Positions 1 to 64,000 of a DNA stretch of 64,000 bases are shown one piece after another; the stretch's first letter is position 1, and each line of letters opens with the position of its first letter. The stretch covers positions 124,001 through 188,000 of the forward strand of contig NZ_JADPSA010000029.1 in the NCBI RefSeq assembly GCF_017347085.1, read 5' to 3'. The notes under the pieces are model-generated. The model was not told the DNA's origin. It did not search any database and was given only the letters and a program-made list of their open reading frames with translations. Source of the stretch: Nesterenkonia sp. E16_10 (GTDB taxonomy: Bacteria > Actinomycetota > Actinomycetes > Actinomycetales > Micrococcaceae). Position numbers and translations under genes: made by a program.

Positions 1-585
1 GAGTTCCTCGGACCGCTCGCCGTCGCCGTCCTCTCCTCCCGGCGCCCCCGCGACGGGCTGTGTGCCCTCATGGCCCTGACCGGAGTGGTGCTGCTGACCC
101 GCCCGGGCCCCACGAGCGATCTGCTGGGCCTGGGCTTCGCGGTGCTCGCGGCGGGTTGCTGGGCCGGGTACATCCTGACCCACCGAGTGGTGGGCCAGCG
201 CCTGGAGGGGGTGCAGGGCGTTGCGGTGGGCACCGCCATCTCGGCGCTGGGACTGCTGCCCATCGCTGCGGTGATCGTCTGGCAGCTGCAGCCGCCGCTG
301 GAGGCGTTCCTCTTCGCCGCCGTCGCCGGAGTCCTGGCTTCGGCGGTGCCGTACTCCCTGGATCTCATCGTGCTGCGCCACATCTCTCCAGTGGTGTTCG
401 GTCTCGGCATGTCCCTGCACCCGCTCTTCGCGGCGCTGATCGGGGCCGGCTTCCTGGCCCAGCACCTGCCGCTGATCGCCTGGGCCGGCATTCTGCTGGT
501 GGTGCTGAGCAACGCGCTCACGCTCAGCGGCCCGCTCCGGCGGCCCCCGCCCCGCGTGCCGACCGATCCTGGTCCCTCGCATTGA
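1..585 (+). CDS. EamA/RhtA-type small-molecule exporter, 3' part
   Basis: The reading frame is open from base 1, so the gene begins upstream of the window and only its last 194 codons are present. The visible part starts EFLGPLAVAVLSSRRPRD, a stretch typical of the second half of RhtA/EamA transporters, and continues through about five hydrophobic membrane helices to a short Arg/Pro-rich cytoplasmic tail. Members of the drug/metabolite transporter superfamily export amino acids or other small metabolites across the cytoplasmic membrane; the substrate cannot be read from this fragment. It is followed after 58 bases by the satD-like gene. Confidence 0.85.
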   Translation, partial: EFLGPLAVAVLSSRRPRDGLCALMALTGVVLLTRPGPTSDLLGLGFAVLAAGCWAGYILTHRVVGQRLEGVQGVAVGTAISALGLLPIAAVIVWQLQPPLEAFLFAAVAGVLASAVPYSLDLIVLRHISPVVFGLGMSLHPLFAALIGAGFLAQHLPLIAWAGILLVVLSNALTLSGPLRRPPPRVPTDPGPSH

Positions 586-643
586 GGGCACATTGACAGG
601 CTCTATCCTTGAAAGCCGATATTGCAGGCTGTAGCCTGTCTCT

Positions 644-1300
644 ATGTTTGTCGTCACCGCTGATCAGCGCCGCAGCACCGAGACCGGGGAGCGCGTCGAT
701 GCCCTGATCGAGGAGCTCACACCCTGGAGCGCACGCCGGGAGAAGCAGATCGTGCTGCCGCTGGAGCGCACCGTGGGCGATGAGGTGCAGATCCTGCTGA
801 GCAGCGCCGAGGCGGCGGTCGATCTCGCGCTGGCGCTGTGCCGCACCGAACTGTGGGCCGTGGGCATCGGGGCCGGAGCCGTGGAGCGCCCGCTGGGCGC
901 CAGTGCTCGGGCCAGCTCCGGGAGTGCGTTCATCCAGGCCCGGTATGCCGTGGAGCGGGCCCGCAGCCGCACCGAACCGGTCCCGCTGGTGGTCCAGGGG
1001 GACCACCAGGACGCTGCCGTGGCCGCCACCGCGGTGCTGCAGCTGCTGGGCGGGGTGGTGCGACGACGCGCGGACACCGGCTGGGAGGTCAGCGACCTCA
1101 CGGCGCAGGGGCTCAGCCGAGCGCAGATCGCCGAGAAGCTCAGAATCACCGTGTCAGCGGTCAGCCAGCGGGCGCGCTCTGCGATGCTGGAGGAGGAGCG
1201 GCGCAGCCGACCTGTCGCGGCGGCCCTGATCTCCGCCGCCGCTGGTGAAGGCAGCTGGAGGATCGACCCTGCACAGGATCAAAAAGGTGGACATCTATGA
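644..1300 (+). CDS. SatD-family protein
   Basis: A 218-residue soluble protein. The N-terminus (VVTADQRRS) and the following fold resemble the SatD family, named from the acid-tolerance sat locus of Streptococcus mutans, whose biochemical role is unsettled. Residues about 150-195 (LTAQGLSRAQIAEKLRIT, then AVSQRARSA) look like a helix-turn-helix, suggesting DNA binding or a sigma-region-4-like fold. Its stop overlaps the start of the next gene (ATGA), so the two are probably translationally coupled. The family assignment comes from general resemblance and is moderately secure. Confidence 0.7.
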   Translation: MFVVTADQRRSTETGERVDALIEELTPWSARREKQIVLPLERTVGDEVQILLSSAEAAVDLALALCRTELWAVGIGAGAVERPLGASARASSGSAFIQARYAVERARSRTEPVPLVVQGDHQDAAVAATAVLQLLGGVVRRRADTGWEVSDLTAQGLSRAQIAEKLRITVSAVSQRARSAMLEEERRSRPVAAALISAAAGEGSWRIDPAQDQKGGHL

Positions 1301-1671
1301 CATGGCTTGTGATCTCGGCGGTGGTGCTGCTGTCCCTCGGCCTCTCGGCGTTTCTGGGCGTGTTCCTGGTGGGCTGGCTGCTGCGCCGGGTGGAGCCCGA
1401 GGGCTACGGTCCGGGCATCCTGCGCGGGGGGACCTGGATCGGGATCCTGGAAAGACTGGCGATCACCGGTGCGGTCTTCGGCGGCTATCCCGAGGCGATC
1501 GCGGTGGTCCTGGCGGTCAAGGGCCTTGGCCGCTACCCGGAGCTGCGCGCCTGGCAGGCCGACCAGCGCGCGAAGGCCACCGAACGATTCATCATCGGCA
1601 CCCTGGCCAGCTATATCTGGTCCGGTGCGGTGGGCCTGATCGGTGTGGCGGTGATCGGCGCGATCAGCTGA
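1297..1671 (+). CDS. small membrane protein coupled to the satD-like gene
   Basis: A 124-residue protein with a strongly hydrophobic N-terminal helix (residues 3-27), a middle segment that could be a membrane or re-entrant helix (about 45-70, GVFGGYPEAIAVV region), and a C-terminal helix (about 100-124). The ATG overlaps the upstream TGA in an ATGA, which implies joint translation with the SatD-like protein. SatD-like genes in other bacteria are also often followed by a small membrane protein, so a membrane partner is plausible. No enzymatic motif is visible. Its 3' end overlaps the convergent ATP-grasp gene by 8 bases. Confidence 0.75.
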   Translation: MTWLVISAVVLLSLGLSAFLGVFLVGWLLRRVEPEGYGPGILRGGTWIGILERLAITGAVFGGYPEAIAVVLAVKGLGRYPELRAWQADQRAKATERFIIGTLASYIWSGAVGLIGVAVIGAIS

Positions 1672-3043
1672 GCGCCCCACGCCGCCCGGTGAGCGACGTC
1701 GCGCCGGCTGGAAGCTCCGCGCCCTGGGTCAGCCGGCCCTCGATCGCGCGAGCCAGCTCGGCGGCGGCCGCGGGTGCGCGGTGCAGGTTCAGTGCGGGTT
1801 CGAACAGCTCCGCCTCCAGCAGCACGGTTCCGTATCGGGCGGAATCCACCACATCGATCCTGGCGTAGAGCGGGGTCTCGGTGCCGGTCCTTCGGGCCGC
1901 GGCGGCCAGGGCGCGCTCACCGAAGCCGATCTCTGCGGCGGTGGCCTGGACCAGCTGCGGATCCTCCAGGTAGGTGCCGCCGCGCAGACCTCCGCCGCGG
2001 GCCAGCAGCGCGCCCTTGGAGATCGCATGCGTGTGGTGCCCATCGATGAAGTACAGCGCCTTCTCTCGTCCCTGACTCAGCTCTGGGATCTCGGGCTGGA
2101 GCATCACGGTGAGGCCGCGGGCCAGGATCCGTTCCCCCAGGGTGCGCGCCGCGGCCGAGTCCGCGCGCAGCAGCTCGGTGTCGAAGGCACCGGCGGAGAT
2201 GCTGGGCTTGATCACCACCCACTCGTCGCCGTGCTCGGCCAGACCGCGGCGCAGCGCGGCCCCGTCCTCGGCCCAGCTGGTGGGCACACCGGCGAGCCCT
2301 TCAGCCTCGAGCTCGCGCAGGTAGACCTTGTCCAGGTTCCAGCGGATCAGCTCGGGACTGTTGAGCACCGGGAGCTGCGCCTCTGCGCGCTCCAGCCAGC
2401 TCAGGAACTCCTGGGTCCGGGAGGAGTAGTCCCAGGGGGTGCGGATGACCAGCAGGTCGAACTCCGGTCCCGGCTCCCAGCGGTGCCAGATGACCGGCTC
2501 GGCCGCGATCTCACACCGCTGCAGCGCCGCGATCAGCGGATCGGTGTCCCGGTCAGGAGCCTTCGAGTAGTCATCGGTCACCACGATCCCGACCCGTCGG
2601 GGCCGTGGTGCGGGGACCAGGCTGTGTTCGGGAAGCCACCGGAAGCGTTCGACGACGATCAGCTCATCATCGCCCAGGCCGGGTCCCTGGGTCCCGCCGT
2701 CGGCGACCTCGCCGGTGCTGCGCCAGAATTCCTCATGGGAGGCGCGCCAGGCCGCCACGGAGGCGTAGCCCTCGCCCTCGCCGCGGGCCACCTCCTGGGA
2801 GATCTCGCCCAGCGGCACCAGTGCCACCTCCACCACCTCGACGACGCCCAGGCTCTCCTCCTCGACGCCCAGGAGGCGCTGCAGCCCAGGCGTCGGCAGC
2901 GGCTCGGCCTCGGCGAGGTAGCTGCGGTGCAGGCTGGTGGTCATGGTCTTGACCCCGGTGATCACCGCGCGGGTGAGCCGCGCGCGCAGCTCCCCGGAGG
3001 CCAGGTCCATCACCGGCAGCGCGTCGACCTGTTCAGGTGTCAC
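1664..3043 (-). CDS. ASCH domain - ATP-grasp (RimK-like) fusion protein
   Basis: A 459-residue two-domain protein. Residues about 10-145 look like an ASCH domain: the GVKTMTTSL segment (G-x-K-x-x-T/S), then a beta-rich section and the closing EGYASVAAWRASHEEFW helix. Residues about 165-445 resemble RimK-like ATP-grasp ligases (TPWDYSSR, NSPELIRWNLDKVYL, then EWVVIKPSISAGA and LLEAELFEPAL). ASCH domains bind RNA or act as amidohydrolases; ATP-grasp enzymes join a carboxylate to an amine or thiol. The substrate is unknown. The start overlaps the end of the upstream CoA-transferase gene by 4 bases, so they form an operon. There is no stop or frameshift at the domain junction. Confidence 0.8.
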   Translation of the reverse strand: MTPEQVDALPVMDLASGELRARLTRAVITGVKTMTTSLHRSYLAEAEPLPTPGLQRLLGVEEESLGVVEVVEVALVPLGEISQEVARGEGEGYASVAAWRASHEEFWRSTGEVADGGTQGPGLGDDELIVVERFRWLPEHSLVPAPRPRRVGIVVTDDYSKAPDRDTDPLIAALQRCEIAAEPVIWHRWEPGPEFDLLVIRTPWDYSSRTQEFLSWLERAEAQLPVLNSPELIRWNLDKVYLRELEAEGLAGVPTSWAEDGAALRRGLAEHGDEWVVIKPSISAGAFDTELLRADSAAARTLGERILARGLTVMLQPEIPELSQGREKALYFIDGHHTHAISKGALLARGGGLRGGTYLEDPQLVQATAAEIGFGERALAAAARRTGTETPLYARIDVVDSARYGTVLLEAELFEPALNLHRAPAAAAELARAIEGRLTQGAELPAGATSLTGRRGALS

Positions 3044-4563
3044 GGCTTCATCCGGCCGTTGCGCTGGTAGTTCTCGTGCCAGCTCAGTGCCTCGCCCAGC
3101 AGGTGCGGGGTGTGCCTACCGCGCTGGTTCTGCGCCACCGCCCGATCGAAGTAGTCCTGCAGCAGGTCCTGGTAGTCCGGGTGGGCGCAGTTGCGGATGA
3201 TCGTGCGGGCGCGGGCCGCGGGGGAGAGGCCGCGCATATCCGCCAGGCCCCGTTCGGTGACCAGGATCTGGGTGTCGTGCTCGGTGTGGTCGATATGGCT
3301 GGCGAAGGGCACGATGGAGGAGATCGCGCCGGCCTTGGCCATCGAGCCGGAGACGAAGAAGTTCAGGTAGGCGTTGCGGGCGAAGTCCCCGGAGCCTCCG
3401 ATTCCGTTGATGATGGAGCTGCCCATCACATGGGTGGAGTTCACGTTGCCATAGATGTCCGCCTCCACCATCCCGTTGATCGAGATCCCGCCGAGCCGGC
3501 GGATCGCCTCCGGGTGGTTGGAGACCTCCTGGGTGCGCAGCAGGATCCGCCCCTTGTACTCCCCGGCGCGGGCGTTGAACTGTTCTGCGCGTTCGGCGGA
3601 GAGCGAGAAGGAGGTCGCGGAGACCGCGGTCAGCTTGCCGGTGTCGATCAGGTCGAGCATGCCGTCCTGGATGACCTCGGTGTAGGCCAGCAGGTCCTCG
3701 AACTCGCTGTGCGCCAGCTCGGCCATCACCGCGTTGGCGACATTGCCGATCCCGGACTGCAGCGGCAGCAGGTTCTTGGGCAGCCGGTCCTGTTCGATCT
3801 CGTAGCGCAGGAAGTCCACCACGTGGGAGGCCATGGCCTTGGACTGCTCGTCAGCGGGCTTGAAGGGCAGGTTCCGATCCGGTGCGTCGGTCTGGACCAC
3901 CGCGACCACCTTCTCCGGGTCCACGCGCAGGTAGGGATCCCCGATCCGCTGAAGCGGGTCGGTCAGCTGCAGCGGCCGCCGCTCCGGGGGCAGCTTGGTG
4001 CCGTAGTAGATGTCGTGGAAGCCCTCGTAGGCGCGCGGGTGCCAGTCGTTGACCTCCAGGATGACCTTGTCCGCGAGCTGCAGCCAGGTCTTGTTGTTGC
4101 CCACCGAGCTGCCCGGGACCAGCAGTCCGTTGGGCAGGATCGCGGCCACCTCGATGACCGCGACGTTGAGCTTGCCGTAGAAGCCGAACCAGGCCTGCTG
4201 GGCGGAATGGCTCAGGTGGGTGTCGATGTAATCGGTCTCGCCGGTGTTGATCGCCTCACGCATGGTGGGGTCCGACTGGAAGGGCAGTCGTCGGCGCACC
4301 GCGCGGGCCTCGGCGAGCACGCCGTCGAGCTCCGGCGCGGTCGAGGCGCCGGTCCAGAGGTCGATCCCGAAGTCCTCGCCGCGGTCATGGGCGTCCTTGG
4401 CCCGTTCGGCCAGGGCCGCAGGGACCGCTTTGGGGTACCCGGCCCCGGTGAAGCCGCTCATCCCGACCCGATCACCGTCGTGGATGAAGCGGGCGGCCTC
4501 CGCGGCGGTGGTGACCTTGGTGGCCAGGGTGGGGCAGGTGATTCGACTCGAAGCGGCGCTCAT
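3040..4563 (-). CDS. acetyl-CoA hydrolase / succinyl-CoA:acetate CoA-transferase family
   Basis: A 507-residue class I CoA-transferase, the normal length for the Cat1/Ach1 group. Supporting features are the N-terminal GMSGFTGAGYPKAVP, the central GNVANAVMAEL, the YTEVIQDGML segment whose Glu matches the family's acylated glutamate, and the conserved MGSSIINGIGGSGDFARNA. These cytoplasmic enzymes move CoA between acetate and succinate or other short-chain acids and help recycle acetate. The downstream ASCH-ATP-grasp gene overlaps by 4 bases. Direction of use and exact acyl donor cannot be told from sequence. Confidence 0.9.
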   Translation of the reverse strand: MSAASSRITCPTLATKVTTAAEAARFIHDGDRVGMSGFTGAGYPKAVPAALAERAKDAHDRGEDFGIDLWTGASTAPELDGVLAEARAVRRRLPFQSDPTMREAINTGETDYIDTHLSHSAQQAWFGFYGKLNVAVIEVAAILPNGLLVPGSSVGNNKTWLQLADKVILEVNDWHPRAYEGFHDIYYGTKLPPERRPLQLTDPLQRIGDPYLRVDPEKVVAVVQTDAPDRNLPFKPADEQSKAMASHVVDFLRYEIEQDRLPKNLLPLQSGIGNVANAVMAELAHSEFEDLLAYTEVIQDGMLDLIDTGKLTAVSATSFSLSAERAEQFNARAGEYKGRILLRTQEVSNHPEAIRRLGGISINGMVEADIYGNVNSTHVMGSSIINGIGGSGDFARNAYLNFFVSGSMAKAGAISSIVPFASHIDHTEHDTQILVTERGLADMRGLSPAARARTIIRNCAHPDYQDLLQDYFDRAVAQNQRGRHTPHLLGEALSWHENYQRNGRMKP

Positions 4564-4692
4564 TCTCCCAGCCTAGGCGAACAGAGACCCTGCCGGGATT
4601 CGCGCGTCTGGCGCTACGCTGGGTGACACGAGGCGGGGTCGGCCCGCAGCTGGACCCGCACCTCAGCCCCAGCTCACAACGGAGGACGCACC

Positions 4693-5250
4693 ATGAACGG
4701 ATTCGTGCCCTATCCGGTCCGAGACACCTACCGGCTGATCGAGCCGGGCCCCACGGTATTGATCTCGACCTCCGACGGCGTCCGCGACAACATCATGACC
4801 AACGCGTTCAACATGCCGGTCCGCCACGACGGGATCCTGGCGGTGATCGTGGGCACCTGGGACGCGAGCTTCGCGGCGCTGCAGGCCACCCGGCAGTGCG
4901 TGATCGGCATTCCCGGCGCCGATCTGATGCGCACCACGGTGCAGCTGGGGAACTGTTCCGGAGAGGACCTGGACAAGTGGGACCATTTCGGGCTGACCCG
5001 GGTGCCAGGCGTCAGCGTGGCGGCGCCGCTGATCGGGGAGTGTGTGGCCAATATCGAGTGCAAGGTCGAGGATGACTCGCTGGTCGAGGACTATTCGCTG
5101 TGGCTGCTGCGCACCACCGCGGCCTGGATCAGGCCCGATGCCGCGCCCACCCCGGAGTTCCACCATCGAGGCAACGGAACATTCTCCACCAACGGTGAGC
5201 TGCATGACCTCAGCGACGAGATGACGAAGTGGAAGTACTTCACGAACTAG
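4693..5250 (+). CDS. flavin reductase-like FMN-binding split-barrel protein
   Basis: A 185-residue protein of the flavin reductase/DIM6-NTAB group. It shows the usual order: an N-terminal strand around PGPTVLISTSD, the NIMTNAFNMPV stretch that cradles FMN, the WDASFAALQATRQCVIGIP segment, and the later GECVANIECKV strand. The ATG follows the purine-rich CAACGGAGGACGCACC. It probably binds FMN and either reduces it with NAD(P)H or serves as a flavoprotein oxidoreductase. It stands alone between divergent and convergent neighbours, so no partner oxygenase is indicated. Confidence 0.8.
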   Translation: MNGFVPYPVRDTYRLIEPGPTVLISTSDGVRDNIMTNAFNMPVRHDGILAVIVGTWDASFAALQATRQCVIGIPGADLMRTTVQLGNCSGEDLDKWDHFGLTRVPGVSVAAPLIGECVANIECKVEDDSLVEDYSLWLLRTTAAWIRPDAAPTPEFHHRGNGTFSTNGELHDLSDEMTKWKYFTN

Positions 5251-5290
5251 GGTTACGAGGGTGCTCGGCGCGGCGCCCGGGCGGAGGCCT

Positions 5291-6523
5291 CTAGCGCTCC
5301 TCGAGGCCCCAGGGCGACCCGTAGCCGACCGGTGCCTCGGCCGCCAGCAGCTGAAGGAACGGCCGGGAGTCGAAGGCCTCCGGGCCCAGGACGCCGGTGC
5401 ACTGCCAGGTCCCGTTCGCCAGCAGCTCCAACGCGATCACCGGGTTCACCGCCGTCTGCCACACCACGGCCTGTGAGCCGTACTCGGCCATCGACCACTG
5501 GTTGTCCACCACGTGGTAGAGGTATACTGCCCGGGGTTCACCGTCGGTGCCGAATCCGGTCACGTACAGGCCTGCACAGGTCTTTCCCGTCATGCGATCA
5601 CCCAGGGTGGCTGGATCGGGCAGCGCCGCGGCGACGACGTCGCGTGGGGCCACAGGCACGCCCTTCACCAGCAGCGGCTCGGTGGAGTCGAGACCCAGCT
5701 TGTGCAGGGTCTTGAGCACGTCGATGAACTCGTCGCCGAGCCCGTACTTGAAGGTCACCTTCCGGGCCTTGGTCCAGCGGGGCATCAGGATGACCTCCTC
5801 GTGCTCCACATTGACGCACTCCACGTCCCCGATGCCTTCGGGGAAGTGGAAGACCTCGGTCTCGCTGAAGGGCTCGGTGGTGTACCAGCCGGTCTCGCGC
5901 TCGAAGATCACCGGTGGGTTCAGGCACTCCTCGATCGTGGTCCAGATCGAGAAGGACGGCGCGAAGGCCGGCTCGCCGTCGGCCCCCGCCACGACCAGAT
6001 TCGCGCCGTCGCGCACGCCCAGCTCCTCGATCGAGGAGAATAGCTCATCCTCGGCGTAGCGGGCGAAGACGTCGGAGAGTCCCGGCTCCACGCCCATGCC
6101 CACCAGGGCCAGCCGACCGGCCTGCTCCCACTGCGGGGCCAGGGCGAACTGTTCCTCGCCCAGCATCACACCGGTCTTGGAGTAGGGCTGCTCCGGGTGC
6201 CGGACCGAGAGGCTCATCGCCATGTCGAGGTAGGTCGCGCCGGCGGCGAAGCTGCCGTTGAAGATCGGCATCACGAACCGCGGATCCACCGCATTGAGCA
6301 CATGGGTGATCTGGTGCCTCCTGGCGACCTCGGCCACCGCCTCCACCGAGGAGGCGTCCACCTGCGCGGCCACCAGTCGATCGTCCTCCAGGGAGTCCAC
6401 CAGGGCCTGCGGCCGTGAGGGATCGTAGTCGGCGATCACCAGCAGGTCGAAGAACTTGCGGCGGACGGCGATCCGGACGGCGGCGGATCCCACGCCGCCG
6501 GCTCCGATGATGAGAATGCGCAT
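5291..6523 (-). CDS. saccharopine dehydrogenase-family oxidoreductase
   Basis: A 410-residue NAD(P)-dependent enzyme. It opens with a Rossmann motif, RILIIGAGGVGSAAV, followed by an acidic residue at the end of strand two (VIADYDPSR), and has the family's NAVDPRFVMPIFNGS and YLDMAMSL segments. Relatives oxidise or reduce saccharopine, carboxyspermidine or related opine-like compounds. The ATG overlaps the stop of the upstream permease gene (ATGA), so the permease probably imports its substrate or a precursor, likely an amino acid or polyamine. Substrate identity is inference only. Confidence 0.8.
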   Translation of the reverse strand: MRILIIGAGGVGSAAVRIAVRRKFFDLLVIADYDPSRPQALVDSLEDDRLVAAQVDASSVEAVAEVARRHQITHVLNAVDPRFVMPIFNGSFAAGATYLDMAMSLSVRHPEQPYSKTGVMLGEEQFALAPQWEQAGRLALVGMGVEPGLSDVFARYAEDELFSSIEELGVRDGANLVVAGADGEPAFAPSFSIWTTIEECLNPPVIFERETGWYTTEPFSETEVFHFPEGIGDVECVNVEHEEVILMPRWTKARKVTFKYGLGDEFIDVLKTLHKLGLDSTEPLLVKGVPVAPRDVVAAALPDPATLGDRMTGKTCAGLYVTGFGTDGEPRAVYLYHVVDNQWSMAEYGSQAVVWQTAVNPVIALELLANGTWQCTGVLGPEAFDSRPFLQLLAAEAPVGYGSPWGLEER

Positions 6524-8091
6524 CAGGTCAAGCCTCCATTGCTAGGACGTGGGCGTACATCGGGTGCATCGGGGGAGTCGGGCACGAGCACGGCGGTCTC
6601 GGCGTTCAGGCTCTCCCCGCGGAAGAACGGCAGTGATCCGGACCGGGTCCGCCAGAGCAGCATCAGCACCAGGCCGAGGGCCAGTGAACCGATGCCCACG
6701 ACGAAGGTGCCGCCCACGCCGAGGAGCACGCTGTATCCGTAGTCGACGTCTGCCATGTCGATCGCTGACTTGATGAATGCCGCGCTCAGGATCAAGGCGC
6801 CCAGCAGCGGGAGCAGGAAGCGGAAGACGAAGTTGTGGCCCGAGGTGAACAGCTCTCGGCGGAAGTACCAGACGCAGGCGTACCCGGTGATGGCGTAGTA
6901 GAAGGCGATCGCCAACCCCAGGGACAGGATGGAATCGGCCAGGATGTTCTCGCTGACCAGGGTCATCACCACATAGAACCCGATCCCGGAGATCCCCATG
7001 ACCAGCGTGGAGAAGGACGGGGTCTTGAACCGCGCGTGCACCGTGCTGAACCTGCTCGGCAGCGCCCGGTATACCGCCATGGACAGGGTGCCCCGGGCGG
7101 TGGGCAGGATGGTGGTCTGGGTGGAGGAGACCGCAGAGACGAGCACCGCGACCACGAGCAGCCATGCGGCGGGGCCGAGGACGACATCCTTCAGCGCGAA
7201 GAACACGTCCTCTGCATTGCCCTCGTTTCCCAGGCCGACCCCCTCCTCGCCGACTCCGGCGTACATCATGGCGGCCACGGTGACCCCCACATAGGTGATC
7301 AGCAGCAGCACCGTGGAGATCAGGGCGGCCAGGCCTGGGATTCGACGGGCATCGCGGGTCTCCTCGTTCAGCGCCAGGCAGGCGTCCCAGCCCCAGTAGA
7401 TGAACAGCGCCAGCAGCACCGCCTCGGTGAAACCGGCGAGGCTCTCGAAGGCGAAGGGGTTGAACCAGTCCAGGGACGGTGCGGTGGCGTTCTCGGCGGT
7501 CCCGTTGGCGATCCCGATCAGCGCGAACACCACGAAGAGGCCCAGGGCGAGGTACTGGATTCCCAGCAGGACGTTCTGCAGCTTGGCGCCGATCTCGACC
7601 CCGCGGTAGCTGATGTAGGTCATGGCGGCGATGAAGAAGACCCCGGTGGCGGTGACCACCAGGGAGTTCTCGGCGAGAGAGCCGTCGCCGATCAGCAGCC
7701 AGAGGTAGATTCCGGCGATCTGCGCCAGGTTGGCCAGCACGATGATGCCCGCGACCGCCACACCCCAGCCGGCCATCCAGCCCACCCACGGGCCGAAGGC
7801 CTTGGTGGCCCATGTGAAGGAGGTGCCGCAGTCGGGAATCTCGCGGTTGAGCTCTCGGTAGGCAAAGGCGATGAACAGCATCGGGATGAACGCGAGGATG
7901 AACGCGATGGGCGCCTGAGCTCCGACCGCGAGGACCACGAACCCCAGGGAGGCGGCGAGCGAATAGACCGGTGCGGTGGAGGCGAGTCCGATGACCACCG
8001 ATCCCCAGACGCCGAGCGTGCCGGCGGAGAGACCCTTGCCCGCACCCGGGGGCGCGCCAGGGAGATTCTTCCCGAGAGCTGCCTGACTCAT
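6523..8091 (-). CDS. APC-superfamily amino acid/polyamine permease
   Basis: A 522-residue membrane protein with about twelve hydrophobic helices and the APC signature near the N-terminus (GVWGSVVIGLASTAPVYSL). The ATG at 8091 is chosen because GGAGGAG lies seven bases before it; a longer open frame continues upstream but would run across the operator and into the divergent gene. It shares an operon with the saccharopine dehydrogenase-like gene (ATGA overlap). A 14-bp palindrome between this gene and the divergent TetR gene suggests TetR control of import. Confidence 0.88.
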   Translation of the reverse strand: MSQAALGKNLPGAPPGAGKGLSAGTLGVWGSVVIGLASTAPVYSLAASLGFVVLAVGAQAPIAFILAFIPMLFIAFAYRELNREIPDCGTSFTWATKAFGPWVGWMAGWGVAVAGIIVLANLAQIAGIYLWLLIGDGSLAENSLVVTATGVFFIAAMTYISYRGVEIGAKLQNVLLGIQYLALGLFVVFALIGIANGTAENATAPSLDWFNPFAFESLAGFTEAVLLALFIYWGWDACLALNEETRDARRIPGLAALISTVLLLITYVGVTVAAMMYAGVGEEGVGLGNEGNAEDVFFALKDVVLGPAAWLLVVAVLVSAVSSTQTTILPTARGTLSMAVYRALPSRFSTVHARFKTPSFSTLVMGISGIGFYVVMTLVSENILADSILSLGLAIAFYYAITGYACVWYFRRELFTSGHNFVFRFLLPLLGALILSAAFIKSAIDMADVDYGYSVLLGVGGTFVVGIGSLALGLVLMLLWRTRSGSLPFFRGESLNAETAVLVPDSPDAPDVRPRPSNGGLT

Positions 8092-8157
8092 GGTGCTCCT
8101 CCGATCCCCGGCCGGGCCAGCGTGAAGGACCCGGATCAGCGTGATGCGCGCCACTAT

Positions 8158-8171
8158 ACCGACTAGTCGGT
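8158..8171. promoter_or_regulatory. candidate TetR operator (perfect palindrome)
   Basis: ACCGACTAGTCGGT is a perfect 14-bp palindrome in the divergent promoter region. It lies 28 bases before the TetR start and 66 bases before the permease start. Its form matches typical TetR/AcrR operators (ACCGACTAGTCGGT-like). It probably lets the adjacent TetR protein repress both itself and the permease operon. Confidence 0.75.
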
Positions 8172-8199
8172 TTTTTCGATAGGCCTTAGAATCGCTGTC

Positions 8200-8742
8200 A
8201 TGGGCCATGCTGCGAGCACCGTTCACCGGCTGATCACCGCGTACCAGGACATCCTGGTGTCCGAGGGGGAGCGCAGCGCCACCCTCGAGGCCATCGCTGC
8301 GCGCGCCGGGGTCTCCAAGGGCGGTCTGACCTATCACTTCAGATCCAAGGATGAGCTGGCGGCAGCGCTGTTCGAGCGGCTGCAGGTACTGGTGGAGGCC
8401 GATCTGGCGGTGATGCGGTCGGAGCCCTCACAGGCCGCGGACTATTACATCAGAAGCTCGCTCGACGTGCAGAGCCCGCTGGAGCGCTGCAACATGGCGG
8501 TCACCCGGCTGGCGCAGGGGTCGCACCCGGAGGCCAACGAACTCCTCGCCAGGTGCCGGACCCAGTGGTTCGAGGTGCTGATGGACGCGGTGGGGCACGA
8601 GGACATGGTCCACCTGGTGATGCTGCTCGGCGATGGGATCTATTTCAACGCCTCGCTCACCGGCACCGGCGCCATGCCCGAGGAGACCGATCCGGCCACG
8701 ATCGACCGGATCGTCCGCCTGATCGGCACCATCCGGTACTGA
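8200..8742 (+). CDS. TetR/AcrR-family transcriptional regulator
   Basis: A 180-residue regulator with a classical TetR DNA-binding head: residues about 25-55 contain TLEAIAARAGVSKGGLTYHF, ending in the invariant YHF. The C-terminal two thirds is the ligand and dimerisation domain and has no assignable ligand. It is transcribed divergently from the permease/saccharopine dehydrogenase-like operon across a perfect palindrome, so it is probably the local repressor of that operon. Confidence 0.92.
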   Translation: MGHAASTVHRLITAYQDILVSEGERSATLEAIAARAGVSKGGLTYHFRSKDELAAALFERLQVLVEADLAVMRSEPSQAADYYIRSSLDVQSPLERCNMAVTRLAQGSHPEANELLARCRTQWFEVLMDAVGHEDMVHLVMLLGDGIYFNASLTGTGAMPEETDPATIDRIVRLIGTIRY

Positions 8743-8784
8743 GCGCCTGGTGCCAAGGACTAGGCGCCGTGCGGCGCGCGGCGC

Positions 8785-9528
8785 TCAGTGCCTTCCGACC
8801 TCGCGGGCCGCCGTCACGGCCGCCTCTGCCCCTTCGGACCAGACGGCCCCATGACCGGGGAGCAGGTGCTCGGCCTCGGTGAGTGCGATCGCGTCCAGCG
8901 AGCGGATCGCGCGCGCAGTGTCCTTCGTGGCGGCCCCGGCGACGATCTGCGGACCGGTCTGCCCCGTGTAGGGGTCCAGGGTGACCAGTGCGTCCCCGGT
9001 GAAGACGGCTCTGCGGTCCGGGAAGTGCAGGATGCAGTGTCCATCGGTGTGTCCCGGGGTGTGCACCGGCACAGGGAACCCAGGAACCTCCAGCACCGAT
9101 CCGGCCGTCATCAGCTGCACCCCATGGACGCCCTTGACGGTCAGCGCGCCGGAGCTCACCATCCGTCCCAGCAGCGGCAGCGACCGCGGGTGGCCCAGCG
9201 GGTAGAGCAGTCGATTGCGCTCGGTGGCGTAGCGATACGGCGTCGTGGCCAGCTCGGCGTCCTCGTGGTGGATGATCACCGGAACTCCCAGGCTCTGCTG
9301 CGCGCGCAGCGCGAAGCCCAGGTGATCGAAGTGACCATGGGTCAGCACCAGCGCCTTGACCTCATAGGGCATCCGTTGGCGCGTCTTGAGCACCTCCATG
9401 ACCTCGTGCCACATCCGGGGCAGTCCGGCGTCGATCAGGGTGATCCCGTCCTCGGCCTCGACGACGTAGCAGTTCACATTGGCCTGCGAGATGAGATGGA
9501 TGCCAGGGGCGACGCCGTATTCGATCAT
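8785..9528 (-). CDS. metallo-beta-lactamase-fold hydrolase
   Basis: A 247-residue MBL-fold enzyme with the zinc-binding THGHFDHLG (HxHxDH) motif, a HTPGHTDGH segment carrying the next metal-ligand His, FTGDALV for the bridging Asp, and a late LLPGHG for the last His. It resembles glyoxalase II-like or broad-substrate hydrolases rather than true beta-lactamases. The start ATG at 9528 is preceded by GGAAG; a GTG 17 codons upstream (9579) is possible but lacks a good ribosome site. Substrate unknown. Confidence 0.87.
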   Translation of the reverse strand: MIEYGVAPGIHLISQANVNCYVVEAEDGITLIDAGLPRMWHEVMEVLKTRQRMPYEVKALVLTHGHFDHLGFALRAQQSLGVPVIIHHEDAELATTPYRYATERNRLLYPLGHPRSLPLLGRMVSSGALTVKGVHGVQLMTAGSVLEVPGFPVPVHTPGHTDGHCILHFPDRRAVFTGDALVTLDPYTGQTGPQIVAGAATKDTARAIRSLDAIALTEAEHLLPGHGAVWSEGAEAAVTAAREVGRH

Positions 9529-9612
9529 GAGCTGCGCTTCCGTTCCGTGGGGGGTTTCCTCAATCCTTGTTCTCCACACGGGGGTTGGTCAAGCGTCACC
9601 CGGGCGCAGAGA

Positions 9613-9650
9613 CCTGTGGCCCCCACCCGGACGCGGGTGAGGGCCACAGG
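9613..9650 (-). terminator. hairpin after the DEAD-box helicase gene
   Basis: The arms 9613-9628 and 9635-9650 form a 16-bp stem with one mismatch and a 6-base loop (outer arms CCTGTGGCCC and GGGCCACAGG). It lies just beyond the helicase stop at 9709 and ahead of the next minus-strand gene. There is no T-tract, so termination strength is uncertain. Confidence 0.55.
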
Positions 9651-9708
9651 GGCTGGACTCAAGAGTCATGCGAGGCTGCCAGAAGGCTCCGGCCGCCTCA
9701 GGTTCAGA

Positions 9709-11100
9709 TCAGCGTGCCGGGCGCGAGGACCGTCCCGCTGCGGCTGCACCGCTGCGACCCGAGGGGCGTCCGCCGCGGGCGGGTCCGCCGGAGCCGCCGC
9801 GAGCCTGGCCGCCGGAGCCGCCGCGACCGCCACGTGCCGGACCGCCGCCACGAGGCGAGGAGGTGCCGGGACGACGGCGGGGCTGCTGCTGCTGGACAGG
9901 GGCCCGTGGGGCGGGCTTGACGAACTCGGCGGTGGGACCGACCAGCTCGCTCACGGCCTCGGACTCGGAGTTCACCCGGACCGGGTGCACGGCGATGGCT
10001 GCCTTGCGCAGCAGCGCCTGGGTGTCGCGGCGCTGCTCGGGGAGCATCACCGTGACCACGTCGCCGGCGCTGCCGGCGCGGGCGGTGCGACCCGAGCGGT
10101 GCAGGTATGCCTTGTGCTCGGCCGGCGGATCCACGTGGACCACGAGCTCCACCGAGTCCACGTGCACGCCGCGGGCTGCGACGTCGGTGGCGACCAGGAC
10201 CTTGATGTCGCCCTCGCCGAAGGCGGCGAGATTGCGGTCGCGCTGGGACTGGGAGAGGTTGCCGTGCAGGTCCACCGCGGGGGTGCCCTGATCGGTGAGC
10301 TGCTTCGCGAGCTTCTTGGCCTGGTGCTTGGTGCGGGTGAAGAGGATCCGGCGTCCGGTGCCGGAGGCCAGCTGCTTCACCAGGTCACGCTTATCGTCGT
10401 TGTGGACCTCGAAGACGTGGTGGGTCATCGCGGAGACGTGGGAGGTGGCCTCGTCTACCGAGTGCATCACCTGGTTGTTCAGGAAGCGCTTGACCAGCTT
10501 GTCCACGCCGTTGTCCAGGGTGGCGGAGAAGAAGAGCCGCTGACCCTTGGAATCGGTCTTCTCCAGCAGCCGGGTGACCACCGGGAGGAAGCCGAGGTCG
10601 GCCATGTGATCGGCCTCGTCGAGCACGGTGATCTCCACCGATTCCAGGCTCAGGGCGCGCTGGTTCAGCAGGTCCTCGAGGCGGCCGGGGCAGGCCACGA
10701 CGATGTCCACGCCGGACTTCAGGGCGTTGATCTGGCGAGATGCCGTCACGCCGCCGAAGATGGTGGTGGTCTTGAGGTTGTACGAGGCGGCGAGGGGCTC
10801 GAGCACCGCGTTGATCTGGGTGGCCAGCTCGCGGGTCGGGGCCAGGACCAGGCCCAGCGGGCGGCCCGGGCGGCGGTTCTTGGCCGCGTTCTTCTCACCG
10901 AGGCGTGCCACCATCGGGATGGAGAAGGCGAGGGTCTTTCCGGAGCCGGTCTTGCCGCGGCCGAGGACGTCGCGTCCGCTCAGCGTGTCGGCCAGGGTCT
11001 GCTGCTGGATGGCGAATGCATCGATCTTGCCGTCTGCAGCGAGAGCGCGCACCAGCGGTGCGGGAACGTTGAGGTCGGCGAAGGTCTGGGTCTCAGAAAT
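9709..11100 (-). CDS. DEAD-box RNA helicase with apparent ATT start
   Basis: A 463-residue ATP-dependent RNA helicase. Motifs in order: the Q-motif aromatic (TFADLNVPAPL), AIQQQTL, motif I GKTGSGKT, APTRELA, CPGRLEDLL, DEAD (VLDEADHMADLGF), FFSATL, VATDVAARGVHV and HRSGRTARAG. The tail is an RGG/GGR-rich basic segment of about 65 residues typical of RNA binding. No ATG, GTG or TTG precedes the conserved Q-motif Phe between it and an in-frame stop; ATT at 11100-11098 sits 8 bases after AAAGG and gives ISETQTFADL. The first conventional start, GTG at 11052, would delete the Q-motif Phe. Likely roles are ribosome assembly or cold adaptation. Confidence 0.88.
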   Translation of the reverse strand: MSETQTFADLNVPAPLVRALAADGKIDAFAIQQQTLADTLSGRDVLGRGKTGSGKTLAFSIPMVARLGEKNAAKNRRPGRPLGLVLAPTRELATQINAVLEPLAASYNLKTTTIFGGVTASRQINALKSGVDIVVACPGRLEDLLNQRALSLESVEITVLDEADHMADLGFLPVVTRLLEKTDSKGQRLFFSATLDNGVDKLVKRFLNNQVMHSVDEATSHVSAMTHHVFEVHNDDKRDLVKQLASGTGRRILFTRTKHQAKKLAKQLTDQGTPAVDLHGNLSQSQRDRNLAAFGEGDIKVLVATDVAARGVHVDSVELVVHVDPPAEHKAYLHRSGRTARAGSAGDVVTVMLPEQRRDTQALLRKAAIAVHPVRVNSESEAVSELVGPTAEFVKPAPRAPVQQQQPRRRPGTSSPRGGGPARGGRGGSGGQARGGSGGPARGGRPSGRSGAAAAGRSSRPAR

Positions 11101-11344
11101 GGCGGGAGCCTTTCAGAAAGCGCCAGACACAGAGGAGGCAGGGGTATACCCGCCTGAGACTGGTCTGGCTTGGGGCGAAGGCATCGGTTGATGCACTCGG
11201 TCGCCGCGAGAAAATCACTGCTGAAACGTGGGCCGGTGGATGACACGGCCCCGTTGATCAAGGCGTTCTTACGACGCGGGCACTCACACGAGGTGGGCAC
11301 CAGAATCTCCACCATACCCCATGTCTGCTCCCGTCAGACCCAGG

Positions 11345-12730
11345 TCACTTGCCGCTGATCTGGCTGTAGTGCTCCAGCGCCTCCTCGCGCGAGGCCTTCA
11401 GGTCCACGATCGGGGTGGCGTAGTCGGGGGAGTTCAGCTCCGGGATCCAGCTGCTGACATAGGTCCCCTTGGGGTCGAAGCGCTCCCGCTGCCGCTCCGG
11501 GTTGAAGATCCGGAAGTAGGGGGCGGCGTCCATCCCGCAGCCGGCCACCCACTGCCAGTTCGCGGGGTTCGAGGCGGCATCGGCGTCGACCAGGGTGTCC
11601 CAGAACCAGGCCTCACCCTCGCGCCAATCGATGCCCAGGTTCTTGATCAGCAGGCTCGCCGAGGCCATCCGCACCCGGTTGTGCATATGTCCGGTCTCCC
11701 AGAGTTGCCGCTGCCCGGCATCCACCCAGGGGAACCCGGTCTCGCCCTTGGACCAGGCGTGGAAGTCTTCGGGTGCGTCGTGGCGCGACTTCCAGGGGTA
11801 GGCATCGAACTGGGTGCGCAGATTGGTGTGCGGCAGCTGCGGGAAGTGGAAGAGCAGATGCCAGCAGAACTCCCGCCAGCCGATCTCCGAGAGGAACTTC
11901 TCCACCGCCTCGTCGGTCTGCTGGTGCGCGGCGTGCCACACCTGGCGCGGACCGAGCTGGCCGAAGCGCAGGTAGGGCGAGATCCGCGAGGTGCCGTCTC
12001 CGGCTGGGACATCCCGGGCGTCGTCGTAGTCCTCCACCTGATGCTCCAGGAACTCACGCAGCCGCTCCTGGCCCCCGGCCTCGGTGGGGGTCCAGTTCTC
12101 CCACAGGCCCCCGGCCCAGTCCGGACGGGTGGGCAGCAGCTCCCAGGCCTGAAGATCTCCGGCGCCGTGTTCCAGGGTGGGGAGCGCCGCCTCGGCCTGG
12201 GCGAGCGTGCCCAGCGCGGCGGGACGCTCATGTGGCGCCCCAGGATCTCGGACGCTGATCTGCTTCCAGAAGGGGGTGTAGACCTTATAGGGTCCGCCGG
12301 TGTTGGTCTCCACGGTCCAGGGCTCATGCAGCAGCGAGGCGTTGAAGCTCTCCACCTCGATGCCCAGCTCGGGCAGCGCGGCCTTGATGCCGGCGTCCAC
12401 CGCCCGCTCGGGTCCGCCGTAGCGCCGTGACCACTGCACCTTCTCCGCACCGAGCTCCTGAGCCAGGGCGGGCAGGATCGCCGCGGGGTCTCCGGCGCGC
12501 AGCAGCAGCGGGATGCCGAGCTCGGCAAGTTCTTCCCGCAGCGACTCCAGCGCGTGATGCAGCCACCACTTCACCGCACCGCCCAGCGGACGCACCCCCG
12601 GACTCACCTCATCGAGGACATAGAGTGCGACGACGTCGCCCGGATTCTGCGCGCGCTGACACGCGGTGAGCAGCGCTTCATGGTCTGCGGTGCGCAGATC
12701 GTCGCGGAACCAGAGGAGCGTGCGGGTCAT
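11345..12730 (-). CDS. phr: deoxyribodipyrimidine photolyase (class I)
   Basis: A 461-residue flavoprotein that splits UV-induced cyclobutane pyrimidine dimers using light. The N-terminal antenna domain opens with RTLLWFRDDLRTADHEAL. The C-terminal FAD domain shows TSRISPYLRFGQL, WREFCWHLLFHFP, TGFPWVDAGQRQL and the catalytic HNRVRMASASLLIKNL. Start ATG at 12730 follows GAAAGGG by five bases; the frame stays open upstream, but that stretch lies antisense to the neighbouring gene and lacks photolyase similarity. The second antenna pigment cannot be assigned. Confidence 0.93.
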   Translation of the reverse strand: MTRTLLWFRDDLRTADHEALLTACQRAQNPGDVVALYVLDEVSPGVRPLGGAVKWWLHHALESLREELAELGIPLLLRAGDPAAILPALAQELGAEKVQWSRRYGGPERAVDAGIKAALPELGIEVESFNASLLHEPWTVETNTGGPYKVYTPFWKQISVRDPGAPHERPAALGTLAQAEAALPTLEHGAGDLQAWELLPTRPDWAGGLWENWTPTEAGGQERLREFLEHQVEDYDDARDVPAGDGTSRISPYLRFGQLGPRQVWHAAHQQTDEAVEKFLSEIGWREFCWHLLFHFPQLPHTNLRTQFDAYPWKSRHDAPEDFHAWSKGETGFPWVDAGQRQLWETGHMHNRVRMASASLLIKNLGIDWREGEAWFWDTLVDADAASNPANWQWVAGCGMDAAPYFRIFNPERQRERFDPKGTYVSSWIPELNSPDYATPIVDLKASREEALEHYSQISGK

Positions 12731-12830
12731 CAGTGCCCTTTCGGCGAAGCGTCGCCGCGCGAGCGGCCGTCCTGGCTGGCACAGTAGCAGGAGTGCCCGT
12801 TCATCCACTGGGCCGATGAAGGAGATGTCG

Positions 12831-13169
12831 ATGGCCGAGGAGACAGGATCCGCCCGGGAGTCCGAGCGCTGGCTGGTGATCAAGGGGCGACGCTGGCGCC
12901 GCACCGATCCGGCGCTTCCCGAGGAGCTGGTGGCCGCGCTGAAGTCACACCTGGGCCGCGGGAGATCCGGGGTCGGGGCCGGAAAGAAGGCTGACGACCA
13001 GGAGCGGGTGACCGCCTCGCGCAGACGAGTCGGTCTCGCCAAGACCGGGCTGGGGGAGCGCGGCCCGTACTGGTGGGAGCTTCCCGAGGCCCAGCGGATC
13101 GCGGCGGCCGAGGAGGCGCTGGCCGAGCTCGATGCGTTGGACGACACAGATGCGAGTGCGTCTCAATAA
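12831..13169 (+). CDS. conserved small actinobacterial protein
   Basis: A 112-residue charged protein (SERWLVIKGRRWRRTDPALPEEL..., then GLGERGPYWWELPEAQR). Similar short proteins are common in actinobacteria and are sometimes labelled Tol biopolymer transporter, a name the sequence does not justify. There is no membrane helix or enzyme motif. ATG 12831 is chosen because AAGGAG lies six bases upstream; an ATG at 12816 is an alternative. It is divergent from the photolyase and 41 bases ahead of the ArsR start. Confidence 0.75.
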   Translation: MAEETGSARESERWLVIKGRRWRRTDPALPEELVAALKSHLGRGRSGVGAGKKADDQERVTASRRRVGLAKTGLGERGPYWWELPEAQRIAAAEEALAELDALDDTDASASQ

Positions 13170-13171
13170 AT

Positions 13172-13183
13172 ATATTGCAATAT
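13172..13183. promoter_or_regulatory. candidate metal-regulator operator upstream of arsR-type gene
   Basis: ATATTGCAATAT is a perfect 12-bp palindrome in a markedly AT-rich stretch (13166-13205) just before the ArsR-type gene. ArsR/SmtB proteins typically bind AT-rich inverted repeats overlapping their own promoter, so autoregulation is likely. Confidence 0.5.
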
Positions 13184-13209
13184 TCTTATATGTCTGGTGT
13201 TCTATTGCG

Positions 13210-13578
13210 GTGAGTGACAACCCGGCGCTGAGCAGCGCGGCCCAGCTGTTCAAGGTGCTCGGTCATGAGTCGAGGCTCCGGCTGCTGTGTCTGATCGGAG
13301 ATTCTCCCAAGACCGTGAACGAGCTCGTGGAGCGGACTTCGATGTCTCAGCCGCTGGTCTCGCAGCATCTGCGCACGCTCAAGCAGGCGGGCCTGGTGCT
13401 CGCCGAGCGCCAAGGCCGGGAGATCGAGCACCGCTTGGCCGACGAGCATGTCTCCCATGTCATCGCCGACGCCGTTGCGCACGTCCAGGAACCTTCACCC
13501 GCGGAACTTTCACCCGCGGAACCATCACCCCTAGAATCGGCGGACGAGTCCGCCGGTGAGGAGCACCATCATGACTGA
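13210..13578 (+). CDS. ArsR/SmtB-family metalloregulator
   Basis: A 122-residue winged-helix repressor. The core runs from AAQLFKVLGHESRLRLLCLI through the recognition helix (SMSQPLVSQHLRTLKQAGLV) and the wing (ERQGREIEHRLADEHVSHVI). The C-terminus is Pro/Glu-rich and ends EEHHHD, a likely metal-binding tail. GTG 13210 is chosen because it begins the conserved region; an ATG at 13132 would extend translation through the AT-rich operator. The last eight bases overlap the histidine-rich gene, implying one operon, probably responding to zinc, nickel or a similar metal. Confidence 0.85.
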   Translation: MSDNPALSSAAQLFKVLGHESRLRLLCLIGDSPKTVNELVERTSMSQPLVSQHLRTLKQAGLVLAERQGREIEHRLADEHVSHVIADAVAHVQEPSPAELSPAEPSPLESADESAGEEHHHD

Positions 13579-13753
13579 GCACCACACCGCCGAGCACCAG
13601 ACTGCCGAGCACCGCGCCGCTGAGCACAAGTTCGAGGATCACACCCACGGCGAGAACTGTGGACACGAGGCCGTGGAGCACGGCGACCACGTGGACTACG
13701 TCCACGACGGACACCGCCACGCCGCCCACGAGGACCACTACGACGAGCACTGA
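13571..13753 (+). CDS. histidine-rich small metal-binding protein
   Basis: A 60-residue peptide with 16 His, many Glu/Asp and one Cys, built from short repeats (TAEHQTAEHRAAEHK, then HGDHVDYVHDGHRH). It has no signal peptide or membrane helix and most likely binds or buffers Zn2+/Ni2+ in the cytoplasm. The start lies seven bases after GAGGAG and overlaps the ArsR stop (ATGACTGA), so the regulator and the peptide are translationally coupled. Similar peptides elsewhere are mislabelled as zinc permeases; the length and composition rule out a transporter. Confidence 0.8.
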   Translation: MTEHHTAEHQTAEHRAAEHKFEDHTHGENCGHEAVEHGDHVDYVHDGHRHAAHEDHYDEH

Positions 13754-13763
13754 GTCGCTCGCA

Positions 13764-13804
13764 CACCAGAAGGGGAGCCCCCACGAGGAGCTCCCCTTCT
13801 GGTG
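13764..13804. terminator. bidirectional terminator hairpin
   Basis: A perfect 15-bp stem (CACCAGAAGGGGAGC with GCTCCCCTTCTGGTG) with an 11-base loop lies between the histidine-rich gene and the convergent aldehyde dehydrogenase gene. No T-tract follows. Its position between two gene ends supports a shared terminator. Confidence 0.75.
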
Positions 13805-13814
13805 CACACAAGTG

Positions 13815-15224
13815 CTACTGGCTGATCACATGCGGCTGAGCGACCTCCTTCAGCCCGGCCACGCCGAACTCCATGCCGAACCCGGACTCTCGGGCACCGC
13901 CGAAGGGAATCCGCGGATCCACCGCGCCGTGCTTATTGATCCAGGTGGTGCCCGCCACAAGTCGGGCCGCGACCTCGACCGCGCGTGCAGGGTCCGCTGA
14001 CCAGACCGAGGAGCCCAGGGCCTCGTCCAGGGCGTTCGCCCACTCGATCGCCTGATCCAGGTCCGTGTACCGGATGATCGGCAGCGCCGGCCCGAACTGT
14101 TCCTCGAGGACCAATGGGTTCTGCGGGTCGATGTCGGCCACCAGCGTGGTCGGGTAGAAGTTCCCGGCGGCCTCCAGGTCGGGGTCGCCGCCGAGCAGCA
14201 CCCGCGCGCCGGAGTCCTTCGCCGCCCGCACCAGCCGATCCACGATCTCCCACTGCGCCCGGTTCTGCAGCGGACCGAGCACATTCTGCTCTTCAAGCCC
14301 GATGCCCATCGGCATGGTCTTGGCCACCTCCACGAGCGCCTCACAGACCTCGTCATAGATCGCGTCCGGCACGTAGAGCCGCTTCAACGCCGCACAGGTC
14401 TGCCCGGTGTTGATGAACGCTCCCCAGAAGATCCCCTCGGCCAGAGCACGGGGGTCTGCATCCTCGAGCACGATCCCGGCGTCGTTGCCGCCGAGCTCCA
14501 TGGTCATCCGCTTCATGGTCTCCGAGGCGGCCTTCACGATGGACTTCCCGGTCTCGGTGGAGCCGGTGAACATGATCTTCGCGACATCTGGGTGCCGGGA
14601 GAGCCGGTCACCGATGTCACCGCGGCCCGGAACTGCGAGCAGCACATCCGCCGGCAGCGCAGAATTGAGCACCTCCACCAGGGCGAGCACGCTCAACGGG
14701 GTGTACCCGCTGGGCTTGATCACCACGGTGTTGCCCATTCGCAGGCTTGGCGCGATCTGCCAGATCGAGATCATCATCGGCCAGTTCCACGGCCCGATCG
14801 CCCCGACCACGCCCAGCGGACGGTAGTGCATGATCGCTCGGCCGGATTCATCGTCGACGATCACCTCTGCCTCCAGGGGCAGATCGGCGGTGGTGCGCAG
14901 CCAGGCCACGCAGGCGCCGACCTCGAAGCGGGCGTTGGGGCCGTTCAGCGGCTTGCCCTGCTCCCGTGAGAGCAGTCGTGCCAGCTCCTCGGCGTGGGCC
15001 TCCACCGCGTCCGCCGCGGCATGCAGGGCCCGCCTGCGGGTGTCCTCCCCGGCGGCGGCCCAGCCCGGCTGCGCCGCGTGGGCGCGGGCCACCGCGGCGT
15101 CGAGGTCCTCGGCGGTGGCCTGAGGGGCGAAGCCCACCCGTTCGCCGGTGGCCGGATCGAGGATCTCACGCCCCGCCTCGGGGTCCTGGACACGGTCCAG
15201 CAGGTCAGTGGTCTGGGTGCTCAT
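13815..15224 (-). CDS. aldehyde dehydrogenase, probably for amine-derived aldehydes
   Basis: A 469-residue NAD(P)+-dependent aldehyde dehydrogenase. It shows GPWNWPMMISIWQIAPSL and VIKPSGYTP for cofactor binding, FTGSTETGKSI, the general-base region MELGGNDAG, the catalytic Cys in NTGQTCAALKRLYVP, and EEQFGPALPI. It lies beside the divergent copper amine oxidase, whose product is an aldehyde, so the likely job is oxidising phenyl- or 4-hydroxyphenylacetaldehyde to the acid, the role FeaB has in E. coli. It overlaps the upstream membrane-protein gene by 4 bases. Substrate is inferred from context. Confidence 0.9.
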   Translation of the reverse strand: MSTQTTDLLDRVQDPEAGREILDPATGERVGFAPQATAEDLDAAVARAHAAQPGWAAAGEDTRRRALHAAADAVEAHAEELARLLSREQGKPLNGPNARFEVGACVAWLRTTADLPLEAEVIVDDESGRAIMHYRPLGVVGAIGPWNWPMMISIWQIAPSLRMGNTVVIKPSGYTPLSVLALVEVLNSALPADVLLAVPGRGDIGDRLSRHPDVAKIMFTGSTETGKSIVKAASETMKRMTMELGGNDAGIVLEDADPRALAEGIFWGAFINTGQTCAALKRLYVPDAIYDEVCEALVEVAKTMPMGIGLEEQNVLGPLQNRAQWEIVDRLVRAAKDSGARVLLGGDPDLEAAGNFYPTTLVADIDPQNPLVLEEQFGPALPIIRYTDLDQAIEWANALDEALGSSVWSADPARAVEVAARLVAGTTWINKHGAVDPRIPFGGARESGFGMEFGVAGLKEVAQPHVISQ

Positions 15225-15862
15225 CGGGTGACTCCTTTGTCGGTGGGGGATGGTCCTGGGATCAGGATGGCCTCGTTCGCGTGGATCGAGATTGACTCAG
15301 CGTGCAGGGCACTGTTGCCTGTCTGCACGCCTGGCGCTGGGCCCGGCAATTCTGCGCGGCGCGTCGGCGCGACCCCTCGGCGCAGCAGGATCAGCGCCGT
15401 GACCGCCAACAGGATCTCCAGCGCCGCCAGCCCGGAGGCCACCGGCAGCAGCACCTCGTGCAGCAGCCCCGGGCCGGATCCGGGCTCTACGACAGCGGCG
15501 GTCGTGCCTGCGGGCAGGCCGGTCTCGAATGCGCCCGCAGCCGCATGGTCATGGGCGCTCAGCGCAGCCTGATCGGCGCCAAGCGTCCGGCTCACTGGGT
15601 GCGGGTGCCCCTGCTCGGTCCCGGTGATCATCCAGAGGTGCAGCCCCAGCATGGCGGTATTCATCGTCGCGATCGTGAACCAGGTGCCCGGACTGGGCGT
15701 CCGCCAGAGATGCCCGGCGCAGGGCAGGCAGATGATCGCCATCCCCGCCATCGCCAGGGCCAGGCCAAGGTGGTGGCCATGGGTGAGCATGACCAGATGC
15801 AGCAGGCCCGAGAGGGCGGCGCCCACGGCCGCCGTTCGACGAAGCGCGATCGTCATGTGCAT
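15221..15862 (-). CDS. histidine/methionine-rich membrane protein beside the copper amine oxidase
   Basis: A 213-residue protein I do not recognise. Hydrophobic helices lie at about residues 8-28, 32-48, 60-80 and 135-160. The helices and loops are rich in His and Met (HLVMLTHGHHLG, MNTAMLGLHLWM, GHPHP, AHDHAAA). It is co-transcribed with the aldehyde dehydrogenase and divergent from the Cu/TPQ amine oxidase. A role in copper uptake or delivery is attractive but unproven. GGAAGGG precedes the ATG at 15862; a second ATG two codons later is also possible. Confidence 0.7.
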   Translation of the reverse strand: MHMTIALRRTAAVGAALSGLLHLVMLTHGHHLGLALAMAGMAIICLPCAGHLWRTPSPGTWFTIATMNTAMLGLHLWMITGTEQGHPHPVSRTLGADQAALSAHDHAAAGAFETGLPAGTTAAVVEPGSGPGLLHEVLLPVASGLAALEILLAVTALILLRRGVAPTRRAELPGPAPGVQTGNSALHAESISIHANEAILIPGPSPTDKGVTR

Positions 15863-15881
15863 CTGACCCTTCCGTAACGCA

Positions 15882-15897
15882 TGTGAAATATGTCATA
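15882..15897. promoter_or_regulatory. CRP-like site at the amine oxidase promoter
   Basis: TGTGAAATATGTCATA matches TGTGA-N6-TCACA at nine of ten conserved positions. It overlaps a second perfect inverted repeat (AAATATGTCATATTT, 15886-15900). It lies between the divergent membrane-protein/aldehyde dehydrogenase operon and the amine oxidase gene, so it could control both. Confidence 0.55.
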
Positions 15898-15903
15898 TTT
15901 ATT

Positions 15904-15921
15904 GTTGAGCGTGCGCTCAAC
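15904..15921. promoter_or_regulatory. TTGAGC-type inverted repeat, candidate operator
   Basis: GTTGAGCGTGCGCTCAAC has 8-bp inverted arms around TG and ends 16 bases before the amine oxidase start. A closely related element (TTGAGCGCATGCTCAA) lies before the AraC-type gene at 19618-19633. The form suits a TetR-type regulator; the TetR gene at 17906-18544 lies between the two sites. Confidence 0.65.
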
Positions 15922-15937
15922 TATAAGGAGGATCACC

Positions 15938-17899
15938 ATGGCTGACAAGACCTCAGACCCGCAGTCCCGCCACCCGCTGACACCGCTCTCGGTCCCCGAG
16001 ATCGAGGCGATGCGCGGCGTGCTGGAACGCGAATCGCTGCTCACCGATGCCACCCGCGTGTCCTACGTGACGCTGCGTGAACCCAGCAAACAAGACGTCA
16101 TCGCTTGGCGCCCCGGGGTGCGGCTGCCGCGTCAGGTGGCGCTGCTGCTCACGGACCTGAGCACGCTGACACTCACCGAGCTGGTGCTCGACCTGGACCG
16201 GGAGGCCGTCGTGGAACGCCGGGAAGTCGACGCGGTGGAGAAGGGCTCGGCCCCGAGCTTCGACGAGGACCTTGCCGGCGCGGACCCGATCGTGAAGGCA
16301 GACCCGCGCTGGGTCGAGGCGGTCGCCAAGCGGGGTGTGACCGATCTGGACAAGGTCGTCGTCGTCGGGCTCTCGGCTGGGATCTTCGGCTATTCCGATG
16401 AGGTCGGGGTGCGCATGGTCCGCGCGCTGGCCTTCCGCCAGGACTACCCGAGCGACTCGGTGTGGGCACATCCGATCGACGGAGTCGTGGCCCACGTGGA
16501 CCTGACGAATAAGAAGGTCCTGCGAGTGGTGGAGACCGAGGTGATGCATGTGCCCGAGGAGTCCGGTGACTACCTGGACCCCGCCGTGCGGGGGGAGTAC
16601 CGCACCTCGCTGAAGCCGATCTCCATCACCCAGCCCGAGGGGGTCAGCTTCAGCCTCCAGGACGGCGTGCTGGCCTGGGAGAACTGGAAGGTCCGGGTCG
16701 GGTTCAACGGCCGCGAGGGTCTGACCCTGCACCAGCTGAGCTTCCATGATCGCGGCGTCGACCGGCCCATCCTCTACCGCGGTTCGATCGCGGAGATGGT
16801 GGTCAACTACGGGGACCCCACGCCCACCCACGCCTGGCAGAACTACTTCGATGTCGGTGAGTACCAGTTCGGTCGGCTCGCCAACGCCTTGGAGCTCGGC
16901 TGTGACTGCAAGGGGGAGATCACCTATGTGGACGCCGTCGTCGTCGATGACCACGGTCGGCCCACGACGTTGCCCAATGCGATCTGCATCCACGAGGAGG
17001 ACTACGGCATCCTCTGGAAGCACACCGACGACTTCTCGGGCACCAGTGAGGTGCGCCGCCAGCGCCGACTCGTGATCTCCTTCTTCGTCACGGTGGGCAA
17101 CTACGACTACGGCTTCTACTGGTACCTCTACCTCGACGGCAAGATCGAGCTGGAGTCCAAGGCCACAGGAATCGTCTTCACCTCCGGCATGCCCTCGCCC
17201 GACTACCCCTACGCCACTGAACTCGCCCCGGGCCTGGGGGCACCCGTGCACCAGCACCTCTTCAGCGCCCGGCTGGACATGACCGTGGACGGGATCAGGA
17301 ACTCGATCGACGAGATCGACGCGGTCCAGGTGCCCACCAGCGAGGAGAACCCCTGGGGCAATGCCTTCACCCGCAGCGTCACCCGGCTGCGCTCGGAGAA
17401 GCAGGCCGTGCGCGACGCCAAGGGCTCGGTGGGACGGGTCTGGCAGATCAGCAGCGCCGAGCATACGAACCGGCTCGGAGCTCCCACCTCGTATCTGCTG
17501 CACCCTGAGGAGAGTCCCACGCTGCTGGCCGCCGAAGACTCCTCGATCCGGCGCCGCGCCGGCTTCGCCGGGCACCACCTGTGGGTGACCCAGCATCATC
17601 CCGACGAGCAGTTCCCGGCCGGTGACCAGGTGAATCTCAACCCTGGATTCGGCGGGCTGCCCAGCTACATCGAGCAGGATCGCTCGCTGGAGGGTGAAGA
17701 CCTGGTGTTGTGGCACACCTTCGGGCTGACCCATTTCCCGCGGACCGAGGACTGGCCGATCATGCCGGTGGACTATGCCGGGTTCACGCTGACCCCCAAC
17801 GGCTTCTTCGACCGCAACCCGACCCTGGACGTGCCCCCGGAACCCTCTGGGCACTGCGCGGCGACCACGGAGGGCTCCGGCGGCTGCGGCTGCAGCTGA
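15938..17899 (+). CDS. tynA: copper-containing primary amine oxidase (TPQ)
   Basis: A 653-residue member of the copper amine oxidase family, close to the Arthrobacter enzymes in length. It oxidises primary amines to aldehyde, ammonia and hydrogen peroxide. The cofactor precursor is Tyr389 in VGNYDYGFYW (consensus N-Y-D/E). Copper ligands are His438 and His440 (VHQH) and His599 (GLTHFPRTEDWPIMP). No signal peptide is seen, so it is probably cytoplasmic. ATG 15938 follows AAGGAGG by six bases. Neighbouring hydroxyphenylacetate genes suggest tyramine, dopamine or phenylethylamine as substrate; histamine cannot be excluded. Confidence 0.94.
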   Translation: MADKTSDPQSRHPLTPLSVPEIEAMRGVLERESLLTDATRVSYVTLREPSKQDVIAWRPGVRLPRQVALLLTDLSTLTLTELVLDLDREAVVERREVDAVEKGSAPSFDEDLAGADPIVKADPRWVEAVAKRGVTDLDKVVVVGLSAGIFGYSDEVGVRMVRALAFRQDYPSDSVWAHPIDGVVAHVDLTNKKVLRVVETEVMHVPEESGDYLDPAVRGEYRTSLKPISITQPEGVSFSLQDGVLAWENWKVRVGFNGREGLTLHQLSFHDRGVDRPILYRGSIAEMVVNYGDPTPTHAWQNYFDVGEYQFGRLANALELGCDCKGEITYVDAVVVDDHGRPTTLPNAICIHEEDYGILWKHTDDFSGTSEVRRQRRLVISFFVTVGNYDYGFYWYLYLDGKIELESKATGIVFTSGMPSPDYPYATELAPGLGAPVHQHLFSARLDMTVDGIRNSIDEIDAVQVPTSEENPWGNAFTRSVTRLRSEKQAVRDAKGSVGRVWQISSAEHTNRLGAPTSYLLHPEESPTLLAAEDSSIRRRAGFAGHHLWVTQHHPDEQFPAGDQVNLNPGFGGLPSYIEQDRSLEGEDLVLWHTFGLTHFPRTEDWPIMPVDYAGFTLTPNGFFDRNPTLDVPPEPSGHCAATTEGSGGCGCS

Positions 17900-17905
17900 G
17901 CCGGT

Positions 17906-18544
17906 TCACCCGGGGGCGGGCAGCCTTGAGGCGCTGACCGCGGCATGGCCCGTTTCGGTCAGCCAGGGGGAGAGGCAGTGGTGGATCATCCGCCACTGCC
18001 TCTGCGTCTCTGCCAGCGGTGTGCGTAGCGCGCATTCCACCTGCAGGCCAGTGATCAGGACCATCACGACGTCGGCGAGATCCTCCACTGGGGTTGCGGG
18101 GAGGAGCTCCTTGGCCTCCACCGCCTCGGTCAGACGGTCGGCGATCTGGCGCCGCCACATCGCACCCACCTCGGTCTGGACCTTGCCGAACTCGGGCTTG
18201 GAGGACGCTCGACCCCAGAAGTTCGTCACGATCAGGGCTTCGCGTTCGGTCTCCTGACCTACGGGGAGCACCTCCCGCAGCATCGCGTTCAGCGCCTTCA
18301 GACCTGAGCGCCTGCCGACCTGCTCGGTGATGCGGGAGTTCGTGCGATCGAAGATCAAGGTGAAGGCGCGAAAGACGACGTCGTCGAACCCGGTGAAGTA
18401 ATGCCAGAGCGACCCGGTCGAGACTCCCAGCTCGCTGGCCACGGCTCGGGAGGTCGCCGCCTCCAGTCCATCTCGGTCAGCGATGCGCAGGTAGGTCCGC
18501 ACGATCTGCTGGCGGCGGTCTTCACGGTCGATCTTCTTCGGCAT
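17906..18544 (-). CDS. TetR-family regulator of the amine island (BetI-like)
   Basis: A 212-residue regulator. Residues about 8-55 form the TetR head (RRQQIVRTYLRIADRDGLEA, then SRAVASELGVSTGSLWHYF). The C-terminal domain is of the BetI-like type. ATG 18544 has GGGAG nine bases upstream; an ATG six codons earlier is the alternative. It lies convergent with the amine oxidase gene and next to the AraC-type gene. The nearby TTGAGC...GCTCAA repeats are the obvious candidate binding sites. Confidence 0.88.
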   Translation of the reverse strand: MPKKIDREDRRQQIVRTYLRIADRDGLEAATSRAVASELGVSTGSLWHYFTGFDDVVFRAFTLIFDRTNSRITEQVGRRSGLKALNAMLREVLPVGQETEREALIVTNFWGRASSKPEFGKVQTEVGAMWRRQIADRLTEAVEAKELLPATPVEDLADVVMVLITGLQVECALRTPLAETQRQWRMIHHCLSPWLTETGHAAVSASRLPAPG

Positions 18545-18571
18545 GAGCCGATTCTCCCGCATCCGGCGAGC

Positions 18572-19570
18572 TCAGGCGGCCCGCGACCCCACGGCCAGAC
18601 GCTGCCGGCGGTACACGCTCGGGGATTCGCCGTACTCGGCCTTGAACAGCCGGGAGAAGTGCGCGGCGTCGTGGAGGCCCCAACGGCCCGCGATGCATGA
18701 GACGGCGCGATGTGCGTGGAGCGGGTCGAGCAGGTCCCGGCGGATATGCTCCAGCCGACGCGTGCGGATCCAGGCGGAGATCGTGTCGCCCTGCTCCGCG
18801 AAGATCGTGTAGAGGTAGCGCAGCGAGACGAAGTGTGCGGCGGCGATGGAGGCCGGGGTCATGGTCTCGTCGCTGAGGTGATTCAAGATGTACTCGCGGA
18901 TCTCCCGGTGGAGACTTCCGGTGCAGGAGCGGGGTTCCTCGCGGCGGCTGTCGAGCTCCTGGGCGAGCATGGTCACCATCAGGTCCAGCGCTGAATGGAC
19001 CAGCCGAGCGCCATAGGCCCCTGGCAGCTGTTCGATGCTGTTGCAGAGCTCGACGAAGAACGGGTTGACCAGTCGTCCGAATCCGCGGTCCTGGGAGAAG
19101 CAGGTGGCGGTGACCCCAGCGATCTGTTCCGCGGTGAGCTCCACCGGGTCGCGAGGGATCACCATCACCATGGTCCGGCTGGGCTCCGGGAAGTGCAGGG
19201 CATAGGGCCGGTGGGTGTCATAGATGGCCAGATCCCCGGGGCCCAGGTCGGCGCGGCGGCCGTCCTGCTCCAGGATGCCCCGTCCGGAGAGCTGCAGGCT
19301 GAGCTTGTAGAACCTGGGGTCGTGTGTGGAGATCAGGTTCGGGGTGCGCCGGACGGTATGGGCGGTGGTGAGCAGCTCATAGACGCCCACGCCGTCCACG
19401 CAGGAGCTGCGGATGCGCCCGGCAAAGGTGGTCCCTGGTTTCGTCTGGATGTCGAGCGGCACGACGGCGGCGGCGATGGCCTCGCGCCAGGTGGCGAGGT
19501 CGGTGGTGGGAGGGGAGAGCTCGGGGGAGGGCCGCTCGAGGTCCGTGCTCGTGGCGTGGGGGGTGGGCAT
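18572..19570 (-). CDS. AraC-family activator, FeaR-like
   Basis: A 332-residue regulator with an N-terminal AraC-binding-like domain (about residues 30-200, the type found in FeaR) and a C-terminal AraC DNA-binding domain with two helix-turn-helices (TPASIAAAHFVSLRYLYTIF and then SCIAGRWGLHDAAHFSRLFK, ending YGESPSVYR). FeaR activates the tyramine oxidase and aldehyde dehydrogenase genes in E. coli, so the same job here fits the neighbours. ATG 19570 follows AGGAGAG; an open frame 30 codons longer would cross the operator and is rejected. Confidence 0.87.
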   Translation of the reverse strand: MPTPHATSTDLERPSPELSPPTTDLATWREAIAAAVVPLDIQTKPGTTFAGRIRSSCVDGVGVYELLTTAHTVRRTPNLISTHDPRFYKLSLQLSGRGILEQDGRRADLGPGDLAIYDTHRPYALHFPEPSRTMVMVIPRDPVELTAEQIAGVTATCFSQDRGFGRLVNPFFVELCNSIEQLPGAYGARLVHSALDLMVTMLAQELDSRREEPRSCTGSLHREIREYILNHLSDETMTPASIAAAHFVSLRYLYTIFAEQGDTISAWIRTRRLEHIRRDLLDPLHAHRAVSCIAGRWGLHDAAHFSRLFKAEYGESPSVYRRQRLAVGSRAA

Positions 19571-19617
19571 CGTCTCTCCTGTGCAGGGGGCCGCGGTGCA
19601 GGGTTCATCCCAGATTA

Positions 19618-19633
19618 TTGAGCGCATGCTCAA
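19618..19633. promoter_or_regulatory. TTGAGC-type inverted repeat before the AraC-type gene
   Basis: TTGAGCGCATGCTCAA has 6-bp inverted arms around a 4-base centre, 47 bases before the AraC-type ATG and in the divergent region shared with the APC permease. It matches the element at 15904-15921 in both arms. Confidence 0.62.
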
Positions 19634-19682
19634 AATCGGTGACACAGGGGTTTCGAGCACGTGAACCTGGGTGATTTCTGAG

Positions 19683-19698
19683 TGTGACAGTGCTCACA
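19683..19698. promoter_or_regulatory. CRP-like site, perfect consensus
   Basis: TGTGACAGTGCTCACA is an exact match to TGTGA-N6-TCACA, the site bound by CRP-family proteins including actinobacterial Crp/GlxR. It lies in the 303-base gap between the AraC-type gene and the APC permease, 175 bases before the permease ATG. The rest of this gap holds no gene. Confidence 0.7.
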
Positions 19699-19873
19699 GG
19701 GAATGTAAAGGGTGGGGCGGGGCAACCGGGCAAGCGCGGTGTGCCGAGAGGTCTCAGCCCGGATCCGCAAGGCCTGTGCACCGTGGTGCAAGAGCCATAC
19801 CTCCGCGTCTCGGGATACTTCGAAGCACCGGCAGCTGCACCCGGCCGGCACCTGCGAAGAGATGGAGCACCTG

Positions 19874-21355
19874 ATGACTGAGCACTCTGCCTCAACCCGG
19901 CCCGCGGCGGTGGCGGACACCGCACTGGCGCGACGCACGCTCGGCGTTCCCGCCCTGGTGTTTCTGATCATCGCCGCATCCGCGCCGCTGACGGTTCTGG
20001 CCGGCGGTGCCACCACCAGTTTCGCGATCACCGCGCAGTCCGGCGTGCCGGTGGGGTACCTGCTGCTGGGCGTGATCCTGGGTCTCTTCGCCGTGGGCTA
20101 CGGTCGGATGAGCACCTACGTGCAGAACGCCGGCGCCTTCTATGCCTATGTGGCTTCGGGGCTCGGCACCCGGCCCGGCATCGGCACCGCATTCCTGGCG
20201 CTGATGACCTATAACGCGATGCAGATCGGCATCTACGGCGTGTTCGGGTTCACCGCGTCCTCCCTCATCGAGGGTCTCTTCGGCGTCACGATCGCCTGGT
20301 GGATCTGCGCTCTGGCCGGGTGGCTGCTGGTGGCCTGGCTGGGTGTGAACCGGATCGACCTCTCCGCGAAGGTGCTCGCGGTCATCGTGTTGCTGGAGTT
20401 CCTCGTCGTGATCGTCGTGAGCCTGCTCTCGCTCTCCGCGGCTCCCGAGGGGGTGACCGCGGCCCCGCTGCTTCCGCAGAACTGGATGAACGGAAGCCTG
20501 GGAGCGCTGCTTGCGTTCGGCATGGCGGCCTTCATGGGCTTCGAGTCCGGAGCGATCTACTCCGAAGAGGCGAAGAACCCGGAACGGTCCGTGGCTCGTG
20601 CCACCTACATCGCCGTCGGGATCATCGCGGTCTTCTATGCAGCATCCTCCTGGGCGCTGGCCATCGGCCTCGGCCCCTCTCAGATCGTGGCGCAGGCCCA
20701 GGAGTGGGGGCCGGACCTGGTCTTCGTCTTCCTCGAGGGCAGGCTCCCGGCCCTGCTGGTCGATCTTGCCGCGGTGCTCTTCCTGACCAGCATCATGGCG
20801 GCACTTGTGGCGTTCCACAATGCCGCCGCCCGGTACTTCTTCTCCATGGGCCGCGCCCGGGTGCTGCCTGCAATTCTGGCGCACACCGGGGCACGCAGCG
20901 GTGCGCCGGTGGTCGGTTCTCTGGTGCAGAGCGGACTCGGGCTCGGCTTCATCCTCATCTTCGCGATCGCCGGGGCCGGATCGGAGCTGGGTCCGCTGTT
21001 CCCGGTGCTGACCATGTTCCCCTGGCTGACCAATGCTGCGGGCTTCGGCCTGGTGCTGCTGCTGTGCATCACCTCCGTGGCGGTGCTGCGCTATTTCAAC
21101 CGAGATCCTGGGCAGCATCCGCTGTTCGTGCGCACCATCGCTCCGCTCTTGGCGGCCATCGGACTGGGCATCATCGCGGTGCTCATCATGTTCAACTTCG
21201 AGGTGATGATCGATTCCTCCAGCTCCCCGGCGCTGGTGGTGATCCTGCCCGGTGTGATCGTGGGATCCGGGGTGGTCGGGCTGCTCTGGGCCCAGTACCT
21301 GCGGGTGAGGCGCCCGGAGGTCTATGAGCGAGTCCGCCAGGCGAACATCGGCTGA
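19874..21355 (+). CDS. APC-superfamily permease, probable aromatic amine/amino acid importer
   Basis: A 493-residue membrane protein with about twelve helices and an APC-type N-terminus (TLGVPALVFLIIAASAPLTVLAGG) plus the FMAAFMGFESGAIYSEEAKNP stretch. ATG 19874 follows GGAG by six bases; upstream open frame is regulatory DNA. It lies divergent from the FeaR-like gene and ahead of the homoprotocatechuate operon, so import of tyramine or a related amine is likely. The protein is distinct from the permease at 6523-8091. Confidence 0.88.
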   Translation: MTEHSASTRPAAVADTALARRTLGVPALVFLIIAASAPLTVLAGGATTSFAITAQSGVPVGYLLLGVILGLFAVGYGRMSTYVQNAGAFYAYVASGLGTRPGIGTAFLALMTYNAMQIGIYGVFGFTASSLIEGLFGVTIAWWICALAGWLLVAWLGVNRIDLSAKVLAVIVLLEFLVVIVVSLLSLSAAPEGVTAAPLLPQNWMNGSLGALLAFGMAAFMGFESGAIYSEEAKNPERSVARATYIAVGIIAVFYAASSWALAIGLGPSQIVAQAQEWGPDLVFVFLEGRLPALLVDLAAVLFLTSIMAALVAFHNAAARYFFSMGRARVLPAILAHTGARSGAPVVGSLVQSGLGLGFILIFAIAGAGSELGPLFPVLTMFPWLTNAAGFGLVLLLCITSVAVLRYFNRDPGQHPLFVRTIAPLLAAIGLGIIAVLIMFNFEVMIDSSSSPALVVILPGVIVGSGVVGLLWAQYLRVRRPEVYERVRQANIG

Positions 21356-21443
21356 GCAGGGCCTGCCGAATCGCGCTCGCCAAGCCGCCCCTCCGCCACT
21401 GTCACCCGTCCGCCCTCTCGCCGCACCACCCGACGGCTCTCCC

Positions 21444-21518
21444 GCATCGAGTGTGCAATTCGAGCGCCGTTCGGCGCGATTTCGGCGGAAGAACCTGCAC
21501 AGATTGCACACTCGATGC
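21444..21518. repeat. nested inverted repeat between permease and hpa operon
   Basis: GCATCGAGTGTGCAAT (21444-21459) is repeated exactly inverted at 21503-21518, a 16-bp perfect stem. The 43-base interior holds a second hairpin, GCGCCG-TT-CGGCGC (21464-21477). It may terminate the permease transcript or be a mobile-repeat relic. No T-tract follows. Confidence 0.7.
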
Positions 21519-21546
21519 CGGAAGCCAGCGATTCCACGGAGGCACT

Positions 21547-21562
21547 TGTGCGCCGCATCACA
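21547..21562. promoter_or_regulatory. CRP-like site before the hpa operon
   Basis: TGTGCGCCGCATCACA matches TGTGA-N6-TCACA at nine of ten positions. It lies 64 bases before the first hpa gene and only three bases before the GTATAC palindrome. Confidence 0.5.
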
Positions 21563-21565
21563 TAC

Positions 21566-21573
21566 CGTATACG
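21566..21573. promoter_or_regulatory. GTATAC palindrome, candidate GntR operator
   Basis: The octamer CGTATACG, within ACCGTATACGAT, has the GT-N-AC core recognised by FCD-type GntR regulators. It lies 53 bases before the operon whose second gene encodes such a regulator. Confidence 0.5.
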
Positions 21574-21626
21574 ATCTGAAATATTATCCGCCGGAGGGAT
21601 CCGGGAGGGCTCGAGGAGGAGACCAT

Positions 21627-23114
21627 ATGAGCGCACAAGATCTGGGCACACCGGGCAAGATCGTCGCCGTCCACATCAGCTACGAGTCTCGTGCCGCGGA
21701 ACGGGGCCGACGTCCCGCCACCCCGTCCTACTTCTTCAAGCCGACCAGCTCGCTGGGCGTCTCCGGGGACGCGGTGCAGCGCCCCGGCGGCACCGAGCTG
21801 CTGGCCTTCGAGGGTGAGATCGCGCTGGTCATCGGCACAGAGGCGCGGCAGGTCACCGCCGATCAGGCCTGGGGCCATGTCCGGGCGGTCACCGCGGCCA
21901 ACGACTGGGGGCTCTACGATCTGCGCGCCGCCGACAAGGGCTCCAACGTCCGCAATAAGGGGCGCGACGGCTACACCACGGTCGGTCCGGAGCTCATCGA
22001 CGCCGCCGCGGTGGACCCGACCCAGCTGCGCGTGCGCACCTGGAAGAACGGCCACCTGGTACAGGAGGGCGCCAGCGACTCGATGATCTTCCCGCTGACC
22101 CAGCTCATCGCCGACCTCTCCCAGCACCTGACCCTGCAGCCCGGGGACATCATCCTCACCGGCACCCCGGCGGGCGCCTCCGTGGCGGAGCCAGGGGACA
22201 CCGTCGAGGTCGAGGTGGACGCGGCCGGCGGGCTCAGCAGCGGCCGGCTGATCAGTCCGGTCACCGAGGTTCCGGGAGAGTTCGATCCCGCACTGGGATC
22301 TCTGCCCACCGTGGATGACACCCAGCGCGAAGAGGCCTGGGGCTCTCGCGAGGCGGCCGGACTCCCGCCGAAGCAGGCTCCCGGGGTGCACGCCGAGCTG
22401 CGCGCCGTGCTCGAGCAGGTGCCGGTGGCCGCGCTCTCCCAGGAGATGCGCCGACGCGGCTACAACAACGTCACCATCGACGGCGTGCGCGCCACCCGGC
22501 CAGGCGCCACGCTCATCGGCACCGCGCGGACCCTGCGCTTCCTGCCCCACCGTGAAGACCTCTTCGCCTCCCACGGCGGCGGCTTCAACGCGCAGAAACA
22601 GGTGTTCGACTCCGTGGACCCGGGCGAGGTCATCGTGATCGAGGCCCGCGGTGAGCGCGGCTCCGGCACCCTCGGAGACATCCTGGCGCTGCGCGCCCTG
22701 CACCGCGGTGCGGCCGGCGTCGTGACCGACGGAGGGGTGCGCGACTACTCCACCGTGGCTGAGATCGGTCTTCCGGTGTTCAGCCAGGGCCCGCACCCAG
22801 CGGTGCTGGGCCGCAAGCACGTGCCCTGGGACGCGGACCTCACCGTGGCCTGCGGCGGGGCCACCGTCCAGCCCGGGGATGTCATCGTCGGCGACGACGA
22901 CGGCGTGATCGTGCTTCCCGCGGCGATCGCCGCGGAGGTGGCCCAGGCGGCGTTGGTCAAGGAGACCGAGGACGCCTGGGTCGCGGAGCAGGTCCGGGCC
23001 GGACACCCGGTAGACGGGCTGTTCCCGATGAACTCGACCTGGCGGGCCCGCTACGAGATGGAGCAGGGGCGCGCCGGCGCCGAGGCCCCGGTCGAAGCCG
23101 GAGAAGGTCCGTGA
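21627..23114 (+). CDS. FAH-family hydrolase fused to RraA-like domain (HpaG-type)
   Basis: A 495-residue fusion. Residues about 10-225 are a fumarylacetoacetate hydrolase-fold domain with metal-binding EGEIALVIG, the NDWGLYDLR segment and LTGTPAG, as in HpaG, which decarboxylates and isomerises the ring-cleavage product. Residues about 265-460 are RraA/HMG-aldolase-like, with GDILALRALHRGAAG followed by VVTDGGVRDY carrying the family's Arg-Asp pair. Classical HpaG has two FAH-like halves instead. RraA-fold enzymes can decarboxylate oxo-acids, so this domain may supply the decarboxylase step. ATG 21627 follows GAGGAGGAG. First gene of the operon. Confidence 0.85.
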   Translation: MSAQDLGTPGKIVAVHISYESRAAERGRRPATPSYFFKPTSSLGVSGDAVQRPGGTELLAFEGEIALVIGTEARQVTADQAWGHVRAVTAANDWGLYDLRAADKGSNVRNKGRDGYTTVGPELIDAAAVDPTQLRVRTWKNGHLVQEGASDSMIFPLTQLIADLSQHLTLQPGDIILTGTPAGASVAEPGDTVEVEVDAAGGLSSGRLISPVTEVPGEFDPALGSLPTVDDTQREEAWGSREAAGLPPKQAPGVHAELRAVLEQVPVAALSQEMRRRGYNNVTIDGVRATRPGATLIGTARTLRFLPHREDLFASHGGGFNAQKQVFDSVDPGEVIVIEARGERGSGTLGDILALRALHRGAAGVVTDGGVRDYSTVAEIGLPVFSQGPHPAVLGRKHVPWDADLTVACGGATVQPGDVIVGDDDGVIVLPAAIAAEVAQAALVKETEDAWVAEQVRAGHPVDGLFPMNSTWRARYEMEQGRAGAEAPVEAGEGP

Positions 23115-23773
23115 TCCGGATCGACGAGCGGATCAGCAAGTCCGAGCTGACCTACGACTGGATCCGCGAGCGCATCATCGGCCGCGAGTTCAACCCCGGC
23201 TACCGGCTGGTCCTGGGCGCCATCGCCAAGGAGCTGGGCATCAGCGTGGTTCCGGTCCGCGAGGCGGTGCGCCGGCTCGAGGCCGAAGGGCTGATCGAGT
23301 TCGAGCGCAACGTGGGGGCCCGGGTCGCGATGGTGAACCAGGACGAGTACATCGACACCATGCAGACCCTCGGCGTGCTGGAGGGTGCCGCCACCGCGCT
23401 GGCGCTGCCGCTGATGAGCGAGGCCGACCTCGCCCGTGCCCAGGCGATCAACAATTCCATGCGCGCGATGCTGGAGGACTTCGACCCGGTGGCCTTCACC
23501 TCGCTCAACGAGAAGTTCCACCGGGCTCTCTTCCAGCGCTGCCCCAACCCGCACATCTCCGAGCTCGCCGACCGCGGCTGGAACCGGATGTCCGGTCTGC
23601 GCAGCTCCACCTTCGCCTTCGTCCCGGACCGGGCACCCCGCTCGGTGCAGGAACACGACGACATCCTGACACTCATCCGCGAGAACGCCGAGCCGCTGGA
23701 GATCGAGCTGGCCGTGCGCCAGCACAAATGGCGCACCGTCGAGGCCTACCGCCAGCAGCGCACCTCTTCCTAA
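23111..23773 (+). CDS. GntR-family (FCD) regulator of the hpa operon
   Basis: A 220-residue regulator. The N-terminal winged helix shows LGAIAKELGISVVPVREAVRRLEAEGLIEF in register (recognition helix SVVPVREAV), and the rest is an all-helical FCD ligand domain with His and Asp residues suited to metal and organic-acid binding (LNEKFHRAL, QEHDDIL). It starts at GTG overlapping the previous stop (GTGA), so it is coupled to the FAH-RraA gene. A pathway intermediate is the likely inducer. Confidence 0.9.
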   Translation: MIRIDERISKSELTYDWIRERIIGREFNPGYRLVLGAIAKELGISVVPVREAVRRLEAEGLIEFERNVGARVAMVNQDEYIDTMQTLGVLEGAATALALPLMSEADLARAQAINNSMRAMLEDFDPVAFTSLNEKFHRALFQRCPNPHISELADRGWNRMSGLRSSTFAFVPDRAPRSVQEHDDILTLIRENAEPLEIELAVRQHKWRTVEAYRQQRTSS

Positions 23774-23788
23774 GGAGACCCACCAGAG

Positions 23789-25294
23789 ATGAACGACTAC
23801 CAGAGCCCCGTCCCGGCCGATCTGCCGGATCGGATCCAGCACTACATCGACGGCGAGCTCCTCGACTCGGCCGAGGGCGGCAGCTTCGAGGTGCTCAACC
23901 CGGTCACCAACGAGGTCTACGTCAGCGCCGCCGCCGGGACGAAGGCCGACGTCGACCTCGCCGTCGCCGCTGCCGCCCGGGCCTTCGAGACCGGACCCTG
24001 GCGTGAGACGCTGCCCCGGGAACGCTCCCGGGTGCTGCACCGGATCGCTGATCTCGTCGAGTCTCGCGGCGACCGGCTCGCCGAGCTGGAGTCCTTCGAC
24101 TCCGGGCTGCCCATCACCCAGGCGCTCGGGCAGGCCAGACGCGCCGCGGAGAACTTCCGCTTCTTCGCCGACCTGATCGTCGCCCAGGCCGATGACGTCT
24201 ATAAGGTGCCGGGTCGCCAGATCAACTATGTCAGCCGCAAGCCCATCGGGGTGGCCGGTCTGATCACGCCGTGGAACACCCCGTTCATGCTGGAGAGCTG
24301 GAAGCTGGCCCCCGCCCTTGCCGCGGGCAACTCGGTGGTGCTCAAACCCGCCGAGTTCACGCCGCTCTCCGCCAGCCTCTGGGCCGAGATCTTCGAGGAG
24401 GCAGGACTGCCCAAGGGCGTGTTCAACCTGGTCAACGGGCTCGGTGAGCAGGCCGGGGATGCCTTGGTGAAACACCCCGACGTGCCGCTGATCTCCTTCA
24501 CCGGAGAATCCAGCACCGGGCAGATCATCTTCGCCAACGCGGCACCGGCGCTGAAGGGGCTCTCCATGGAGCTCGGCGGGAAGTCGCCCGCCGTGGTCTT
24601 CGCCGATGCGGACCTTCAGGCGGCCGTCAACGCCACCATCTTCGGGGTGTTCTCGCTCAACGGCGAGCGCTGCACCGCGGGCAGCCGGATCCTGGTGGAA
24701 CGCAGCATCTATGCGGAGTTCCTCGAGCGCTACGCCGCTCAGGCCGAACGGGTCAAGGTGGGGCTGCCGCACGAGCCCGGCACCGAGGTCGGCGCCCTGG
24801 TGCACCCGGAGCACTTCGAGAAGGTCATGAGCTACATCGAGATCGGCAAGCAGGAGGCCCGGCTGGTCGCCGGCGGCGGCCGCCCCGAAGGGTTCCCCAC
24901 CGGCAACTTCGTGGCTCCCACGGTCTTCGCCGACGTCGCGCCCGAGGCAAGGATCTTCCAGGAGGAGATCTTCGGTCCGGTCGTGGCGATCACCCCCTTC
25001 GACTCCGATGAGGAGGCGCTTGAGCTGGCCAACAACACCAAGTACGGGCTGGCCGCATATATCTGGACCAATGACCTCAAACGCTCGCACAACTTCGCCC
25101 AATCGGTCCAGGCAGGCATGGTCTGGCTGAACTCCAACAACGTCCGTGACCTGCGCACCCCCTTCGGCGGGGTCAAGGCCTCCGGACTGGGCCATGAGGG
25201 CGGCTACCGGTCGCTGGACTTCTACACCGACCAGCAGGCCGTGCACATCAACCTCGGCGAGGTCCACAACCCGGTCTTCGGCAAGGCCGACTGA
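23789..25294 (+). CDS. hpaE: 5-carboxymethyl-2-hydroxymuconate semialdehyde dehydrogenase
   Basis: A 501-residue aldehyde dehydrogenase matching HpaE in length and context. It shows TPWNTPFMLESWKLAPAL, LKPAEFTPLSA, SFTGESSTGQII, the base region MELGGKSPAVVF, the catalytic Cys in LNGERCTAGSRIL and EEIFGPVVAI. HpaE oxidises the semialdehyde made by homoprotocatechuate ring cleavage, using NAD+. AAGGAG precedes the ATG by 11 bases. The specific function rests on its place between the FAH-RraA, GntR and hpaD genes. Confidence 0.9.
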   Translation: MNDYQSPVPADLPDRIQHYIDGELLDSAEGGSFEVLNPVTNEVYVSAAAGTKADVDLAVAAAARAFETGPWRETLPRERSRVLHRIADLVESRGDRLAELESFDSGLPITQALGQARRAAENFRFFADLIVAQADDVYKVPGRQINYVSRKPIGVAGLITPWNTPFMLESWKLAPALAAGNSVVLKPAEFTPLSASLWAEIFEEAGLPKGVFNLVNGLGEQAGDALVKHPDVPLISFTGESSTGQIIFANAAPALKGLSMELGGKSPAVVFADADLQAAVNATIFGVFSLNGERCTAGSRILVERSIYAEFLERYAAQAERVKVGLPHEPGTEVGALVHPEHFEKVMSYIEIGKQEARLVAGGGRPEGFPTGNFVAPTVFADVAPEARIFQEEIFGPVVAITPFDSDEEALELANNTKYGLAAYIWTNDLKRSHNFAQSVQAGMVWLNSNNVRDLRTPFGGVKASGLGHEGGYRSLDFYTDQQAVHINLGEVHNPVFGKAD

Positions 25295-25356
25295 GCCGGT
25301 TGATTCGACCGAGCCGGCTGATTCGACCGAGCCGACTGAGCCGACCGAGCCGGCGG
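25293..25356 (+). repeat. 18-bp tandem repeat between hpaE and hpaD
   Basis: GAGCCGGYTGATTCGACC occurs at 25293-25310 and 25311-25328, a degenerate third copy at 25329-25346, then a partial fourth. It begins inside the hpaE stop codon. The 190-base gap to hpaD otherwise shows no gene. If translated in the hpaD frame it would give Ser-Thr-Glu-Pro repeats, but hpaD starts downstream. Confidence 0.8.
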
Positions 25357-25484
25357 TCCGGCCAGCAAGGCTGTCCCGCCACTGCCCACCGCAACTGCGC
25401 ACTGCCGCAGGACCCGCCAGCCCGCACTGTCACACCGGCAGCGCAACACCCGCACACCTTCCACATCGAGCAAGGACGCTTCTG

Positions 25485-26594
25485 ATGACTGACACCCCCA
25501 CCCAGGATCGGATCCCGACCCCCGCCTCCCCGCCGCCGGACATCCTGCGCTGCGCCTATATGGAGCTGATCGTGACCGATCTGCAGCGCTCCCGGGACTT
25601 CTATGTCGACGTCCTGGACCTCACGGTCACCGCCGAGGACGAGGACGCGATCTACCTGCGCTCCATGGAGGAGTTCATCCACCACAACCTGGTGCTGCGC
25701 CGCGGCGAGCAGGCCGCCGTCGCCGCCTTCTCCTACCGGGTCCGCGCCCCGGAGGACCTGGACAAGGCCGAGGCCTTCTACACCGAGCTTGGCTGCGAGG
25801 TCATCCGCAACAGGGAAGGCTTCACCCGCGGCATCGGGGACTCCGTCCGAGTCCAGGACCCGCTGGGCTTCCCCTACGAGTTCTTCCACGACGTCGAGCA
25901 CGTGGAGCGCCTGGCGTGGCGCTACGACCTCTACACGCCCGGCGCCCTGGTCCGGCTGGATCACTTCAACCAGGTCACCCCGGACGTGCCCAAGGCCGTG
26001 GCCTATATGGAGGACCTCGGCTTCCGGGTCACCGAGGACATCCAGGACGAGCACGGCACCACCTATGCGGCCTGGATGCGGCGCAAGCCCACGGTGCACG
26101 ACACCGCGATGACCGGTGGCGCCGGACCTCGGATGCACCACGTGGCCTTCGCGACGCATGAGAAGCACAACGTGCTCGCCATCTGCGACAAGCTCGGGGC
26201 GCTGCGGCTCTCCGATCACATCGAGCGCGGCCCGGGCCGTCACGGCGTCTCCAACGCCTTCTACCTCTACATCCGTGACCCCGACGGGCACCGGATCGAG
26301 ATCTATACCCAGGACTACTACACCGGAGACCCGGACAACCCGGTGGTCACCTGGGACGTGCATGACAACCAGCGCCGTGACTGGTGGGGCAACCCGGTGG
26401 TCCCGTCCTGGTACACCGAGGCCTCCACGGTGCTGGACCTGCATGGTCGCCCGGTGCCCTCGGTGGAGCGCACGGAGAACTCCGAGATGGATGTGACCAT
26501 CGGCGCCGACGGGTTCTCCTATACCCGCAAGGAGGACGAGGAGTCCATGCCCTCCGGGAAACAGGGCGAGTACAAGCTGGGCCACCAGCTCTGA
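25485..26594 (+). CDS. hpaD: 3,4-dihydroxyphenylacetate 2,3-dioxygenase
   Basis: A 369-residue type I extradiol dioxygenase that opens the homoprotocatechuate ring next to the diol. The 2-His-1-carboxylate metal site is His160 (RLDHFNQVTP), His219 (MHHVAF) and Glu272 (HRIEIYTQDYY). The spacings of 59 and 53 residues equal those I recall for the Arthrobacter Mn enzyme and the Brevibacterium Fe enzyme (155, 214, 267). Sequence alone does not decide Mn versus Fe. The frame is open further upstream, but ATG 25485 gives the normal N-terminus. Confidence 0.94.
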   Translation: MTDTPTQDRIPTPASPPPDILRCAYMELIVTDLQRSRDFYVDVLDLTVTAEDEDAIYLRSMEEFIHHNLVLRRGEQAAVAAFSYRVRAPEDLDKAEAFYTELGCEVIRNREGFTRGIGDSVRVQDPLGFPYEFFHDVEHVERLAWRYDLYTPGALVRLDHFNQVTPDVPKAVAYMEDLGFRVTEDIQDEHGTTYAAWMRRKPTVHDTAMTGGAGPRMHHVAFATHEKHNVLAICDKLGALRLSDHIERGPGRHGVSNAFYLYIRDPDGHRIEIYTQDYYTGDPDNPVVTWDVHDNQRRDWWGNPVVPSWYTEASTVLDLHGRPVPSVERTENSEMDVTIGADGFSYTRKEDEESMPSGKQGEYKLGHQL

Positions 26595-26640
26595 TGCCAC
26601 CTGCTCTGATACCCCCAGCGACCATGATCCGGAGAAGACC

Positions 26641-27426
26641 ATGCTGACCCCAGAACAGATCACCGCCATCGCCGACGAGCTCGCGGCGGCCGAGGCGCAG
26701 CGCAGCACGATTCCGCTGCTGACCGCCCGCCACCCCGAGATGACCATCGAGGACTCCTACGCGGTGCAGAACGAATGGCGACGCCGCGCCGTCGCCTCGG
26801 GCCGCCGGATGGTGGGCCGCAAGATCGGGCTCACCTCCAAGGTCATGCAGGTGGCCACCGGGATCACCGAACCCGACTACGGGGCGATCTTCGACGACAT
26901 GGTCTTCGAGAACGGCTCGGTGATCGAGCACGACCGCTTCTCCAACGTCCGCATCGAGGTCGAGCTCGCCTTCAAGCTCGGCAAGCCGCTGAAGGGCCCC
27001 GGGATCACGGTCTTCGACGTCCTGGATGCCACGGACTACGTGGTCCCCGCGCTGGAGATCCTCTCCAGTCGGATCGAGATGGCCGGACGCACCATCGTGG
27101 ACACCATCAGCGACAACGCCGCGATGGGCGCCATGGTCTACGGCGGCACCCCGGTCGCCCCGGATGCGGTGGACCTGCGCTGGGTCTCCGCGCTGCTCTA
27201 CCGCAACGAGACCATCGAGGAGTCCGGCGTCGCCGCGGCCGTGCTGAACCATCCTGCGATGGGCGTGGTCTGGCTGGCGAACAAGCTCGCCTCCCATGGC
27301 GACAGCCTGGCCGCCGGCGAGCTGATCCTCGCCGGCTCCTTCACCCGACCGATGTGGGTGGAGCCCGGGGACACCGTGACCTGTGACTACAAAGAGCTGG
27401 GAACCCTGACATGCCGCTTCAACTGA
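26641..27426 (+). CDS. hpaH: 2-oxo-hept-4-ene-1,7-dioate hydratase
   Basis: A 261-residue member of the hydratase/decarboxylase family related to FAH enzymes. It contains GRKIGLTSKVMQVATGI, the metal-site segment RIEVELAFKLGKPL and late SHGDSLAAGELILAGSF. HpaH adds water to 2-oxo-hept-4-enedioate to make the aldolase substrate. GGAGAAG precedes the ATG. It overlaps hpaI by 16 bases, so the two steps are translated together. Confidence 0.92.
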   Translation: MLTPEQITAIADELAAAEAQRSTIPLLTARHPEMTIEDSYAVQNEWRRRAVASGRRMVGRKIGLTSKVMQVATGITEPDYGAIFDDMVFENGSVIEHDRFSNVRIEVELAFKLGKPLKGPGITVFDVLDATDYVVPALEILSSRIEMAGRTIVDTISDNAAMGAMVYGGTPVAPDAVDLRWVSALLYRNETIEESGVAAAVLNHPAMGVVWLANKLASHGDSLAAGELILAGSFTRPMWVEPGDTVTCDYKELGTLTCRFN

Positions 27427-28196
27427 CCCCTACCCTGCGCGAGGAGCTCGCCGCCGCCGACCGTGCGCTGATCGGCGGCTGGGTCTGCTCCGGGTCACCC
27501 GTGATGGCCGAGATCATGGCCGGCTCCGGCCTCGACCTGGTGCTCATCGACATGGAACACGCCCCCAACGGGTTGGAGTCCGTGCTCGCCCAGCTGCATG
27601 CGCTCTCCGGCTACCCGGTGACCCCGCTGGTCAGGCTCTCCTCCGACGATCCGGTCAGCATCAAACAGGTGCTGGACCTCGGCGTGCAGAATCTGCTGAT
27701 CCCGATGATCTCCACCCCCGAACAGGCCCGCGCGGTCGCCGCGGCGACCCAGTACCCGCCGGCCGGTCGGCGCGGGATCGGCAACGCCCTGGCCCGCTCC
27801 GGGCGCTGGAACCGGGTGCAGAACTATCTCGACGACGCCGCCGCCCACATCAGCGTCTATCTTCAGATCGAGACCATGCAGGGGGTCGAGAACGCCGAGG
27901 CCATCGCCGCGGTGGAGGGCATCGACGGGATCTTCGCCGGTCCCAGCGATCTCTCGGCCTCGATGGGTCTGCTCGGTCAGCAGACCCACCCCCAGGTGGT
28001 CGAGGCCGTGAAGGCCACCTTCGGCGCCGCGCAGCGTGCCGGCGCCACGGCCGGCGTCAACGCCTTCGATCCAGCGGCCGCCCGGGACTACCTCGACGCC
28101 GGAGCGTCCTGGGTGCTCGTGGGCGCCGACGTCACGCTCGTGGCCCGCGGCTCGGAGCAGCTCGCCGCCGACTTCATCCCACGCACCGCTCACTGA
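27411..28196 (+). CDS. hpaI: 4-hydroxy-2-oxoheptanedioate aldolase
   Basis: A 261-residue class II aldolase of the HpcH/HpaI family. It splits 4-hydroxy-2-oxoheptanedioate into pyruvate and succinate semialdehyde. Visible signatures are LVLIDMEHAPNG, a His/Arg-containing loop (RRGIGNALARSGRW), QIETMQGVENAE with the metal-binding Glu, and FAGPSDLSASMG with the metal-binding Asp. It overlaps hpaH and is followed 10 bases later by the flavin monooxygenase gene. Confidence 0.93.
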   Translation: MPLQLTPTLREELAAADRALIGGWVCSGSPVMAEIMAGSGLDLVLIDMEHAPNGLESVLAQLHALSGYPVTPLVRLSSDDPVSIKQVLDLGVQNLLIPMISTPEQARAVAAATQYPPAGRRGIGNALARSGRWNRVQNYLDDAAAHISVYLQIETMQGVENAEAIAAVEGIDGIFAGPSDLSASMGLLGQQTHPQVVEAVKATFGAAQRAGATAGVNAFDPAAARDYLDAGASWVLVGADVTLVARGSEQLAADFIPRTAH

Positions 28197-28206
28197 GGAG
28201 TCCTCC

Positions 28207-30138
28207 ATGCAGTTCCACCACCACGGCTACGTCTCCAAGAACCCGCGCGTGCAAGCACCCGCCGGCATCGGATTGGAACGCCCGCAGGAGCTTCCCGAGC
28301 ACATGGACGTGCTCATCGTGGGCACCGGCCCGGCCGGGATGATCGCCGCCGCACAGCTGGCGCAGTTCGCCGAGGTCCATACCCGCATCATCGAGAAGCG
28401 CGCAGGCCGCCTGGAGGTCGGGCAGGCCGACGGCATCCAGGCGCGCAGCGTGGAGACCTTCCAGGCCTTCGGCTTCGCGGACGAGATCTCCAACGAGGCG
28501 TACCACATCACCGAGATGGCGTTCTGGAAGCCCAACCCCGAGGCGCCGGAGGACATCGTGCGCACCGCGCGTCCCGCCGATGATCCGCACGGGATCAGCG
28601 AGTTCCCGCACCTGATCGTCAACCAGGCGCGGGTGCTGGACTACTTCGGAGAGTCCATGGCCAACTCGCCCTCCCGGATGGCCCCAGACTTCGGCTGGGA
28701 GTTCGTGGACCTGACCGTGCACGAGTCCGGGGAGCACCCGGTCGAGGTGACGCTGCGCCGCACCGCCGGCACCGATGGCGACGCGACCGGCGCCGCCGCC
28801 GGAGCCTCAGCCGAGCCGGGGGAGCAGCGCACCGTCTGGGCGAGGTATGTGCTCGGCGCCGACGGGGCCCGCAGCGGGGTGCGTGCAGCGATCGGTCGAA
28901 CCCTGGAAGGGGACAAGGCCAACCATGCCTGGGGCGTGATGGACGTCCTGGCGGTCACCGACTTCCCGGATATCCGCCGCAAATGCGCCATCCAGTCGCG
29001 TTCCGGAGGCAGCATCCTGCTGATCCCGCGGGAGGGCGGACACCTGTTCCGGATGTATGTGGACCTCGGGGAGGTCCAGCCCGGAGAGGGCGCGCAGGTC
29101 CGGCAGACCAGCATCGAGACGATCATCGACCACGCCAACCGGATCATGCACCCCTATACGGTGGAGGTCAAGCACGTGGCCTGGCACAGCGTCTACGAGG
29201 TCGGTCACCGGGTGACGGACAGGTTCGACGACGTGCCCGCCGAGCTCGCCGCGCAGCGCACCCCGCGGGTGTTCATCGCCGGGGACGCCTGCCACACGCA
29301 CAGCGCGAAGGCCGGGCAGGGGATGAACGTGTCCATGCAGGACGGCTTCAACCTCGGCTGGAAACTGGGACAGGTGCTCACCGGACGCAGCCCGGCGGCC
29401 CTGCTGAGCACCTATTCGGACGAGCGTCAGGTGATCGCGCAGAACCTGATCGACTTCGACAAGAAGTGGTCCACCCTGATGGCGCAGAAGCCCGAAGAGA
29501 TGGAGGACCCCTCCGCACTGGAGGACTTCTATGTCAAGACCATCGAGTTCCCCGCCGGATTCATGACCGAATACACCCCCTCGATGATCACCGGGAGGGC
29601 CACCCATCAGGCGCTGGCCACCGGCTATCCAGTGGGCAAACGGTTCAAGTCCGCCCTGGTCTCCCGGGTCTGCGACGGCAACCCGCTGCAGCTGGGACAC
29701 CTCGCCACGGCAGACGGCCGCTGGCGGATCTACGCCTTCGCCGACGCCCCCGCCGCGGGTGCGCCCTCGGCGCTCACCGACTGGGCGCACTGGCTGCACA
29801 CCGACCCCGGATCACCGGTGCTGCGCCACACCCCGGCAGCCCAGGACGAGGACACGCTCTTCGACATCAAGGTGATCTATCAGCAGCCGCATGAAACCTT
29901 CGACGTCACCGAGGCGCCGCGCGCGTTCCTACCCACGGTGGGACCCTTCGGGCTCACCGCCCGGGACCGGATCTTCGGCACCCACCCCGAGCAGGACATC
30001 TTCAGCGAGCGCGGGATCAGCCGGGAAGGCTGCGTCGTCGTCGTGCGACCCGACCAATACGTCGCCCACGTGTTGCCGCTGACAGAGACCGCGGCGCTGA
30101 GCGCCTTCTTCGCCGGAATCTTCATGGAGGCCATCTGA
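28207..30138 (+). CDS. FAD-dependent aromatic monooxygenase, MobA/phenol hydroxylase type
   Basis: A 643-residue class A flavin monooxygenase. It has the ADP-binding GTGPAGMIAAAQ, GQADGIQARSVETF, the DG motif GADGARSGVR, FAD-ribityl site FIAGDACHTHSAKAGQGMN, and a C-terminal thioredoxin-like domain (about 480-640). Its N-terminus (FHHHGYVSKNPRV) closely resembles 3-hydroxybenzoate 4-monooxygenase. No two-component HpaBC is present, so this enzyme is the candidate that forms homoprotocatechuate from 3- or 4-hydroxyphenylacetate. Which isomer it accepts is unresolved. TGATG links it to the next gene. Confidence 0.9.
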   Translation: MQFHHHGYVSKNPRVQAPAGIGLERPQELPEHMDVLIVGTGPAGMIAAAQLAQFAEVHTRIIEKRAGRLEVGQADGIQARSVETFQAFGFADEISNEAYHITEMAFWKPNPEAPEDIVRTARPADDPHGISEFPHLIVNQARVLDYFGESMANSPSRMAPDFGWEFVDLTVHESGEHPVEVTLRRTAGTDGDATGAAAGASAEPGEQRTVWARYVLGADGARSGVRAAIGRTLEGDKANHAWGVMDVLAVTDFPDIRRKCAIQSRSGGSILLIPREGGHLFRMYVDLGEVQPGEGAQVRQTSIETIIDHANRIMHPYTVEVKHVAWHSVYEVGHRVTDRFDDVPAELAAQRTPRVFIAGDACHTHSAKAGQGMNVSMQDGFNLGWKLGQVLTGRSPAALLSTYSDERQVIAQNLIDFDKKWSTLMAQKPEEMEDPSALEDFYVKTIEFPAGFMTEYTPSMITGRATHQALATGYPVGKRFKSALVSRVCDGNPLQLGHLATADGRWRIYAFADAPAAGAPSALTDWAHWLHTDPGSPVLRHTPAAQDEDTLFDIKVIYQQPHETFDVTEAPRAFLPTVGPFGLTARDRIFGTHPEQDIFSERGISREGCVVVVRPDQYVAHVLPLTETAALSAFFAGIFMEAI

Positions 30139-31541
30139 TGACTGCTGACCACGCACAAGACCGCATGCTCGCGGTGCGCAACCCCGCCACCGGAGCCGTC
30201 CTTGACCAGGTTCACGACCACTCCGCGGAGCAGGCCGCAGCCATAGTCGACGCCGCGGCGGCCGGATTCCGCTCCTGGCGCGGCACCACGCCCCGGCAGC
30301 GCTCCGAGGTGCTCATGGCGGCCTTCCACGGCATGCGCGAACAGGCGCAGCGGCTCCGGGACCTGATCGTGGCCGAGAACGGAAAGTCCCAGGCCGACGC
30401 CGCCGCCGAGGTCAGCTACGCCGCCGAGTTCTTCCGCTGGTACGCCGAAGAGGCGGTGCGCAGCCCGGGGGACTACACCGAGGCGCCGGCGGGGGGAGTG
30501 CGCAACGTGGTCACCCGGCACCCGGTGGGCATCGCGGTGCTGATCACCCCCTGGAACTTCCCTGCCGCGATGGCTACGCGCAAGATCGGCCCTGCGCTGG
30601 CGGCGGGGTGCGCGGTGCTGCTCAAACCCGCGAGTGAGACTCCGCTGACCGCCTTCGCGATCGCCGAGATCCTCACCGAGGCCGGGGTCCCGGAAGGGGT
30701 GGTCCAGGTTGCGGCGTCGAGCTCCGCGAGCCGTGTGGTCACCGCCTGGCTCGCCGATGACCGGGTGCGCAAGCTCTCCTTCACCGGCTCCACCGGAGTC
30801 GGCAGGCGGCTGCTGGCGCAGTGTGCTGAACGTGTGGTCAACACCTCCATGGAGCTGGGCGGAAATGCGCCGTTCATCGTGACCTCCGGGGCCGACATCG
30901 ACGCCGCCGTGGACGGAGCGATGCTCGCGAAGTTCCGCAACGGGGGTCAGGCCTGTACCGCGGCGAACCGCTTCTACATCCACCAGGACGTGCTGGGGGA
31001 GTTCACCGAGAAGTTCGGTGCCCGGATCGCACAGCTGCGCGTGGGCGATCCGGCCTCCGGCGCAGACATCGGCCCGATGATCACCGAGCAGGCGGCGCAG
31101 GAGATTCGCGGACTGATCCGGCGGGCGACCGAGCAGGGCGCGGTCATCGCCGCCCAGGCGCACCTGCCGGAGGGGGCCACTGGAGCGTTCCTCGCCCCGA
31201 CCCTGCTCACGGGCGTGCCGCTGGACGCAGAGATCCTCCGCGAGGAGATCTTCGGGCCGGTGGCCCCCGTGGTGGCCTGGACCGATCTGGACGCCGTCAT
31301 CGAACTGGCCAATGCCGCGGAGGTCGGGCTCTCCGCCTATGTCTATGCCGGCAAGCTGCAGACCGCGATGAAGATCGCAGAACGGCTCGAGGCCGGAATG
31401 GTCGGGATCAACCGCGGGATCGTCTCGGACCCCAGCGCGCCCTTCGGTGGGGTCAAGCAGGCAGGAATCGGCCGCGAGGGCGGGGACTTCGGCATGGAGG
31501 AGTTCACCGAGGTGCAGTACCTGAGCGTCGATTGGTCCTGA
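30138..31541 (+). CDS. succinate-semialdehyde dehydrogenase-like ALDH
   Basis: A 467-residue aldehyde dehydrogenase of the GabD type: TPWNFPAAMATRKIGPALAA, LLKPASETPLTAFA, SFTGSTGVGRRLL, MELGGNAPFIV, catalytic Cys in GGQACTAANRFYIH, and EEIFGPVAPV. As the last gene of the hpa operon it most likely oxidises the succinate semialdehyde released by HpaI to succinate, which feeds the citric acid cycle. ATG 30138 overlaps the monooxygenase stop (TGATG). Confidence 0.9.
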   Translation: MTADHAQDRMLAVRNPATGAVLDQVHDHSAEQAAAIVDAAAAGFRSWRGTTPRQRSEVLMAAFHGMREQAQRLRDLIVAENGKSQADAAAEVSYAAEFFRWYAEEAVRSPGDYTEAPAGGVRNVVTRHPVGIAVLITPWNFPAAMATRKIGPALAAGCAVLLKPASETPLTAFAIAEILTEAGVPEGVVQVAASSSASRVVTAWLADDRVRKLSFTGSTGVGRRLLAQCAERVVNTSMELGGNAPFIVTSGADIDAAVDGAMLAKFRNGGQACTAANRFYIHQDVLGEFTEKFGARIAQLRVGDPASGADIGPMITEQAAQEIRGLIRRATEQGAVIAAQAHLPEGATGAFLAPTLLTGVPLDAEILREEIFGPVAPVVAWTDLDAVIELANAAEVGLSAYVYAGKLQTAMKIAERLEAGMVGINRGIVSDPSAPFGGVKQAGIGREGGDFGMEEFTEVQYLSVDWS

Positions 31542-31579
31542 CCGCTTGAGGGTCACTGCCTGGGCCCCGCGGGGCGGGC

Positions 31580-31930
31580 TCAGCTGCGCAGCACCTTCTG
31601 CATCGCCTTGCCCCGCGCCATCTCGTCGATGAGCTTGTCCAGGTAGCGGATCTCGCGCATCAGCGGCTCCTCGATCTCCTCCACCCGGATCCCGCAGATC
31701 ACCCCGGTGATCAGCGAGCGGGAGGGGTTCATCGCAGGCGCCTGGGCGAAGAACGTCTCGAAGTCGACCTCCTCGTCGAGGACGGTCTGCAGCTGTTCCG
31801 CAGAGTATCCGGTGAGCCACGTGATGATCTCGTCGACCTCGGCCTGGCTGCGTCCCTTGCGCTCCGCCTTGGTCACATAGTGCGGATAGACGCTGGCGAA
31901 GCTCATCGTGTAGATCCGGTGGGCGGGCAT
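31580..31930 (-). CDS. DUF2200-family protein
   Basis: A 116-residue soluble protein matching the DUF2200 family pattern: an N-terminal [20 protein letters not shown], the [18 protein letters not shown] helix and a C-terminal [19 protein letters not shown]. The function is unknown; family members are short single-domain proteins in many bacteria. It converges with the hpa operon, and the 38-base gap contains the palindrome GCCCCGCGGGGC (31564-31575), which may aid termination. Confidence 0.85.
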
Positions 31931-32274
31931 CGGGGCTCCTCGTCAGGCACGGAACGCTGCGGACTTCTGGTGTACCAGGGTCCCATGGTCCGCAGCCCTG
32001 GTTCAACGGCCGAGATTCCGCGCAGGTGGATCCATCTCGCGCACCCCGGGCCTGATGCGGCGCCTGGCGGTTCCTGGCGGTTCGCGGGAGCCCGGCCCTC
32101 ATGATCCTGCGCGTCAGAGGAGGGTCTCGTCAGAGAGTTCCCCTCCTTGCGGAGGGGGAGAGGTCCGTCCCCGAGGAGGGGGCGTCTGCGCGCGACCCGC
32201 GATGGACTGGAGTCACCGACGTTCGGGAACACCGAACAACCACCACAGGCGCCCCGGCGCCGGGACGGACACCG
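31931..32274. other. intergenic leader before the ABC operon
   Basis: I see no convincing gene in these 344 bases. Two structures stand out: the hairpin CCCCTCC-TTGC-GGAGGGG (32140-32157) and the spaced inverted repeat GTTCGG-N5-CCGAAC (32221-32237), which lies 37 bases before the ABC ATPase start and may be an operator for the two-component system downstream. Confidence 0.5.
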
Positions 32275-33060
32275 ATGACCACCCCCACACCCGCTCTGCA
32301 GATCACCGGGCTCTCCAAGAGCTTCGGCTCCACCCAGGCGGTGACCGATGTGAGCCTGATTGCGAACCCCGGCCGGGTCCTCGCACTGCTCGGCCCCAAC
32401 GGAGCCGGCAAGACCACCACCATGCGGATCCTGCTGGGCCTGGTGGCGCCTGACGCCGGAGAGGCGCTCATCGAAGGACGCCGCTACGCCGAGATCCGCC
32501 ACCCCGCCCGGCGCATCGGCGCGGTGCTCGACGCCGGCGGACTGCACCCGGGCCGCACCGGCGCCCAGCACCTGGGCATCACCGCGGCCATGATCGGTGC
32601 CACCCGCCAGCGGGTCACCCAGCTGCTCCAGGAGGTGGGACTCACCGAGGCTGCGCACCGCCGGATCGGCGGCTATTCCTTAGGCATGCGGCAGCGTCTC
32701 GCGCTGGCCAACGCGCTGCTCGGGGAGCCTGCGGTGCTGGTCCTGGAGGAACCCGCCAACGGACTGGACCCGGCCGGGATCCGCTGGCTGCGCGAATACA
32801 TCCGTAGCTTCGCCGCCGCCGGAGGCACCGTGCTGATCTCCACCCACGTGCTGAGCGAGGTGGCCCTGGTCGCCGATGACCTCGTGATCATCGACCGCGG
32901 CCGCAGCCTGCTCTCCGGCGCGCTCGAGGAGCTCACCTCGGCGGAGGGCCGTGACCTGGAACAGCTCTACCTCTCCATCACCACCACCTCCACCGGCGCA
33001 GCTTCTGAAGCCGCCCACAGCGGAACCGCCGCTCACACCGAAACGGAGCCCCTGCGATGA
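32275..33060 (+). CDS. ABC transporter ATP-binding protein
   Basis: A 261-residue ATPase of the multidrug/bacitracin exporter type. Walker A is GPNGAGKTTT, the signature loop is YSLGMRQRLALA (S replaces L in the usual LSGGQ, and GMRQR follows), Walker B is VLVLEEPANGLDP, and the switch His is in LISTHVLSEV. The Glu-rich Walker B (VLEEP instead of LLDEP) is common in this subgroup. It overlaps the permease start (ATGA). The pair, with the histidine kinase and regulator, looks like a stimulus-responsive export module. Confidence 0.92.
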   Translation: MTTPTPALQITGLSKSFGSTQAVTDVSLIANPGRVLALLGPNGAGKTTTMRILLGLVAPDAGEALIEGRRYAEIRHPARRIGAVLDAGGLHPGRTGAQHLGITAAMIGATRQRVTQLLQEVGLTEAAHRRIGGYSLGMRQRLALANALLGEPAVLVLEEPANGLDPAGIRWLREYIRSFAAAGGTVLISTHVLSEVALVADDLVIIDRGRSLLSGALEELTSAEGRDLEQLYLSITTTSTGAASEAAHSGTAAHTETEPLR

Positions 33061-33872
33061 TCCGCGCAGAACTGCTGAAACTGACCTCCACCCGTGCTCC
33101 GAAGATCGCCGCAGCGGTCGGGATCATCGGGGTGGCCGCGACGCAGCTCGCCAGCAGCTGGCTGCTTCCCGCCATCAGTCACGTCGACCCCGACCTTCAG
33201 GCAGGCGTCGCGGAGCTCTCGACCTCCACGGCCGAACGTCAGCTCACGGCGATGAACGTGCTCGGCGGGGGAGGCGGGATGGCCTCAGGATCGGTGACCA
33301 TCGGTCTCGTCGCGATCCTGCTCCTGGGTGCTCTCGCAGCCACAGCCGACTTCCGCCACGGCGGGATCATCACCACCGCGCTGGCTGCCCCGCGGCGGGG
33401 TCGAATCATGAGCGCAAAGGCTGCCGCCGTCGCGATCGTCGCGGGGCTCACGGGCCTGGGCTACGCGCTGGTCCAGGGACTCCTGGTCGCCCTGGCGCCG
33501 AGCACCATGGGCGCCGGCGGGCTCAGCGCCGGCCTCTGGGACATCACCGAGGTGCTGGGCCGCGGCGTGCTCGCCGTCGTGCCGCTGGCCCTGCTCGGGC
33601 TCGCTGCCGGTGTGCTCATCCGCAGCCAGAGCGCGACCTTCCTGGTGCTCATCGGCGCCGCGGTCGCCGATGTGACCCTCGGCGCGATCCTCTCCCTGAT
33701 CCCGGTCGCCAGCTCCTGGACCCCGTACCTTCCGCTGGCGCTGGTCTCCTCCGCCACCAGTCCCGATGGCGCAGCGGGCCTCGCGCCGGTTCCTGCGCTG
33801 GTGCTGCTGACTATGATGGCGCTGGTGGCCGTGAGCGTGGCCTGGCTGTCGCTGCGGCGGCGTGACCTCTGA
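33057..33872 (+). CDS. ABC transporter permease
   Basis: A 271-residue permease of the ABC-2 type with about six membrane helices (starting near residues 17, 78, 119, 157, 190 and 240) and a cytoplasmic LLKLTSTRAP start. It overlaps the ATPase gene by four bases. Together they probably form a dimeric exporter; the substrate, perhaps an antibiotic or lipid, is not shown by the sequence. Confidence 0.88.
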   Translation: MIRAELLKLTSTRAPKIAAAVGIIGVAATQLASSWLLPAISHVDPDLQAGVAELSTSTAERQLTAMNVLGGGGGMASGSVTIGLVAILLLGALAATADFRHGGIITTALAAPRRGRIMSAKAAAVAIVAGLTGLGYALVQGLLVALAPSTMGAGGLSAGLWDITEVLGRGVLAVVPLALLGLAAGVLIRSQSATFLVLIGAAVADVTLGAILSLIPVASSWTPYLPLALVSSATSPDGAAGLAPVPALVLLTMMALVAVSVAWLSLRRRDL

Positions 33873-33900
33873 TCCCACGCGGGAGGGTGAGCGGAGACAG

Positions 33901-35094
33901 ATGATCAACAGGCCTGACGTGCCGCTGGACCGGCGCCGCTTCTCCACGGTTCCCGCACTGATCGTGCTGGCGCTGATCCCGCTGCTCTTCGCCGTGCCGG
34001 AGTTCCTGGACTCCGGCACGGTGGTGTACCTGACCACCGGGATCCTCCTGGTGCAGGCGCTGTTGCTGCTCGTCTGCGCGCATCGTCCCGGTCTGGTGCT
34101 CGCCGGCATCACCGCCGCCGACTGTGCCCTCTACATCCTGGACCCGGGCAACACCAGCGCCGGGCTCGCCGTCCCACTGGCCGTCTACGTGGTCCGTCGG
34201 GCCCTGCCGCGGCGCGCCGCCGCCCAGCGGATCATCCCGCTGGCAGCAGTCAGCGCGGTCATGGCCGCTGTGGTCGGGTCCGGGGGAGAGCTGGCGGCCG
34301 CCGGGGAGATTCCACTGGGCATCGCGCGGGGGCTGCTGCTCTATCTGTTGCCCTGGGTGATCGCCGAGGTCGTCATCGGACGCACCCAGCTGATCCAGGC
34401 GCTGACTGAACGGGCAGAGCTGGCCGAGCGCGAGCAGGAGCTGGCCGCACGCCAGGCGGTTCAGGAGCAGCGCACCATGATCGCCCGGGAGCTGCACGAC
34501 ATCGCCGCCCACCATCTGACCGGGATCATCGTCAGCGCCCAGGCGGCCACCGCACTGACCCGGACCGACCCGCCAGCTCAGCATCGGTACCTGCAGGCGG
34601 TGCAGTCCGACGCGCGCTCCGCCCTGGAGAACCTGCGCCGCACCGTGGGTCTGCTGCGCGCGGACGAGGAGTCCACCACCACGCCCGCACCCTCGATGAG
34701 CGACCTGCCGCAGGTGATCGACGCCGCCCTGGCACGCGGGACCCGCGTGAAGCTGCACGAGACCGGCGTGGCCTGGTCGTTGGGACCGGTGGCCGGCGTC
34801 GTCGTCATCCGCGGAATCGAAGAAGCGCTGGCCAATATCGCCAAACACGCGCCCGGTGCGGAGGCCGGGCTGGTGGTGCGCTGGGAGCCGGCGCGGCTGA
34901 GTCTGGAGATCACCGACGACGGCGCCGCCAGCACCGCACCGATGCTGCCTGCCAGCGGCTATGGCCTCGCTGGACTCCGGGAACGGCTCGCGCTGGTCCA
35001 CGGGAGTCTGCAGACAGGATCTGATGGCACAGGCTGGCGCACCGCGTTCAGCATCCCCCGAGAACACGCAGCCCGAGAAGGAGAGTCGGCATGA
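33901..35094 (+). CDS. sensor histidine kinase (NarX/DesK-type)
   Basis: A 397-residue kinase. The first 160 residues form about four to six membrane helices, followed by a coiled linker (LTERAELAEREQELAARQ). The HisKA_3 domain has phospho-accepting His199 in RELHDIAAHHLTG, and the ATPase domain shows the N-box region IEEALANIAKHA and GYGLAGLRERL. ATG 33901 is preferred because GCGGAGACAG precedes it; a GTG at 33862 that overlaps the permease is an alternative. It is coupled to the response regulator (ATGA) and follows the ABC pair. Confidence 0.9.
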   Translation: MINRPDVPLDRRRFSTVPALIVLALIPLLFAVPEFLDSGTVVYLTTGILLVQALLLLVCAHRPGLVLAGITAADCALYILDPGNTSAGLAVPLAVYVVRRALPRRAAAQRIIPLAAVSAVMAAVVGSGGELAAAGEIPLGIARGLLLYLLPWVIAEVVIGRTQLIQALTERAELAEREQELAARQAVQEQRTMIARELHDIAAHHLTGIIVSAQAATALTRTDPPAQHRYLQAVQSDARSALENLRRTVGLLRADEESTTTPAPSMSDLPQVIDAALARGTRVKLHETGVAWSLGPVAGVVVIRGIEEALANIAKHAPGAEAGLVVRWEPARLSLEITDDGAASTAPMLPASGYGLAGLRERLALVHGSLQTGSDGTGWRTAFSIPREHAAREGESA

Positions 35095-35744
35095 TCCGAG
35101 TGCTGATCGTCGATGACCAACCGATCGTCCGCGCCGGGCTTGCCGTGGTCCTCGACGCCGAAATGGACCTTCAGGTGGTGGGGCAGGCGGGTGACGGCGC
35201 GGAGGCCGTGCGGCTGGCCGCTAGGCTGAGTCCCGATGTCGTCTGCATGGACGTTCGGATGCCCATCATGGACGGCATCACGGCGACCCGGCAGATCACC
35301 GCCGCACAGGATGCGGTGAAGGTGCTCATTCTGACCACCTTCGACATCGACGAGGACGTCTTCGCCGCCCTGGAAGCCGGTGCCGCGGGATTCCTGCTCA
35401 AGGGGGCCGAGGAATCCGTGATCGCAGAGGCGATTCGCTCGGCGGCCGCCGGCACCGGGACGCTGGATCAGCGCATCACGCATAAGGTCATCACCGAATT
35501 CGCCGCCCGAGGACGCAGCGGTGGAGCCAGAGCCTCGGCTCCGGAGGCCGAGCTGACGCCCCGAGAGACCGAGGTGCTGCAGCTGATCACCCAGGGCCGC
35601 TCCAATGCCGAGATCGCCCGAGCGCTCTTCGTGGAGATCACCACGGTGAAATATCACGTGCAGTCCCTGCTGATGAAGACGCACAGCCGCGATCGACTCC
35701 AGGCCGCGATCTGGGGTCTGCGTCACGGCATCACCTCCGCGTGA
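35091..35744 (+). CDS. NarL/LuxR-family response regulator
   Basis: A 217-residue regulator with a receiver domain (acidic pocket VDDQ, phospho-acceptor Asp54 in VCMDVRMPIMDG, Lys in LLKGAEE) and a C-terminal LuxR helix-turn-helix (LTPRETEVLQLITQGRSNAE, then VKYHVQSLLMK). It is the partner of the upstream kinase, with overlapping ATGA. It probably controls the ABC transporter genes. A DosR-like box begins 38 bases after its stop, but that alone does not make it a DosR orthologue. Confidence 0.93.
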   Translation: MIRVLIVDDQPIVRAGLAVVLDAEMDLQVVGQAGDGAEAVRLAARLSPDVVCMDVRMPIMDGITATRQITAAQDAVKVLILTTFDIDEDVFAALEAGAAGFLLKGAEESVIAEAIRSAAAGTGTLDQRITHKVITEFAARGRSGGARASAPEAELTPRETEVLQLITQGRSNAEIARALFVEITTVKYHVQSLLMKTHSRDRLQAAIWGLRHGITSA

Positions 35745-35781
35745 CCTCGTCTCCAGGTCACCCCTCGGATGCGGCCGCAGT

Positions 35782-35796
35782 GGGACCAATGGCCCT
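35782..35796. promoter_or_regulatory. DosR/DevR-like box before first BON gene
   Basis: GGGACCAATGGCCCT resembles the mycobacterial DosR box (GGGAC-x-GGCCCT/GTCCC type). The identical 15-mer recurs at 38353-38367. Here it ends 74 bases before the BON-domain ATG. Confidence 0.6.
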
Positions 35797-35870
35797 AGGC
35801 GGTCAGTCCGCTGCCTACGAGAGTGGGGGAGGGCTCGAGGATAGCGAGCATCGAACGAAAGGGTGCGCCG

Positions 35871-36365
35871 ATGGAGACCGCGACAAGGACCACCACCCCT
35901 ACCGCCGACGTCACGGTGGACCTCTGTGCGTTGAGACAACTCACCGAGTCCGTGGTCGCTCGAGCCGTTGAAGCGGCCCTGAGCAGATCACCTTCCGTGC
36001 CCGAAGGCGTCGCCGCCCAGGTGGTGGACCGGCGCGTCACCCTGACCGGTCAGGTGGACTGGGTCTACCAGCGCGAGGCCGCCGAGCGAATCGTTCGTGG
36101 CCTGCCCGGTGTGGGATCAGTGGAGAACCAGATCACCACCGTCGCGCGGACACCTCTGCAGAATGCCCAGGAGCGCCTGAACAACGCCAGGTTCCGGGAC
36201 CCGCAGATCGAGCCAGACCACGTCGTGGTGACCATCACGGGTCAGACAGCGGTTCTGAACGGGTATGTCAGGTCGCTCGCGGAGAAGCGGCAGGCAGGGC
36301 TTGCCGCCTGGATCGCCCCAGGCGTGACCGCCATCGAGAACCGTCTCGACATTCGGCCACTGTGA
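35871..36365 (+). CDS. double BON-domain protein (paralogue 1)
   Basis: A 164-residue protein with two BON domains (about residues 20-95 and 95-164): VTLTGQVDWVYQREAAERIV and VVTITGQTAVLNGYVRS. BON domains occur in osmotic-stress proteins such as OsmY and bind membranes or ligands. No signal peptide is visible. ATG 35871 follows GAAAGGG. It is clearly paralogous to the protein at 38445-38999, and both have the same upstream DosR-like box at the same distance, so they are probably co-induced under hypoxia or energy stress. Confidence 0.88.
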   Translation: METATRTTTPTADVTVDLCALRQLTESVVARAVEAALSRSPSVPEGVAAQVVDRRVTLTGQVDWVYQREAAERIVRGLPGVGSVENQITTVARTPLQNAQERLNNARFRDPQIEPDHVVVTITGQTAVLNGYVRSLAEKRQAGLAAWIAPGVTAIENRLDIRPL

Positions 36366-36408
36366 CCGTCGAACCACTGTGACCTTCGAACCACTGTGAC
36401 CGTCAAGA
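36361..36408 (+). repeat. 17-bp tandem repeat after the BON gene
   Basis: TGTGACCGTCGAACCAC is repeated nearly exactly at 36361-36377, 36378-36394 and partly from 36395. The BON stop codon lies inside the first copy and the next ribosome site follows the last. It may have arisen by slippage. Confidence 0.75.
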
Positions 36409-36418
36409 GGAGCAGAAC

Positions 36419-36688
36419 ATGAAGAACAAGACCGTGATGAAGAAGCACCCCGTGGAGGGCGCGAAGAAGAGCTCCAAGAAGAGCTGGAAGGACATGAGCC
36501 CGGAGCGCAGGCTCGGCACGATGGTGCTGGCCTCGATCCAGATCTCGCTCGCCGCGGCGGCCTGGATCGATCTGGCGCGGCGGCCCGCGGATCAGGTCAA
36601 CGGGAACAAGGGCGTGTGGGCGGGCGTCATTGCGGTCAACTACGTGGGCCCGATCGCGTACTTCCTCAAGGGCCGGCAGACCAGCTGA
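36419..36688 (+). CDS. small membrane protein with PLDc_N-like end
   Basis: An 89-residue protein. A Lys-rich N-terminus (KNKTVMKKHPVEGAKKSSKK) precedes two membrane helices, about 34-52 and 66-84; the second ends NYVGPIAYFLKGR, similar to the N-terminal membrane segment (PLDc_N) of cardiolipin synthase-like proteins. No catalytic domain follows. AGAGGAG lies before the ATG. It probably shares a transcript with the upstream BON gene and is part of the stress island. Confidence 0.78.
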   Translation: MKNKTVMKKHPVEGAKKSSKKSWKDMSPERRLGTMVLASIQISLAAAAWIDLARRPADQVNGNKGVWAGVIAVNYVGPIAYFLKGRQTS

Positions 36689-36703
36689 GCCCTGTGTCCG
36701 GGA

Positions 36704-37162
36704 TCAGCCCGTGGCGGGGGCTTCGCCGAAATCCCGCGCGGGATCAGGACTGAGCTGGAAGTGGCGCCCGGTGATCTCGGCAGGAGTCACGCGCACGTAG
36801 TTGTCCTTCAGCGTGGGCACCCAGGGTCGAAGCTGCAGCTCCTCGGCGGCCTCGATCTCCGAAGAGGTCTGCAGCCAGTGCGCCTGGCCACGGACCGTCA
36901 CGGTCCATGCGGTGTCGGTCGAGACCTGGTCGGCTTCGAACAGGACCTCAGCGTTGATCGCGAGCTTGGCAAGTTTGGTGCCCGGGGCGGTGCGGAAGAT
37001 CAAGGTCCGGTCAGGCGCCGCGGCGTAGTTGATCGGGAAGACGTCGGCCCGCTGGCCCGCGACGACGACCAGTCGCCCGAAGCGGCCGGGTTCGATCAGT
37101 CCCCAGCTCTGCTCGGCGTCCAGCACCAGGATCGGTGCGCCGTCTGCGTGTTCGAAGATCAT
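36704..37162 (-). CDS. pyridoxamine 5'-phosphate oxidase-fold protein
   Basis: A 152-residue split-barrel protein of the PPOX/FMN-binding family, recognisable in SWGLIEPGRFGRLVVVAGQ, VFPINYAAAPDRTLIFRTAPGT in register and VTVRGQAHWL. Mycobacterial relatives in the dormancy regulon bind flavin or F420. ATG 37162 lies eight bases after the stop of the upstream universal stress protein, so the two are co-transcribed. An upstream ATG at 37219 would overlap that gene by 50 bases and is less likely. Confidence 0.8.
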   Translation of the reverse strand: MIFEHADGAPILVLDAEQSWGLIEPGRFGRLVVVAGQRADVFPINYAAAPDRTLIFRTAPGTKLAKLAINAEVLFEADQVSTDTAWTVTVRGQAHWLQTSSEIEAAEELQLRPWVPTLKDNYVRVTPAEITGRHFQLSPDPARDFGEAPATG

Positions 37163-37169
37163 CACAATG

Positions 37170-38222
37170 TCACTCGTGGTGCTTATGGGTCGGCACCACC
37201 AGAACCGGACACACTGCACGGTTGAGGACCGCCTGGCTCACGGACCCCAGAAGCAGCCCGGAGAAGCCGCCGTGACCTCGGGTGCCGAGCACCACCAGCG
37301 AGGCCGTCCTGGAGGCCTCCGAGAGCACACCGGCCGGTGAGCCGTCGAAGAACTGCCAGCGCACCGACACGGTCGGGAACGCCCCAGTCACCTGTTCAGC
37401 AGATTTCTGCAGATGCTCGACGTAGGGGCGGCGCAGATTGGGTATCTCGAGGTTGTGCTCGACGGTGTTGGGCCACCAATGCCCCTGTGCGTTCAGCGGT
37501 GCAGCCGAAACCAGGGTCAGCGGGTTCTGCAGCAGGGCGGCGGCCTGCGCCGCCAGGTCCACAACCAGGTCAGGCTCGGTCTCGACGTCGATGCCCACGA
37601 CGATCTCGGAGTCAAAGTTCAGATCCTGATCCACGTTGGCGAAGTGCCGGCGCTCATGGGACCGCGGGCTCGACTCCTCGACCTGAGTCAGCGGCTCAGA
37701 CGGCGCCCCATGGTCGGAGGGCAGGTCCTGGGCCGGGGCCAGCAGCTCCGCTGCGGACTCGTTCTCCCAGCGCTCGGGCACCACGAGCGTGGGGCAGCTT
37801 GCATGAGCCGCCAGCTTCGCGGAGACGCTGCCCAGGACACGACCGGCGAAGCGGTTTCGCCCGCGCTTGCCCACGACCACGACCTGCGCCGATCGGCTCT
37901 CCGCCACCAGCTCTGATCCAGGATCGCCCTGCACCGCCCGAGTGGTGACCGGCACCCCGGCCTGTTCCGCCTGGGCCGCGTACTCGCCCAGCATCTTCTG
38001 GACTTCCTGCACCACCGTCTCGAAGTACTCATCCATCATCGGGACGTAGTAGGCGTCGGTGACCACCGGCCGGGGGAATGTGCCGACCAGCCGCAGCGGG
38101 AGATTCCGCTGACGCGCGATCCTCAGGCCGGCTCGGAAGGCGCGCTGACTGGCCGGTGAGCCGTCCATGCCCACCAGGACGCCGGGCTCGCGGTCAGAGT
38201 GACTCTCCTGTGATGGATTCAT
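37170..38222 (-). CDS. tandem universal stress protein
   Basis: A 350-residue protein with two UspA domains (about 12-150 and 205-345). Each has an ATP-binding G-x2-G-x9-G-S/T motif: VVGKRGRNRFAGRVLGSVS and VLGTRGHGGFSGLLLGSVS. Double-domain Usp proteins of actinobacteria are typically induced by hypoxia or stationary phase. The start at 38222 begins MNPSQES; the frame is open far upstream, but that part is antisense to the BON gene. It is divergent from the second BON gene across the DosR-like box. Confidence 0.9.
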   Translation of the reverse strand: MNPSQESHSDREPGVLVGMDGSPASQRAFRAGLRIARQRNLPLRLVGTFPRPVVTDAYYVPMMDEYFETVVQEVQKMLGEYAAQAEQAGVPVTTRAVQGDPGSELVAESRSAQVVVVGKRGRNRFAGRVLGSVSAKLAAHASCPTLVVPERWENESAAELLAPAQDLPSDHGAPSEPLTQVEESSPRSHERRHFANVDQDLNFDSEIVVGIDVETEPDLVVDLAAQAAALLQNPLTLVSAAPLNAQGHWWPNTVEHNLEIPNLRRPYVEHLQKSAEQVTGAFPTVSVRWQFFDGSPAGVLSEASRTASLVVLGTRGHGGFSGLLLGSVSQAVLNRAVCPVLVVPTHKHHE

Positions 38223-38352
38223 GGCCCAACCATACGTCTCATCGTCGAAAGGTCTAGGGTCTTTAGACCCTGGCAGGAAAGCTGTTTCCGAGAGAGAAGT
38301 TCTGCGCAAACCGGCGGCCTCCGCGCTTCGGTCCCTGCTCGGGGAAGCCTGC

Positions 38353-38367
38353 GGGACCAATGGCCCT
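38353..38367. promoter_or_regulatory. DosR/DevR-like box in divergent stress promoter
   Basis: GGGACCAATGGCCCT, identical to 35782-35796. It lies 77 bases before the second BON gene and 130 bases before the divergent universal stress protein gene. A partial half-site, GGGAAGTCCC, follows at 38381-38390, as tandem boxes often do in DosR promoters. Confidence 0.6.
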
Positions 38368-38444
38368 GCCCGTGCCGCCGGGGAAGTCCCATAGTGAGGG
38401 GCAACGTCGGGGGGACCCGAACGGCGACCCGAAGGATTCCTCCT

Positions 38445-38999
38445 ATGACATACCTGAGAAAGAACCTCAACGGCCACCCTCTGGAATCCGCAGCAGCCGC
38501 GGAGCCCAGGGAGGATGGCAGCGTTCGAGAGCACTCTGCGTCGCCGCGCAGTGATGCGTCGATCACGAGCCGCGCCGCAGGGATTCTCGCGGGGTCCATG
38601 GGCGTACCCAGCACGGTCCGAGTTCGCGTGCAGAACCACACCGCGATCCTCTCCGGTCAGGTGGAGTGGAGCTTTCAGCGAGAACTCGCCGTCCGTGTCG
38701 TGAGAGACATCGCGGGAGTCGATCGGGTGGAACAGCAGATCAGTCTTCGGGCGCGCGCCCCGAGCGACAGCCCGTCGCAGCGGGTCATGAAGGCGCTGGC
38801 GCTGAACAAGAAGATCGACGCCAGCCACATAGTGGTCACCATCACCGGCAGCACCGCGGTGCTCAGCGGGTATGTCAGATCTCTCTTCGAGAAGAAGCAG
38901 GCCGGTCTCGCAACCGGTGCATCCCACGATGTGACGCGGATCGAGAACCGGCTGGCGGTGCGTCGACACCACTCTGGGTCGTTCCGAAGTCACCGATGA
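38445..38999 (+). CDS. double BON-domain protein (paralogue 2)
   Basis: A 184-residue protein with a Ser/Ala-rich N-terminus and two BON domains (about 45-110 and 115-180): AILSGQVEWSFQRELAVRVV and VVTITGSTAVLSGYVRSLFE. These match the protein at 35871-36365 almost segment by segment, so one arose from the other by duplication. GAAGGA lies eight bases before ATG 38445. It is followed after 26 bases by the alcohol dehydrogenase gene and probably shares its transcript. Confidence 0.87.
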   Translation: MTYLRKNLNGHPLESAAAAEPREDGSVREHSASPRSDASITSRAAGILAGSMGVPSTVRVRVQNHTAILSGQVEWSFQRELAVRVVRDIAGVDRVEQQISLRARAPSDSPSQRVMKALALNKKIDASHIVVTITGSTAVLSGYVRSLFEKKQAGLATGASHDVTRIENRLAVRRHHSGSFRSHR

Positions 39000-39025
39000 T
39001 GTAGCGAAGCTCCGAGAGGATCACC

Positions 39026-40069
39026 ATGAAGGCACTGCAGTACGTCGCCGTCGGCCAGCCCCCAGAGGTGCGCGAGGTCCCCACCCCGGAGCCCGGTCCC
39101 GGCGAGGTCCGGCTGCGTATCACCGCGGCCGGAGCGTGTCATTCGGACAGCTTCGTGATGGGCCTCAGTGCGGAGCAGTACGCCGGCTTCGGCTACCCGC
39201 TGCCGATGACGCTGGGCCACGAAGGCGTCGGCGTGGTCGACGCGCTGGGGGAGGGCGCCTCCGGCGTCGAGCTCGGGGAGCCCGTTGCGGTCTATGGTCC
39301 GCAGGGCTGCGGACGGTGCCACAGCTGCGCTGCGGGCATCGAGAACTACTGCCCCCATGCCGCCGCCCTGGGCATCACGCCCCCGGGACTGGGCAAAGAC
39401 GGGGTGATGGCTGAATACATGATCGTCACAGACACGCGGCTGCTGATCCCGCTGGGAGGTCTGGATCCTGTGGCCACGGTCGCGCTGACCGACGCCGGGC
39501 TCACCCCCTATCACGCCATCATGGGCTCTCTGGAGCTGCTGGTGCCCGGCAGCGTCGCCGTCGTGATCGGCGTCGGCGGTCTGGGCCACCTCGCGATCCA
39601 GCTGCTGCGCACCCTGACCTCTGCCACGGTGATCGCGCTGGACATCAGCCAGACCAAGCTCGATTTCGCCCGGGAGTTCGGAGCCCATCACGCCTTCCTC
39701 TCGGATGACCAGGCCGCTGCCCGCGTCGCCGAAGCGATCGGCGCGGGTCCGGTCACGGCGGTCTTTGACTTCGTGACCACCGAGCCGGTGCTCAAGATCG
39801 TCCGGTCACTCAGCGGACCGGGTACGGACCTGGTGTTGGTCGGGGCAGGAGCGGTTGAGACCACGGTGGGCCTGCTGGGACAGCCCTTCGGCTCGAGGAT
39901 CCGGGCTCCCTACTGGGGCTCCCGCCCGGAGCTCATGGAGGTCCTCGAGCTGGCACGCACGGGCCGGCTCAGCGTGGACACCGAATCCTTCAGCCTTCAG
40001 CAGGGTCCTGAGGCGTACCGCAGGCTCCACGACGGCGAGCTGCGCGGCCGCGCCGTGGTGGTTCCCTGA
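39026..40069 (+). CDS. zinc-dependent NAD(P) alcohol dehydrogenase
   Basis: A 347-residue medium-chain dehydrogenase. The catalytic zinc site is in GACHSDSF and GHEGVGVV, structural zinc ligands are CGRCHSCAAGIENYC, and the Rossmann motif is VIGVGGLGHLAIQ. It interconverts alcohols and aldehydes. GAGAGG precedes the ATG. Its place behind a BON gene with a DosR-like box suggests a fermentative or redox-balancing role during oxygen limitation; this is inferred. Confidence 0.92.
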   Translation: MKALQYVAVGQPPEVREVPTPEPGPGEVRLRITAAGACHSDSFVMGLSAEQYAGFGYPLPMTLGHEGVGVVDALGEGASGVELGEPVAVYGPQGCGRCHSCAAGIENYCPHAAALGITPPGLGKDGVMAEYMIVTDTRLLIPLGGLDPVATVALTDAGLTPYHAIMGSLELLVPGSVAVVIGVGGLGHLAIQLLRTLTSATVIALDISQTKLDFAREFGAHHAFLSDDQAAARVAEAIGAGPVTAVFDFVTTEPVLKIVRSLSGPGTDLVLVGAGAVETTVGLLGQPFGSRIRAPYWGSRPELMEVLELARTGRLSVDTESFSLQQGPEAYRRLHDGELRGRAVVVP

Positions 40070-40170
40070 TCACAGGTCGAGGAATAGGATCAACGACTAA
40101 GCGGGCGAATTCCAAACCATGGGGGCGTCGCTCGCGTCGGCCGAGGTCAGGCCCCCGGGAAAGGCACATC

Positions 40171-41178
40171 ATGGACAAGGACATCCACTCGGCGCCGAGG
40201 CCTGTGGCCTTTGACCGGGCCACCCGCGATCTCGGTGTGCTGGTCGGTTTCGACGGTTCCCGACAGTCTATCCTGGCGCTCCACTATGGTGCTCTGGCGG
40301 CGCAGCGCAGCGGGCGGGTGCTGACCGTGGTGAGTGCCTACAGTGTTCCGACCCCGGTGTACACGACCCTGGCCGCGGTGCCGAACAAGTCGGAGGCCGA
40401 GGCCGCCAGCGCCGCTGCCAAGAAGGTGCTCGAGGAGGCCCGGCGATATCTGCAGGACTATCCAGGCAAGGTGATCTACCGGATCGAGCGCGGCGATGCC
40501 GCCGGGGTTTTGGTGGACCTCTCCGCCCTCGCCGAGCTCGCCGTGGTGGGGGCCCGGGGCAGGGGCGGCTTCTTGGGCCGGGTACTGGGGTCGGTCTCCT
40601 CGGCGCTGCCGGCCCACGCGGACTGCCCGACAGTGGTGGTCCCGAGGCAGTACAAGGTGAGCGAGGCTGGGGGCGCTGCGCGGTTCGCCCAGGGAGAGGA
40701 TCGGCGGCCTGTGGTGGTGGGGATCGATCGCTCCCCGGCGAGCAGGGTTGCGGTGCTCCAGGCGGCGTTCGCCGCGCAGAACCGCGGGGTGACTCTACAG
40801 ATGCTGCTGGTGCTGCCCTCGCTGGAGGGTTGGCTCGAGTGGTACCCGGAACTCGAACCCAGTGATGCCGGGGTCACCGACCGGCGCCAGACTCAGCTGG
40901 AGAAGGACCTGGAGACAGAGGTCCAGTGGGTCAAGGAGCACTATCCCGCGGTGGAGGTCACGGCTGCGGTGAAGCCGGGGGATCCTGTCGCGCAGCTGGT
41001 GAAACAGACCCGAGAGGCCCAGCTCACCGTGGTGGGCACCCGCGGGCGTGGCGGTTTCACCGGAGCACTCCTGGGTTCGGTGTCTCGTGGGGTGCTGCTG
41101 CGCGCGATGGGGCCGGTGATGGTGGTCCCTGAGCTGCAGGAACCCCGGTTGAGCGACCAGCCCGGATCGTCCCGGTGA
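40171..41178 (+). CDS. tandem universal stress protein (second copy)
   Basis: A 335-residue protein with two UspA domains (about 18-155 and 170-325) and nucleotide motifs VVGARGRGGFLGRVLGSVS and VVGTRGRGGFTGALLGSVS. AAAGG precedes the ATG by six bases. It is a paralogue of the protein at 37170-38222. I could not find a clear DosR-like box in the 101-base gap upstream, so it may depend on the upstream transcript or another signal. Confidence 0.9.
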   Translation: MDKDIHSAPRPVAFDRATRDLGVLVGFDGSRQSILALHYGALAAQRSGRVLTVVSAYSVPTPVYTTLAAVPNKSEAEAASAAAKKVLEEARRYLQDYPGKVIYRIERGDAAGVLVDLSALAELAVVGARGRGGFLGRVLGSVSSALPAHADCPTVVVPRQYKVSEAGGAARFAQGEDRRPVVVGIDRSPASRVAVLQAAFAAQNRGVTLQMLLVLPSLEGWLEWYPELEPSDAGVTDRRQTQLEKDLETEVQWVKEHYPAVEVTAAVKPGDPVAQLVKQTREAQLTVVGTRGRGGFTGALLGSVSRGVLLRAMGPVMVVPELQEPRLSDQPGSSR

Positions 41179-41367
41179 GCCGCGGGACGCCTGGAGACCG
41201 GCCCGGACCGTGGGCGGGTGATCGGACGCCAGATGCACCTGTGCTACGCCAACGGTGCTGGATCCGCCCAGATGAAGCGGGCAGCGGTCACCCACGCCCT
41301 GGGGGTGGCAGGCACTTCCCGTAACCCCAACACGGTGCCTAAGCTCATCGAGCTCGCCGAGACCTGA
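41179..41367 (+). pseudogene. 3' remnant of a DUF1697-family gene
   Basis: Read in frame from just after the universal stress protein stop, this stretch ends with GPDRGRVIGRQMHLCYANG, then a LGVAGTSRNPNTVPKLIEL segment and TGA. That is the conserved C-terminal part of DUF1697 proteins (usual form GVPATTRNWNTVTKL). The usual N-terminal two thirds (about 120 residues) is missing and no start or ribosome site is present, so this is a deletion remnant, not a working gene. Confidence 0.65.
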
Positions 41368-41447
41368 CATCGGCTGCTCGGCCGTGACGTGTATGGCCCG
41401 ACCATCGATGTCGGTGAGGCCGGCCGATCCGCCACGGAGCGGGCGGC

Positions 41448-43274
41448 TCAGCTTCGCTTGGCTCGCTGGGCCGCCTTCTCGTAGAGGTTCTCGACCACGC
41501 GCTGGAAGTCACGCATGACCTCGGCGCGGCGGATCTTCAGGGAGGGTGTCAGGTGCCCGGAGTCGATGGTGAAGTCGTCCTCGAGCACGGTGAAGCTGCG
41601 GATGGACTCGGCCTTCGAGACACTCGCATTGGTCGAGTCGATGACCTGCTGCAGATGTTCCAGAACCTGAGGATGCTCGGTGAGTTCGCTCATCGGGGTC
41701 TCCGGGTCGAGTCCTTTGCTGCGCAGCCAGGCCGGCATGACATCGCCGTCCAGGGTGATCATCGCGGAGATGAAGGGTCGCCCGTCGCCGACGACCACCG
41801 CCTGGGAGACCAGCAGGTCTGCCCGGATGGAGTCCTCGAGCTGAGCGGGGGCGACGTTCTTGCCCCCGGCGGTCACCAGGATCTCCTTCTTGCGTCCAGT
41901 GATGATCAGCCGTCCCGCATCATCAAGCCGTCCCAGGTCGCCGGTATAGAACCACCCGTCGGCGGTGAAGGATTCAGCGTTCAGCTCGGGCCGGTTGTGG
42001 TAGCCGCGGAAGACGCTGCTGCCCTTGACCAGCAGCTCTCCATCGGCTTCGACGCGCACAGCGTTGCCGGGCAGCGGGATCCCGACGGTGCCGATCCGGT
42101 AGACCGAGGGGATGTTGCCGGTGACCGGCGCAGTGGTCTCGGTGAGTCCGTAGCCCTCGATGATCTGGATGCCCACGCCGTTGAAGAAGTGCCCCAGCCG
42201 CTCGCCCAGCGGAGAGCCCCCGGAGAAGGCGTGGGTGACGTTGCCGCCCATCCGGTGGCGCAGCTTCGAGTAGACCAGCTTGCTGAACACTGCGTGCTTG
42301 AGCCGCAGTCCCAGCGGGACACGGCCCTCGGCGGAGGCCCGCGACCAGTCCACGGCCACATCAGCCGCCACGGTGAAGATCCGCTTCTTCCCGTCGCCTT
42401 CGGCCTTGAGCGCCGCGGCGTTGTAGATCTTCTCGAAGACTCGCGGGACCCCGAGCAGGAACGTCGGGCGGATGATTCCGAGATCCTCGATGAGCTGCTT
42501 GATATCGGGGGTGTGTGCCACGCGACCCCCGGCGGCTACGAAGATCACCGAGATGAATCGCGCGAAGACATGCGCCATGGGAAGGAACAGCACGGTGGAG
42601 GAGCGTTTGCCGACGACGCCGTCCATGGCGGCCAAGGTCTGCAGGCTGTGGTCCACGAAGTTGCCGTGCGTCAGCTCGCAGCCTTTGGGCCGACCGGTGG
42701 CTCCGGAGGTGTAGATGATGGTGGCGAGGTCTGCGCCCACCGCCCTGGACCGGCGGTTCTCCAGATCCTGGTCCGGGACGGAGGCACCGGCCACACGGAG
42801 CTGGTCGAGGGCGGTGGACTCGATCAACAGCACTTCGGGGGGCTTTGGCAGTCCTGAATCCTGCAGGCCCTGAAGGATGGTCTCACGGTGCGAAGGCGTC
42901 TCGGCGAAGACCAGGCTGAGCTCAGAGTCCTCCGCGATCCAGGCGATCTGCGCGGCCGAGGAGGTCTCATAGACCGGTACCGAGACGGCGCCGGCGTACC
43001 AGAACGCGAAGTCCAACAGGCTCCACTCATACCGGGTGGCCGACATGATCCCGATCCGATCACCCGGCGCGACACCGCGCTGGATGAGGCCCTTGGCGAG
43101 AGCTTCCACGTCCGCGTGGAAGGCGGCGGCGGAGACCTCGGTCCATTCGCCTGACGCGTCACGGCGGGTGAAGAGGATGTTTTCGGGGTCCTCGGTCCGC
43201 TGCTGCTCCAGAAGATCGGTGGTGTTGATATCTGACGGCACATCGATCAGCGCCGATATCGCGGTTTCCTGCAC
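41448..43274 (-). CDS. long-chain acyl-CoA ligase (AMP-forming)
   Basis: A 608-residue adenylate-forming enzyme of the FadD15 type. It has the phosphate loop IIYTSGATGRPKGCELTHGN, the A5 motif GYGLTETTAPV, the ATP-contacting WFYTGDLGRLDDAGRL, and the hinge/catalytic Lys region TGRKKEILVTAGGKNVAPA. It activates fatty acids to acyl-CoA in two steps. It stands alone; the 208 bases upstream to the next gene contain nothing I can assign. Confidence 0.93.
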   Translation of the reverse strand: MQETAISALIDVPSDINTTDLLEQQRTEDPENILFTRRDASGEWTEVSAAAFHADVEALAKGLIQRGVAPGDRIGIMSATRYEWSLLDFAFWYAGAVSVPVYETSSAAQIAWIAEDSELSLVFAETPSHRETILQGLQDSGLPKPPEVLLIESTALDQLRVAGASVPDQDLENRRSRAVGADLATIIYTSGATGRPKGCELTHGNFVDHSLQTLAAMDGVVGKRSSTVLFLPMAHVFARFISVIFVAAGGRVAHTPDIKQLIEDLGIIRPTFLLGVPRVFEKIYNAAALKAEGDGKKRIFTVAADVAVDWSRASAEGRVPLGLRLKHAVFSKLVYSKLRHRMGGNVTHAFSGGSPLGERLGHFFNGVGIQIIEGYGLTETTAPVTGNIPSVYRIGTVGIPLPGNAVRVEADGELLVKGSSVFRGYHNRPELNAESFTADGWFYTGDLGRLDDAGRLIITGRKKEILVTAGGKNVAPAQLEDSIRADLLVSQAVVVGDGRPFISAMITLDGDVMPAWLRSKGLDPETPMSELTEHPQVLEHLQQVIDSTNASVSKAESIRSFTVLEDDFTIDSGHLTPSLKIRRAEVMRDFQRVVENLYEKAAQRAKRS

Positions 43275-43482
43275 GGAGTTCCTCCCGGTCTGGTGACGCG
43301 CTCTTCGGCGAGTGCTGCTGGTGATCCGGTGGCGACCACTGCCTGGGCAAGAATATCCTGCCCGCGGTGCCGGGTGTTCAGGGGCGAAATCCCGCGACCT
43401 CGTGTGAAGCGCCCGTTCGTGCTGACCTGACTGCTCTGGCCCCGGCCTGCCCGGATGCGATGTGTCGCCTCCGGCGGAGGGT

Positions 43483-43842
43483 CTAGACCGACGGGAGATC
43501 GATCTGTCTGATCGCGCCGTCCTGCAGGCGCAGCAGAACGCTGCGCGGCGCGCGACCGAGGTCGCTCTGATACCGGATGCTGAACGGCTCCTCGGCCGCC
43601 AAGGTGATCGGAAGGTTCAGCGGGTCCCGCTGGAGAGACTCAGCCAGACTGTCACCGTCGTTAAGGACGGCGACGACCGTGGCGTCGAGACTGCTGGTCA
43701 GAGTGATGATGCCAGGCTGATGCGAGGCGGTGATCCGTGCGTCCTTGCCGGCGTGCCCACGCGCAATGGCCACCACGATGGCCGCCACCGCCAATATTGC
43801 GATCGCGCCGGCAGCGAGCCCGTTGGCGGAGAGAAAGTCCAT
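43483..43842 (-). CDS. membrane-anchored protein of unknown function
   Basis: A 119-residue protein with one N-terminal membrane helix (about residues 6-28, GLAAGAIAILAVAAIVVAIA) and a soluble C-terminal part rich in beta-type sequence. I do not recognise a family. Two starts are possible: ATG 43842 (used) and GTG 43860, neither with a strong ribosome site. It lies between the acyl-CoA ligase and a divergent small gene. Confidence 0.6.
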   Translation of the reverse strand: MDFLSANGLAAGAIAILAVAAIVVAIARGHAGKDARITASHQPGIITLTSSLDATVVAVLNDGDSLAESLQRDPLNLPITLAAEEPFSIRYQSDLGRAPRSVLLRLQDGAIRQIDLPSV

Positions 43843-44049
43843 GGACCCAACCCTACTCACCTCGTCAGAAGCCGATGACGCTGGGGGAGCGGTGCAGGGC
43901 CCGATCCCCGGGCTCCAGAGCCCCCGACCCTGAAGCTTGTGGACCGAACTCGATGGCTGCGAAAAAATCCGACGCGGGGTTGAACGAAACCACGGTGAAT
44001 GACGTATCCCCTAGACCACCCCACCCGTCGACCGAGGGGACACGAGGAC

Positions 44050-44268
44050 ATGAGCACCCGAGCTGAGCTAGAGGACCAGGCCCACTTCGCCCTGATGGAC
44101 GTGAACAAGCACTGGTTGGAAGCACTCACCGCGGAACAGGCGAGGGATCGGACCGGCTCGCACTCCGCGTTCGAGGACATCATCACCGCCGCGCGCGCTG
44201 GCAAAGCTGCGCTGGAGGCCCTGGAGAGCATGGGCGAGGAGCGCCGGCGCCGAGGACACGCGGCCTGA
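44050..44268 (+). CDS. small acidic hypothetical protein
   Basis: A 72-residue, mostly helical protein (STRAELEDQAHFALMDVNK start, EERRRRGHAA end) with no membrane segment and no recognised domain. GAGG sits directly before ATG 44050; an upstream ATG (43999) is less likely. Even composition and a plausible ribosome site support it as a gene, but there is no family support. Confidence 0.5.
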   Translation: MSTRAELEDQAHFALMDVNKHWLEALTAEQARDRTGSHSAFEDIITAARAGKAALEALESMGEERRRRGHAA

Positions 44269-44363
44269 GCCCAGGCGCCATCCAACAACGCTCGGCCGCC
44301 ACCGCGCAGCTGCCTGACGGTCAGAGCGTGATGTCCCGGCCACGCCAATCTGCCCTCAGGACG

Positions 44364-44395
44364 AAAAACGGCCCTGGTCGAATGACCAGGACCGT
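44364..44395 (-). terminator. rho-independent terminator after tRNA-His
   Basis: On the minus strand the stem ACGGTCCTGGTC with GACCAGGGCCGT (12 bp, one G-U pair, 4-base loop) is followed by TTTTT. It starts five bases beyond the tRNA 3' end. This is the clearest intrinsic terminator in the window. Confidence 0.9.
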
Positions 44396-44399
44396 TCCA

Positions 44400-44476
44400 T
44401 GGGGTGAGCGACGGGGCTTGAACCCGCGACCCTCGCGACCACAACGCGATGCTCTACCAGCTGAGCTACGCCCACC
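44400..44476 (-). tRNA. tRNA-His (GTG anticodon)
   Basis: The minus strand folds as a full cloverleaf: acceptor GTGGGCG with CGCTCAC, D-arm TAGCTCAGCTGGTAGAGCA, anticodon arm CGCGTTGTGGTCGCG with anticodon GTG, and T-arm CGGGTTCAAGCCCCG in register. The extra 5' G (G-1, base 44476) opposite C73, the identity mark of tRNA-His, is present. The 3' CCA is encoded (44402-44400). Confidence 0.96.
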
Positions 44477-44581
44477 ATGTGGAGCCGAAATCGACTCCTG
44501 TGCTCGCTGCGGATCAGCCTCGAGCGGCTGAAAGCAACGCATGTCAGTCTACACAGATTCTCACCGGATCCGGAAATCGGC

Positions 44582-45115
44582 TCAGTTCTGCTTGAACACC
44601 GTCCGGCGATAGTGCCGAAGCTCCTCGATGGAGTCCTGGATATCGCCCAGCGCCCGGTGGTTGCCGGTCTTCGCCGGCGCGGCCTTCTTCGCCTCCGGGT
44701 ACCAGCGCGAGGAGAGCTCCTTGATGGTGGAGACATCGATCAGCCGGTAATGCAGGTGCTTCATCAGCTCCGGCATGGCCACCCGCAGGAACGCCTTGTC
44801 CGCGTGGATCGAGTTCCCGGCCAGCGGTGCGACCCCGGCCTCGGGGATCCAAGCCTTGACGTAGTCCAGGACCTTCTGCTCGGCGACCTGCACCGAGACC
44901 CCGTGCTTGAGATCCTCGAGCAAACCCGAGGCTGTGTGCATCTTCTGCACAATGGGCTCCATGGTCTTGAGTCGTTCGGCCGGGTCCGGGGCGATGACGA
45001 CCTGCACCCCTTCGCCGAGGACGTTCAGCTCGGCGTCGGTGACCAGTGCAGCGATCTCCACCAGGACATCGTGATCGGGGTTCAGCCCGGTCATCTCACA
45101 GTCGATCCACACCAT
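44582..45115 (-). CDS. orn: oligoribonuclease
   Basis: A 177-residue 3'-5' exonuclease of the DEDDh family that degrades di- and short oligoribonucleotides, including pGpG. Exo I is VWIDCEMTGL, Exo II is GNSIHADKAFL and Exo III is HRALGDIQDSIEEL, with VSTIKEL between. ATG 45115 gives MVWIDC; GTG codons at 45205 and 45196 would add a Ser/Thr-rich 27-30 residue leader, which relatives mostly lack. It is divergent from the glycosyltransferase operon. Confidence 0.93.
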   Translation of the reverse strand: MVWIDCEMTGLNPDHDVLVEIAALVTDAELNVLGEGVQVVIAPDPAERLKTMEPIVQKMHTASGLLEDLKHGVSVQVAEQKVLDYVKAWIPEAGVAPLAGNSIHADKAFLRVAMPELMKHLHYRLIDVSTIKELSSRWYPEAKKAAPAKTGNHRALGDIQDSIEELRHYRRTVFKQN

Positions 45116-45266
45116 CCGGCCCGCCCAGGAGCCCCCGGGGGTGACCGGGACGGTTGCGGCGGATGAGGCGTTGGTCTCAGTCTCTTGGGAAGTCACGCTG
45201 CTCACTCTACCGACCGCCCGCCCGGCGCCGGGCTGTGCGGCACCAGTGGTGATAAATTCAAGGGCG

Positions 45267-47087
45267 ATGAGCGCTGAGGCTGGAGCCGCCGAGAACAGCC
45301 CTGCACCGCGCGGTGCCGAGGGCGCCGTCGGGCTCGGCAACCCCGCCCACCCCGCCGAGGGTGCAGCTGATCGGCCCACGCAGCGCAAGCGGGACATCTG
45401 GCTGCACATCCTGCGCTCCTCCACCCGGCCCAAGAGCGTCTGGTCCCCGATGGTCGAGGGCCTGCTCGGGTCGATGCTGGTGCTGTTCGGCTCCTTCGGC
45501 GTCGGATGGCTGGTGAGCGTGTCTCCGTTGTCCCGCCAGCCGTGGATCATCATGTTCCGCACCGAGCCGGTGGGCGTGGTCCTCGCCACGATCGCGCTGA
45601 CCCTGGGCTGCTGGGTGATGCTGCGCGCCTGGCTGCGGCTGGGCCGGGTGCTGGAGCACCCCGACCCGAACCAGGCGTGGCCCAGCCGCTCGCTGCGCAC
45701 GGTCAACGCCGCCGTCGTGCTCTGGTCGCTCCCGCAGCTGGTCACGATCCCGATCTTCTCGCGTGACGTCTTCGCCTATCTCAACCAGGGGCGACTGGTC
45801 CTGGCCGGGCAGGACCCCTACACCACCGGGGTCTCGAGCTTGGCCAACTGGTTCCAGCTGGGCACCGACATCCTCTGGGCTGAATCCGAGACCCCCTATG
45901 GTCCGCTGTTCCTCTGGCTCGAGGCCGCCGTGATGCGCATCGCCGGAGACAGCCCCGACCTTGCGCTGTTCCTGTTCCGGCTCGCCTGCGTGGGCGGGGT
46001 GGTCATGATGATGATCTTCGTGCCCAAGCTGGCCCGGATCCACGGGGTCGACCCGGGCCGGGCACAGTGGATCACCCTGGCTAACCCGCTGCTGATCATC
46101 AGCTTCATCTCCAGCGCCCACAACGATGCGATCATGGTCGGCTTCGCTCTCGCCGGGGTCTACGCCGCGGCCCACAGCCGCGGAGTGCTCGCCACGCTGC
46201 TGGTCGTGGTCTCGATCGGGATCAAACCGATCACCATCGTGCTGCTGCCCTTCATCGGACTGCTCTGGGCCGGCCCGGGCGCCTCCTGGTCGCGGAAGTT
46301 CACCTACTGGTTCCTCACCGCCGGGATCGCCGGCACCGTGATGATCGGCATCGGCCTGGTGCAGGGCTACGGGTTCGGCTGGCTCGCCGTGTTGGCAGGC
46401 ACCGGCACCGGCAGCGTCTTCTGGTCCCCGATCGGGATCGCCGACGGCTGGCTGGGCACGCTGTTGCGCTCCTTCGGACTCGACAGCGGCTGGACCCTGG
46501 AGGTCTTCAAGGTGGCCGGTCGGATCCTCTCGGTGGTCGTGGTGCTGTATCTGATGTTCCGCGGCGATGAGAAGTTCATCGTCCAGCGGATGGTCTGGGC
46601 GTTCACCGCGCTGGTGGTGCTCTCCCCGATCATCCAGCCCTGGTACCTGCTGTGGCTGCTCCCGCTGTTCGCCATCACCGGGATCCGCAAGGACTGGCAG
46701 TTCAAGTGGGTGGTGTTCACCATCGTCTTCTTCCTGGCCTTCGGCGCCTCGGACCAGCTCTCGATCTACCAATTCCTGCAGCTGGACCAGGAGATGCTGG
46801 CGCTGTCGATCACCGTGTCCTGGATCTGCATCATCTGGCTGGGGCTGCTGGATCGGCAGACCCGCTGGGTGGTCTGGGACGGCTGGGGACTGCCCGCGGT
46901 CCGCTGGGAATGGCCCAGGCTGCGCGGCCGCCGCGCCGCCGAGGACGCACGTGGCGACGACGCAGCACCAGTCTCCGCAGCACCGATCAGCGCAGCACCA
47001 GTCTCCGCAGCACCGCTCACAGCCGAGCCGGCCGCCACGCCGGTCGCGCCGCCCAGGGGAGAGGAGCCCACCCCCGGTGCGCGCTAA
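45267..47087 (+). CDS. MptA/MptB-like polyprenyl-phosphomannose mannosyltransferase
   Basis: A 606-residue GT-C enzyme with about 13 membrane helices. It carries IFSRDVFAYLNQGRLVLAG with the catalytic-type Asp after the first long loop, ETPYGPLFLWLE, SSAHNDAIMVG and IIQPWYLLWLLPL. Relatives add alpha-1,6-mannose from polyprenyl phosphate in lipomannan-type lipoglycans outside the membrane. The N- and C-terminal tails are Ala/Pro-rich; a 30-base direct repeat (46962-47021) encodes SAAP repeats near the end. It overlaps the next gene by 11 bases and is diverged from orn. Confidence 0.88.
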   Translation: MSAEAGAAENSPAPRGAEGAVGLGNPAHPAEGAADRPTQRKRDIWLHILRSSTRPKSVWSPMVEGLLGSMLVLFGSFGVGWLVSVSPLSRQPWIIMFRTEPVGVVLATIALTLGCWVMLRAWLRLGRVLEHPDPNQAWPSRSLRTVNAAVVLWSLPQLVTIPIFSRDVFAYLNQGRLVLAGQDPYTTGVSSLANWFQLGTDILWAESETPYGPLFLWLEAAVMRIAGDSPDLALFLFRLACVGGVVMMMIFVPKLARIHGVDPGRAQWITLANPLLIISFISSAHNDAIMVGFALAGVYAAAHSRGVLATLLVVVSIGIKPITIVLLPFIGLLWAGPGASWSRKFTYWFLTAGIAGTVMIGIGLVQGYGFGWLAVLAGTGTGSVFWSPIGIADGWLGTLLRSFGLDSGWTLEVFKVAGRILSVVVVLYLMFRGDEKFIVQRMVWAFTALVVLSPIIQPWYLLWLLPLFAITGIRKDWQFKWVVFTIVFFLAFGASDQLSIYQFLQLDQEMLALSITVSWICIIWLGLLDRQTRWVVWDGWGLPAVRWEWPRLRGRRAAEDARGDDAAPVSAAPISAAPVSAAPLTAEPAATPVAPPRGEEPTPGAR

Positions 47088-48720
47088 CCTGGTCTCCCGC
47101 AACGCGCTGCGCGTCCGGTCCTTCCTGGGTCAATGGCCGCCGACCGCCTGGCTGATCGGCGGAGACGAGGCCGCCGCCTCGCACACCGCACGTCAGGGGC
47201 TGCTCGCCTCGATCATGATCATGCTCGGCTCCTGGGGCGTGGGCTGGCTGGCGATGACCCCGCAGTCGCTGCTCGCCGTGAACCCGCTGCTGCTGCCGCT
47301 GCGCACGACGACGGCGGGGGTGGTCACCTGCACGGTGCTGCTGGTCTTCGGCGCGCTGCTGCTCGTGCGCTCCTGGCTGCGGCTCTCCCAGCGGGTCGGG
47401 TCCTGGTCGACCCGGACGACCCCGGTGATGCGCCGCACCTTGTTCATGTGGGCCACCCCGCTGATGTTCACCCTGCCGATCTTCTCCCGCGACGTCTACT
47501 CCTACCTAGCCCAGGGCCGGGTGCTGCACGCCGGGCTGAACCCCTATGAGCACGGGGTCTCCGAGCTCCCCGGCTGGTTCATGGAGGGAGCCGATGGGCT
47601 CTGGGCCGAATCCCCGTCGCCCTACGGACCGCTGTTCCTGGTGCTCGCGCAGCTGGTCTGGTTCGTCTCCGGCGGTGTCCCGGAGATCGCCATCCTGCTC
47701 TTCCGCGGACTGGCTCTGATCGGGATGGCGCTGATGCTCTACTGCATCCCGCGGCTGGCCAGAGCCTTCGGCTCCGAGCCCTCCTGGGCGCTGTGGCTGT
47801 GCCTGCTGAACCCGATGACGCTGCTGGTGTTCCTGCCCGCGGCGCACAACGACGCGCTGATGATCGGGCTGATGCTCGCCGGCACCCTGGCCGGGCTGCG
47901 TCGAAGACGTCTGCTGTGCATCGTCCTGCTGGTCGCGGCGATCGCGGTCAAGCCCATCGCCATGGTGGTGCTGCCCTTCATCCTGCTGCTTCCGCTGCGC
48001 AGCACCGCGGCGCTGCGCCATCGATTCCGTGAATGGGCCATCGGCGGCACGGCCGCGGCCGTGCTGCTGGTGGGCTCCGGCGCGGCCCTGGGCATCGGGC
48101 TGGGCTGGGTGGCCGCGGCCCTCGGCGCCGGTGGCGCGGTGCTGCAGGCTGCACCGGTCGGACTGCTGGGCATCGGTCTGGGCGCCGGGCTGGCGGCGCT
48201 GACCGGTGTGGAGGCCGCCGTCGTCACCGAGATCTTCTACAACCTGGCGCGCGCCGCGGCCGGCGCGATGATCGCCTGGATGCTGCTGCGCCGCAACATC
48301 GGCAACCCGGTGCTCTGGGCCGGCTACGGTCTGACCCTGGTGGTGCTGACCTCCTCGATCATCCAACCCTGGTACCTGCTCTGGCTGCTGCCCTTCTACG
48401 CCGTGGTGCACATCTACCGCGGGCGTGTGCTGGTGCTGGTCACCACGGTCATCACCGTGATGGTGCTGCTCTCCATGGTCAGCCAGCTCTCGGTGGCGCA
48501 GTGGATCGATGCCGCCGTGATCCACACCATCGCGATCGCAGTGGTCACGCTGTATCTGATCTACGTGGTGTTCCTGGACCCGAACACCACCGACTTCTTC
48601 GACATGCGCCGCCGCTCCCAGCGTTGGAATGCGCAGCACGGGTGGCAGCGGCTGAGAGGATTGAGCGCGCCGCGCACCTCCTGGGCGGCCGAGGACATCT
48701 ACGAGAAGGACACCACGTGA
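47077..48720 (+). CDS. second MptA/MptB-like mannosyltransferase
   Basis: A 547-residue GT-C paralogue of the upstream protein: IFSRDVYSYLAQGRVLHAG, SPYGPLFLVLA, AAHNDALMIGL and IIQPWYLLWLLPF align with the same segments. GTG 47077 is chosen because GAGGAG lies ten bases upstream and overlap fits operon style; the open frame continues far into the previous gene. Two tandem MptA/B-like enzymes suggest different steps of one mannan chain, initiation and elongation. That division is inferred. Confidence 0.87.
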   Translation: MRANLVSRNALRVRSFLGQWPPTAWLIGGDEAAASHTARQGLLASIMIMLGSWGVGWLAMTPQSLLAVNPLLLPLRTTTAGVVTCTVLLVFGALLLVRSWLRLSQRVGSWSTRTTPVMRRTLFMWATPLMFTLPIFSRDVYSYLAQGRVLHAGLNPYEHGVSELPGWFMEGADGLWAESPSPYGPLFLVLAQLVWFVSGGVPEIAILLFRGLALIGMALMLYCIPRLARAFGSEPSWALWLCLLNPMTLLVFLPAAHNDALMIGLMLAGTLAGLRRRRLLCIVLLVAAIAVKPIAMVVLPFILLLPLRSTAALRHRFREWAIGGTAAAVLLVGSGAALGIGLGWVAAALGAGGAVLQAAPVGLLGIGLGAGLAALTGVEAAVVTEIFYNLARAAAGAMIAWMLLRRNIGNPVLWAGYGLTLVVLTSSIIQPWYLLWLLPFYAVVHIYRGRVLVLVTTVITVMVLLSMVSQLSVAQWIDAAVIHTIAIAVVTLYLIYVVFLDPNTTDFFDMRRRSQRWNAQHGWQRLRGLSAPRTSWAAEDIYEKDTT

Positions 48721-50120
48721 AGCTCCCCGGCTCCCGACTGCTCTGGCTGCTGCTGACCGCGACCACCCTGGGCGCGGCGCTCTCGGTGGTCGCCGTGCAG
48801 TGGTGCCGGATCAACGGCTGGACCGACCCTGACCAGCACATCCACATGTGCTATTCCGACTTCTCGCTGCTGTTCAGCCAGCGCGGACTCGCCGAGGGAC
48901 TGTTCCCCTTCGTCGACGACGTCCCGGCGGACCAGGTCATGGAGTATCCGGTGCTGCTGGTCATGGTGGCCGGGGTGCTGGCCCTGCTGGTCCCCGGGCA
49001 GGGCATCACCGAAGAACGGATCCTGGCGTTCTACGACCTCAACCACTTCGCGGTGGTGCTGTGCTGGCTCGGCGTGGTCCTGGCCACCGCCTACTCCACC
49101 GCCGGGCACCGCCGCAAGGACGCCCTGATGGTCGCCCTGGCTCCGGGGATCATCCTCTCGCTCTCGATCAACTGGGACATGTGGGCGGTCTTCCTGGGCG
49201 CACTGGCGCTGCTGCTCTGGGGCCGGTCGCATCCGGTCTGGGCCGGAGTGCTGATCGGTCTGGGGACGGCGATGAAGCTCTACCCGCTCTTCTTCCTGGG
49301 TGCGATCCTGGTGCTGTGCCTGCGCAGCGGAAGGCTGCGCTCCTTCGCCGCGACCACGCTCGCCGCGGTGCTGACCTGGCTCGCGGTGAACCTGCCGTTC
49401 ATGCTTCTGCAGTTCGAGCAGTGGTCGACCTTCTACCGCTTCTCCTCCGAGCGCGATGTCAGCTTCTCCTCGGTCTGGCTGTTCTTCAGCTGGCTGCCGC
49501 TGGACGGAGCCGCGTTCTCGCTGCTCTCCAACGGGCTCTTCCTGCTGTGCTGCCTCGGCGTCGCCTACCTGGGCCTGGCCGCGCCGACCCGACCGCGGAT
49601 GGCGCAGCTGTGCTTCCTGATCGTCGCCAGCTTCCTGCTGCTGGGGAAGGTCTACTCCCCGCAGTTCGTGATCTGGCTGATCCCGCTGCTGGTGCTGGCC
49701 CGCCCGAAGGTCCGCGGCTACCTTCTCTGGCAGGCCGCGGAGGTCTACCACTGGGTCTCGGTGTGGATGATGAGCGCGAAGATCACCTCCGGCGGGGAAT
49801 TCGCCGGCGGCACCGAGCTCATCGACTGGGCCTACCACCTCGGGATCCTGGCCCATATGGCCACCCTGATCTATCTGATGGTCCAGGTGGTCCGCGAGAT
49901 CCTGGATCCTGAGAAGGACATCGTGCGCGTCCGGGACCGGGTCACGGCGAGCGCTTCAGCGGCCGACGACGAGGCGCGCAGCTCCGAGGGGCTCATCGCC
50001 GAACCGCGGCCCCAGGAGCTGGGGGAGAGCGACCCGCTGGCCGGGGTCACCCGCGGGCAGCCGGAGACCTTCGCGCTGCCCGGACTTGGCCGGGCCACCT
50101 CGTGGAGGCTGCACTGGTGA
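48717..50120 (+). CDS. GT87/DUF2029-type glycosyltransferase
   Basis: A 467-residue membrane enzyme with about ten helices and the DUF2029 pattern: a first loop with acidic residues (CYSDFSLLFSQRGL, MEYPVLLVM), NWDMWAVFLGALALL, GTAMKLYPLFFLGA and KVYSPQFVIWLIPL. GT87 enzymes such as PimE transfer mannose from polyprenyl phosphate. GTG 48717 overlaps the previous stop (GTGA) after AAGGA. It is the last gene of the lipoglycan-type operon. The C-terminal 75 residues are hydrophilic and low in complexity. Confidence 0.88.
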   Translation: MKLPGSRLLWLLLTATTLGAALSVVAVQWCRINGWTDPDQHIHMCYSDFSLLFSQRGLAEGLFPFVDDVPADQVMEYPVLLVMVAGVLALLVPGQGITEERILAFYDLNHFAVVLCWLGVVLATAYSTAGHRRKDALMVALAPGIILSLSINWDMWAVFLGALALLLWGRSHPVWAGVLIGLGTAMKLYPLFFLGAILVLCLRSGRLRSFAATTLAAVLTWLAVNLPFMLLQFEQWSTFYRFSSERDVSFSSVWLFFSWLPLDGAAFSLLSNGLFLLCCLGVAYLGLAAPTRPRMAQLCFLIVASFLLLGKVYSPQFVIWLIPLLVLARPKVRGYLLWQAAEVYHWVSVWMMSAKITSGGEFAGGTELIDWAYHLGILAHMATLIYLMVQVVREILDPEKDIVRVRDRVTASASAADDEARSSEGLIAEPRPQELGESDPLAGVTRGQPETFALPGLGRATSWRLHW

Positions 50121-50208
50121 ACCGGCCTCGGAGACCACAGGTCCGCGCGGATTCCGGTGACGGAGGGCTTCCACGGATCCCACGGCTCCCACGGCCCCGG
50201 AGGCTCTG

Positions 50209-51228
50209 ATGCTTGAGATGCTCGCGGTGATCGGTCCGATGTTCCTGGTGCTCGGCGTCGGATTCACCGCCGGGTTCGTCCCGCGCTTTCGCAGCGCCCA
50301 GGACCACCTCAACGGCTTCCTGTTCTACTTCGCGCTGCCCACGTTCATCTACACCGCGATGGTCACCGCTCCGCCCACCGCGGGGTTCCCGGTGCTGGCG
50401 GTGGCGATCGTCGCCGTGGTGACCCCGTTGGTCTCCATCGCGCTGTACTACGGCAGCTTCCTCTTCGGTGACCGCGGCCGGGAGGGCGCGGCGGCGACCT
50501 CATTGGCCGGCAGCTTCGGCAACGTCGGGTACTTCGGGATCCCGGTCTCGATCAGCGTGATCGGCCCGGAGGCCGGACTGGCCGCCGGGATCGTGCACAT
50601 GATGCACAACCTGATCTACCTCAACGGCTACCCCTTGGTGCGCACCATCGTGGCCGCCCGCGCCGAGCCGTCCGCGGCGTCGGGCGCCAATGCGGCCGAC
50701 GCCAGGAAGACCGGCCGGGCCGCCGGCGTCGGGCAGCTGCTGCGCACCCAGATCTGGCCGATCCTGAAGCGTGCGCTGCTGCTGAACCCGGTGTTCATCG
50801 CCATGGGGCTGGCGCTGCTGGTGGTGTTCAGCCCGCTGGGCCTGCCGGCGCCGATCAACGAATCGGTGAGCCTGCTGGGGCAGACCGCGGTGCCACTGGC
50901 GCTGTTCTGCGTCGGCCTGGCGCTGCACCCGGCGATCGAGGGGATCCGCAGCGGGGGAGTCCCCAAGCGACTGATCACGCTGGGCACGCTGGGCAAGATC
51001 CTGGTCCTGCCGCTGCTGACCTGGCTTGCGGTGCTGCCTTTCTACGACCAGCTCGGACCGGTCTGGGCCGGCACGCTGATCATCATCGCCGCCATGCCCT
51101 CCTCCACCACGGTCTACATCTTCGCGCAGCAGTACGAGGGTGACGGCCGCCTGGCCGCCTCGATCCTGGTGACCAGCACGCTGGCCTGCCTGATCACGCT
51201 TCCGCTGCTGGCCGAGCTGCTGCTCTGA
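50209..51228 (+). CDS. AEC-family (auxin efflux carrier) transporter
   Basis: A 339-residue membrane protein with two five-helix halves: first LVLGVGFTAGFVPRFR and FVPRFRSAQDHLNGFLFYF, second from about residue 190, with GQTAVPLALFCVGLALHP and AAMPSSTTVYIFAQQY. AEC members carry organic acids such as malate. GGAGG precedes the ATG. The 3' end overlaps the convergent ABC gene by 35 bases. Confidence 0.9.
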   Translation: MLEMLAVIGPMFLVLGVGFTAGFVPRFRSAQDHLNGFLFYFALPTFIYTAMVTAPPTAGFPVLAVAIVAVVTPLVSIALYYGSFLFGDRGREGAAATSLAGSFGNVGYFGIPVSISVIGPEAGLAAGIVHMMHNLIYLNGYPLVRTIVAARAEPSAASGANAADARKTGRAAGVGQLLRTQIWPILKRALLLNPVFIAMGLALLVVFSPLGLPAPINESVSLLGQTAVPLALFCVGLALHPAIEGIRSGGVPKRLITLGTLGKILVLPLLTWLAVLPFYDQLGPVWAGTLIIIAAMPSSTTVYIFAQQYEGDGRLAASILVTSTLACLITLPLLAELLL

Positions 51229-52876
51229 TCCGCCCGGCGTCGATCTCGTAGACGCTGCTGACATGGCGCAGCACCGCGCTGCGGTGGGCGATCATGATCA
51301 CCGTCGCGCTGGTGGCCTGGGGCATGCGTCGCAGGATCTCGGCCTGGGTGAGCGGATCCTGCGCCGAGGTGATCTCATCGAGGATCAGCACCGGGCTGCG
51401 GCGCAGATACCCCCGGGCCAGCGCCAGACGCTGGGACTGGCCTCCGGAGAGCCGCGCGCCCTCAGCTCCCATCGCGGTGTCCAGACCCTCGGGCATCGCG
51501 GCGATGTCGCCGTCGAAGCAGGCCGAACGGCACGCGGCCAGCACCTGCTCCTCGGTGGCCGCCGGGCTGCCCAGCAGCAGGTTCTCGCGGATGCTGCCGC
51601 TGATCAGCACCGGGCGCTGCTCCACCACGGTGATATGGGCGCGCAGCGCGGCCAGCGAGAGCTCACGCACATCGGTGCCGCCGAGTCTCACCTCGCCGGC
51701 CTGGGGGTCCCAGACCCGGGTCAGCAGCGAGGCGAGCGTGGATTTTCCGGATCCGCTGACCCCGACGACGGCGGCCACCGCGCCGGGTTCGATCCGCAGG
51801 TCCACCTCATGCAGCACCTCCCGCTCGGTGCCGGGGTAGCCGAAGCTGACGCCGTGGAAGGACACCGAGGCGGCGGCCTCGTGCTCGGTGTGCACCGGGG
51901 AGGGGTGCTTCGGCTCGGTGACCTCCGGGGTGCTCTCTTCGAGCTCGCGCAGGTTCGCCGCGGAGGCCAGCGCTGCGGGCAGCGAGATCCCCAGCGCCTC
52001 GATCGCGGCCAGGGCCGGTGCGGTGCCCGGCACCAGGGCCAGCACCAGCAGCAGCTCGGTGTAGCCGATCGCGCCTGCCTGGGCCTGGGGGAGTCCCAGG
52101 AGCAGCAGCACGAAGAGCGCGAGCACCTGCCAGCCCTGGCCGGAGGCGGCGCGCAGTCCCTGCAGCACCGAGGCGCCGCGTGAGGTCTCACCGATCTGGG
52201 CACCGATGCGGTCCACCCGCTCTGCGCGCTGTTCCTGAGCGCCGAAGATGGTGATCTCCTGCCGGCCGCGCAGGTCATCGCTGATCTCCTGGGCCAGCGC
52301 GCCGCGTGCCCGGACCGCGGTGGTGCTGCTCGCACGTGCCCCGCGGCGCCCGAGGCCGATCAGCGTGGCCGCGGCGGCCAGGAAGATCAGCAGCAGCCCC
52401 AGCGCCAGCGCGGGCCCGGTGAGGGTCCACGTGAGCAACACCGCGGTGGCGGGGATGACCACGGCGGTCACCACCGGGGCCAGGGTGTGCGCGAAGAAGA
52501 CCTCTACCCGGTCCACGTCGCGGGTGGCCGCCGAGAGCAGCCGGCCGCTGCCGCGGGAGGCGGTCACCGCCGGGGCGAGCGGGATCAGCTTCTCGTAGAG
52601 CCGGACCCGCAGCTGCTCCAGCAGGGCGAAGGCTGCGGTGTGCCCGGAGAGCTGCTCGGCGTAGCGGGTCAGGCCCTTGGCCGCGGCCAGGGCGATCATC
52701 ACCGCGATGACGCTGCCCAGCGGCGGGACCTGTTGACCGTCGGCGAGGCGTCCGACCAGCCAGGCCGGGTAGACCAGCAGGGCGGCGCCGCAGAGCAGGG
52801 TCAGTGTGCGGGCGAAGGCTGAGAGGGCGAGCAGCCCGGCGGAGCCCCGGGCCAGTGTCAGCAGATGCAGGATCAT
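51194..52876 (-). CDS. CydC-like ABC exporter subunit
   Basis: A 560-residue half-transporter: six membrane helices (about 10-300), then an ATPase domain with Walker A GVSGSGKST, signature LSGGQSQRLALA, Walker B VLILDEITSAQDP (Ile-Thr in place of the usual Pro-Thr) and switch His in IMIAHRSAVL. It resembles CydC of the CydDC glutathione/cysteine exporter that supports cytochrome bd assembly. It overlaps its partner by four bases. No cydAB is in the window, so the cyd role is not certain. Confidence 0.87.
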   Translation of the reverse strand: MILHLLTLARGSAGLLALSAFARTLTLLCGAALLVYPAWLVGRLADGQQVPPLGSVIAVMIALAAAKGLTRYAEQLSGHTAAFALLEQLRVRLYEKLIPLAPAVTASRGSGRLLSAATRDVDRVEVFFAHTLAPVVTAVVIPATAVLLTWTLTGPALALGLLLIFLAAAATLIGLGRRGARASSTTAVRARGALAQEISDDLRGRQEITIFGAQEQRAERVDRIGAQIGETSRGASVLQGLRAASGQGWQVLALFVLLLLGLPQAQAGAIGYTELLLVLALVPGTAPALAAIEALGISLPAALASAANLRELEESTPEVTEPKHPSPVHTEHEAAASVSFHGVSFGYPGTEREVLHEVDLRIEPGAVAAVVGVSGSGKSTLASLLTRVWDPQAGEVRLGGTDVRELSLAALRAHITVVEQRPVLISGSIRENLLLGSPAATEEQVLAACRSACFDGDIAAMPEGLDTAMGAEGARLSGGQSQRLALARGYLRRSPVLILDEITSAQDPLTQAEILRRMPQATSATVIMIAHRSAVLRHVSSVYEIDAGRIRAAARPAAEA

Positions 52877-54678
52877 CGGTCTTCTCCTTCTCCGGCCGTG
52901 GCCTGCGCGTAGTAGCCGGACTGGGCGAGCAGCTCCTCCGGGGTGCCCAGCGCGGCGGGTTCTCCAGCCTCGAGCACCAGGACCTGATCGGCCCAGCGGG
53001 TGGTGGTCAGCCGGTGGGCGATGAGGATCAGCGTGTGGTCTCGGGCGAGGCCGCGCAGGGTCTCATCGACCAGGCGTTCCGCCCTCCGGTCCAGGTCGGC
53101 GGTGGGCTCATCCAGGATCAGCAGCTTGGCCCCGGAGAGCAGCGCGCGGGCGATCGCCAGGCGGCGGATCTGCCCGCCGGAGAGCGCTCCGCCGTCCTCG
53201 CCGACCTGGGTGGACAGCCCGCGTGGCTTCGCGGCGATCTCCGCGTCCAGGCGTGCCTGGGTCAGGACCTCCCAGAGCTGGTCATCGGTGGCCTCGGGCC
53301 GGGCCAGGCGGAGGTTCTCCGCCACGGTGCCGGAGAAGATGAACGGCTTCTGCGCGACGGTCACGGCGGCCCGCTGGAGCGCAGTCGAGTCCGCAGCTCG
53401 GCCTTCCAGCAGCAGCTCCCCGGTGGCATGCGGGATCAGTCCCTGCAGCACCTGGGCCAGTGTGGACTTCCCCGCCCCGGAAGGTCCGACGACGGCGATC
53501 GCGGCGCCGCGGGTCACGCTCAGCGTGACCCCGCGCAGCACGCGCTCGCCCCCGCGATCCACCCCGAGGTCCTCCAGGCGCAGCAGCTCCGTGGCCCGGG
53601 CTGAGATCTGGGCGGGGGCCTGCGCTGAGGACTGGGCTGCGGTCTCGCCGGGGGTGCTGGATGTGCTCTGCCCCGGGGTGCTCAGGGTCTGGGTGAACAG
53701 TCCCTGCTGGGTCCGCCCGGCCATCGCCACGTAGAAGGAGCGCCCGAGCTTGTCGATGGGTTCATAGAGCAGCGTGGTGAGCAGCACCACGGCGAGGAAG
53801 TCGCCGGCGGTGATCGCACCGTCCTGGAAGCGCCACAGCGCAAGGCCCACGGCGGAGGTGATCATCACCAGGGAGAACAGGGCATCGTTGACCAGGATCA
53901 TCAGCTGGCTGCGCCTGAGCAGGGCCACCGCCTGGACCCGGAGCGCGGCGGCTGCCTCAGCCACGCTGCGCCGTCCGGCATCCTCGGCGCCGAGCAGCAC
54001 CAGGCCCCCGAGCGAGCGCAGGACCTCCTGGAACTTCGCGGTCGCAGCCCCGGCGAGCCGCCGGTAGGCGGCGGTGGGGCCGCGGAAGCGTTTCAGGAAG
54101 AACCGGACCAGGACCGGAACCAGCAGCACCAGGACCAGCAGCACGACCGCGATGATCGGGTCCACGAAGCTGCCCAGCATCAGCAGCACCAGCGCCGGGG
54201 CGGTGAAGGCCGCCAGGGCCGGACCCAGAAACTCCGCACGGTATTCGGCGATGCGCTCGACCCCGCCGGTGAGCAGATCAGCCTCACCCATGCCGGGACG
54301 CCCAGCACCGGCGTGCCCGCCTGGACGCCCACCGGGACGCCCACCTGAATGGCCGCCCGCGCGCCCCGCCGTCTTCCCCGCCGCTTGTCCCGCCGCGCCC
54401 GCCGTCTCACCCGCCGGGTCGCGGTGCAGGGCCGCCCGGATTCCGCTGCCGCGCCAGAGCTGCTCCTCCACGGCGCGCAGCCGAGGCGGGACGGCTGCGG
54501 CGATGCCGGAACAGGTCACCGCCACGGCGCCGGCGACCGCGCCGAGGACCAGCCCACCGGTGATGTCCGTGGCGTTCAGCGCGGCGTCGAGCACCCGCCC
54601 GAGAGCGAGGAACAGCGTGGCGAGCGCGAGCGTGCGCACCCATTGCAGGGCGGTCGCGATCCAGGCGCGGGGAGGCAT
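52873..54678 (-). CDS. CydD-like ABC exporter subunit with low-complexity insert
   Basis: A 601-residue half-transporter: membrane domain (about 10-340) and ATPase domain with GPSGAGKST, LSGGQIRRLAIA and LLILDEPTADLD. Residues about 90-135 form a Gly/Arg/Ala-rich insert (GHSGGRPGGRPGGHAGAGRP in part) where relatives have a short loop, presumably cytoplasmic. It pairs with the CydC-like subunit. ATG 54678 is used; GTG 54693 would add five residues. Confidence 0.87.
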   Translation of the reverse strand: MPPRAWIATALQWVRTLALATLFLALGRVLDAALNATDITGGLVLGAVAGAVAVTCSGIAAAVPPRLRAVEEQLWRGSGIRAALHRDPAGETAGAAGQAAGKTAGRAGGHSGGRPGGRPGGHAGAGRPGMGEADLLTGGVERIAEYRAEFLGPALAAFTAPALVLLMLGSFVDPIIAVVLLVLVLLVPVLVRFFLKRFRGPTAAYRRLAGAATAKFQEVLRSLGGLVLLGAEDAGRRSVAEAAAALRVQAVALLRRSQLMILVNDALFSLVMITSAVGLALWRFQDGAITAGDFLAVVLLTTLLYEPIDKLGRSFYVAMAGRTQQGLFTQTLSTPGQSTSSTPGETAAQSSAQAPAQISARATELLRLEDLGVDRGGERVLRGVTLSVTRGAAIAVVGPSGAGKSTLAQVLQGLIPHATGELLLEGRAADSTALQRAAVTVAQKPFIFSGTVAENLRLARPEATDDQLWEVLTQARLDAEIAAKPRGLSTQVGEDGGALSGGQIRRLAIARALLSGAKLLILDEPTADLDRRAERLVDETLRGLARDHTLILIAHRLTTTRWADQVLVLEAGEPAALGTPEELLAQSGYYAQATAGEGEDR

Positions 54679-54701
54679 GTCTTCCAGAAGCACGCCTCAG
54701 A

Positions 54702-55865
54702 TCATTCCAGGTTCAGCGGCCCTCCGGGAGCGAGTGCAACATTTGCGAAGCGGGTCCCGATCCGATGCTGAGCCGCAGTGTCCGGGTGCAGCTGGTCCGG
54801 CATCGGCAGCTCCGCCTCGTCGGACTCCCCGAAGAGATGCAGACCGTCGAGGAAGTGCAGCTGCGGATCCTCCTTGCGGCGTGCCTGGACGATCTCGCGC
54901 AGCGCACGGCGGATCACCTGCAGGGTGAGCTTGCCGGAGGCGACCTCGCGGGAGTCGCCCATCGAGGAGAAGCGCGGGCCGGACTCCAGCAGGTCCATCT
55001 GCAGCGGTCCGGGCCGGGTCTCCTGGATCGAGCAGTGCAGCGGGGAGACCAGCAGCAGCGGGGTCTCGGCGTGGGGGCCCTCGCGGATCGTGTCGAGGAA
55101 GCCGTGCACCGCGGGGATGAAGGTGCGCAGGCGCATGGTGTCCCCGTTGGTGATGTTGATCCCCAGCTTCAGGCTGATCACATCGGCCTCGGCGGAGCGG
55201 ATGGTCCTGGCGGTGAACGGGTCCAGCATCGCCTGCCCGGCGAGCCCGAGGTTGGTCAGCCGCACCCCGGCGGCCCGGGCGGCCACCACGGGCCAGGTGC
55301 CGGTGGGATGGCGCACGGCGAAGCCGTGGCTGATCGAGCTGCCGTGATGCAGCCAGCGGGTCATGCCCTCGGCTCCAGCAGGGATCACCGCGGCGTCGGA
55401 TTCGAGTCCGACCAGCTCGGTCCGCTCATCGTGGGGCAGCCAGATCTGCACATCGTGGGTGCCCGGGGGCAGCCCGGGAAGCTCGATCCGGGCGTCCTCA
55501 CTCCTGGTGCTGGAGACTTCACCGGTGATCGGGTCGCTGCGGCGAGTGGTGCCCACACCGTCCACCGGCGAGGGCAGCTGCGCATAGAGCTCCCCGTCCA
55601 CCAGCACGTCGTAGACCGCCCCGTACGGGGTCTCATCCCCGGTGAGCTCGCGGGTCGGGTGGGTGATCAGCGTCAGTCTCGAGGCCTCGGTGCGGACGTC
55701 GAGGTGGACGCCGCTGGGCTCTGCGGCCACGCGCTCCACACCTGGATCGGTGCTCTGGCGCCGCGCGGACGCGGGCAGTCGCCAGGGCAGCAGACCACGG
55801 TCGGTGAACTCGTGCTCCAGCGCGCCGCGCAGCATCGGCCCCAGGGCCTCGGCAGAGATTCTCAT
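54702..55865 (-). CDS. SGNH/GDSL-type hydrolase
   Basis: A 387-residue protein. The N-terminal half is beta-rich (a jelly-roll-like accessory domain); from about residue 190 it shows SGNH features: the Ser in HHGSSISHGF, Gly in NLGLAGQAMLD, an Asn in KLGINITNGD, and the Asp-His pair in MPDQLHPDTAA. It is probably an esterase or deacetylase acting on carbohydrate. No signal peptide is seen from ATG 55865. The frame is open further upstream but crosses regulatory DNA of the divergent ChrA-like gene. Confidence 0.8.
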   Translation of the reverse strand: MRISAEALGPMLRGALEHEFTDRGLLPWRLPASARRQSTDPGVERVAAEPSGVHLDVRTEASRLTLITHPTRELTGDETPYGAVYDVLVDGELYAQLPSPVDGVGTTRRSDPITGEVSSTRSEDARIELPGLPPGTHDVQIWLPHDERTELVGLESDAAVIPAGAEGMTRWLHHGSSISHGFAVRHPTGTWPVVAARAAGVRLTNLGLAGQAMLDPFTARTIRSAEADVISLKLGINITNGDTMRLRTFIPAVHGFLDTIREGPHAETPLLLVSPLHCSIQETRPGPLQMDLLESGPRFSSMGDSREVASGKLTLQVIRRALREIVQARRKEDPQLHFLDGLHLFGESDEAELPMPDQLHPDTAAQHRIGTRFANVALAPGGPLNLE

Positions 55866-55965
55866 ATGTGTCCCCAATCCCAGGAGTTGCTGGGCTGAAC
55901 AGTACCAACCGGCGGGCGGGGTCTGTTCAACCGCTGTTAACCTTCCTGCCCGAGTGTGGGGCCCG

Positions 55966-57198
55966 ATGACTGAGCATTCAGCGGACGACGCCGGCCCCGC
56001 CGCCTCCCGACATCCCGGCACCGTGGCAGAGGTCTTCCTGGTCTTCCTGCGTCTGGGGCTCACCTCATTCGGCGGCCCGGTGGCCCACCTGGCCTACTTC
56101 CGCGATGCCTTCGTCACTCGCCGGCAATGGCTGAGCGAGAAGGCCTACGCGGACCTGGTGGGACTCTGCCAGTTCCTGCCCGGGCCGGCGTCGAGCCAGG
56201 TGGGCATGGCGCTGGGTCTGCAGCGCGCCGGCTACCCCGGGATGATCGCGGCCTGGTTCGCGTTCACGATGCCTTCCGTGGCGCTGCTGGTCGCCTTCGC
56301 GCTGGGAGTCCAGCACGCCGGGGACCTCACCGAGGCCGGATGGATCGATGGGTTCAAGGCCGCCGCGGTGGCAGTGGTGGCGCACGCCGTGCTCTCGATG
56401 GCCAAGACACTCACCCCGGATGCTCCGCGCGCCTCCATCGCCGCCGCCGCGATGGTGCTGGTGCTGCTCGTGCCGCACCCCCTGATCCAGGTCGCGGCGA
56501 TCCTGATCGCCGGTATCACGGGATTCCTCTGGCTGCGCGGCCCCGAGGCCGGACCCAGGTCCGAGGACGCCTTCACCGTGCGCGTCTCCCGGCGCGTCGC
56601 ATGGACCGCCGCGACGCTCTTCGCCGGGCTGCTGGCTGGACTGCCGGTGCTCGCGGCCACCACCGGCGCCGGATGGACCGCGATGATCGACTCGTTCTAC
56701 CGGGCCGGGGCGCTGGTGTTCGGCGGCGGGCATGTGGTGCTTCCGCTGCTGCAGGCCGAGACCGTCCCCGCCATGGTGGATCCCGAGGTCTTCCTCGCCG
56801 GCTACGGGGCCGCCCAGGCGGTGCCTGGGCCGTTGTTCACCTTCGCCGGGTTCCTCGGCGCCTCCAACATGGGCGAGCCCACCGGTGTGCTGGGTGCGGT
56901 CCTCGCCGTGCTGGCGATCTTTCTGCCCGCGGCGCTGCTGGTGATCGCGGCGCTGCCGTTCTGGGAGCGGCTGCGTGGCAACGTGTCTGCACAGAAGGCG
57001 CTGGCCGGGGTCAACGCCGGCGTCGTCGGGATCCTGGCCGCGGCGCTCTACACCCCGGTGTTCACCGCCGGGGTGCTCGAGGTCGGGATCGGGGCGCTGG
57101 TGCTGGCGGTTCTGGCCTTCGTGGCGCTGAACAGCTGGCGGGCCCCGGCCTGGTCGGTGGTGCTCGCCGCGGGGCTGCTGGGCTGGGCGCTGCTCTGA
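55966..57198 (+). CDS. ChrA-like chromate/anion transporter
   Basis: A 410-residue two-domain CHR transporter. Each half has the family pattern: LRLGLTSFGGPVAHLAYFR and CQFLPGPASSQVGMALG in the first, FGGGHVVLPLLQ and QAVPGPLFTFAGFLG in the second. Long (two-domain) CHR proteins export chromate or move related oxyanions. No chrB-like regulator is next to it, so chromate resistance is likely but not shown. Confidence 0.9.
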   Translation: MTEHSADDAGPAASRHPGTVAEVFLVFLRLGLTSFGGPVAHLAYFRDAFVTRRQWLSEKAYADLVGLCQFLPGPASSQVGMALGLQRAGYPGMIAAWFAFTMPSVALLVAFALGVQHAGDLTEAGWIDGFKAAAVAVVAHAVLSMAKTLTPDAPRASIAAAAMVLVLLVPHPLIQVAAILIAGITGFLWLRGPEAGPRSEDAFTVRVSRRVAWTAATLFAGLLAGLPVLAATTGAGWTAMIDSFYRAGALVFGGGHVVLPLLQAETVPAMVDPEVFLAGYGAAQAVPGPLFTFAGFLGASNMGEPTGVLGAVLAVLAIFLPAALLVIAALPFWERLRGNVSAQKALAGVNAGVVGILAAALYTPVFTAGVLEVGIGALVLAVLAFVALNSWRAPAWSVVLAAGLLGWALL

Positions 57199-57298
57199 GC
57201 GCCTCGACTGGCCGGGGGACACATATCGAGCCAAAGCTCAGGGCCGAGAGGTACAGTTCTGGGGTACTTGACCGCTCTGGCGAGGAGGGCCCTGCCGC

Positions 57299-58459
57299 AT
57301 GCTGAGCTCCCAAGCTCGCGGGCTGAGTCGCCTCTATGCCCTCGACGTGGCGCGGGCCGCCGCGGTGTTCGGCATGATCATCGTCAACGTCGGTCCCTAC
57401 AACACCGACGGCTGGGCCTCCTGGATCGTCCGGGCGCTCAATGGGCGTGCTTCGATCCTGTTCGTGGTGCTCGCCGGGATCGGTGTGACCTTCCTGGCCC
57501 GTCGCTCGCTGACCAAGGGCATCACCCGACGCAGCACGCTGCTCTGGCGGGGTCTGCTGCTGCTCGCGCTGGGGCTGGGTCTGCAGACCCTCGAGCACGG
57601 GGTCAACGTGATCCTCTCCACCTACGCGGCGCTGTTCTTCCTTGCCGCGTTCATGGTCAAGATGACCACCCGCTGGCTCTTCTTCTCCGCCACCGTCTCG
57701 GCGCTGTTGGGACCGGTGCTCTGGATCCTGGCGCGGCAGACCACCCATTTTCAGATCGAACCGGCCCAGATCGGGGACTCACCGTTCGAGATCATCGGCG
57801 CCATCCTGGTCTCCGGTCCGTATCCGCTGGTGGTCTGGATCGCCCCGTTCTTCCTCGGGGTCTGGCTGGGCCGGCAGCCGCTGGGCAACGCCAAGGTCCA
57901 ATGGCGGCTGGTCTATCTGGGCGCGATCGCCGGTTTCGGCGCGTTCGGCCTCTCTGAGGTGCTGGTGCGGGCCCTGGGCGAACCCGACACCACGCAGGTC
58001 GGCTTCGACCGGATGATCTCTGCGGTGGGACATTCCCAGATGCCGCTGTGGCTGATCAGCTCCATCGGCACCGCGGTGATGCTGCTGGGCATCCTGCTGA
58101 TCGTCGTCCCGCACATCAGCCAGCGCATCCGACTGCTGGTCGTCGTTGGGCAGATGCCGCTCACGGCCTACACGGTTCACCTGGTGATCATCGCGCTGGT
58201 GATCTACCCCGGTCCGGAGAACCCCATCGAAGGGTTCCTGATCAGCTGCGCGATCATGTTGGGGCTGATCCTCTTCGCCGTGGTGTGGATGGCCAACTTC
58301 CGCTACGGTCCGCTGGAGACGCTGCTGCGCAAGACCCCCGGATTCCTGCGGGTCACCTACCGGCTGCCCGAACGCCACCGCCGCCGCCAGCTCGCCCGGC
58401 CCTACCCGCGCCGAGCGAAGCCCGGGTCATCCATGGAACAGAAGCCGACGCCTTCCTGA
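57299..58459 (+). CDS. DUF418-family membrane protein
   Basis: A 386-residue protein with about ten helices. The N-terminus, RLYALDVARAAAVFGMIIVN, is the DUF418/heparan-N-acetyltransferase-like start, and the C-terminal half carries the DUF418 pattern GQMPLTAYTVHLV followed by FRYGPLETLLRK. Such proteins are thought to move acyl groups across the membrane. GAGGAGG precedes the ATG. It is 12 bases from the gamma-glutamyltransferase gene and probably co-transcribed with it. Confidence 0.88.
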   Translation: MLSSQARGLSRLYALDVARAAAVFGMIIVNVGPYNTDGWASWIVRALNGRASILFVVLAGIGVTFLARRSLTKGITRRSTLLWRGLLLLALGLGLQTLEHGVNVILSTYAALFFLAAFMVKMTTRWLFFSATVSALLGPVLWILARQTTHFQIEPAQIGDSPFEIIGAILVSGPYPLVVWIAPFFLGVWLGRQPLGNAKVQWRLVYLGAIAGFGAFGLSEVLVRALGEPDTTQVGFDRMISAVGHSQMPLWLISSIGTAVMLLGILLIVVPHISQRIRLLVVVGQMPLTAYTVHLVIIALVIYPGPENPIEGFLISCAIMLGLILFAVVWMANFRYGPLETLLRKTPGFLRVTYRLPERHRRRQLARPYPRRAKPGSSMEQKPTPS

Positions 58460-58471
58460 GGGAGACGAAAC

Positions 58472-60235
58472 ATGCAGCCGAAGAACCAGCAGCCGCGCAG
58501 CCACGCATCACACACTCTGAGCGCGCCTCGGCGCACCGGGGGAGGCAAGCTCGTGCGCACCACGGCCCTGCTGGCCGCCTGGGGCATGCTTGCCGCCTGC
58601 GCCGTCGAGGAAGAGCCGCCCCCACCGCCGGCGCCCAGCGAGGAGCCCGAGGAACCCACCAGCACTCCGGAACCGGTGGAGGATGTGGTGACCCAGCAGG
58701 GGGTCAGCGCCGGGCATCCGCTCGCCGTCGAGGTCGGGGAGCAAGTCCTGATCGATGGCGGGAACTCGGTGGACGCCGCGATCGCCACCGCCCTGGCCAT
58801 GTCGGTGGTGGAGCCCTTCGCCTCGGGCCTCGGCGGCGGCGGCTCCGTAGTCATCGCCGGCCAGGACGGGGATCCGCTGTTCTATGACTACCGCGAGATG
58901 GTCGGCGTAGAGGGCGAGATCCCCGAGAGCGGCATCGGCGCGCCCGGATTCGTCGCCGGCATGGGACGGCTGCACCAGGAGCACGGAAGCCTGGAGTGGG
59001 ACAGGTTGATCCAGCCCGCCCAGGAGCTGGCGGCCGAGGGCTTCGAGGTCTATGACTTTCTGGCCACCCGGATGACCGAGGACCTCGGGCCCGAGGCCAT
59101 CGAAGGTGTGGAGCCCTTCGAGGTCGACGGCGAGGCGCTGGAGTCCGGAGACCAGCTGGTCCAGACCGAGCTGGCCGCCACTCTCGAGACGCTCGCCGCG
59201 GAGGGCTGGGAGTCCTTCTACACCGGTGGCCTCTCCGAGGAGCTGATCCAGGTCGAGGGCATCGACGCGCAGACCCTCGCCGACTACGAGGTCACGGCGT
59301 CTGAGCCGGTCTCCGGGGAGTTCGGCGACTACGAGATGCTTGCCGCCGCCCCGGCGCTGCCGGGCCCGGCGATGGTGCAGCTGCTGCAGATCGCCGAGGC
59401 CCAGGGGATCGCCGAGATGGAACCAGGTTCCGCGGAGTACATCGAGACCCTCTCGGAGGCCTGGCTGGTGGCGGAGGAGACCGTGTTCACCCAGATCGGT
59501 GACCCCGCCTTCGTCCAGGTGCCGGTGGAGGAGATCACCGACCAGGCGGCCAACGCCGAGGCTGAGATCTCCACCCAGTCGGCCCCGCAGTCCCAGACCG
59601 AGCCCCAGCCCCAGGCCGGTGCGCCGGCGTCTGCGCAGGTGGAGGCGGAGACCGAGGCGCAGGCCCCACAGGACGCCAACACCACGCATGTCTCGGTGAT
59701 CGACGACGAGGGCATCATGGTCTCGATGACCAACACGCTGACCAACTTCTGGGGCGCCGGCGAGATCAGCGGGGGATTCTTCCTGAACAACCAGCTCAGC
59801 CGGTTCGAAGCGGTGGACTCCCCGGCGAACCGACCAGAGGCGGGCAGGAAGTCCGTGACATGGTCGATGCCCACCATCATCCTCGACGACCAGCAGCGTC
59901 CCGTGCTCGGCATCGGGACCCCCGGCGGACACCAGATCCTGAACATCATGGGCACCGTGCTCACCCAGTGGGGACTGCAGGACGCGCCGTTGCAGGAGGC
60001 CGTGGACGGGCTGCGCTTCCGTCTGATCGGGGAGGACGAGCTGCTGGTCCTCGACGATGAGCCCGAAGACGAGACCCGTGAGGCGCTCGAGGACCTCGGC
60101 TGGGAGCTGCAGGTCTGGCCCGATGAATGGGGCGGCTTCGGGTCGGTCCAGGCGCTGGAGGTCGACTACGAGACCGGCGAGGTCACCGGCGCCGACGATG
60201 ACCGGCGCGTGGGCAGCCACAGCGTGATCGACTGA
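58472..60235 (+). CDS. ggt: lipoprotein gamma-glutamyltransferase
   Basis: A 587-residue Ntn-type transferase. Lipobox LAAC places the lipid-modified Cys at residue 43, so it sits on the outer face of the membrane behind a Pro/Glu-rich spacer. The family pattern is seen in GGNSVDAAIATALAMSVVEP, GLGGGGSVVIA and APGFVAGMGRLHQEHG. The nucleophile is Thr404 in NTTHVSVIDD, exposed by self-cleavage, followed by GTPGGHQILN. A 32-residue Gln/Glu/Ala/Pro-rich stretch lies just before Thr404. It removes or transfers the gamma-glutamyl group of glutathione or peptides. Confidence 0.92.
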   Translation: MQPKNQQPRSHASHTLSAPRRTGGGKLVRTTALLAAWGMLAACAVEEEPPPPPAPSEEPEEPTSTPEPVEDVVTQQGVSAGHPLAVEVGEQVLIDGGNSVDAAIATALAMSVVEPFASGLGGGGSVVIAGQDGDPLFYDYREMVGVEGEIPESGIGAPGFVAGMGRLHQEHGSLEWDRLIQPAQELAAEGFEVYDFLATRMTEDLGPEAIEGVEPFEVDGEALESGDQLVQTELAATLETLAAEGWESFYTGGLSEELIQVEGIDAQTLADYEVTASEPVSGEFGDYEMLAAAPALPGPAMVQLLQIAEAQGIAEMEPGSAEYIETLSEAWLVAEETVFTQIGDPAFVQVPVEEITDQAANAEAEISTQSAPQSQTEPQPQAGAPASAQVEAETEAQAPQDANTTHVSVIDDEGIMVSMTNTLTNFWGAGEISGGFFLNNQLSRFEAVDSPANRPEAGRKSVTWSMPTIILDDQQRPVLGIGTPGGHQILNIMGTVLTQWGLQDAPLQEAVDGLRFRLIGEDELLVLDDEPEDETREALEDLGWELQVWPDEWGGFGSVQALEVDYETGEVTGADDDRRVGSHSVID

Positions 60236-60260
60236 CCCGGGACGGGCGCTGCGGCTCCGA

Positions 60261-60346
60261 GCCGCCGGACCGTCTCCGGCCGGCGCCAAACCGCCAAGCC
60301 GCCGGAGCGCCTCCGGCCGTCGCCGCGCCCCGGTCCGCCGGACCGG
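60261..60346. repeat. GC-rich direct repeats and hairpins after ggt
   Basis: The segment GCCGCCGGA...CTCCGGCC is present twice (60261 and 60298 on). Each copy can fold on itself: GCCGGAG-CGC-CTCCGGC (60301-60317), and CCGGTCC-GCC-GGACCGG (60330-60346) follows. The array probably terminates the ggt transcript. Confidence 0.6.
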
Positions 60347-60378
60347 TGGGAGCTGCGTGGGCCGATTAGCATGGAGCC

Positions 60379-61323
60379 ATGAGTCTCACGTCACCGCGCA
60401 GCATCCCCAACATCCTCTCGATCGCCGGCACCGATCCCACCGGCGGTGCCGGCATCCAGGCGGACCTCAAGAGCTTCGCGGCGCACCGAGGATATGGGAT
60501 GTGCGTGGTGACCGCTCTGGTCGCGCAGAACACCCAGGGGGTGCGCGAGATCCATCTGCCCCCGGTGAGCTTCCTGCGCGCACAGCTGGACGCCGTGTCT
60601 GATGATGTGGCGCTGGACGCGATCAAGATCGGAATGCTCGGCACCGAGGAGATCATCAGCACCGTGGCCGCATGGCTGGATGCCCTCGCTCGCAGCGGCC
60701 GCCAGGGCCACGGCAGCGACGAGGGTGCTCATGACGACGAACGTGCTCATGACGACGATGGTGCCCACGACGACGCCGTGGGGCCGCGGCCGGTGCTGGT
60801 GCTGGATCCGGTCATGGTCGCCACCTCCGGGGACCGGCTGCTCGACGCCGCCGCCGAGTCGGCGCTGATCGGCTTCCTGCACCGGGCGGATCTGATCACC
60901 CCCAACGTGCCCGAGCTCGCGCTGCTGGCCGGGTCCGAACCGGCGACCGATCCGACCGGTCTGATCTCCCAGGCCCGAACCGTTGCCGATGAGCACCAGG
61001 TCGTGGTGCTCGCCAAGGGTGGACATCTCGACGACGCCTCGGCGCAGGAGGTCGTCGTCGACACGCTGGTCTATCCGGAGTCCTCCGGGGTGCGTCCGGC
61101 CGAGGAGCAGTTCCTCTCGCCAAGGATCCATACCCAGAACACCCACGGAACCGGATGCTCGGTCTCGGCGGCACTGGCCACGCTGGCCGCCCGCGGCCAC
61201 AGCTGGTCCACGGCGCTGCCGGTGGTCAAGGACTGGATGACCGAGGCGCTGAAGGACTCCGAACGCCTCGACGTCGGACAGGGCCACGGCCCGATCCAGC
61301 ACTTCGCGCAGCTCTGGCGCTGA
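60379..61323 (+). CDS. thiD: hydroxymethylpyrimidine/phosphomethylpyrimidine kinase
   Basis: A 314-residue ribokinase-fold enzyme of thiamine synthesis that phosphorylates HMP and HMP-P. Conserved parts are SIAGTDPTGGAGIQADLKSF, KIGMLGTEEII, LDPVMVATSGDRLL, TPNVPELALL and the anion-hole THGTGCSVSAALA. An acidic His-Asp insert (about residues 110-135, AHDDERAHDDDGAHDDA) lies before the VLDPVMV strand and is coded by three 18-bp tandem repeats. It ends 55 bases before the convergent alarmone synthetase. Confidence 0.93.
   Translation: MSLTSPRSIPNILSIAGTDPTGGAGIQADLKSFAAHRGYGMCVVTALVAQNTQGVREIHLPPVSFLRAQLDAVSDDVALDAIKIGMLGTEEIISTVAAWLDALARSGRQGHGSDEGAHDDERAHDDDGAHDDAVGPRPVLVLDPVMVATSGDRLLDAAAESALIGFLHRADLITPNVPELALLAGSEPATDPTGLISQARTVADEHQVVVLAKGGHLDDASAQEVVVDTLVYPESSGVRPAEEQFLSPRIHTQNTHGTGCSVSAALATLAARGHSWSTALPVVKDWMTEALKDSERLDVGQGHGPIQHFAQLWR
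60724..60777 (+). repeat. 18-bp tandem repeat inside thiD
   Basis: Three in-frame units, GGTGCTCATGACGACGAA and two variants, encode AHDDER, AHDDDG and AHDDAV in register. They lie in a surface loop between the substrate and nucleotide parts of ThiD. Confidence 0.85.
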
Positions 61324-61378
61324 TCACCCAGGCCGCGCCGCGGTCCGGACCCTCATACAGTCGGGCCGGGCCGGGGTT

Positions 61379-62392
61379 TCAGCTCTGCGGCGCCTCATGC
61401 GGACCGCCGGCATGATTGGCGATGTCCTCCCACTTCCAGGTGGTCCCCATCGCGTCATCGGAGGGGAACCACGCCCCGGTGGTCGCGCGATCCCGCGGCG
61501 TGGGACCGGTGGCGCCCTGCCCGGAGACCGGTGCCTGATCCTTCAGCGCGGTGACCCGATCCCTGATCGAGGCCATCTGCTGATCCAGGGCCGCCGCCTG
61601 GACGGCGGCGTCACGGAGCTCATCGAGGATGTCGCCGGGCACCTCGCCGTCGTAGGTGTAGTAGATCTTGTGCTCCAGCGAGGCCCAGAAGTCCATCGCC
61701 ACGGTGCGGATCTGGACCTCCACGTAGACGAACTCGGTGCGGTTGGACAGGAAGACCGGCACCTGGACGATCACATGCAGGCTCTGGTAGCCGTTGACCT
61801 TGGGGGTGCGGATGTAATCCTTGACCTCGACGACCCGCAGGTCGGGCTGGCTGCACAGCATCTCCGCGACCCAGTAGGCGTCTGAGACGAAGGAGCAGGT
61901 GATCCGGATCCCCGCGATGTCTCGGATCGAGTGTCGGATGCTCTCCAGGGTGGGCTCGGCGCCGTAGCGCTGGACCTTGTCCAGGATCCGGTCCAGAGAC
62001 TTCAGCCGGTAGTTCACATGTTCGATGGGGGAGTAGTCGCGGGTGTGCTCGAACTCCTCACGCAGCACATTGATCTTGGTCAGCACCTCGTCCATGCCGA
62101 ACTTATAGTGCAGCTGAAACTCGGTGAGCTGACGACGGATGTCGACCATTCGGACCGCCACCCCGTCGCCCCCCTCACCGGCGCCGCTGTGCAGCTCCGA
62201 GAGCAGGGCGCGGTAGACATCTGACTCACTGCGCTGCGCCTGCTTCGTCTGCTTCGTCTGTTTCCCCACGGGTGCCTGCTGGGCCAGATCCCTGCCCGGC
62301 GGAACCCGGACTCCGGCGCTGAGCGAGACCCCCTCTGGGGCCTCGACGGGTAGGAAGTGGTGGTCAGTGGCAGGAGCGTGTCCAGCGGACAT
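61379..62392 (-). CDS. small alarmone synthetase, RelA/SpoT domain
   Basis: A 337-residue protein with one (p)ppGpp synthetase domain (about 90-270): YRLKSLDRILDKVQRYG, IRDIAGIRITCSFVSDAYW, KDYIRTPKVNGYQSLHVIVQ, and EVQIRTVAMDFWASLEHKIYY. There is no hydrolase HD domain and no TGS/ACT domain, so it belongs to the synthetase-only group (RelP/RelQ-like). N- and C-terminal tails are unstructured, with QTKQTKQ near residue 46. AGGAG lies ten bases before the ATG. It probably makes alarmone under stresses that do not act through ribosomal RelA. Confidence 0.88.
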   Translation of the reverse strand: MSAGHAPATDHHFLPVEAPEGVSLSAGVRVPPGRDLAQQAPVGKQTKQTKQAQRSESDVYRALLSELHSGAGEGGDGVAVRMVDIRRQLTEFQLHYKFGMDEVLTKINVLREEFEHTRDYSPIEHVNYRLKSLDRILDKVQRYGAEPTLESIRHSIRDIAGIRITCSFVSDAYWVAEMLCSQPDLRVVEVKDYIRTPKVNGYQSLHVIVQVPVFLSNRTEFVYVEVQIRTVAMDFWASLEHKIYYTYDGEVPGDILDELRDAAVQAAALDQQMASIRDRVTALKDQAPVSGQGATGPTPRDRATTGAWFPSDDAMGTTWKWEDIANHAGGPHEAPQS

Positions 62393-62619
62393 GGGGAAGG
62401 TTCTCCTAGGGGTTCAGGGGCTCACCGCGCGGGGCAGCGAGTCGACGGTCATAGGACCGGTGCTTTGATTCTCGACCCTAGGCGCATTGTCTGTGAAGTC
62501 CCGCAACATAATCGTTGTGATCGCCGGGACCTCCCCGCCGCTAGGCTGGAGGCTAGGATCCTCCACGGTGAGCGATGCCGCGGAATGCGGTCAGCATGCT
62601 CGGTCGAATGAGACCCCAA

Positions 62620-62667
62620 CCACAACATCTGGTGAAGATCCGAGGGCGCAGACGCAACATCTTCTGG
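62620..62667. promoter_or_regulatory. upstream pair of NrdR-like boxes
   Basis: CCACAACATCTGGTGA (62620-62635) and ACGCAACATCTTCTGG (62652-62667) match the NrdR box consensus (ACACTATATATAGTGT) at 10 and 9 of 16 positions. Their starts are exactly 32 bp apart, the three-turn spacing usual for paired NrdR boxes. Confidence 0.45.
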
Positions 62668-62731
62668 TTTCGAGCATCAGACACGCCGAGACACGCGGTG
62701 CTTCGAGAAACTTCTTCTTGGGAGCAACGAA

Positions 62732-62747
62732 CTCCACAGCTGTGGAG
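62732..62747. promoter_or_regulatory. palindrome built from DnaA-box-like half-sites
   Basis: CTCCACAGCTGTGGAG is a perfect 16-bp palindrome. Each arm contains TCCACA, the core of the DnaA box TTNTCCACA. A related inverted pair lies 49 bp downstream. Confidence 0.45.
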
Positions 62748-62795
62748 GAGCGCCCGGGAGGGGTGCCGCTTCCGCGTCATTGCAGGGGAGTCGTG

Positions 62796-62814
62796 GTCCA
62801 CAGGTCCTGTGGAC
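62796..62814. promoter_or_regulatory. second DnaA-box-like inverted repeat
   Basis: GTCCACAG-GTC-CTGTGGAC has perfect 8-bp arms. Both arms give near-matches to the actinobacterial DnaA box TTGTCCACA (TGGTCCACA and, reversed, CTGTCCACA), each one base off. Confidence 0.5.
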
Positions 62815-62841
62815 AGCCGGTGGAGAACTACATCGGTGCAA

Positions 62842-62889
62842 GTACATCATCTAGTGGCTGCTGATATCTCCGGACCCAAGATGTAGTAT
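62842..62889. promoter_or_regulatory. proximal pair of NrdR-like boxes
   Basis: GTACATCATCTAGTGG (62842-62857) and ACCCAAGATGTAGTAT (62874-62889) match the NrdR consensus at 9 and 11 of 16 positions, again with starts 32 bp apart. The second ends 41 bases before nrdH, a natural place for repression. Confidence 0.6.
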
Positions 62890-62930
62890 TGAGCCATAGC
62901 CAAAACGTCACGTTCGAATCGGGGAGTCCC

Positions 62931-63182
62931 ATGTCTGTCACTGTCTACACCAAGCCCGCATGCGTTCAGTGCAACGCCACTTACCGCGCCCTGGACAAGA
63001 ACGGCGTGACCTACGAGACCGTCGACATCACCCAGGATGCCGAGGCTCTCGAGCGGCTGCGCGGCCTGGGCTACATGCAGGCCCCCGTGGTCATCACCGA
63101 GGCCGATCACTGGTCCGGATTCCGTCCCGACAAGATCTCCGAGCTGGCCGTACAGCACGCTGCGATCAGCTCGGTCGCCTGA
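62931..63182 (+). CDS. nrdH: NrdH redoxin
   Basis: An 83-residue glutaredoxin-like protein with thioredoxin-like electron source. The redox site is Cys11-Val-Gln-Cys14 in [16 protein letters not shown], and the C-terminal WSGFRPDKI is typical of NrdH. It reduces the class Ib ribonucleotide reductase encoded downstream. GGGGAG precedes the ATG by four bases. First gene of the nrd operon, seven bases before nrdI. Confidence 0.95.
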
Positions 63183-63189
63183 TGCAGCC

Positions 63190-63618
63190 GTGAACACCAC
63201 GGCAAGGCTGATCTACTTCTCCTCGGTGTCGAACAACACGCACCGCTTCGTGGAGAAGCTTCAGCACGGGGCGGGGGAGGTCGCAAGGCTTCCGCTGCGC
63301 ACCAAGGATGAGACCCTCGCGGCGGAGCGGCCCTTCGTGCTGGTCCTTCCCTCCTACGGGGCCGACGCCGGTGAAGGCTCGGTGCCGAAACAGGTCATCA
63401 AGTTCCTCAATGTTGAATCCAACAGGAACCTCCTGCGCGGAGTGATCGGCGCGGGCAACACGAATTTTCACGAGAGCTACTGCATCGCCGGGGACATCGT
63501 CGCCGCCAAGTGCCGAGTCCCTCACCTCTACAGATTTGAACTGATGGGCACACCGGAAGACGTGACCACGGTTCAAACGGGATTGGAAGAGTTTTGGAAA
63601 CAGCAACCAAGCCATTGA
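63190..63618 (+). CDS. nrdI: NrdI flavodoxin-like protein
   Basis: A 142-residue flavodoxin-like protein that helps form the Mn-tyrosyl cofactor of NrdF. It shows [18 protein letters not shown] (FMN phosphate loop), [11 protein letters not shown] and [22 protein letters not shown] 63190 is the only fitting start and lacks a strong ribosome site, so coupling to nrdH translation is likely. Confidence 0.93.
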
Positions 63619-63659
63619 ACGCGGCGAGCACCGCCCAGACCCAGGACGGCCGGGGCTCC

Positions 63660-64000
63660 ATGGACGCACCGCTGGCCAAGGTCATGCCTGCCCAGTGGCA
63701 GGGCCTGAGCTACCACGAGCTCAACGCCATGCTCAACCTCTACGGTCCCGAGGGTGAGATCCAGTTCGAGGCCGATCAGCTCGCGGCTCGGCAGTACTTC
63801 CTGGACCACGTGAACACCAACACGGTCTTCTTCCACAACCTGGAGGAGAAGCTGGGCTACCTGGTCGAGAACGACTACTACGAGCCCGAGACGCTTGAGC
63901 AGTACTCCCAGGAGTTCATCCGCGCCATCTTCGACCGGGCCTACGCCGCGAAGTTCCGCTTCCCCACCTTCCTGGGCGCCTTCAAGTTCTACACCTCCTA
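63660..64000 (+). CDS. nrdE: class Ib ribonucleotide reductase alpha subunit, 5' part
   Basis: The frame runs off the window after 113 codons. The visible part contains [19 protein letters not shown], a stretch that follows with [20 protein letters not shown] and [13 protein letters not shown], all typical of the NrdE N-terminal domain. NrdE reduces ribonucleoside diphosphates to deoxy forms. ATG 63660 gives the usual short leader; a TTG at 63594 inside nrdI, close after GGAAGAG, would add 22 residues. nrdF should lie beyond the window. Confidence 0.9.

Follow-up and report, generated by a model that had tools for sequence, protein, structure and literature searches.

A fused FAH-RraA protein appears to replace the usual enzymes of the middle steps of homoprotocatechuate breakdown in many actinobacteria

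Known enzymes of the FAH and RraA folds

Among the usual enzymes of the middle steps in the breakdown of homoprotocatechuate (HPC), a product of tyrosine, is HpaG, which has the fumarylacetoacetate hydrolase (FAH) fold. The C-terminal half of classical HpaG has been assigned as the decarboxylase (PMC12718150), an assignment described in that paper as based on crystal structures without experimental validation. In assays of ten FAHD enzymes elsewhere, oxaloacetate tautomerisation was the main activity, decarboxylation being on average about 20,000-fold weaker, and the D102A R106A variant of FAHD1 was inactive, its tautomerase activity being lost (PMC10825186). In FAHD1, Lys123 and Gln109 have also been assigned parts in tautomerisation and decarboxylation, and a water is held by its lid dyad.

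That RraA-fold enzymes can decarboxylate oxo-acids, as the original prediction for this locus assumed, agrees with published work on two proteins. HMG/CHA aldolase decarboxylates oxaloacetate, and its R123K variant has a kcat on HMG lowered 181-fold (PMC5065237). FlDet, an RraA-family protein of Flavobacterium sp. UMI-01 with 26% identity to RraAS2, turns a 2-keto-3-deoxyhexarate into alpha-ketoglutaric semialdehyde, H2O and CO2 being lost; Mg2+, Co2+ and Ni2+ activate it, whereas EDTA has no effect (PMC8563752).

A two-domain protein in a homoprotocatechuate operon

The window analysed here is a 64,000-nucleotide stretch of the genome of Nesterenkonia sp. E16_10. At positions 21627..23114 (+ strand), a single frame with no internal stop, with GGAGGAG just 5' of its ATG at 21627 and its stop at 23114, encodes a 495-aa protein that is indeed the predicted fusion of an FAH and an RraA domain. 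Residues 12-203 (21660..22235, +) match the Pfam family FAA_hydrolase (PF01557, 167.4 bits for a cut-off of 23.9), and residues 268-429 (22428..22913, +) match the RraA-like family (PF03737, 115.8 bits for a cut-off of 24.5) and carry Gly350-Asp351, Arg372-Asp373 and His390. The gap between the two matches is an interdomain linker (residues 204-267; 22236..22427, +) of lower conservation, with a mean pairwise identity of 0.637 (residues 206-255) against 0.772 and 0.742 for the regions on either side (residues 11-205 and 256-476). The AlphaFold2 model has two confident domains (mean pLDDT 83.9), and their relative placement is unsure because the pTM is only 0.52. In Foldseek searches, the first domain matched HpcE of Thermus (1wzo) and E. 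coli (1i7o), while the nearest solved structure to the second was RraAS2 of Streptomyces coelicolor (5x15).

The closest named relative among the matches listed is a Nesterenkonia aurantiaca protein (96% identity). Both domains lie in the same frame in all 80 relatives fetched (the best 80 of 545 matches), and all but one of these 80, the exception being L099 with one stop, have no stop between the domains. A chance read-through of two genes was ruled out by these same-frame relatives, together with the 97 of 347 genomes of the order that hold a protein over the fusion cut-off. At one locus (genome G679, L181, 10190-11646), the FAH and RraA parts are in separate frames that meet in the linker, which may reflect a sequencing frameshift or a gene that is genuinely split.

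The architecture is already catalogued by NCBI, without a function. The fusion passed NCBIfam NF009399 (PRK12764) with 803.7 bits (cut-off 444) over residues 7-481, spanning both domains; this family has the same two-domain architecture and is called 'fumarylacetoacetate hydrolase family protein', a name that gives no reaction. A plain classical HpaG label was dropped, as the curated cut-offs were not reached by the fusion, either for the two halves (TIGR02303, C-half, 147.6 against 276.4; TIGR02305, N-half, 96.4 against 228.65) or for PRK15203 (122.1 against 811). The PRK08245 subfamily model NF006093 was passed (219.6, cut-off 208), and those of HMG/CHA aldolase (TIGR02798, 83.2 against 304.5; NF006731, 91.3 against 179) and of the RNase E regulator RraA (NF006875, 50.8 against 136; TIGR01935, 48 against 123.8) were not. 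Membership in the FAH superfamily is borne out by the PF01557 match and a Glu-x-Glu...Asp metal triad, and the Gly-Asp and Arg-Asp residues of the metal/pyruvate site of HMG/CHA aldolases are kept (Gly350, Asp351, Arg372 and Asp373); the lid-helix His-x-x-Glu dyad of the FAHD1/HpaG-C type is absent from the fusion.

The genes around the fusion, all on the + strand, run in the order amine oxidase and permease, fusion, GntR, HpaE, HpaD, HpaH, HpaI, FAD monooxygenase and succinate-semialdehyde dehydrogenase-like protein. A copper amine oxidase (15890..17899; PF01179, NF008559 over cut-off), for which tyramine or phenylethylamine as substrate would be a guess, and an amino acid permease-like protein (19712..21355; PF00324) precede the fusion, and a GntR/FCD regulator (23111..23773) shares 4 bases with it at its stop codon. 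The homoprotocatechuate setting claimed in the original prediction holds for HpaE (23789..25294; TIGR02299, 649.6 bits, cut-off 638.35), the HPC 2,3-dioxygenase HpaD (25539..26594; TIGR02295, 429.1 bits, cut-off 321.4) and the hydratase HpaH (26641..27426; TIGR02312, 363.4 bits, cut-off 351.5), all over their cut-offs; the aldolase HpaI (27411..28196; PF03328) has TIGR02311 as its best match, below cut-off (280.1 against 368.8). The HpaD start at 25539 is where the family match begins, a Met codon lying 54 bases upstream at 25485. The last two genes encode an FAD monooxygenase of the PRK08294 'phenol 2-monooxygenase' subfamily (28207..30138; NF006144, 1015.6 bits, cut-off 560) and a succinate-semialdehyde dehydrogenase-like protein (30138..31541; TIGR01780, 504.1 bits, below the cut-off of 646.35). 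Relatives of this one-component monooxygenase were seen near the fusion in 55 of 80 loci (best 80 of 545), and it is a candidate 4-hydroxyphenylacetate 3-monooxygenase, an enzyme left unlocated in the Arthrobacter arilaitensis genome paper.

Distribution and linkage to hpa genes

Proteins over the NF009399 cut-off occur in 97 of 347 genomes of the order and in 8 of 396 genomes of the phylum, and HpaD over its cut-off in 102 of the 347. In a count that ignores kinship, 95 of the 347 have both, 7 HpaD alone, 2 the fusion alone and 243 neither; the search for the same fusion in other actinobacterial hpa operons, proposed as a check with the original prediction, thus found it in 95 of the 102 HpaD-positive genomes of the order. 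The HpaG position claimed for the fusion is likewise borne out across these operons, the starts of the fusion and hpaD genes lying less than 5 kb apart on one contig in 94 of the 95 genomes having both. The lone exception is G650, with the two genes on different contigs. Near the fusion were found HpaE in 79, HpaD in 78, GntR in 77, HpaH in 73 and HpaI in 71 of 80 loci (the best 80 of 545), some of whose flanks were cut by contig ends. Among the plasmid matches listed (the best 50 of 1065 records and the best 50 of 494 records), both domains at an identity of at least 59% were present in records of Rhodococcus, Paenarthrobacter, Arthrobacter and Embleya, and plasmid members of the fusion's RraA subfamily are still annotated as RNase regulators. 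A literature search, mainly outside subscription journals, found no title or abstract opening describing an FAH-RraA fusion or a function for it.

The missing HpaF

The interpretation of the fusion as an HpaG replacement fits its position in the operon, but it did not consider that the missing gene is that of the isomerase HpaF (CHM isomerase, CHMI; PF02962). This family was found in only 2 of 347 genomes of the order, in three copies; both genomes also bear the fusion, and the 20 kb read on account of each copy showed no hpa gene around it. The window's own genome (98.75% complete) had no match to PF02962, nor to PF01361, the 4-oxalocrotonate tautomerase (4-OT)-type family. An insensitive PF02962 model was ruled out as the cause: of eight plasmid records searched it matched five, among them every one of the four in which a CHMI is annotated. 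The idea that these bacteria have no tautomerase at all was dropped as a general rule, since PF01361 was present in 5 of 7 fusion-bearing genomes checked, where it might serve as isomerase; nor would such an absence be a rule for all actinobacteria, because a Rhodococcus HPC cluster has been drawn with a 4-oxalocrotonate tautomerase (PMC6498646).

Gene sets elsewhere also qualify the statement that standard HpaG consists of two FAH halves, which does not hold everywhere. In the Klebsiella record the FAH proteins are encoded by two distinct genes, with HpaF also present, and in Deinococcus (four loci read, of eight among the matches listed) a single FAH gene adjoins CHMI in three loci, the fourth (L230) having no HpaF match on its record. 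By comparison with these gene sets, the pair of FAH and RraA seems to do the work for which others use HpaF and one or two FAHs. A Sphingobium locus (L199) was considered as an FAH-only, CHMI-free pathway, a candidate weakened by a CHMI on the same plasmid far from the cluster.

Conservation of the two active sites

The metal triad of the FAH domain (Glu62, Glu64 and Asp93) and Lys111 are kept in all 81 fused proteins aligned, that is, 79 of the 80 fetched loci (best 80 of 545; L099 left out), the window and one plasmid copy. The Glu-x-Glu motif is absent from the N-half of Klebsiella HpaG and present in its C-half, and the fused FAH domain scores higher on the HpaG C-half (147.6 bits) than on the N-half (96.4). 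The dyad His position is Arg22 in 81 of 81, and position 25 is Gln in 76 and Glu in five, the window's protein and L033, L034, L035 and L039; His and Glu occupy positions 22 and 25 in Klebsiella HpaG-C, in the Deinococcus FAH and in an FAHD1-like paralogue of the window's own genome. Matched by spacing, Arg106 and Gln109 of FAHD1 are Tyr97 and Arg100 in the fusion, and these replacements, considered with the inactive D102A R106A FAHD1, suggest that the fused FAH is no canonical tautomerase. Judged by its residues, the fused FAH has kept metal competence and its fold would suit an isomerase, while other active-site residues differ from those of FAHD1 and HpaG-C.

Stand-alone FAH proteins were also seen in the phylum. 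A group of 21 (L012-L032) has Arg22, Glu25, His97 and Arg100 in 21 of 21, and nine of these adjoin a GntR-like gene. Among eight stand-alone FAH loci read wider, six of them from this group, none had an RraA match and seven had an HpaE-like dehydrogenase in the stretch covered. At another locus (L207), a stand-alone FAH adjoins a LigB-like dioxygenase (TIGR02298, 119.8 bits, below the cut-off of 315.95). A Rhodococcus erythropolis plasmid (L198, 6989-8200) encodes an FAH with a shortened RraA-like tail in which no Arg-Asp was seen, with a VOC protein adjoining and a second FAH nearby.

The Arg-Asp signature of the RraA domain was found intact, as had been claimed: Gly350-Asp351 and Arg372-Asp373 are kept in all 114 fused rows, which include near-copies and the window's own locus and exclude the basal L188 and one row with a stop, and likewise in all eight of the related RraAs that are solo or split. 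His390 is present in 112 of the 114 fused rows, with Thr in 12 of 16 outgroup rows; its role as a specific acid-base residue would be a guess.

Proposed function and its alternatives

In many actinobacteria, a single fused protein of two unrelated folds appears to replace the usual enzymes of the HPC middle steps. Given its co-occurrence with HpaD and the presence of CHM isomerase in only 2 of 347 genomes, the fusion most likely accounts for all the steps between HpaE and HpaH; it would be the actinobacterial equivalent of HpaG, taking the HpaE product 5-carboxymethyl-2-hydroxymuconate (CHM) to the HpaH substrate 2-oxohept-3-ene-1,7-dioate (OHED). In the proposed mechanism, the RraA domain would decarboxylate OPET, with Mg2+ on Asp373 chelating its 2-oxo acid, Arg372 steadying the enolate and C5 losing CO2 in the manner of a vinylogous beta-keto acid. 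By analogy, the dehydrated intermediate of FlDet and OPET would both be 2-oxo-3-enoates losing a C5 carboxylate, with the same electron sink. The FAH domain would act as a keto-enol isomerase, turning CHM into OPET and/or HHDD into OHED, and would thereby account for the dispensability of HpaF; such a role comes naturally to an FAH domain considering the tautomerase activity dominant in the FAHD enzymes assayed (PMC10825186). We infer these reactions and their split between the domains from the observed domains, conserved residues, operon place and HpaF absence. RraA as the decarboxylase and FAH as the isomerase is a tentative assignment, close to evenly balanced in our judgement, and weakly favoured over FAH as the decarboxylase. 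The replacement of the FAH His-Glu dyad by Arg22 and Gln25 would count for it, whereas the metal triad shared with the HpaG half assigned as decarboxylase, Glu25 in the window's own fused FAH and the departure of that domain from a canonical tautomerase would count against it.

The strongest alternative reverses the roles: FAH would be the OPET decarboxylase, like the C-half of HpaG, and RraA a metal-dependent tautomerase standing in for HpaF, with CHM converted to OPET, for the metal-free N-half of HpaG, with HHDD converted to OHED, or for both. The closeness of the fused FAH to HpaG-C rather than HpaG-N and its invariant triad are in its favour. So is a subtraction of gene sets, from two FAHs plus CHMI (Klebsiella) and one FAH plus CHMI (three of four Deinococcus loci) to FAH plus RraA mostly without CHMI in actinobacteria; the Deinococcus arrangement in particular suggests that RraA may fill the isomerase (CHMI) slot. 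The lack of PF02962 and PF01361 matches in the window's own genome is consistent with it, as is the joint absence of FAH and HpaE from six RraA-only loci (see below), as if FAH served the HpaE product. An RraA fold can also enolise, since with phosphate the exchange of pyruvate protons by HMG/CHA aldolase is fast (PMC5065237, Table 2). However, the dyad His kept by Klebsiella HpaG-C is lost in the fused FAH, FAHD enzymes are weak in oxaloacetate decarboxylation (PMC10825186), and RraA-family decarboxylation has been published while our literature search turned up no RraA tautomerase. CHM is also said to isomerise spontaneously (PMC12718150), so that a dedicated isomerase would be less needed than a decarboxylase. 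On balance, FAH as the decarboxylase is unlikely, though a serious contender.

It is less probable that the work is shared, neither domain being active alone and the composite both decarboxylating and isomerising, like the Acinetobacter OPETD-HHDDI complex. In A. baumannii, OPETD and HHDDI are separate FAH proteins that depend on one another, the complex being 60-fold more active than OPETD by itself and 12-fold more active than HHDDI by itself (PMC12718150), and in the fusion both metal sites are kept and the two domains are similarly conserved (mean identities of 0.772 and 0.742). Shared work is difficult to reconcile with the RraA genes free of FAH that occur in one genus, at loci in six genomes, and at a second locus of G562, or with the G679 domains in different frames, and the pTM of 0.52 gives no support to a fixed interface in the monomer model.

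More improbable still is that RraA cleaves another pathway compound, by deformylation of a semialdehyde or as an aldolase, and is carried along while FAH does the work of HpaG. The RraA domain is related to HMG/CHA aldolase (3noj), and there are RraA-only clusters without HpaE, from which, HpaE lacking, a C1 unit might leave as formate. Yet the operon already has the aldolase HpaI, the HMG/CHA aldolase model TIGR02798 was far from passed (83.2 against 304.5), and HpaE accompanies the fusion in 79 of 80 loci (best 80 of 545). Finally, an RNase E/ES regulator fused by accident, suggested by the title of the RraAS2 structure, which places it in the RNase ES inhibitor family, is very improbable and was rejected, with scores on the regulator models well short of their cut-offs (NF006875, 50.8 against 136), Arg-Asp kept in 114 of 114 rows and a catabolic setting for the fusion loci read.

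RraA without FAH

The proposal that RraA acts as decarboxylase draws on a group of clusters in one genus (g254), in which HpaD', a solo RraA and HpaI lie together in six genomes (L175-L180), with HpaH in five of these and missing at L177. No match to FAH or HpaE was found in the 20 kb read at these loci (tblastn, E up to 1e-8), and no HpaF was found near them. The solo RraAs are 64-69% identical to the RraA domain of the window, and HpaD' is 37-39% identical to its HpaD (four aligned) and keeps the RGPGRHG and HRIE motifs. Genome-wide, none of the six has HpaE over cut-off, other aldehyde dehydrogenases scoring 410 to 484 bits on the HpaE model in each; none has the FAD monooxygenase over cut-off, and PF01361 had no match in five of the six checked. 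In the RraA tree, the rows of this genus fall inside the fusion clade, L175 and L176 joining the fused L167 at 99/97; other joins are weaker, the bootstrap not being settled and several solo rows having long branches. RraA seems to be separable from FAH, and the place of these clusters inside the fusion clade suggests that it can serve the pathway without FAH.

These clusters can be read in two ways. RraA can be seen as the indispensable, carbon-removing decarboxylase, which requires an unlinked dehydrogenase; or FAH can be seen as the decarboxylase, needed only where HpaE makes a removable carboxylate, which requires a different substrate. Because HpaE and the monooxygenase are lacking over cut-off, the substrate in this genus may indeed differ and RraA perhaps does not decarboxylate there. 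For the same reason, the clusters were not adopted as an HPC pathway, although HpaD' keeps its motifs.

A further locus (L189) has RraA, HpaD' and dehydrogenases, one nearest to phenylacetaldehyde dehydrogenase, with no FAH or HpaH match nearby. Its aldolase (5887-6837), which adjoins the solo RraA, is DapA-like (best match TIGR02313, 312.2 bits against a cut-off of 396.7) and a by-eye similar protein adjoins the fusion at L188 (3604-4611); the two perhaps stand in for HpaI. L189 leans weakly towards RraA as the indispensable decarboxylase, but a stand-alone FAH is present elsewhere in its genome (L208). In G562, a second, solo RraA is followed by GntR, HpaH and HpaI (L182, 9737-12695); an amidohydrolase-2 and an FAD monooxygenase are also near, and no ring-cleavage gene was seen among the ORFs scanned.

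Taken as a whole, the most far-reaching proposal is that the RraA fold took over the decarboxylase step across actinobacteria, leaving FAH as the isomerase and HpaF dispensable, and that in one genus RraA does the HpaD-to-HpaH block alone, FAH and HpaE having been shed. We consider it possible, with rather less than even confidence. If true, it would be a clear case of one fold displacing another within a well-known pathway, spanning a large actinobacterial group with HpaF-less HPC clusters, and would provide a function for NF009399 and for an RraA subfamily labelled as RNase regulators. With naturally occurring RraA-only clusters, how the domains divide the work is open to direct test.

Comparison with known systems

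The fusion resembles E. coli HpaG/HpcE (1gtt/1i7o), and the separate HpaG1 and HpaG2, in operon position, FAH fold and the metal triad of the C-half; it differs in having RraA in place of the second FAH half, in the loss of the dyad His and in the absence of an HpaF gene. The single-FAH HpcE of Thermus (1wzo) and the Deinococcus operon FAH have one FAH domain, 35-40% identical to that of the fusion, but with His and Glu at positions 22 and 25, and the latter lies beside CHMI in three of four loci. With the FAHD oxaloacetate tautomerases (FAHD1/2, YcgM and YisK; PMC10825186), the fusion has in common the FAH fold and the metal Asp, and their tautomerisation is the kind of reaction proposed for its FAH half, whereas Arg106, Gln109 and the dyad His of FAHD1 are replaced by Tyr97, Arg100 and Arg22.

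On the RraA side, HMG/CHA aldolase-oxaloacetate decarboxylase (3noj) shares with the fusion the fold and the Gly-Asp and Arg-Asp motifs, while His390, Arg396 and Lys324 of the fusion are Asn, Lys and His in the aldolase (alignment of one segment). FlDet, compared here by its published description (PMC8563752), belongs to the same family but is stand-alone and acts on a sugar acid. The hpaGLEDHI-gabD2 cluster of Corynebacterium aurimucosum has a gene order like that of the Nesterenkonia operon, and its authors place the hpaF function elsewhere, at cauri_0890 (PMC2830990).
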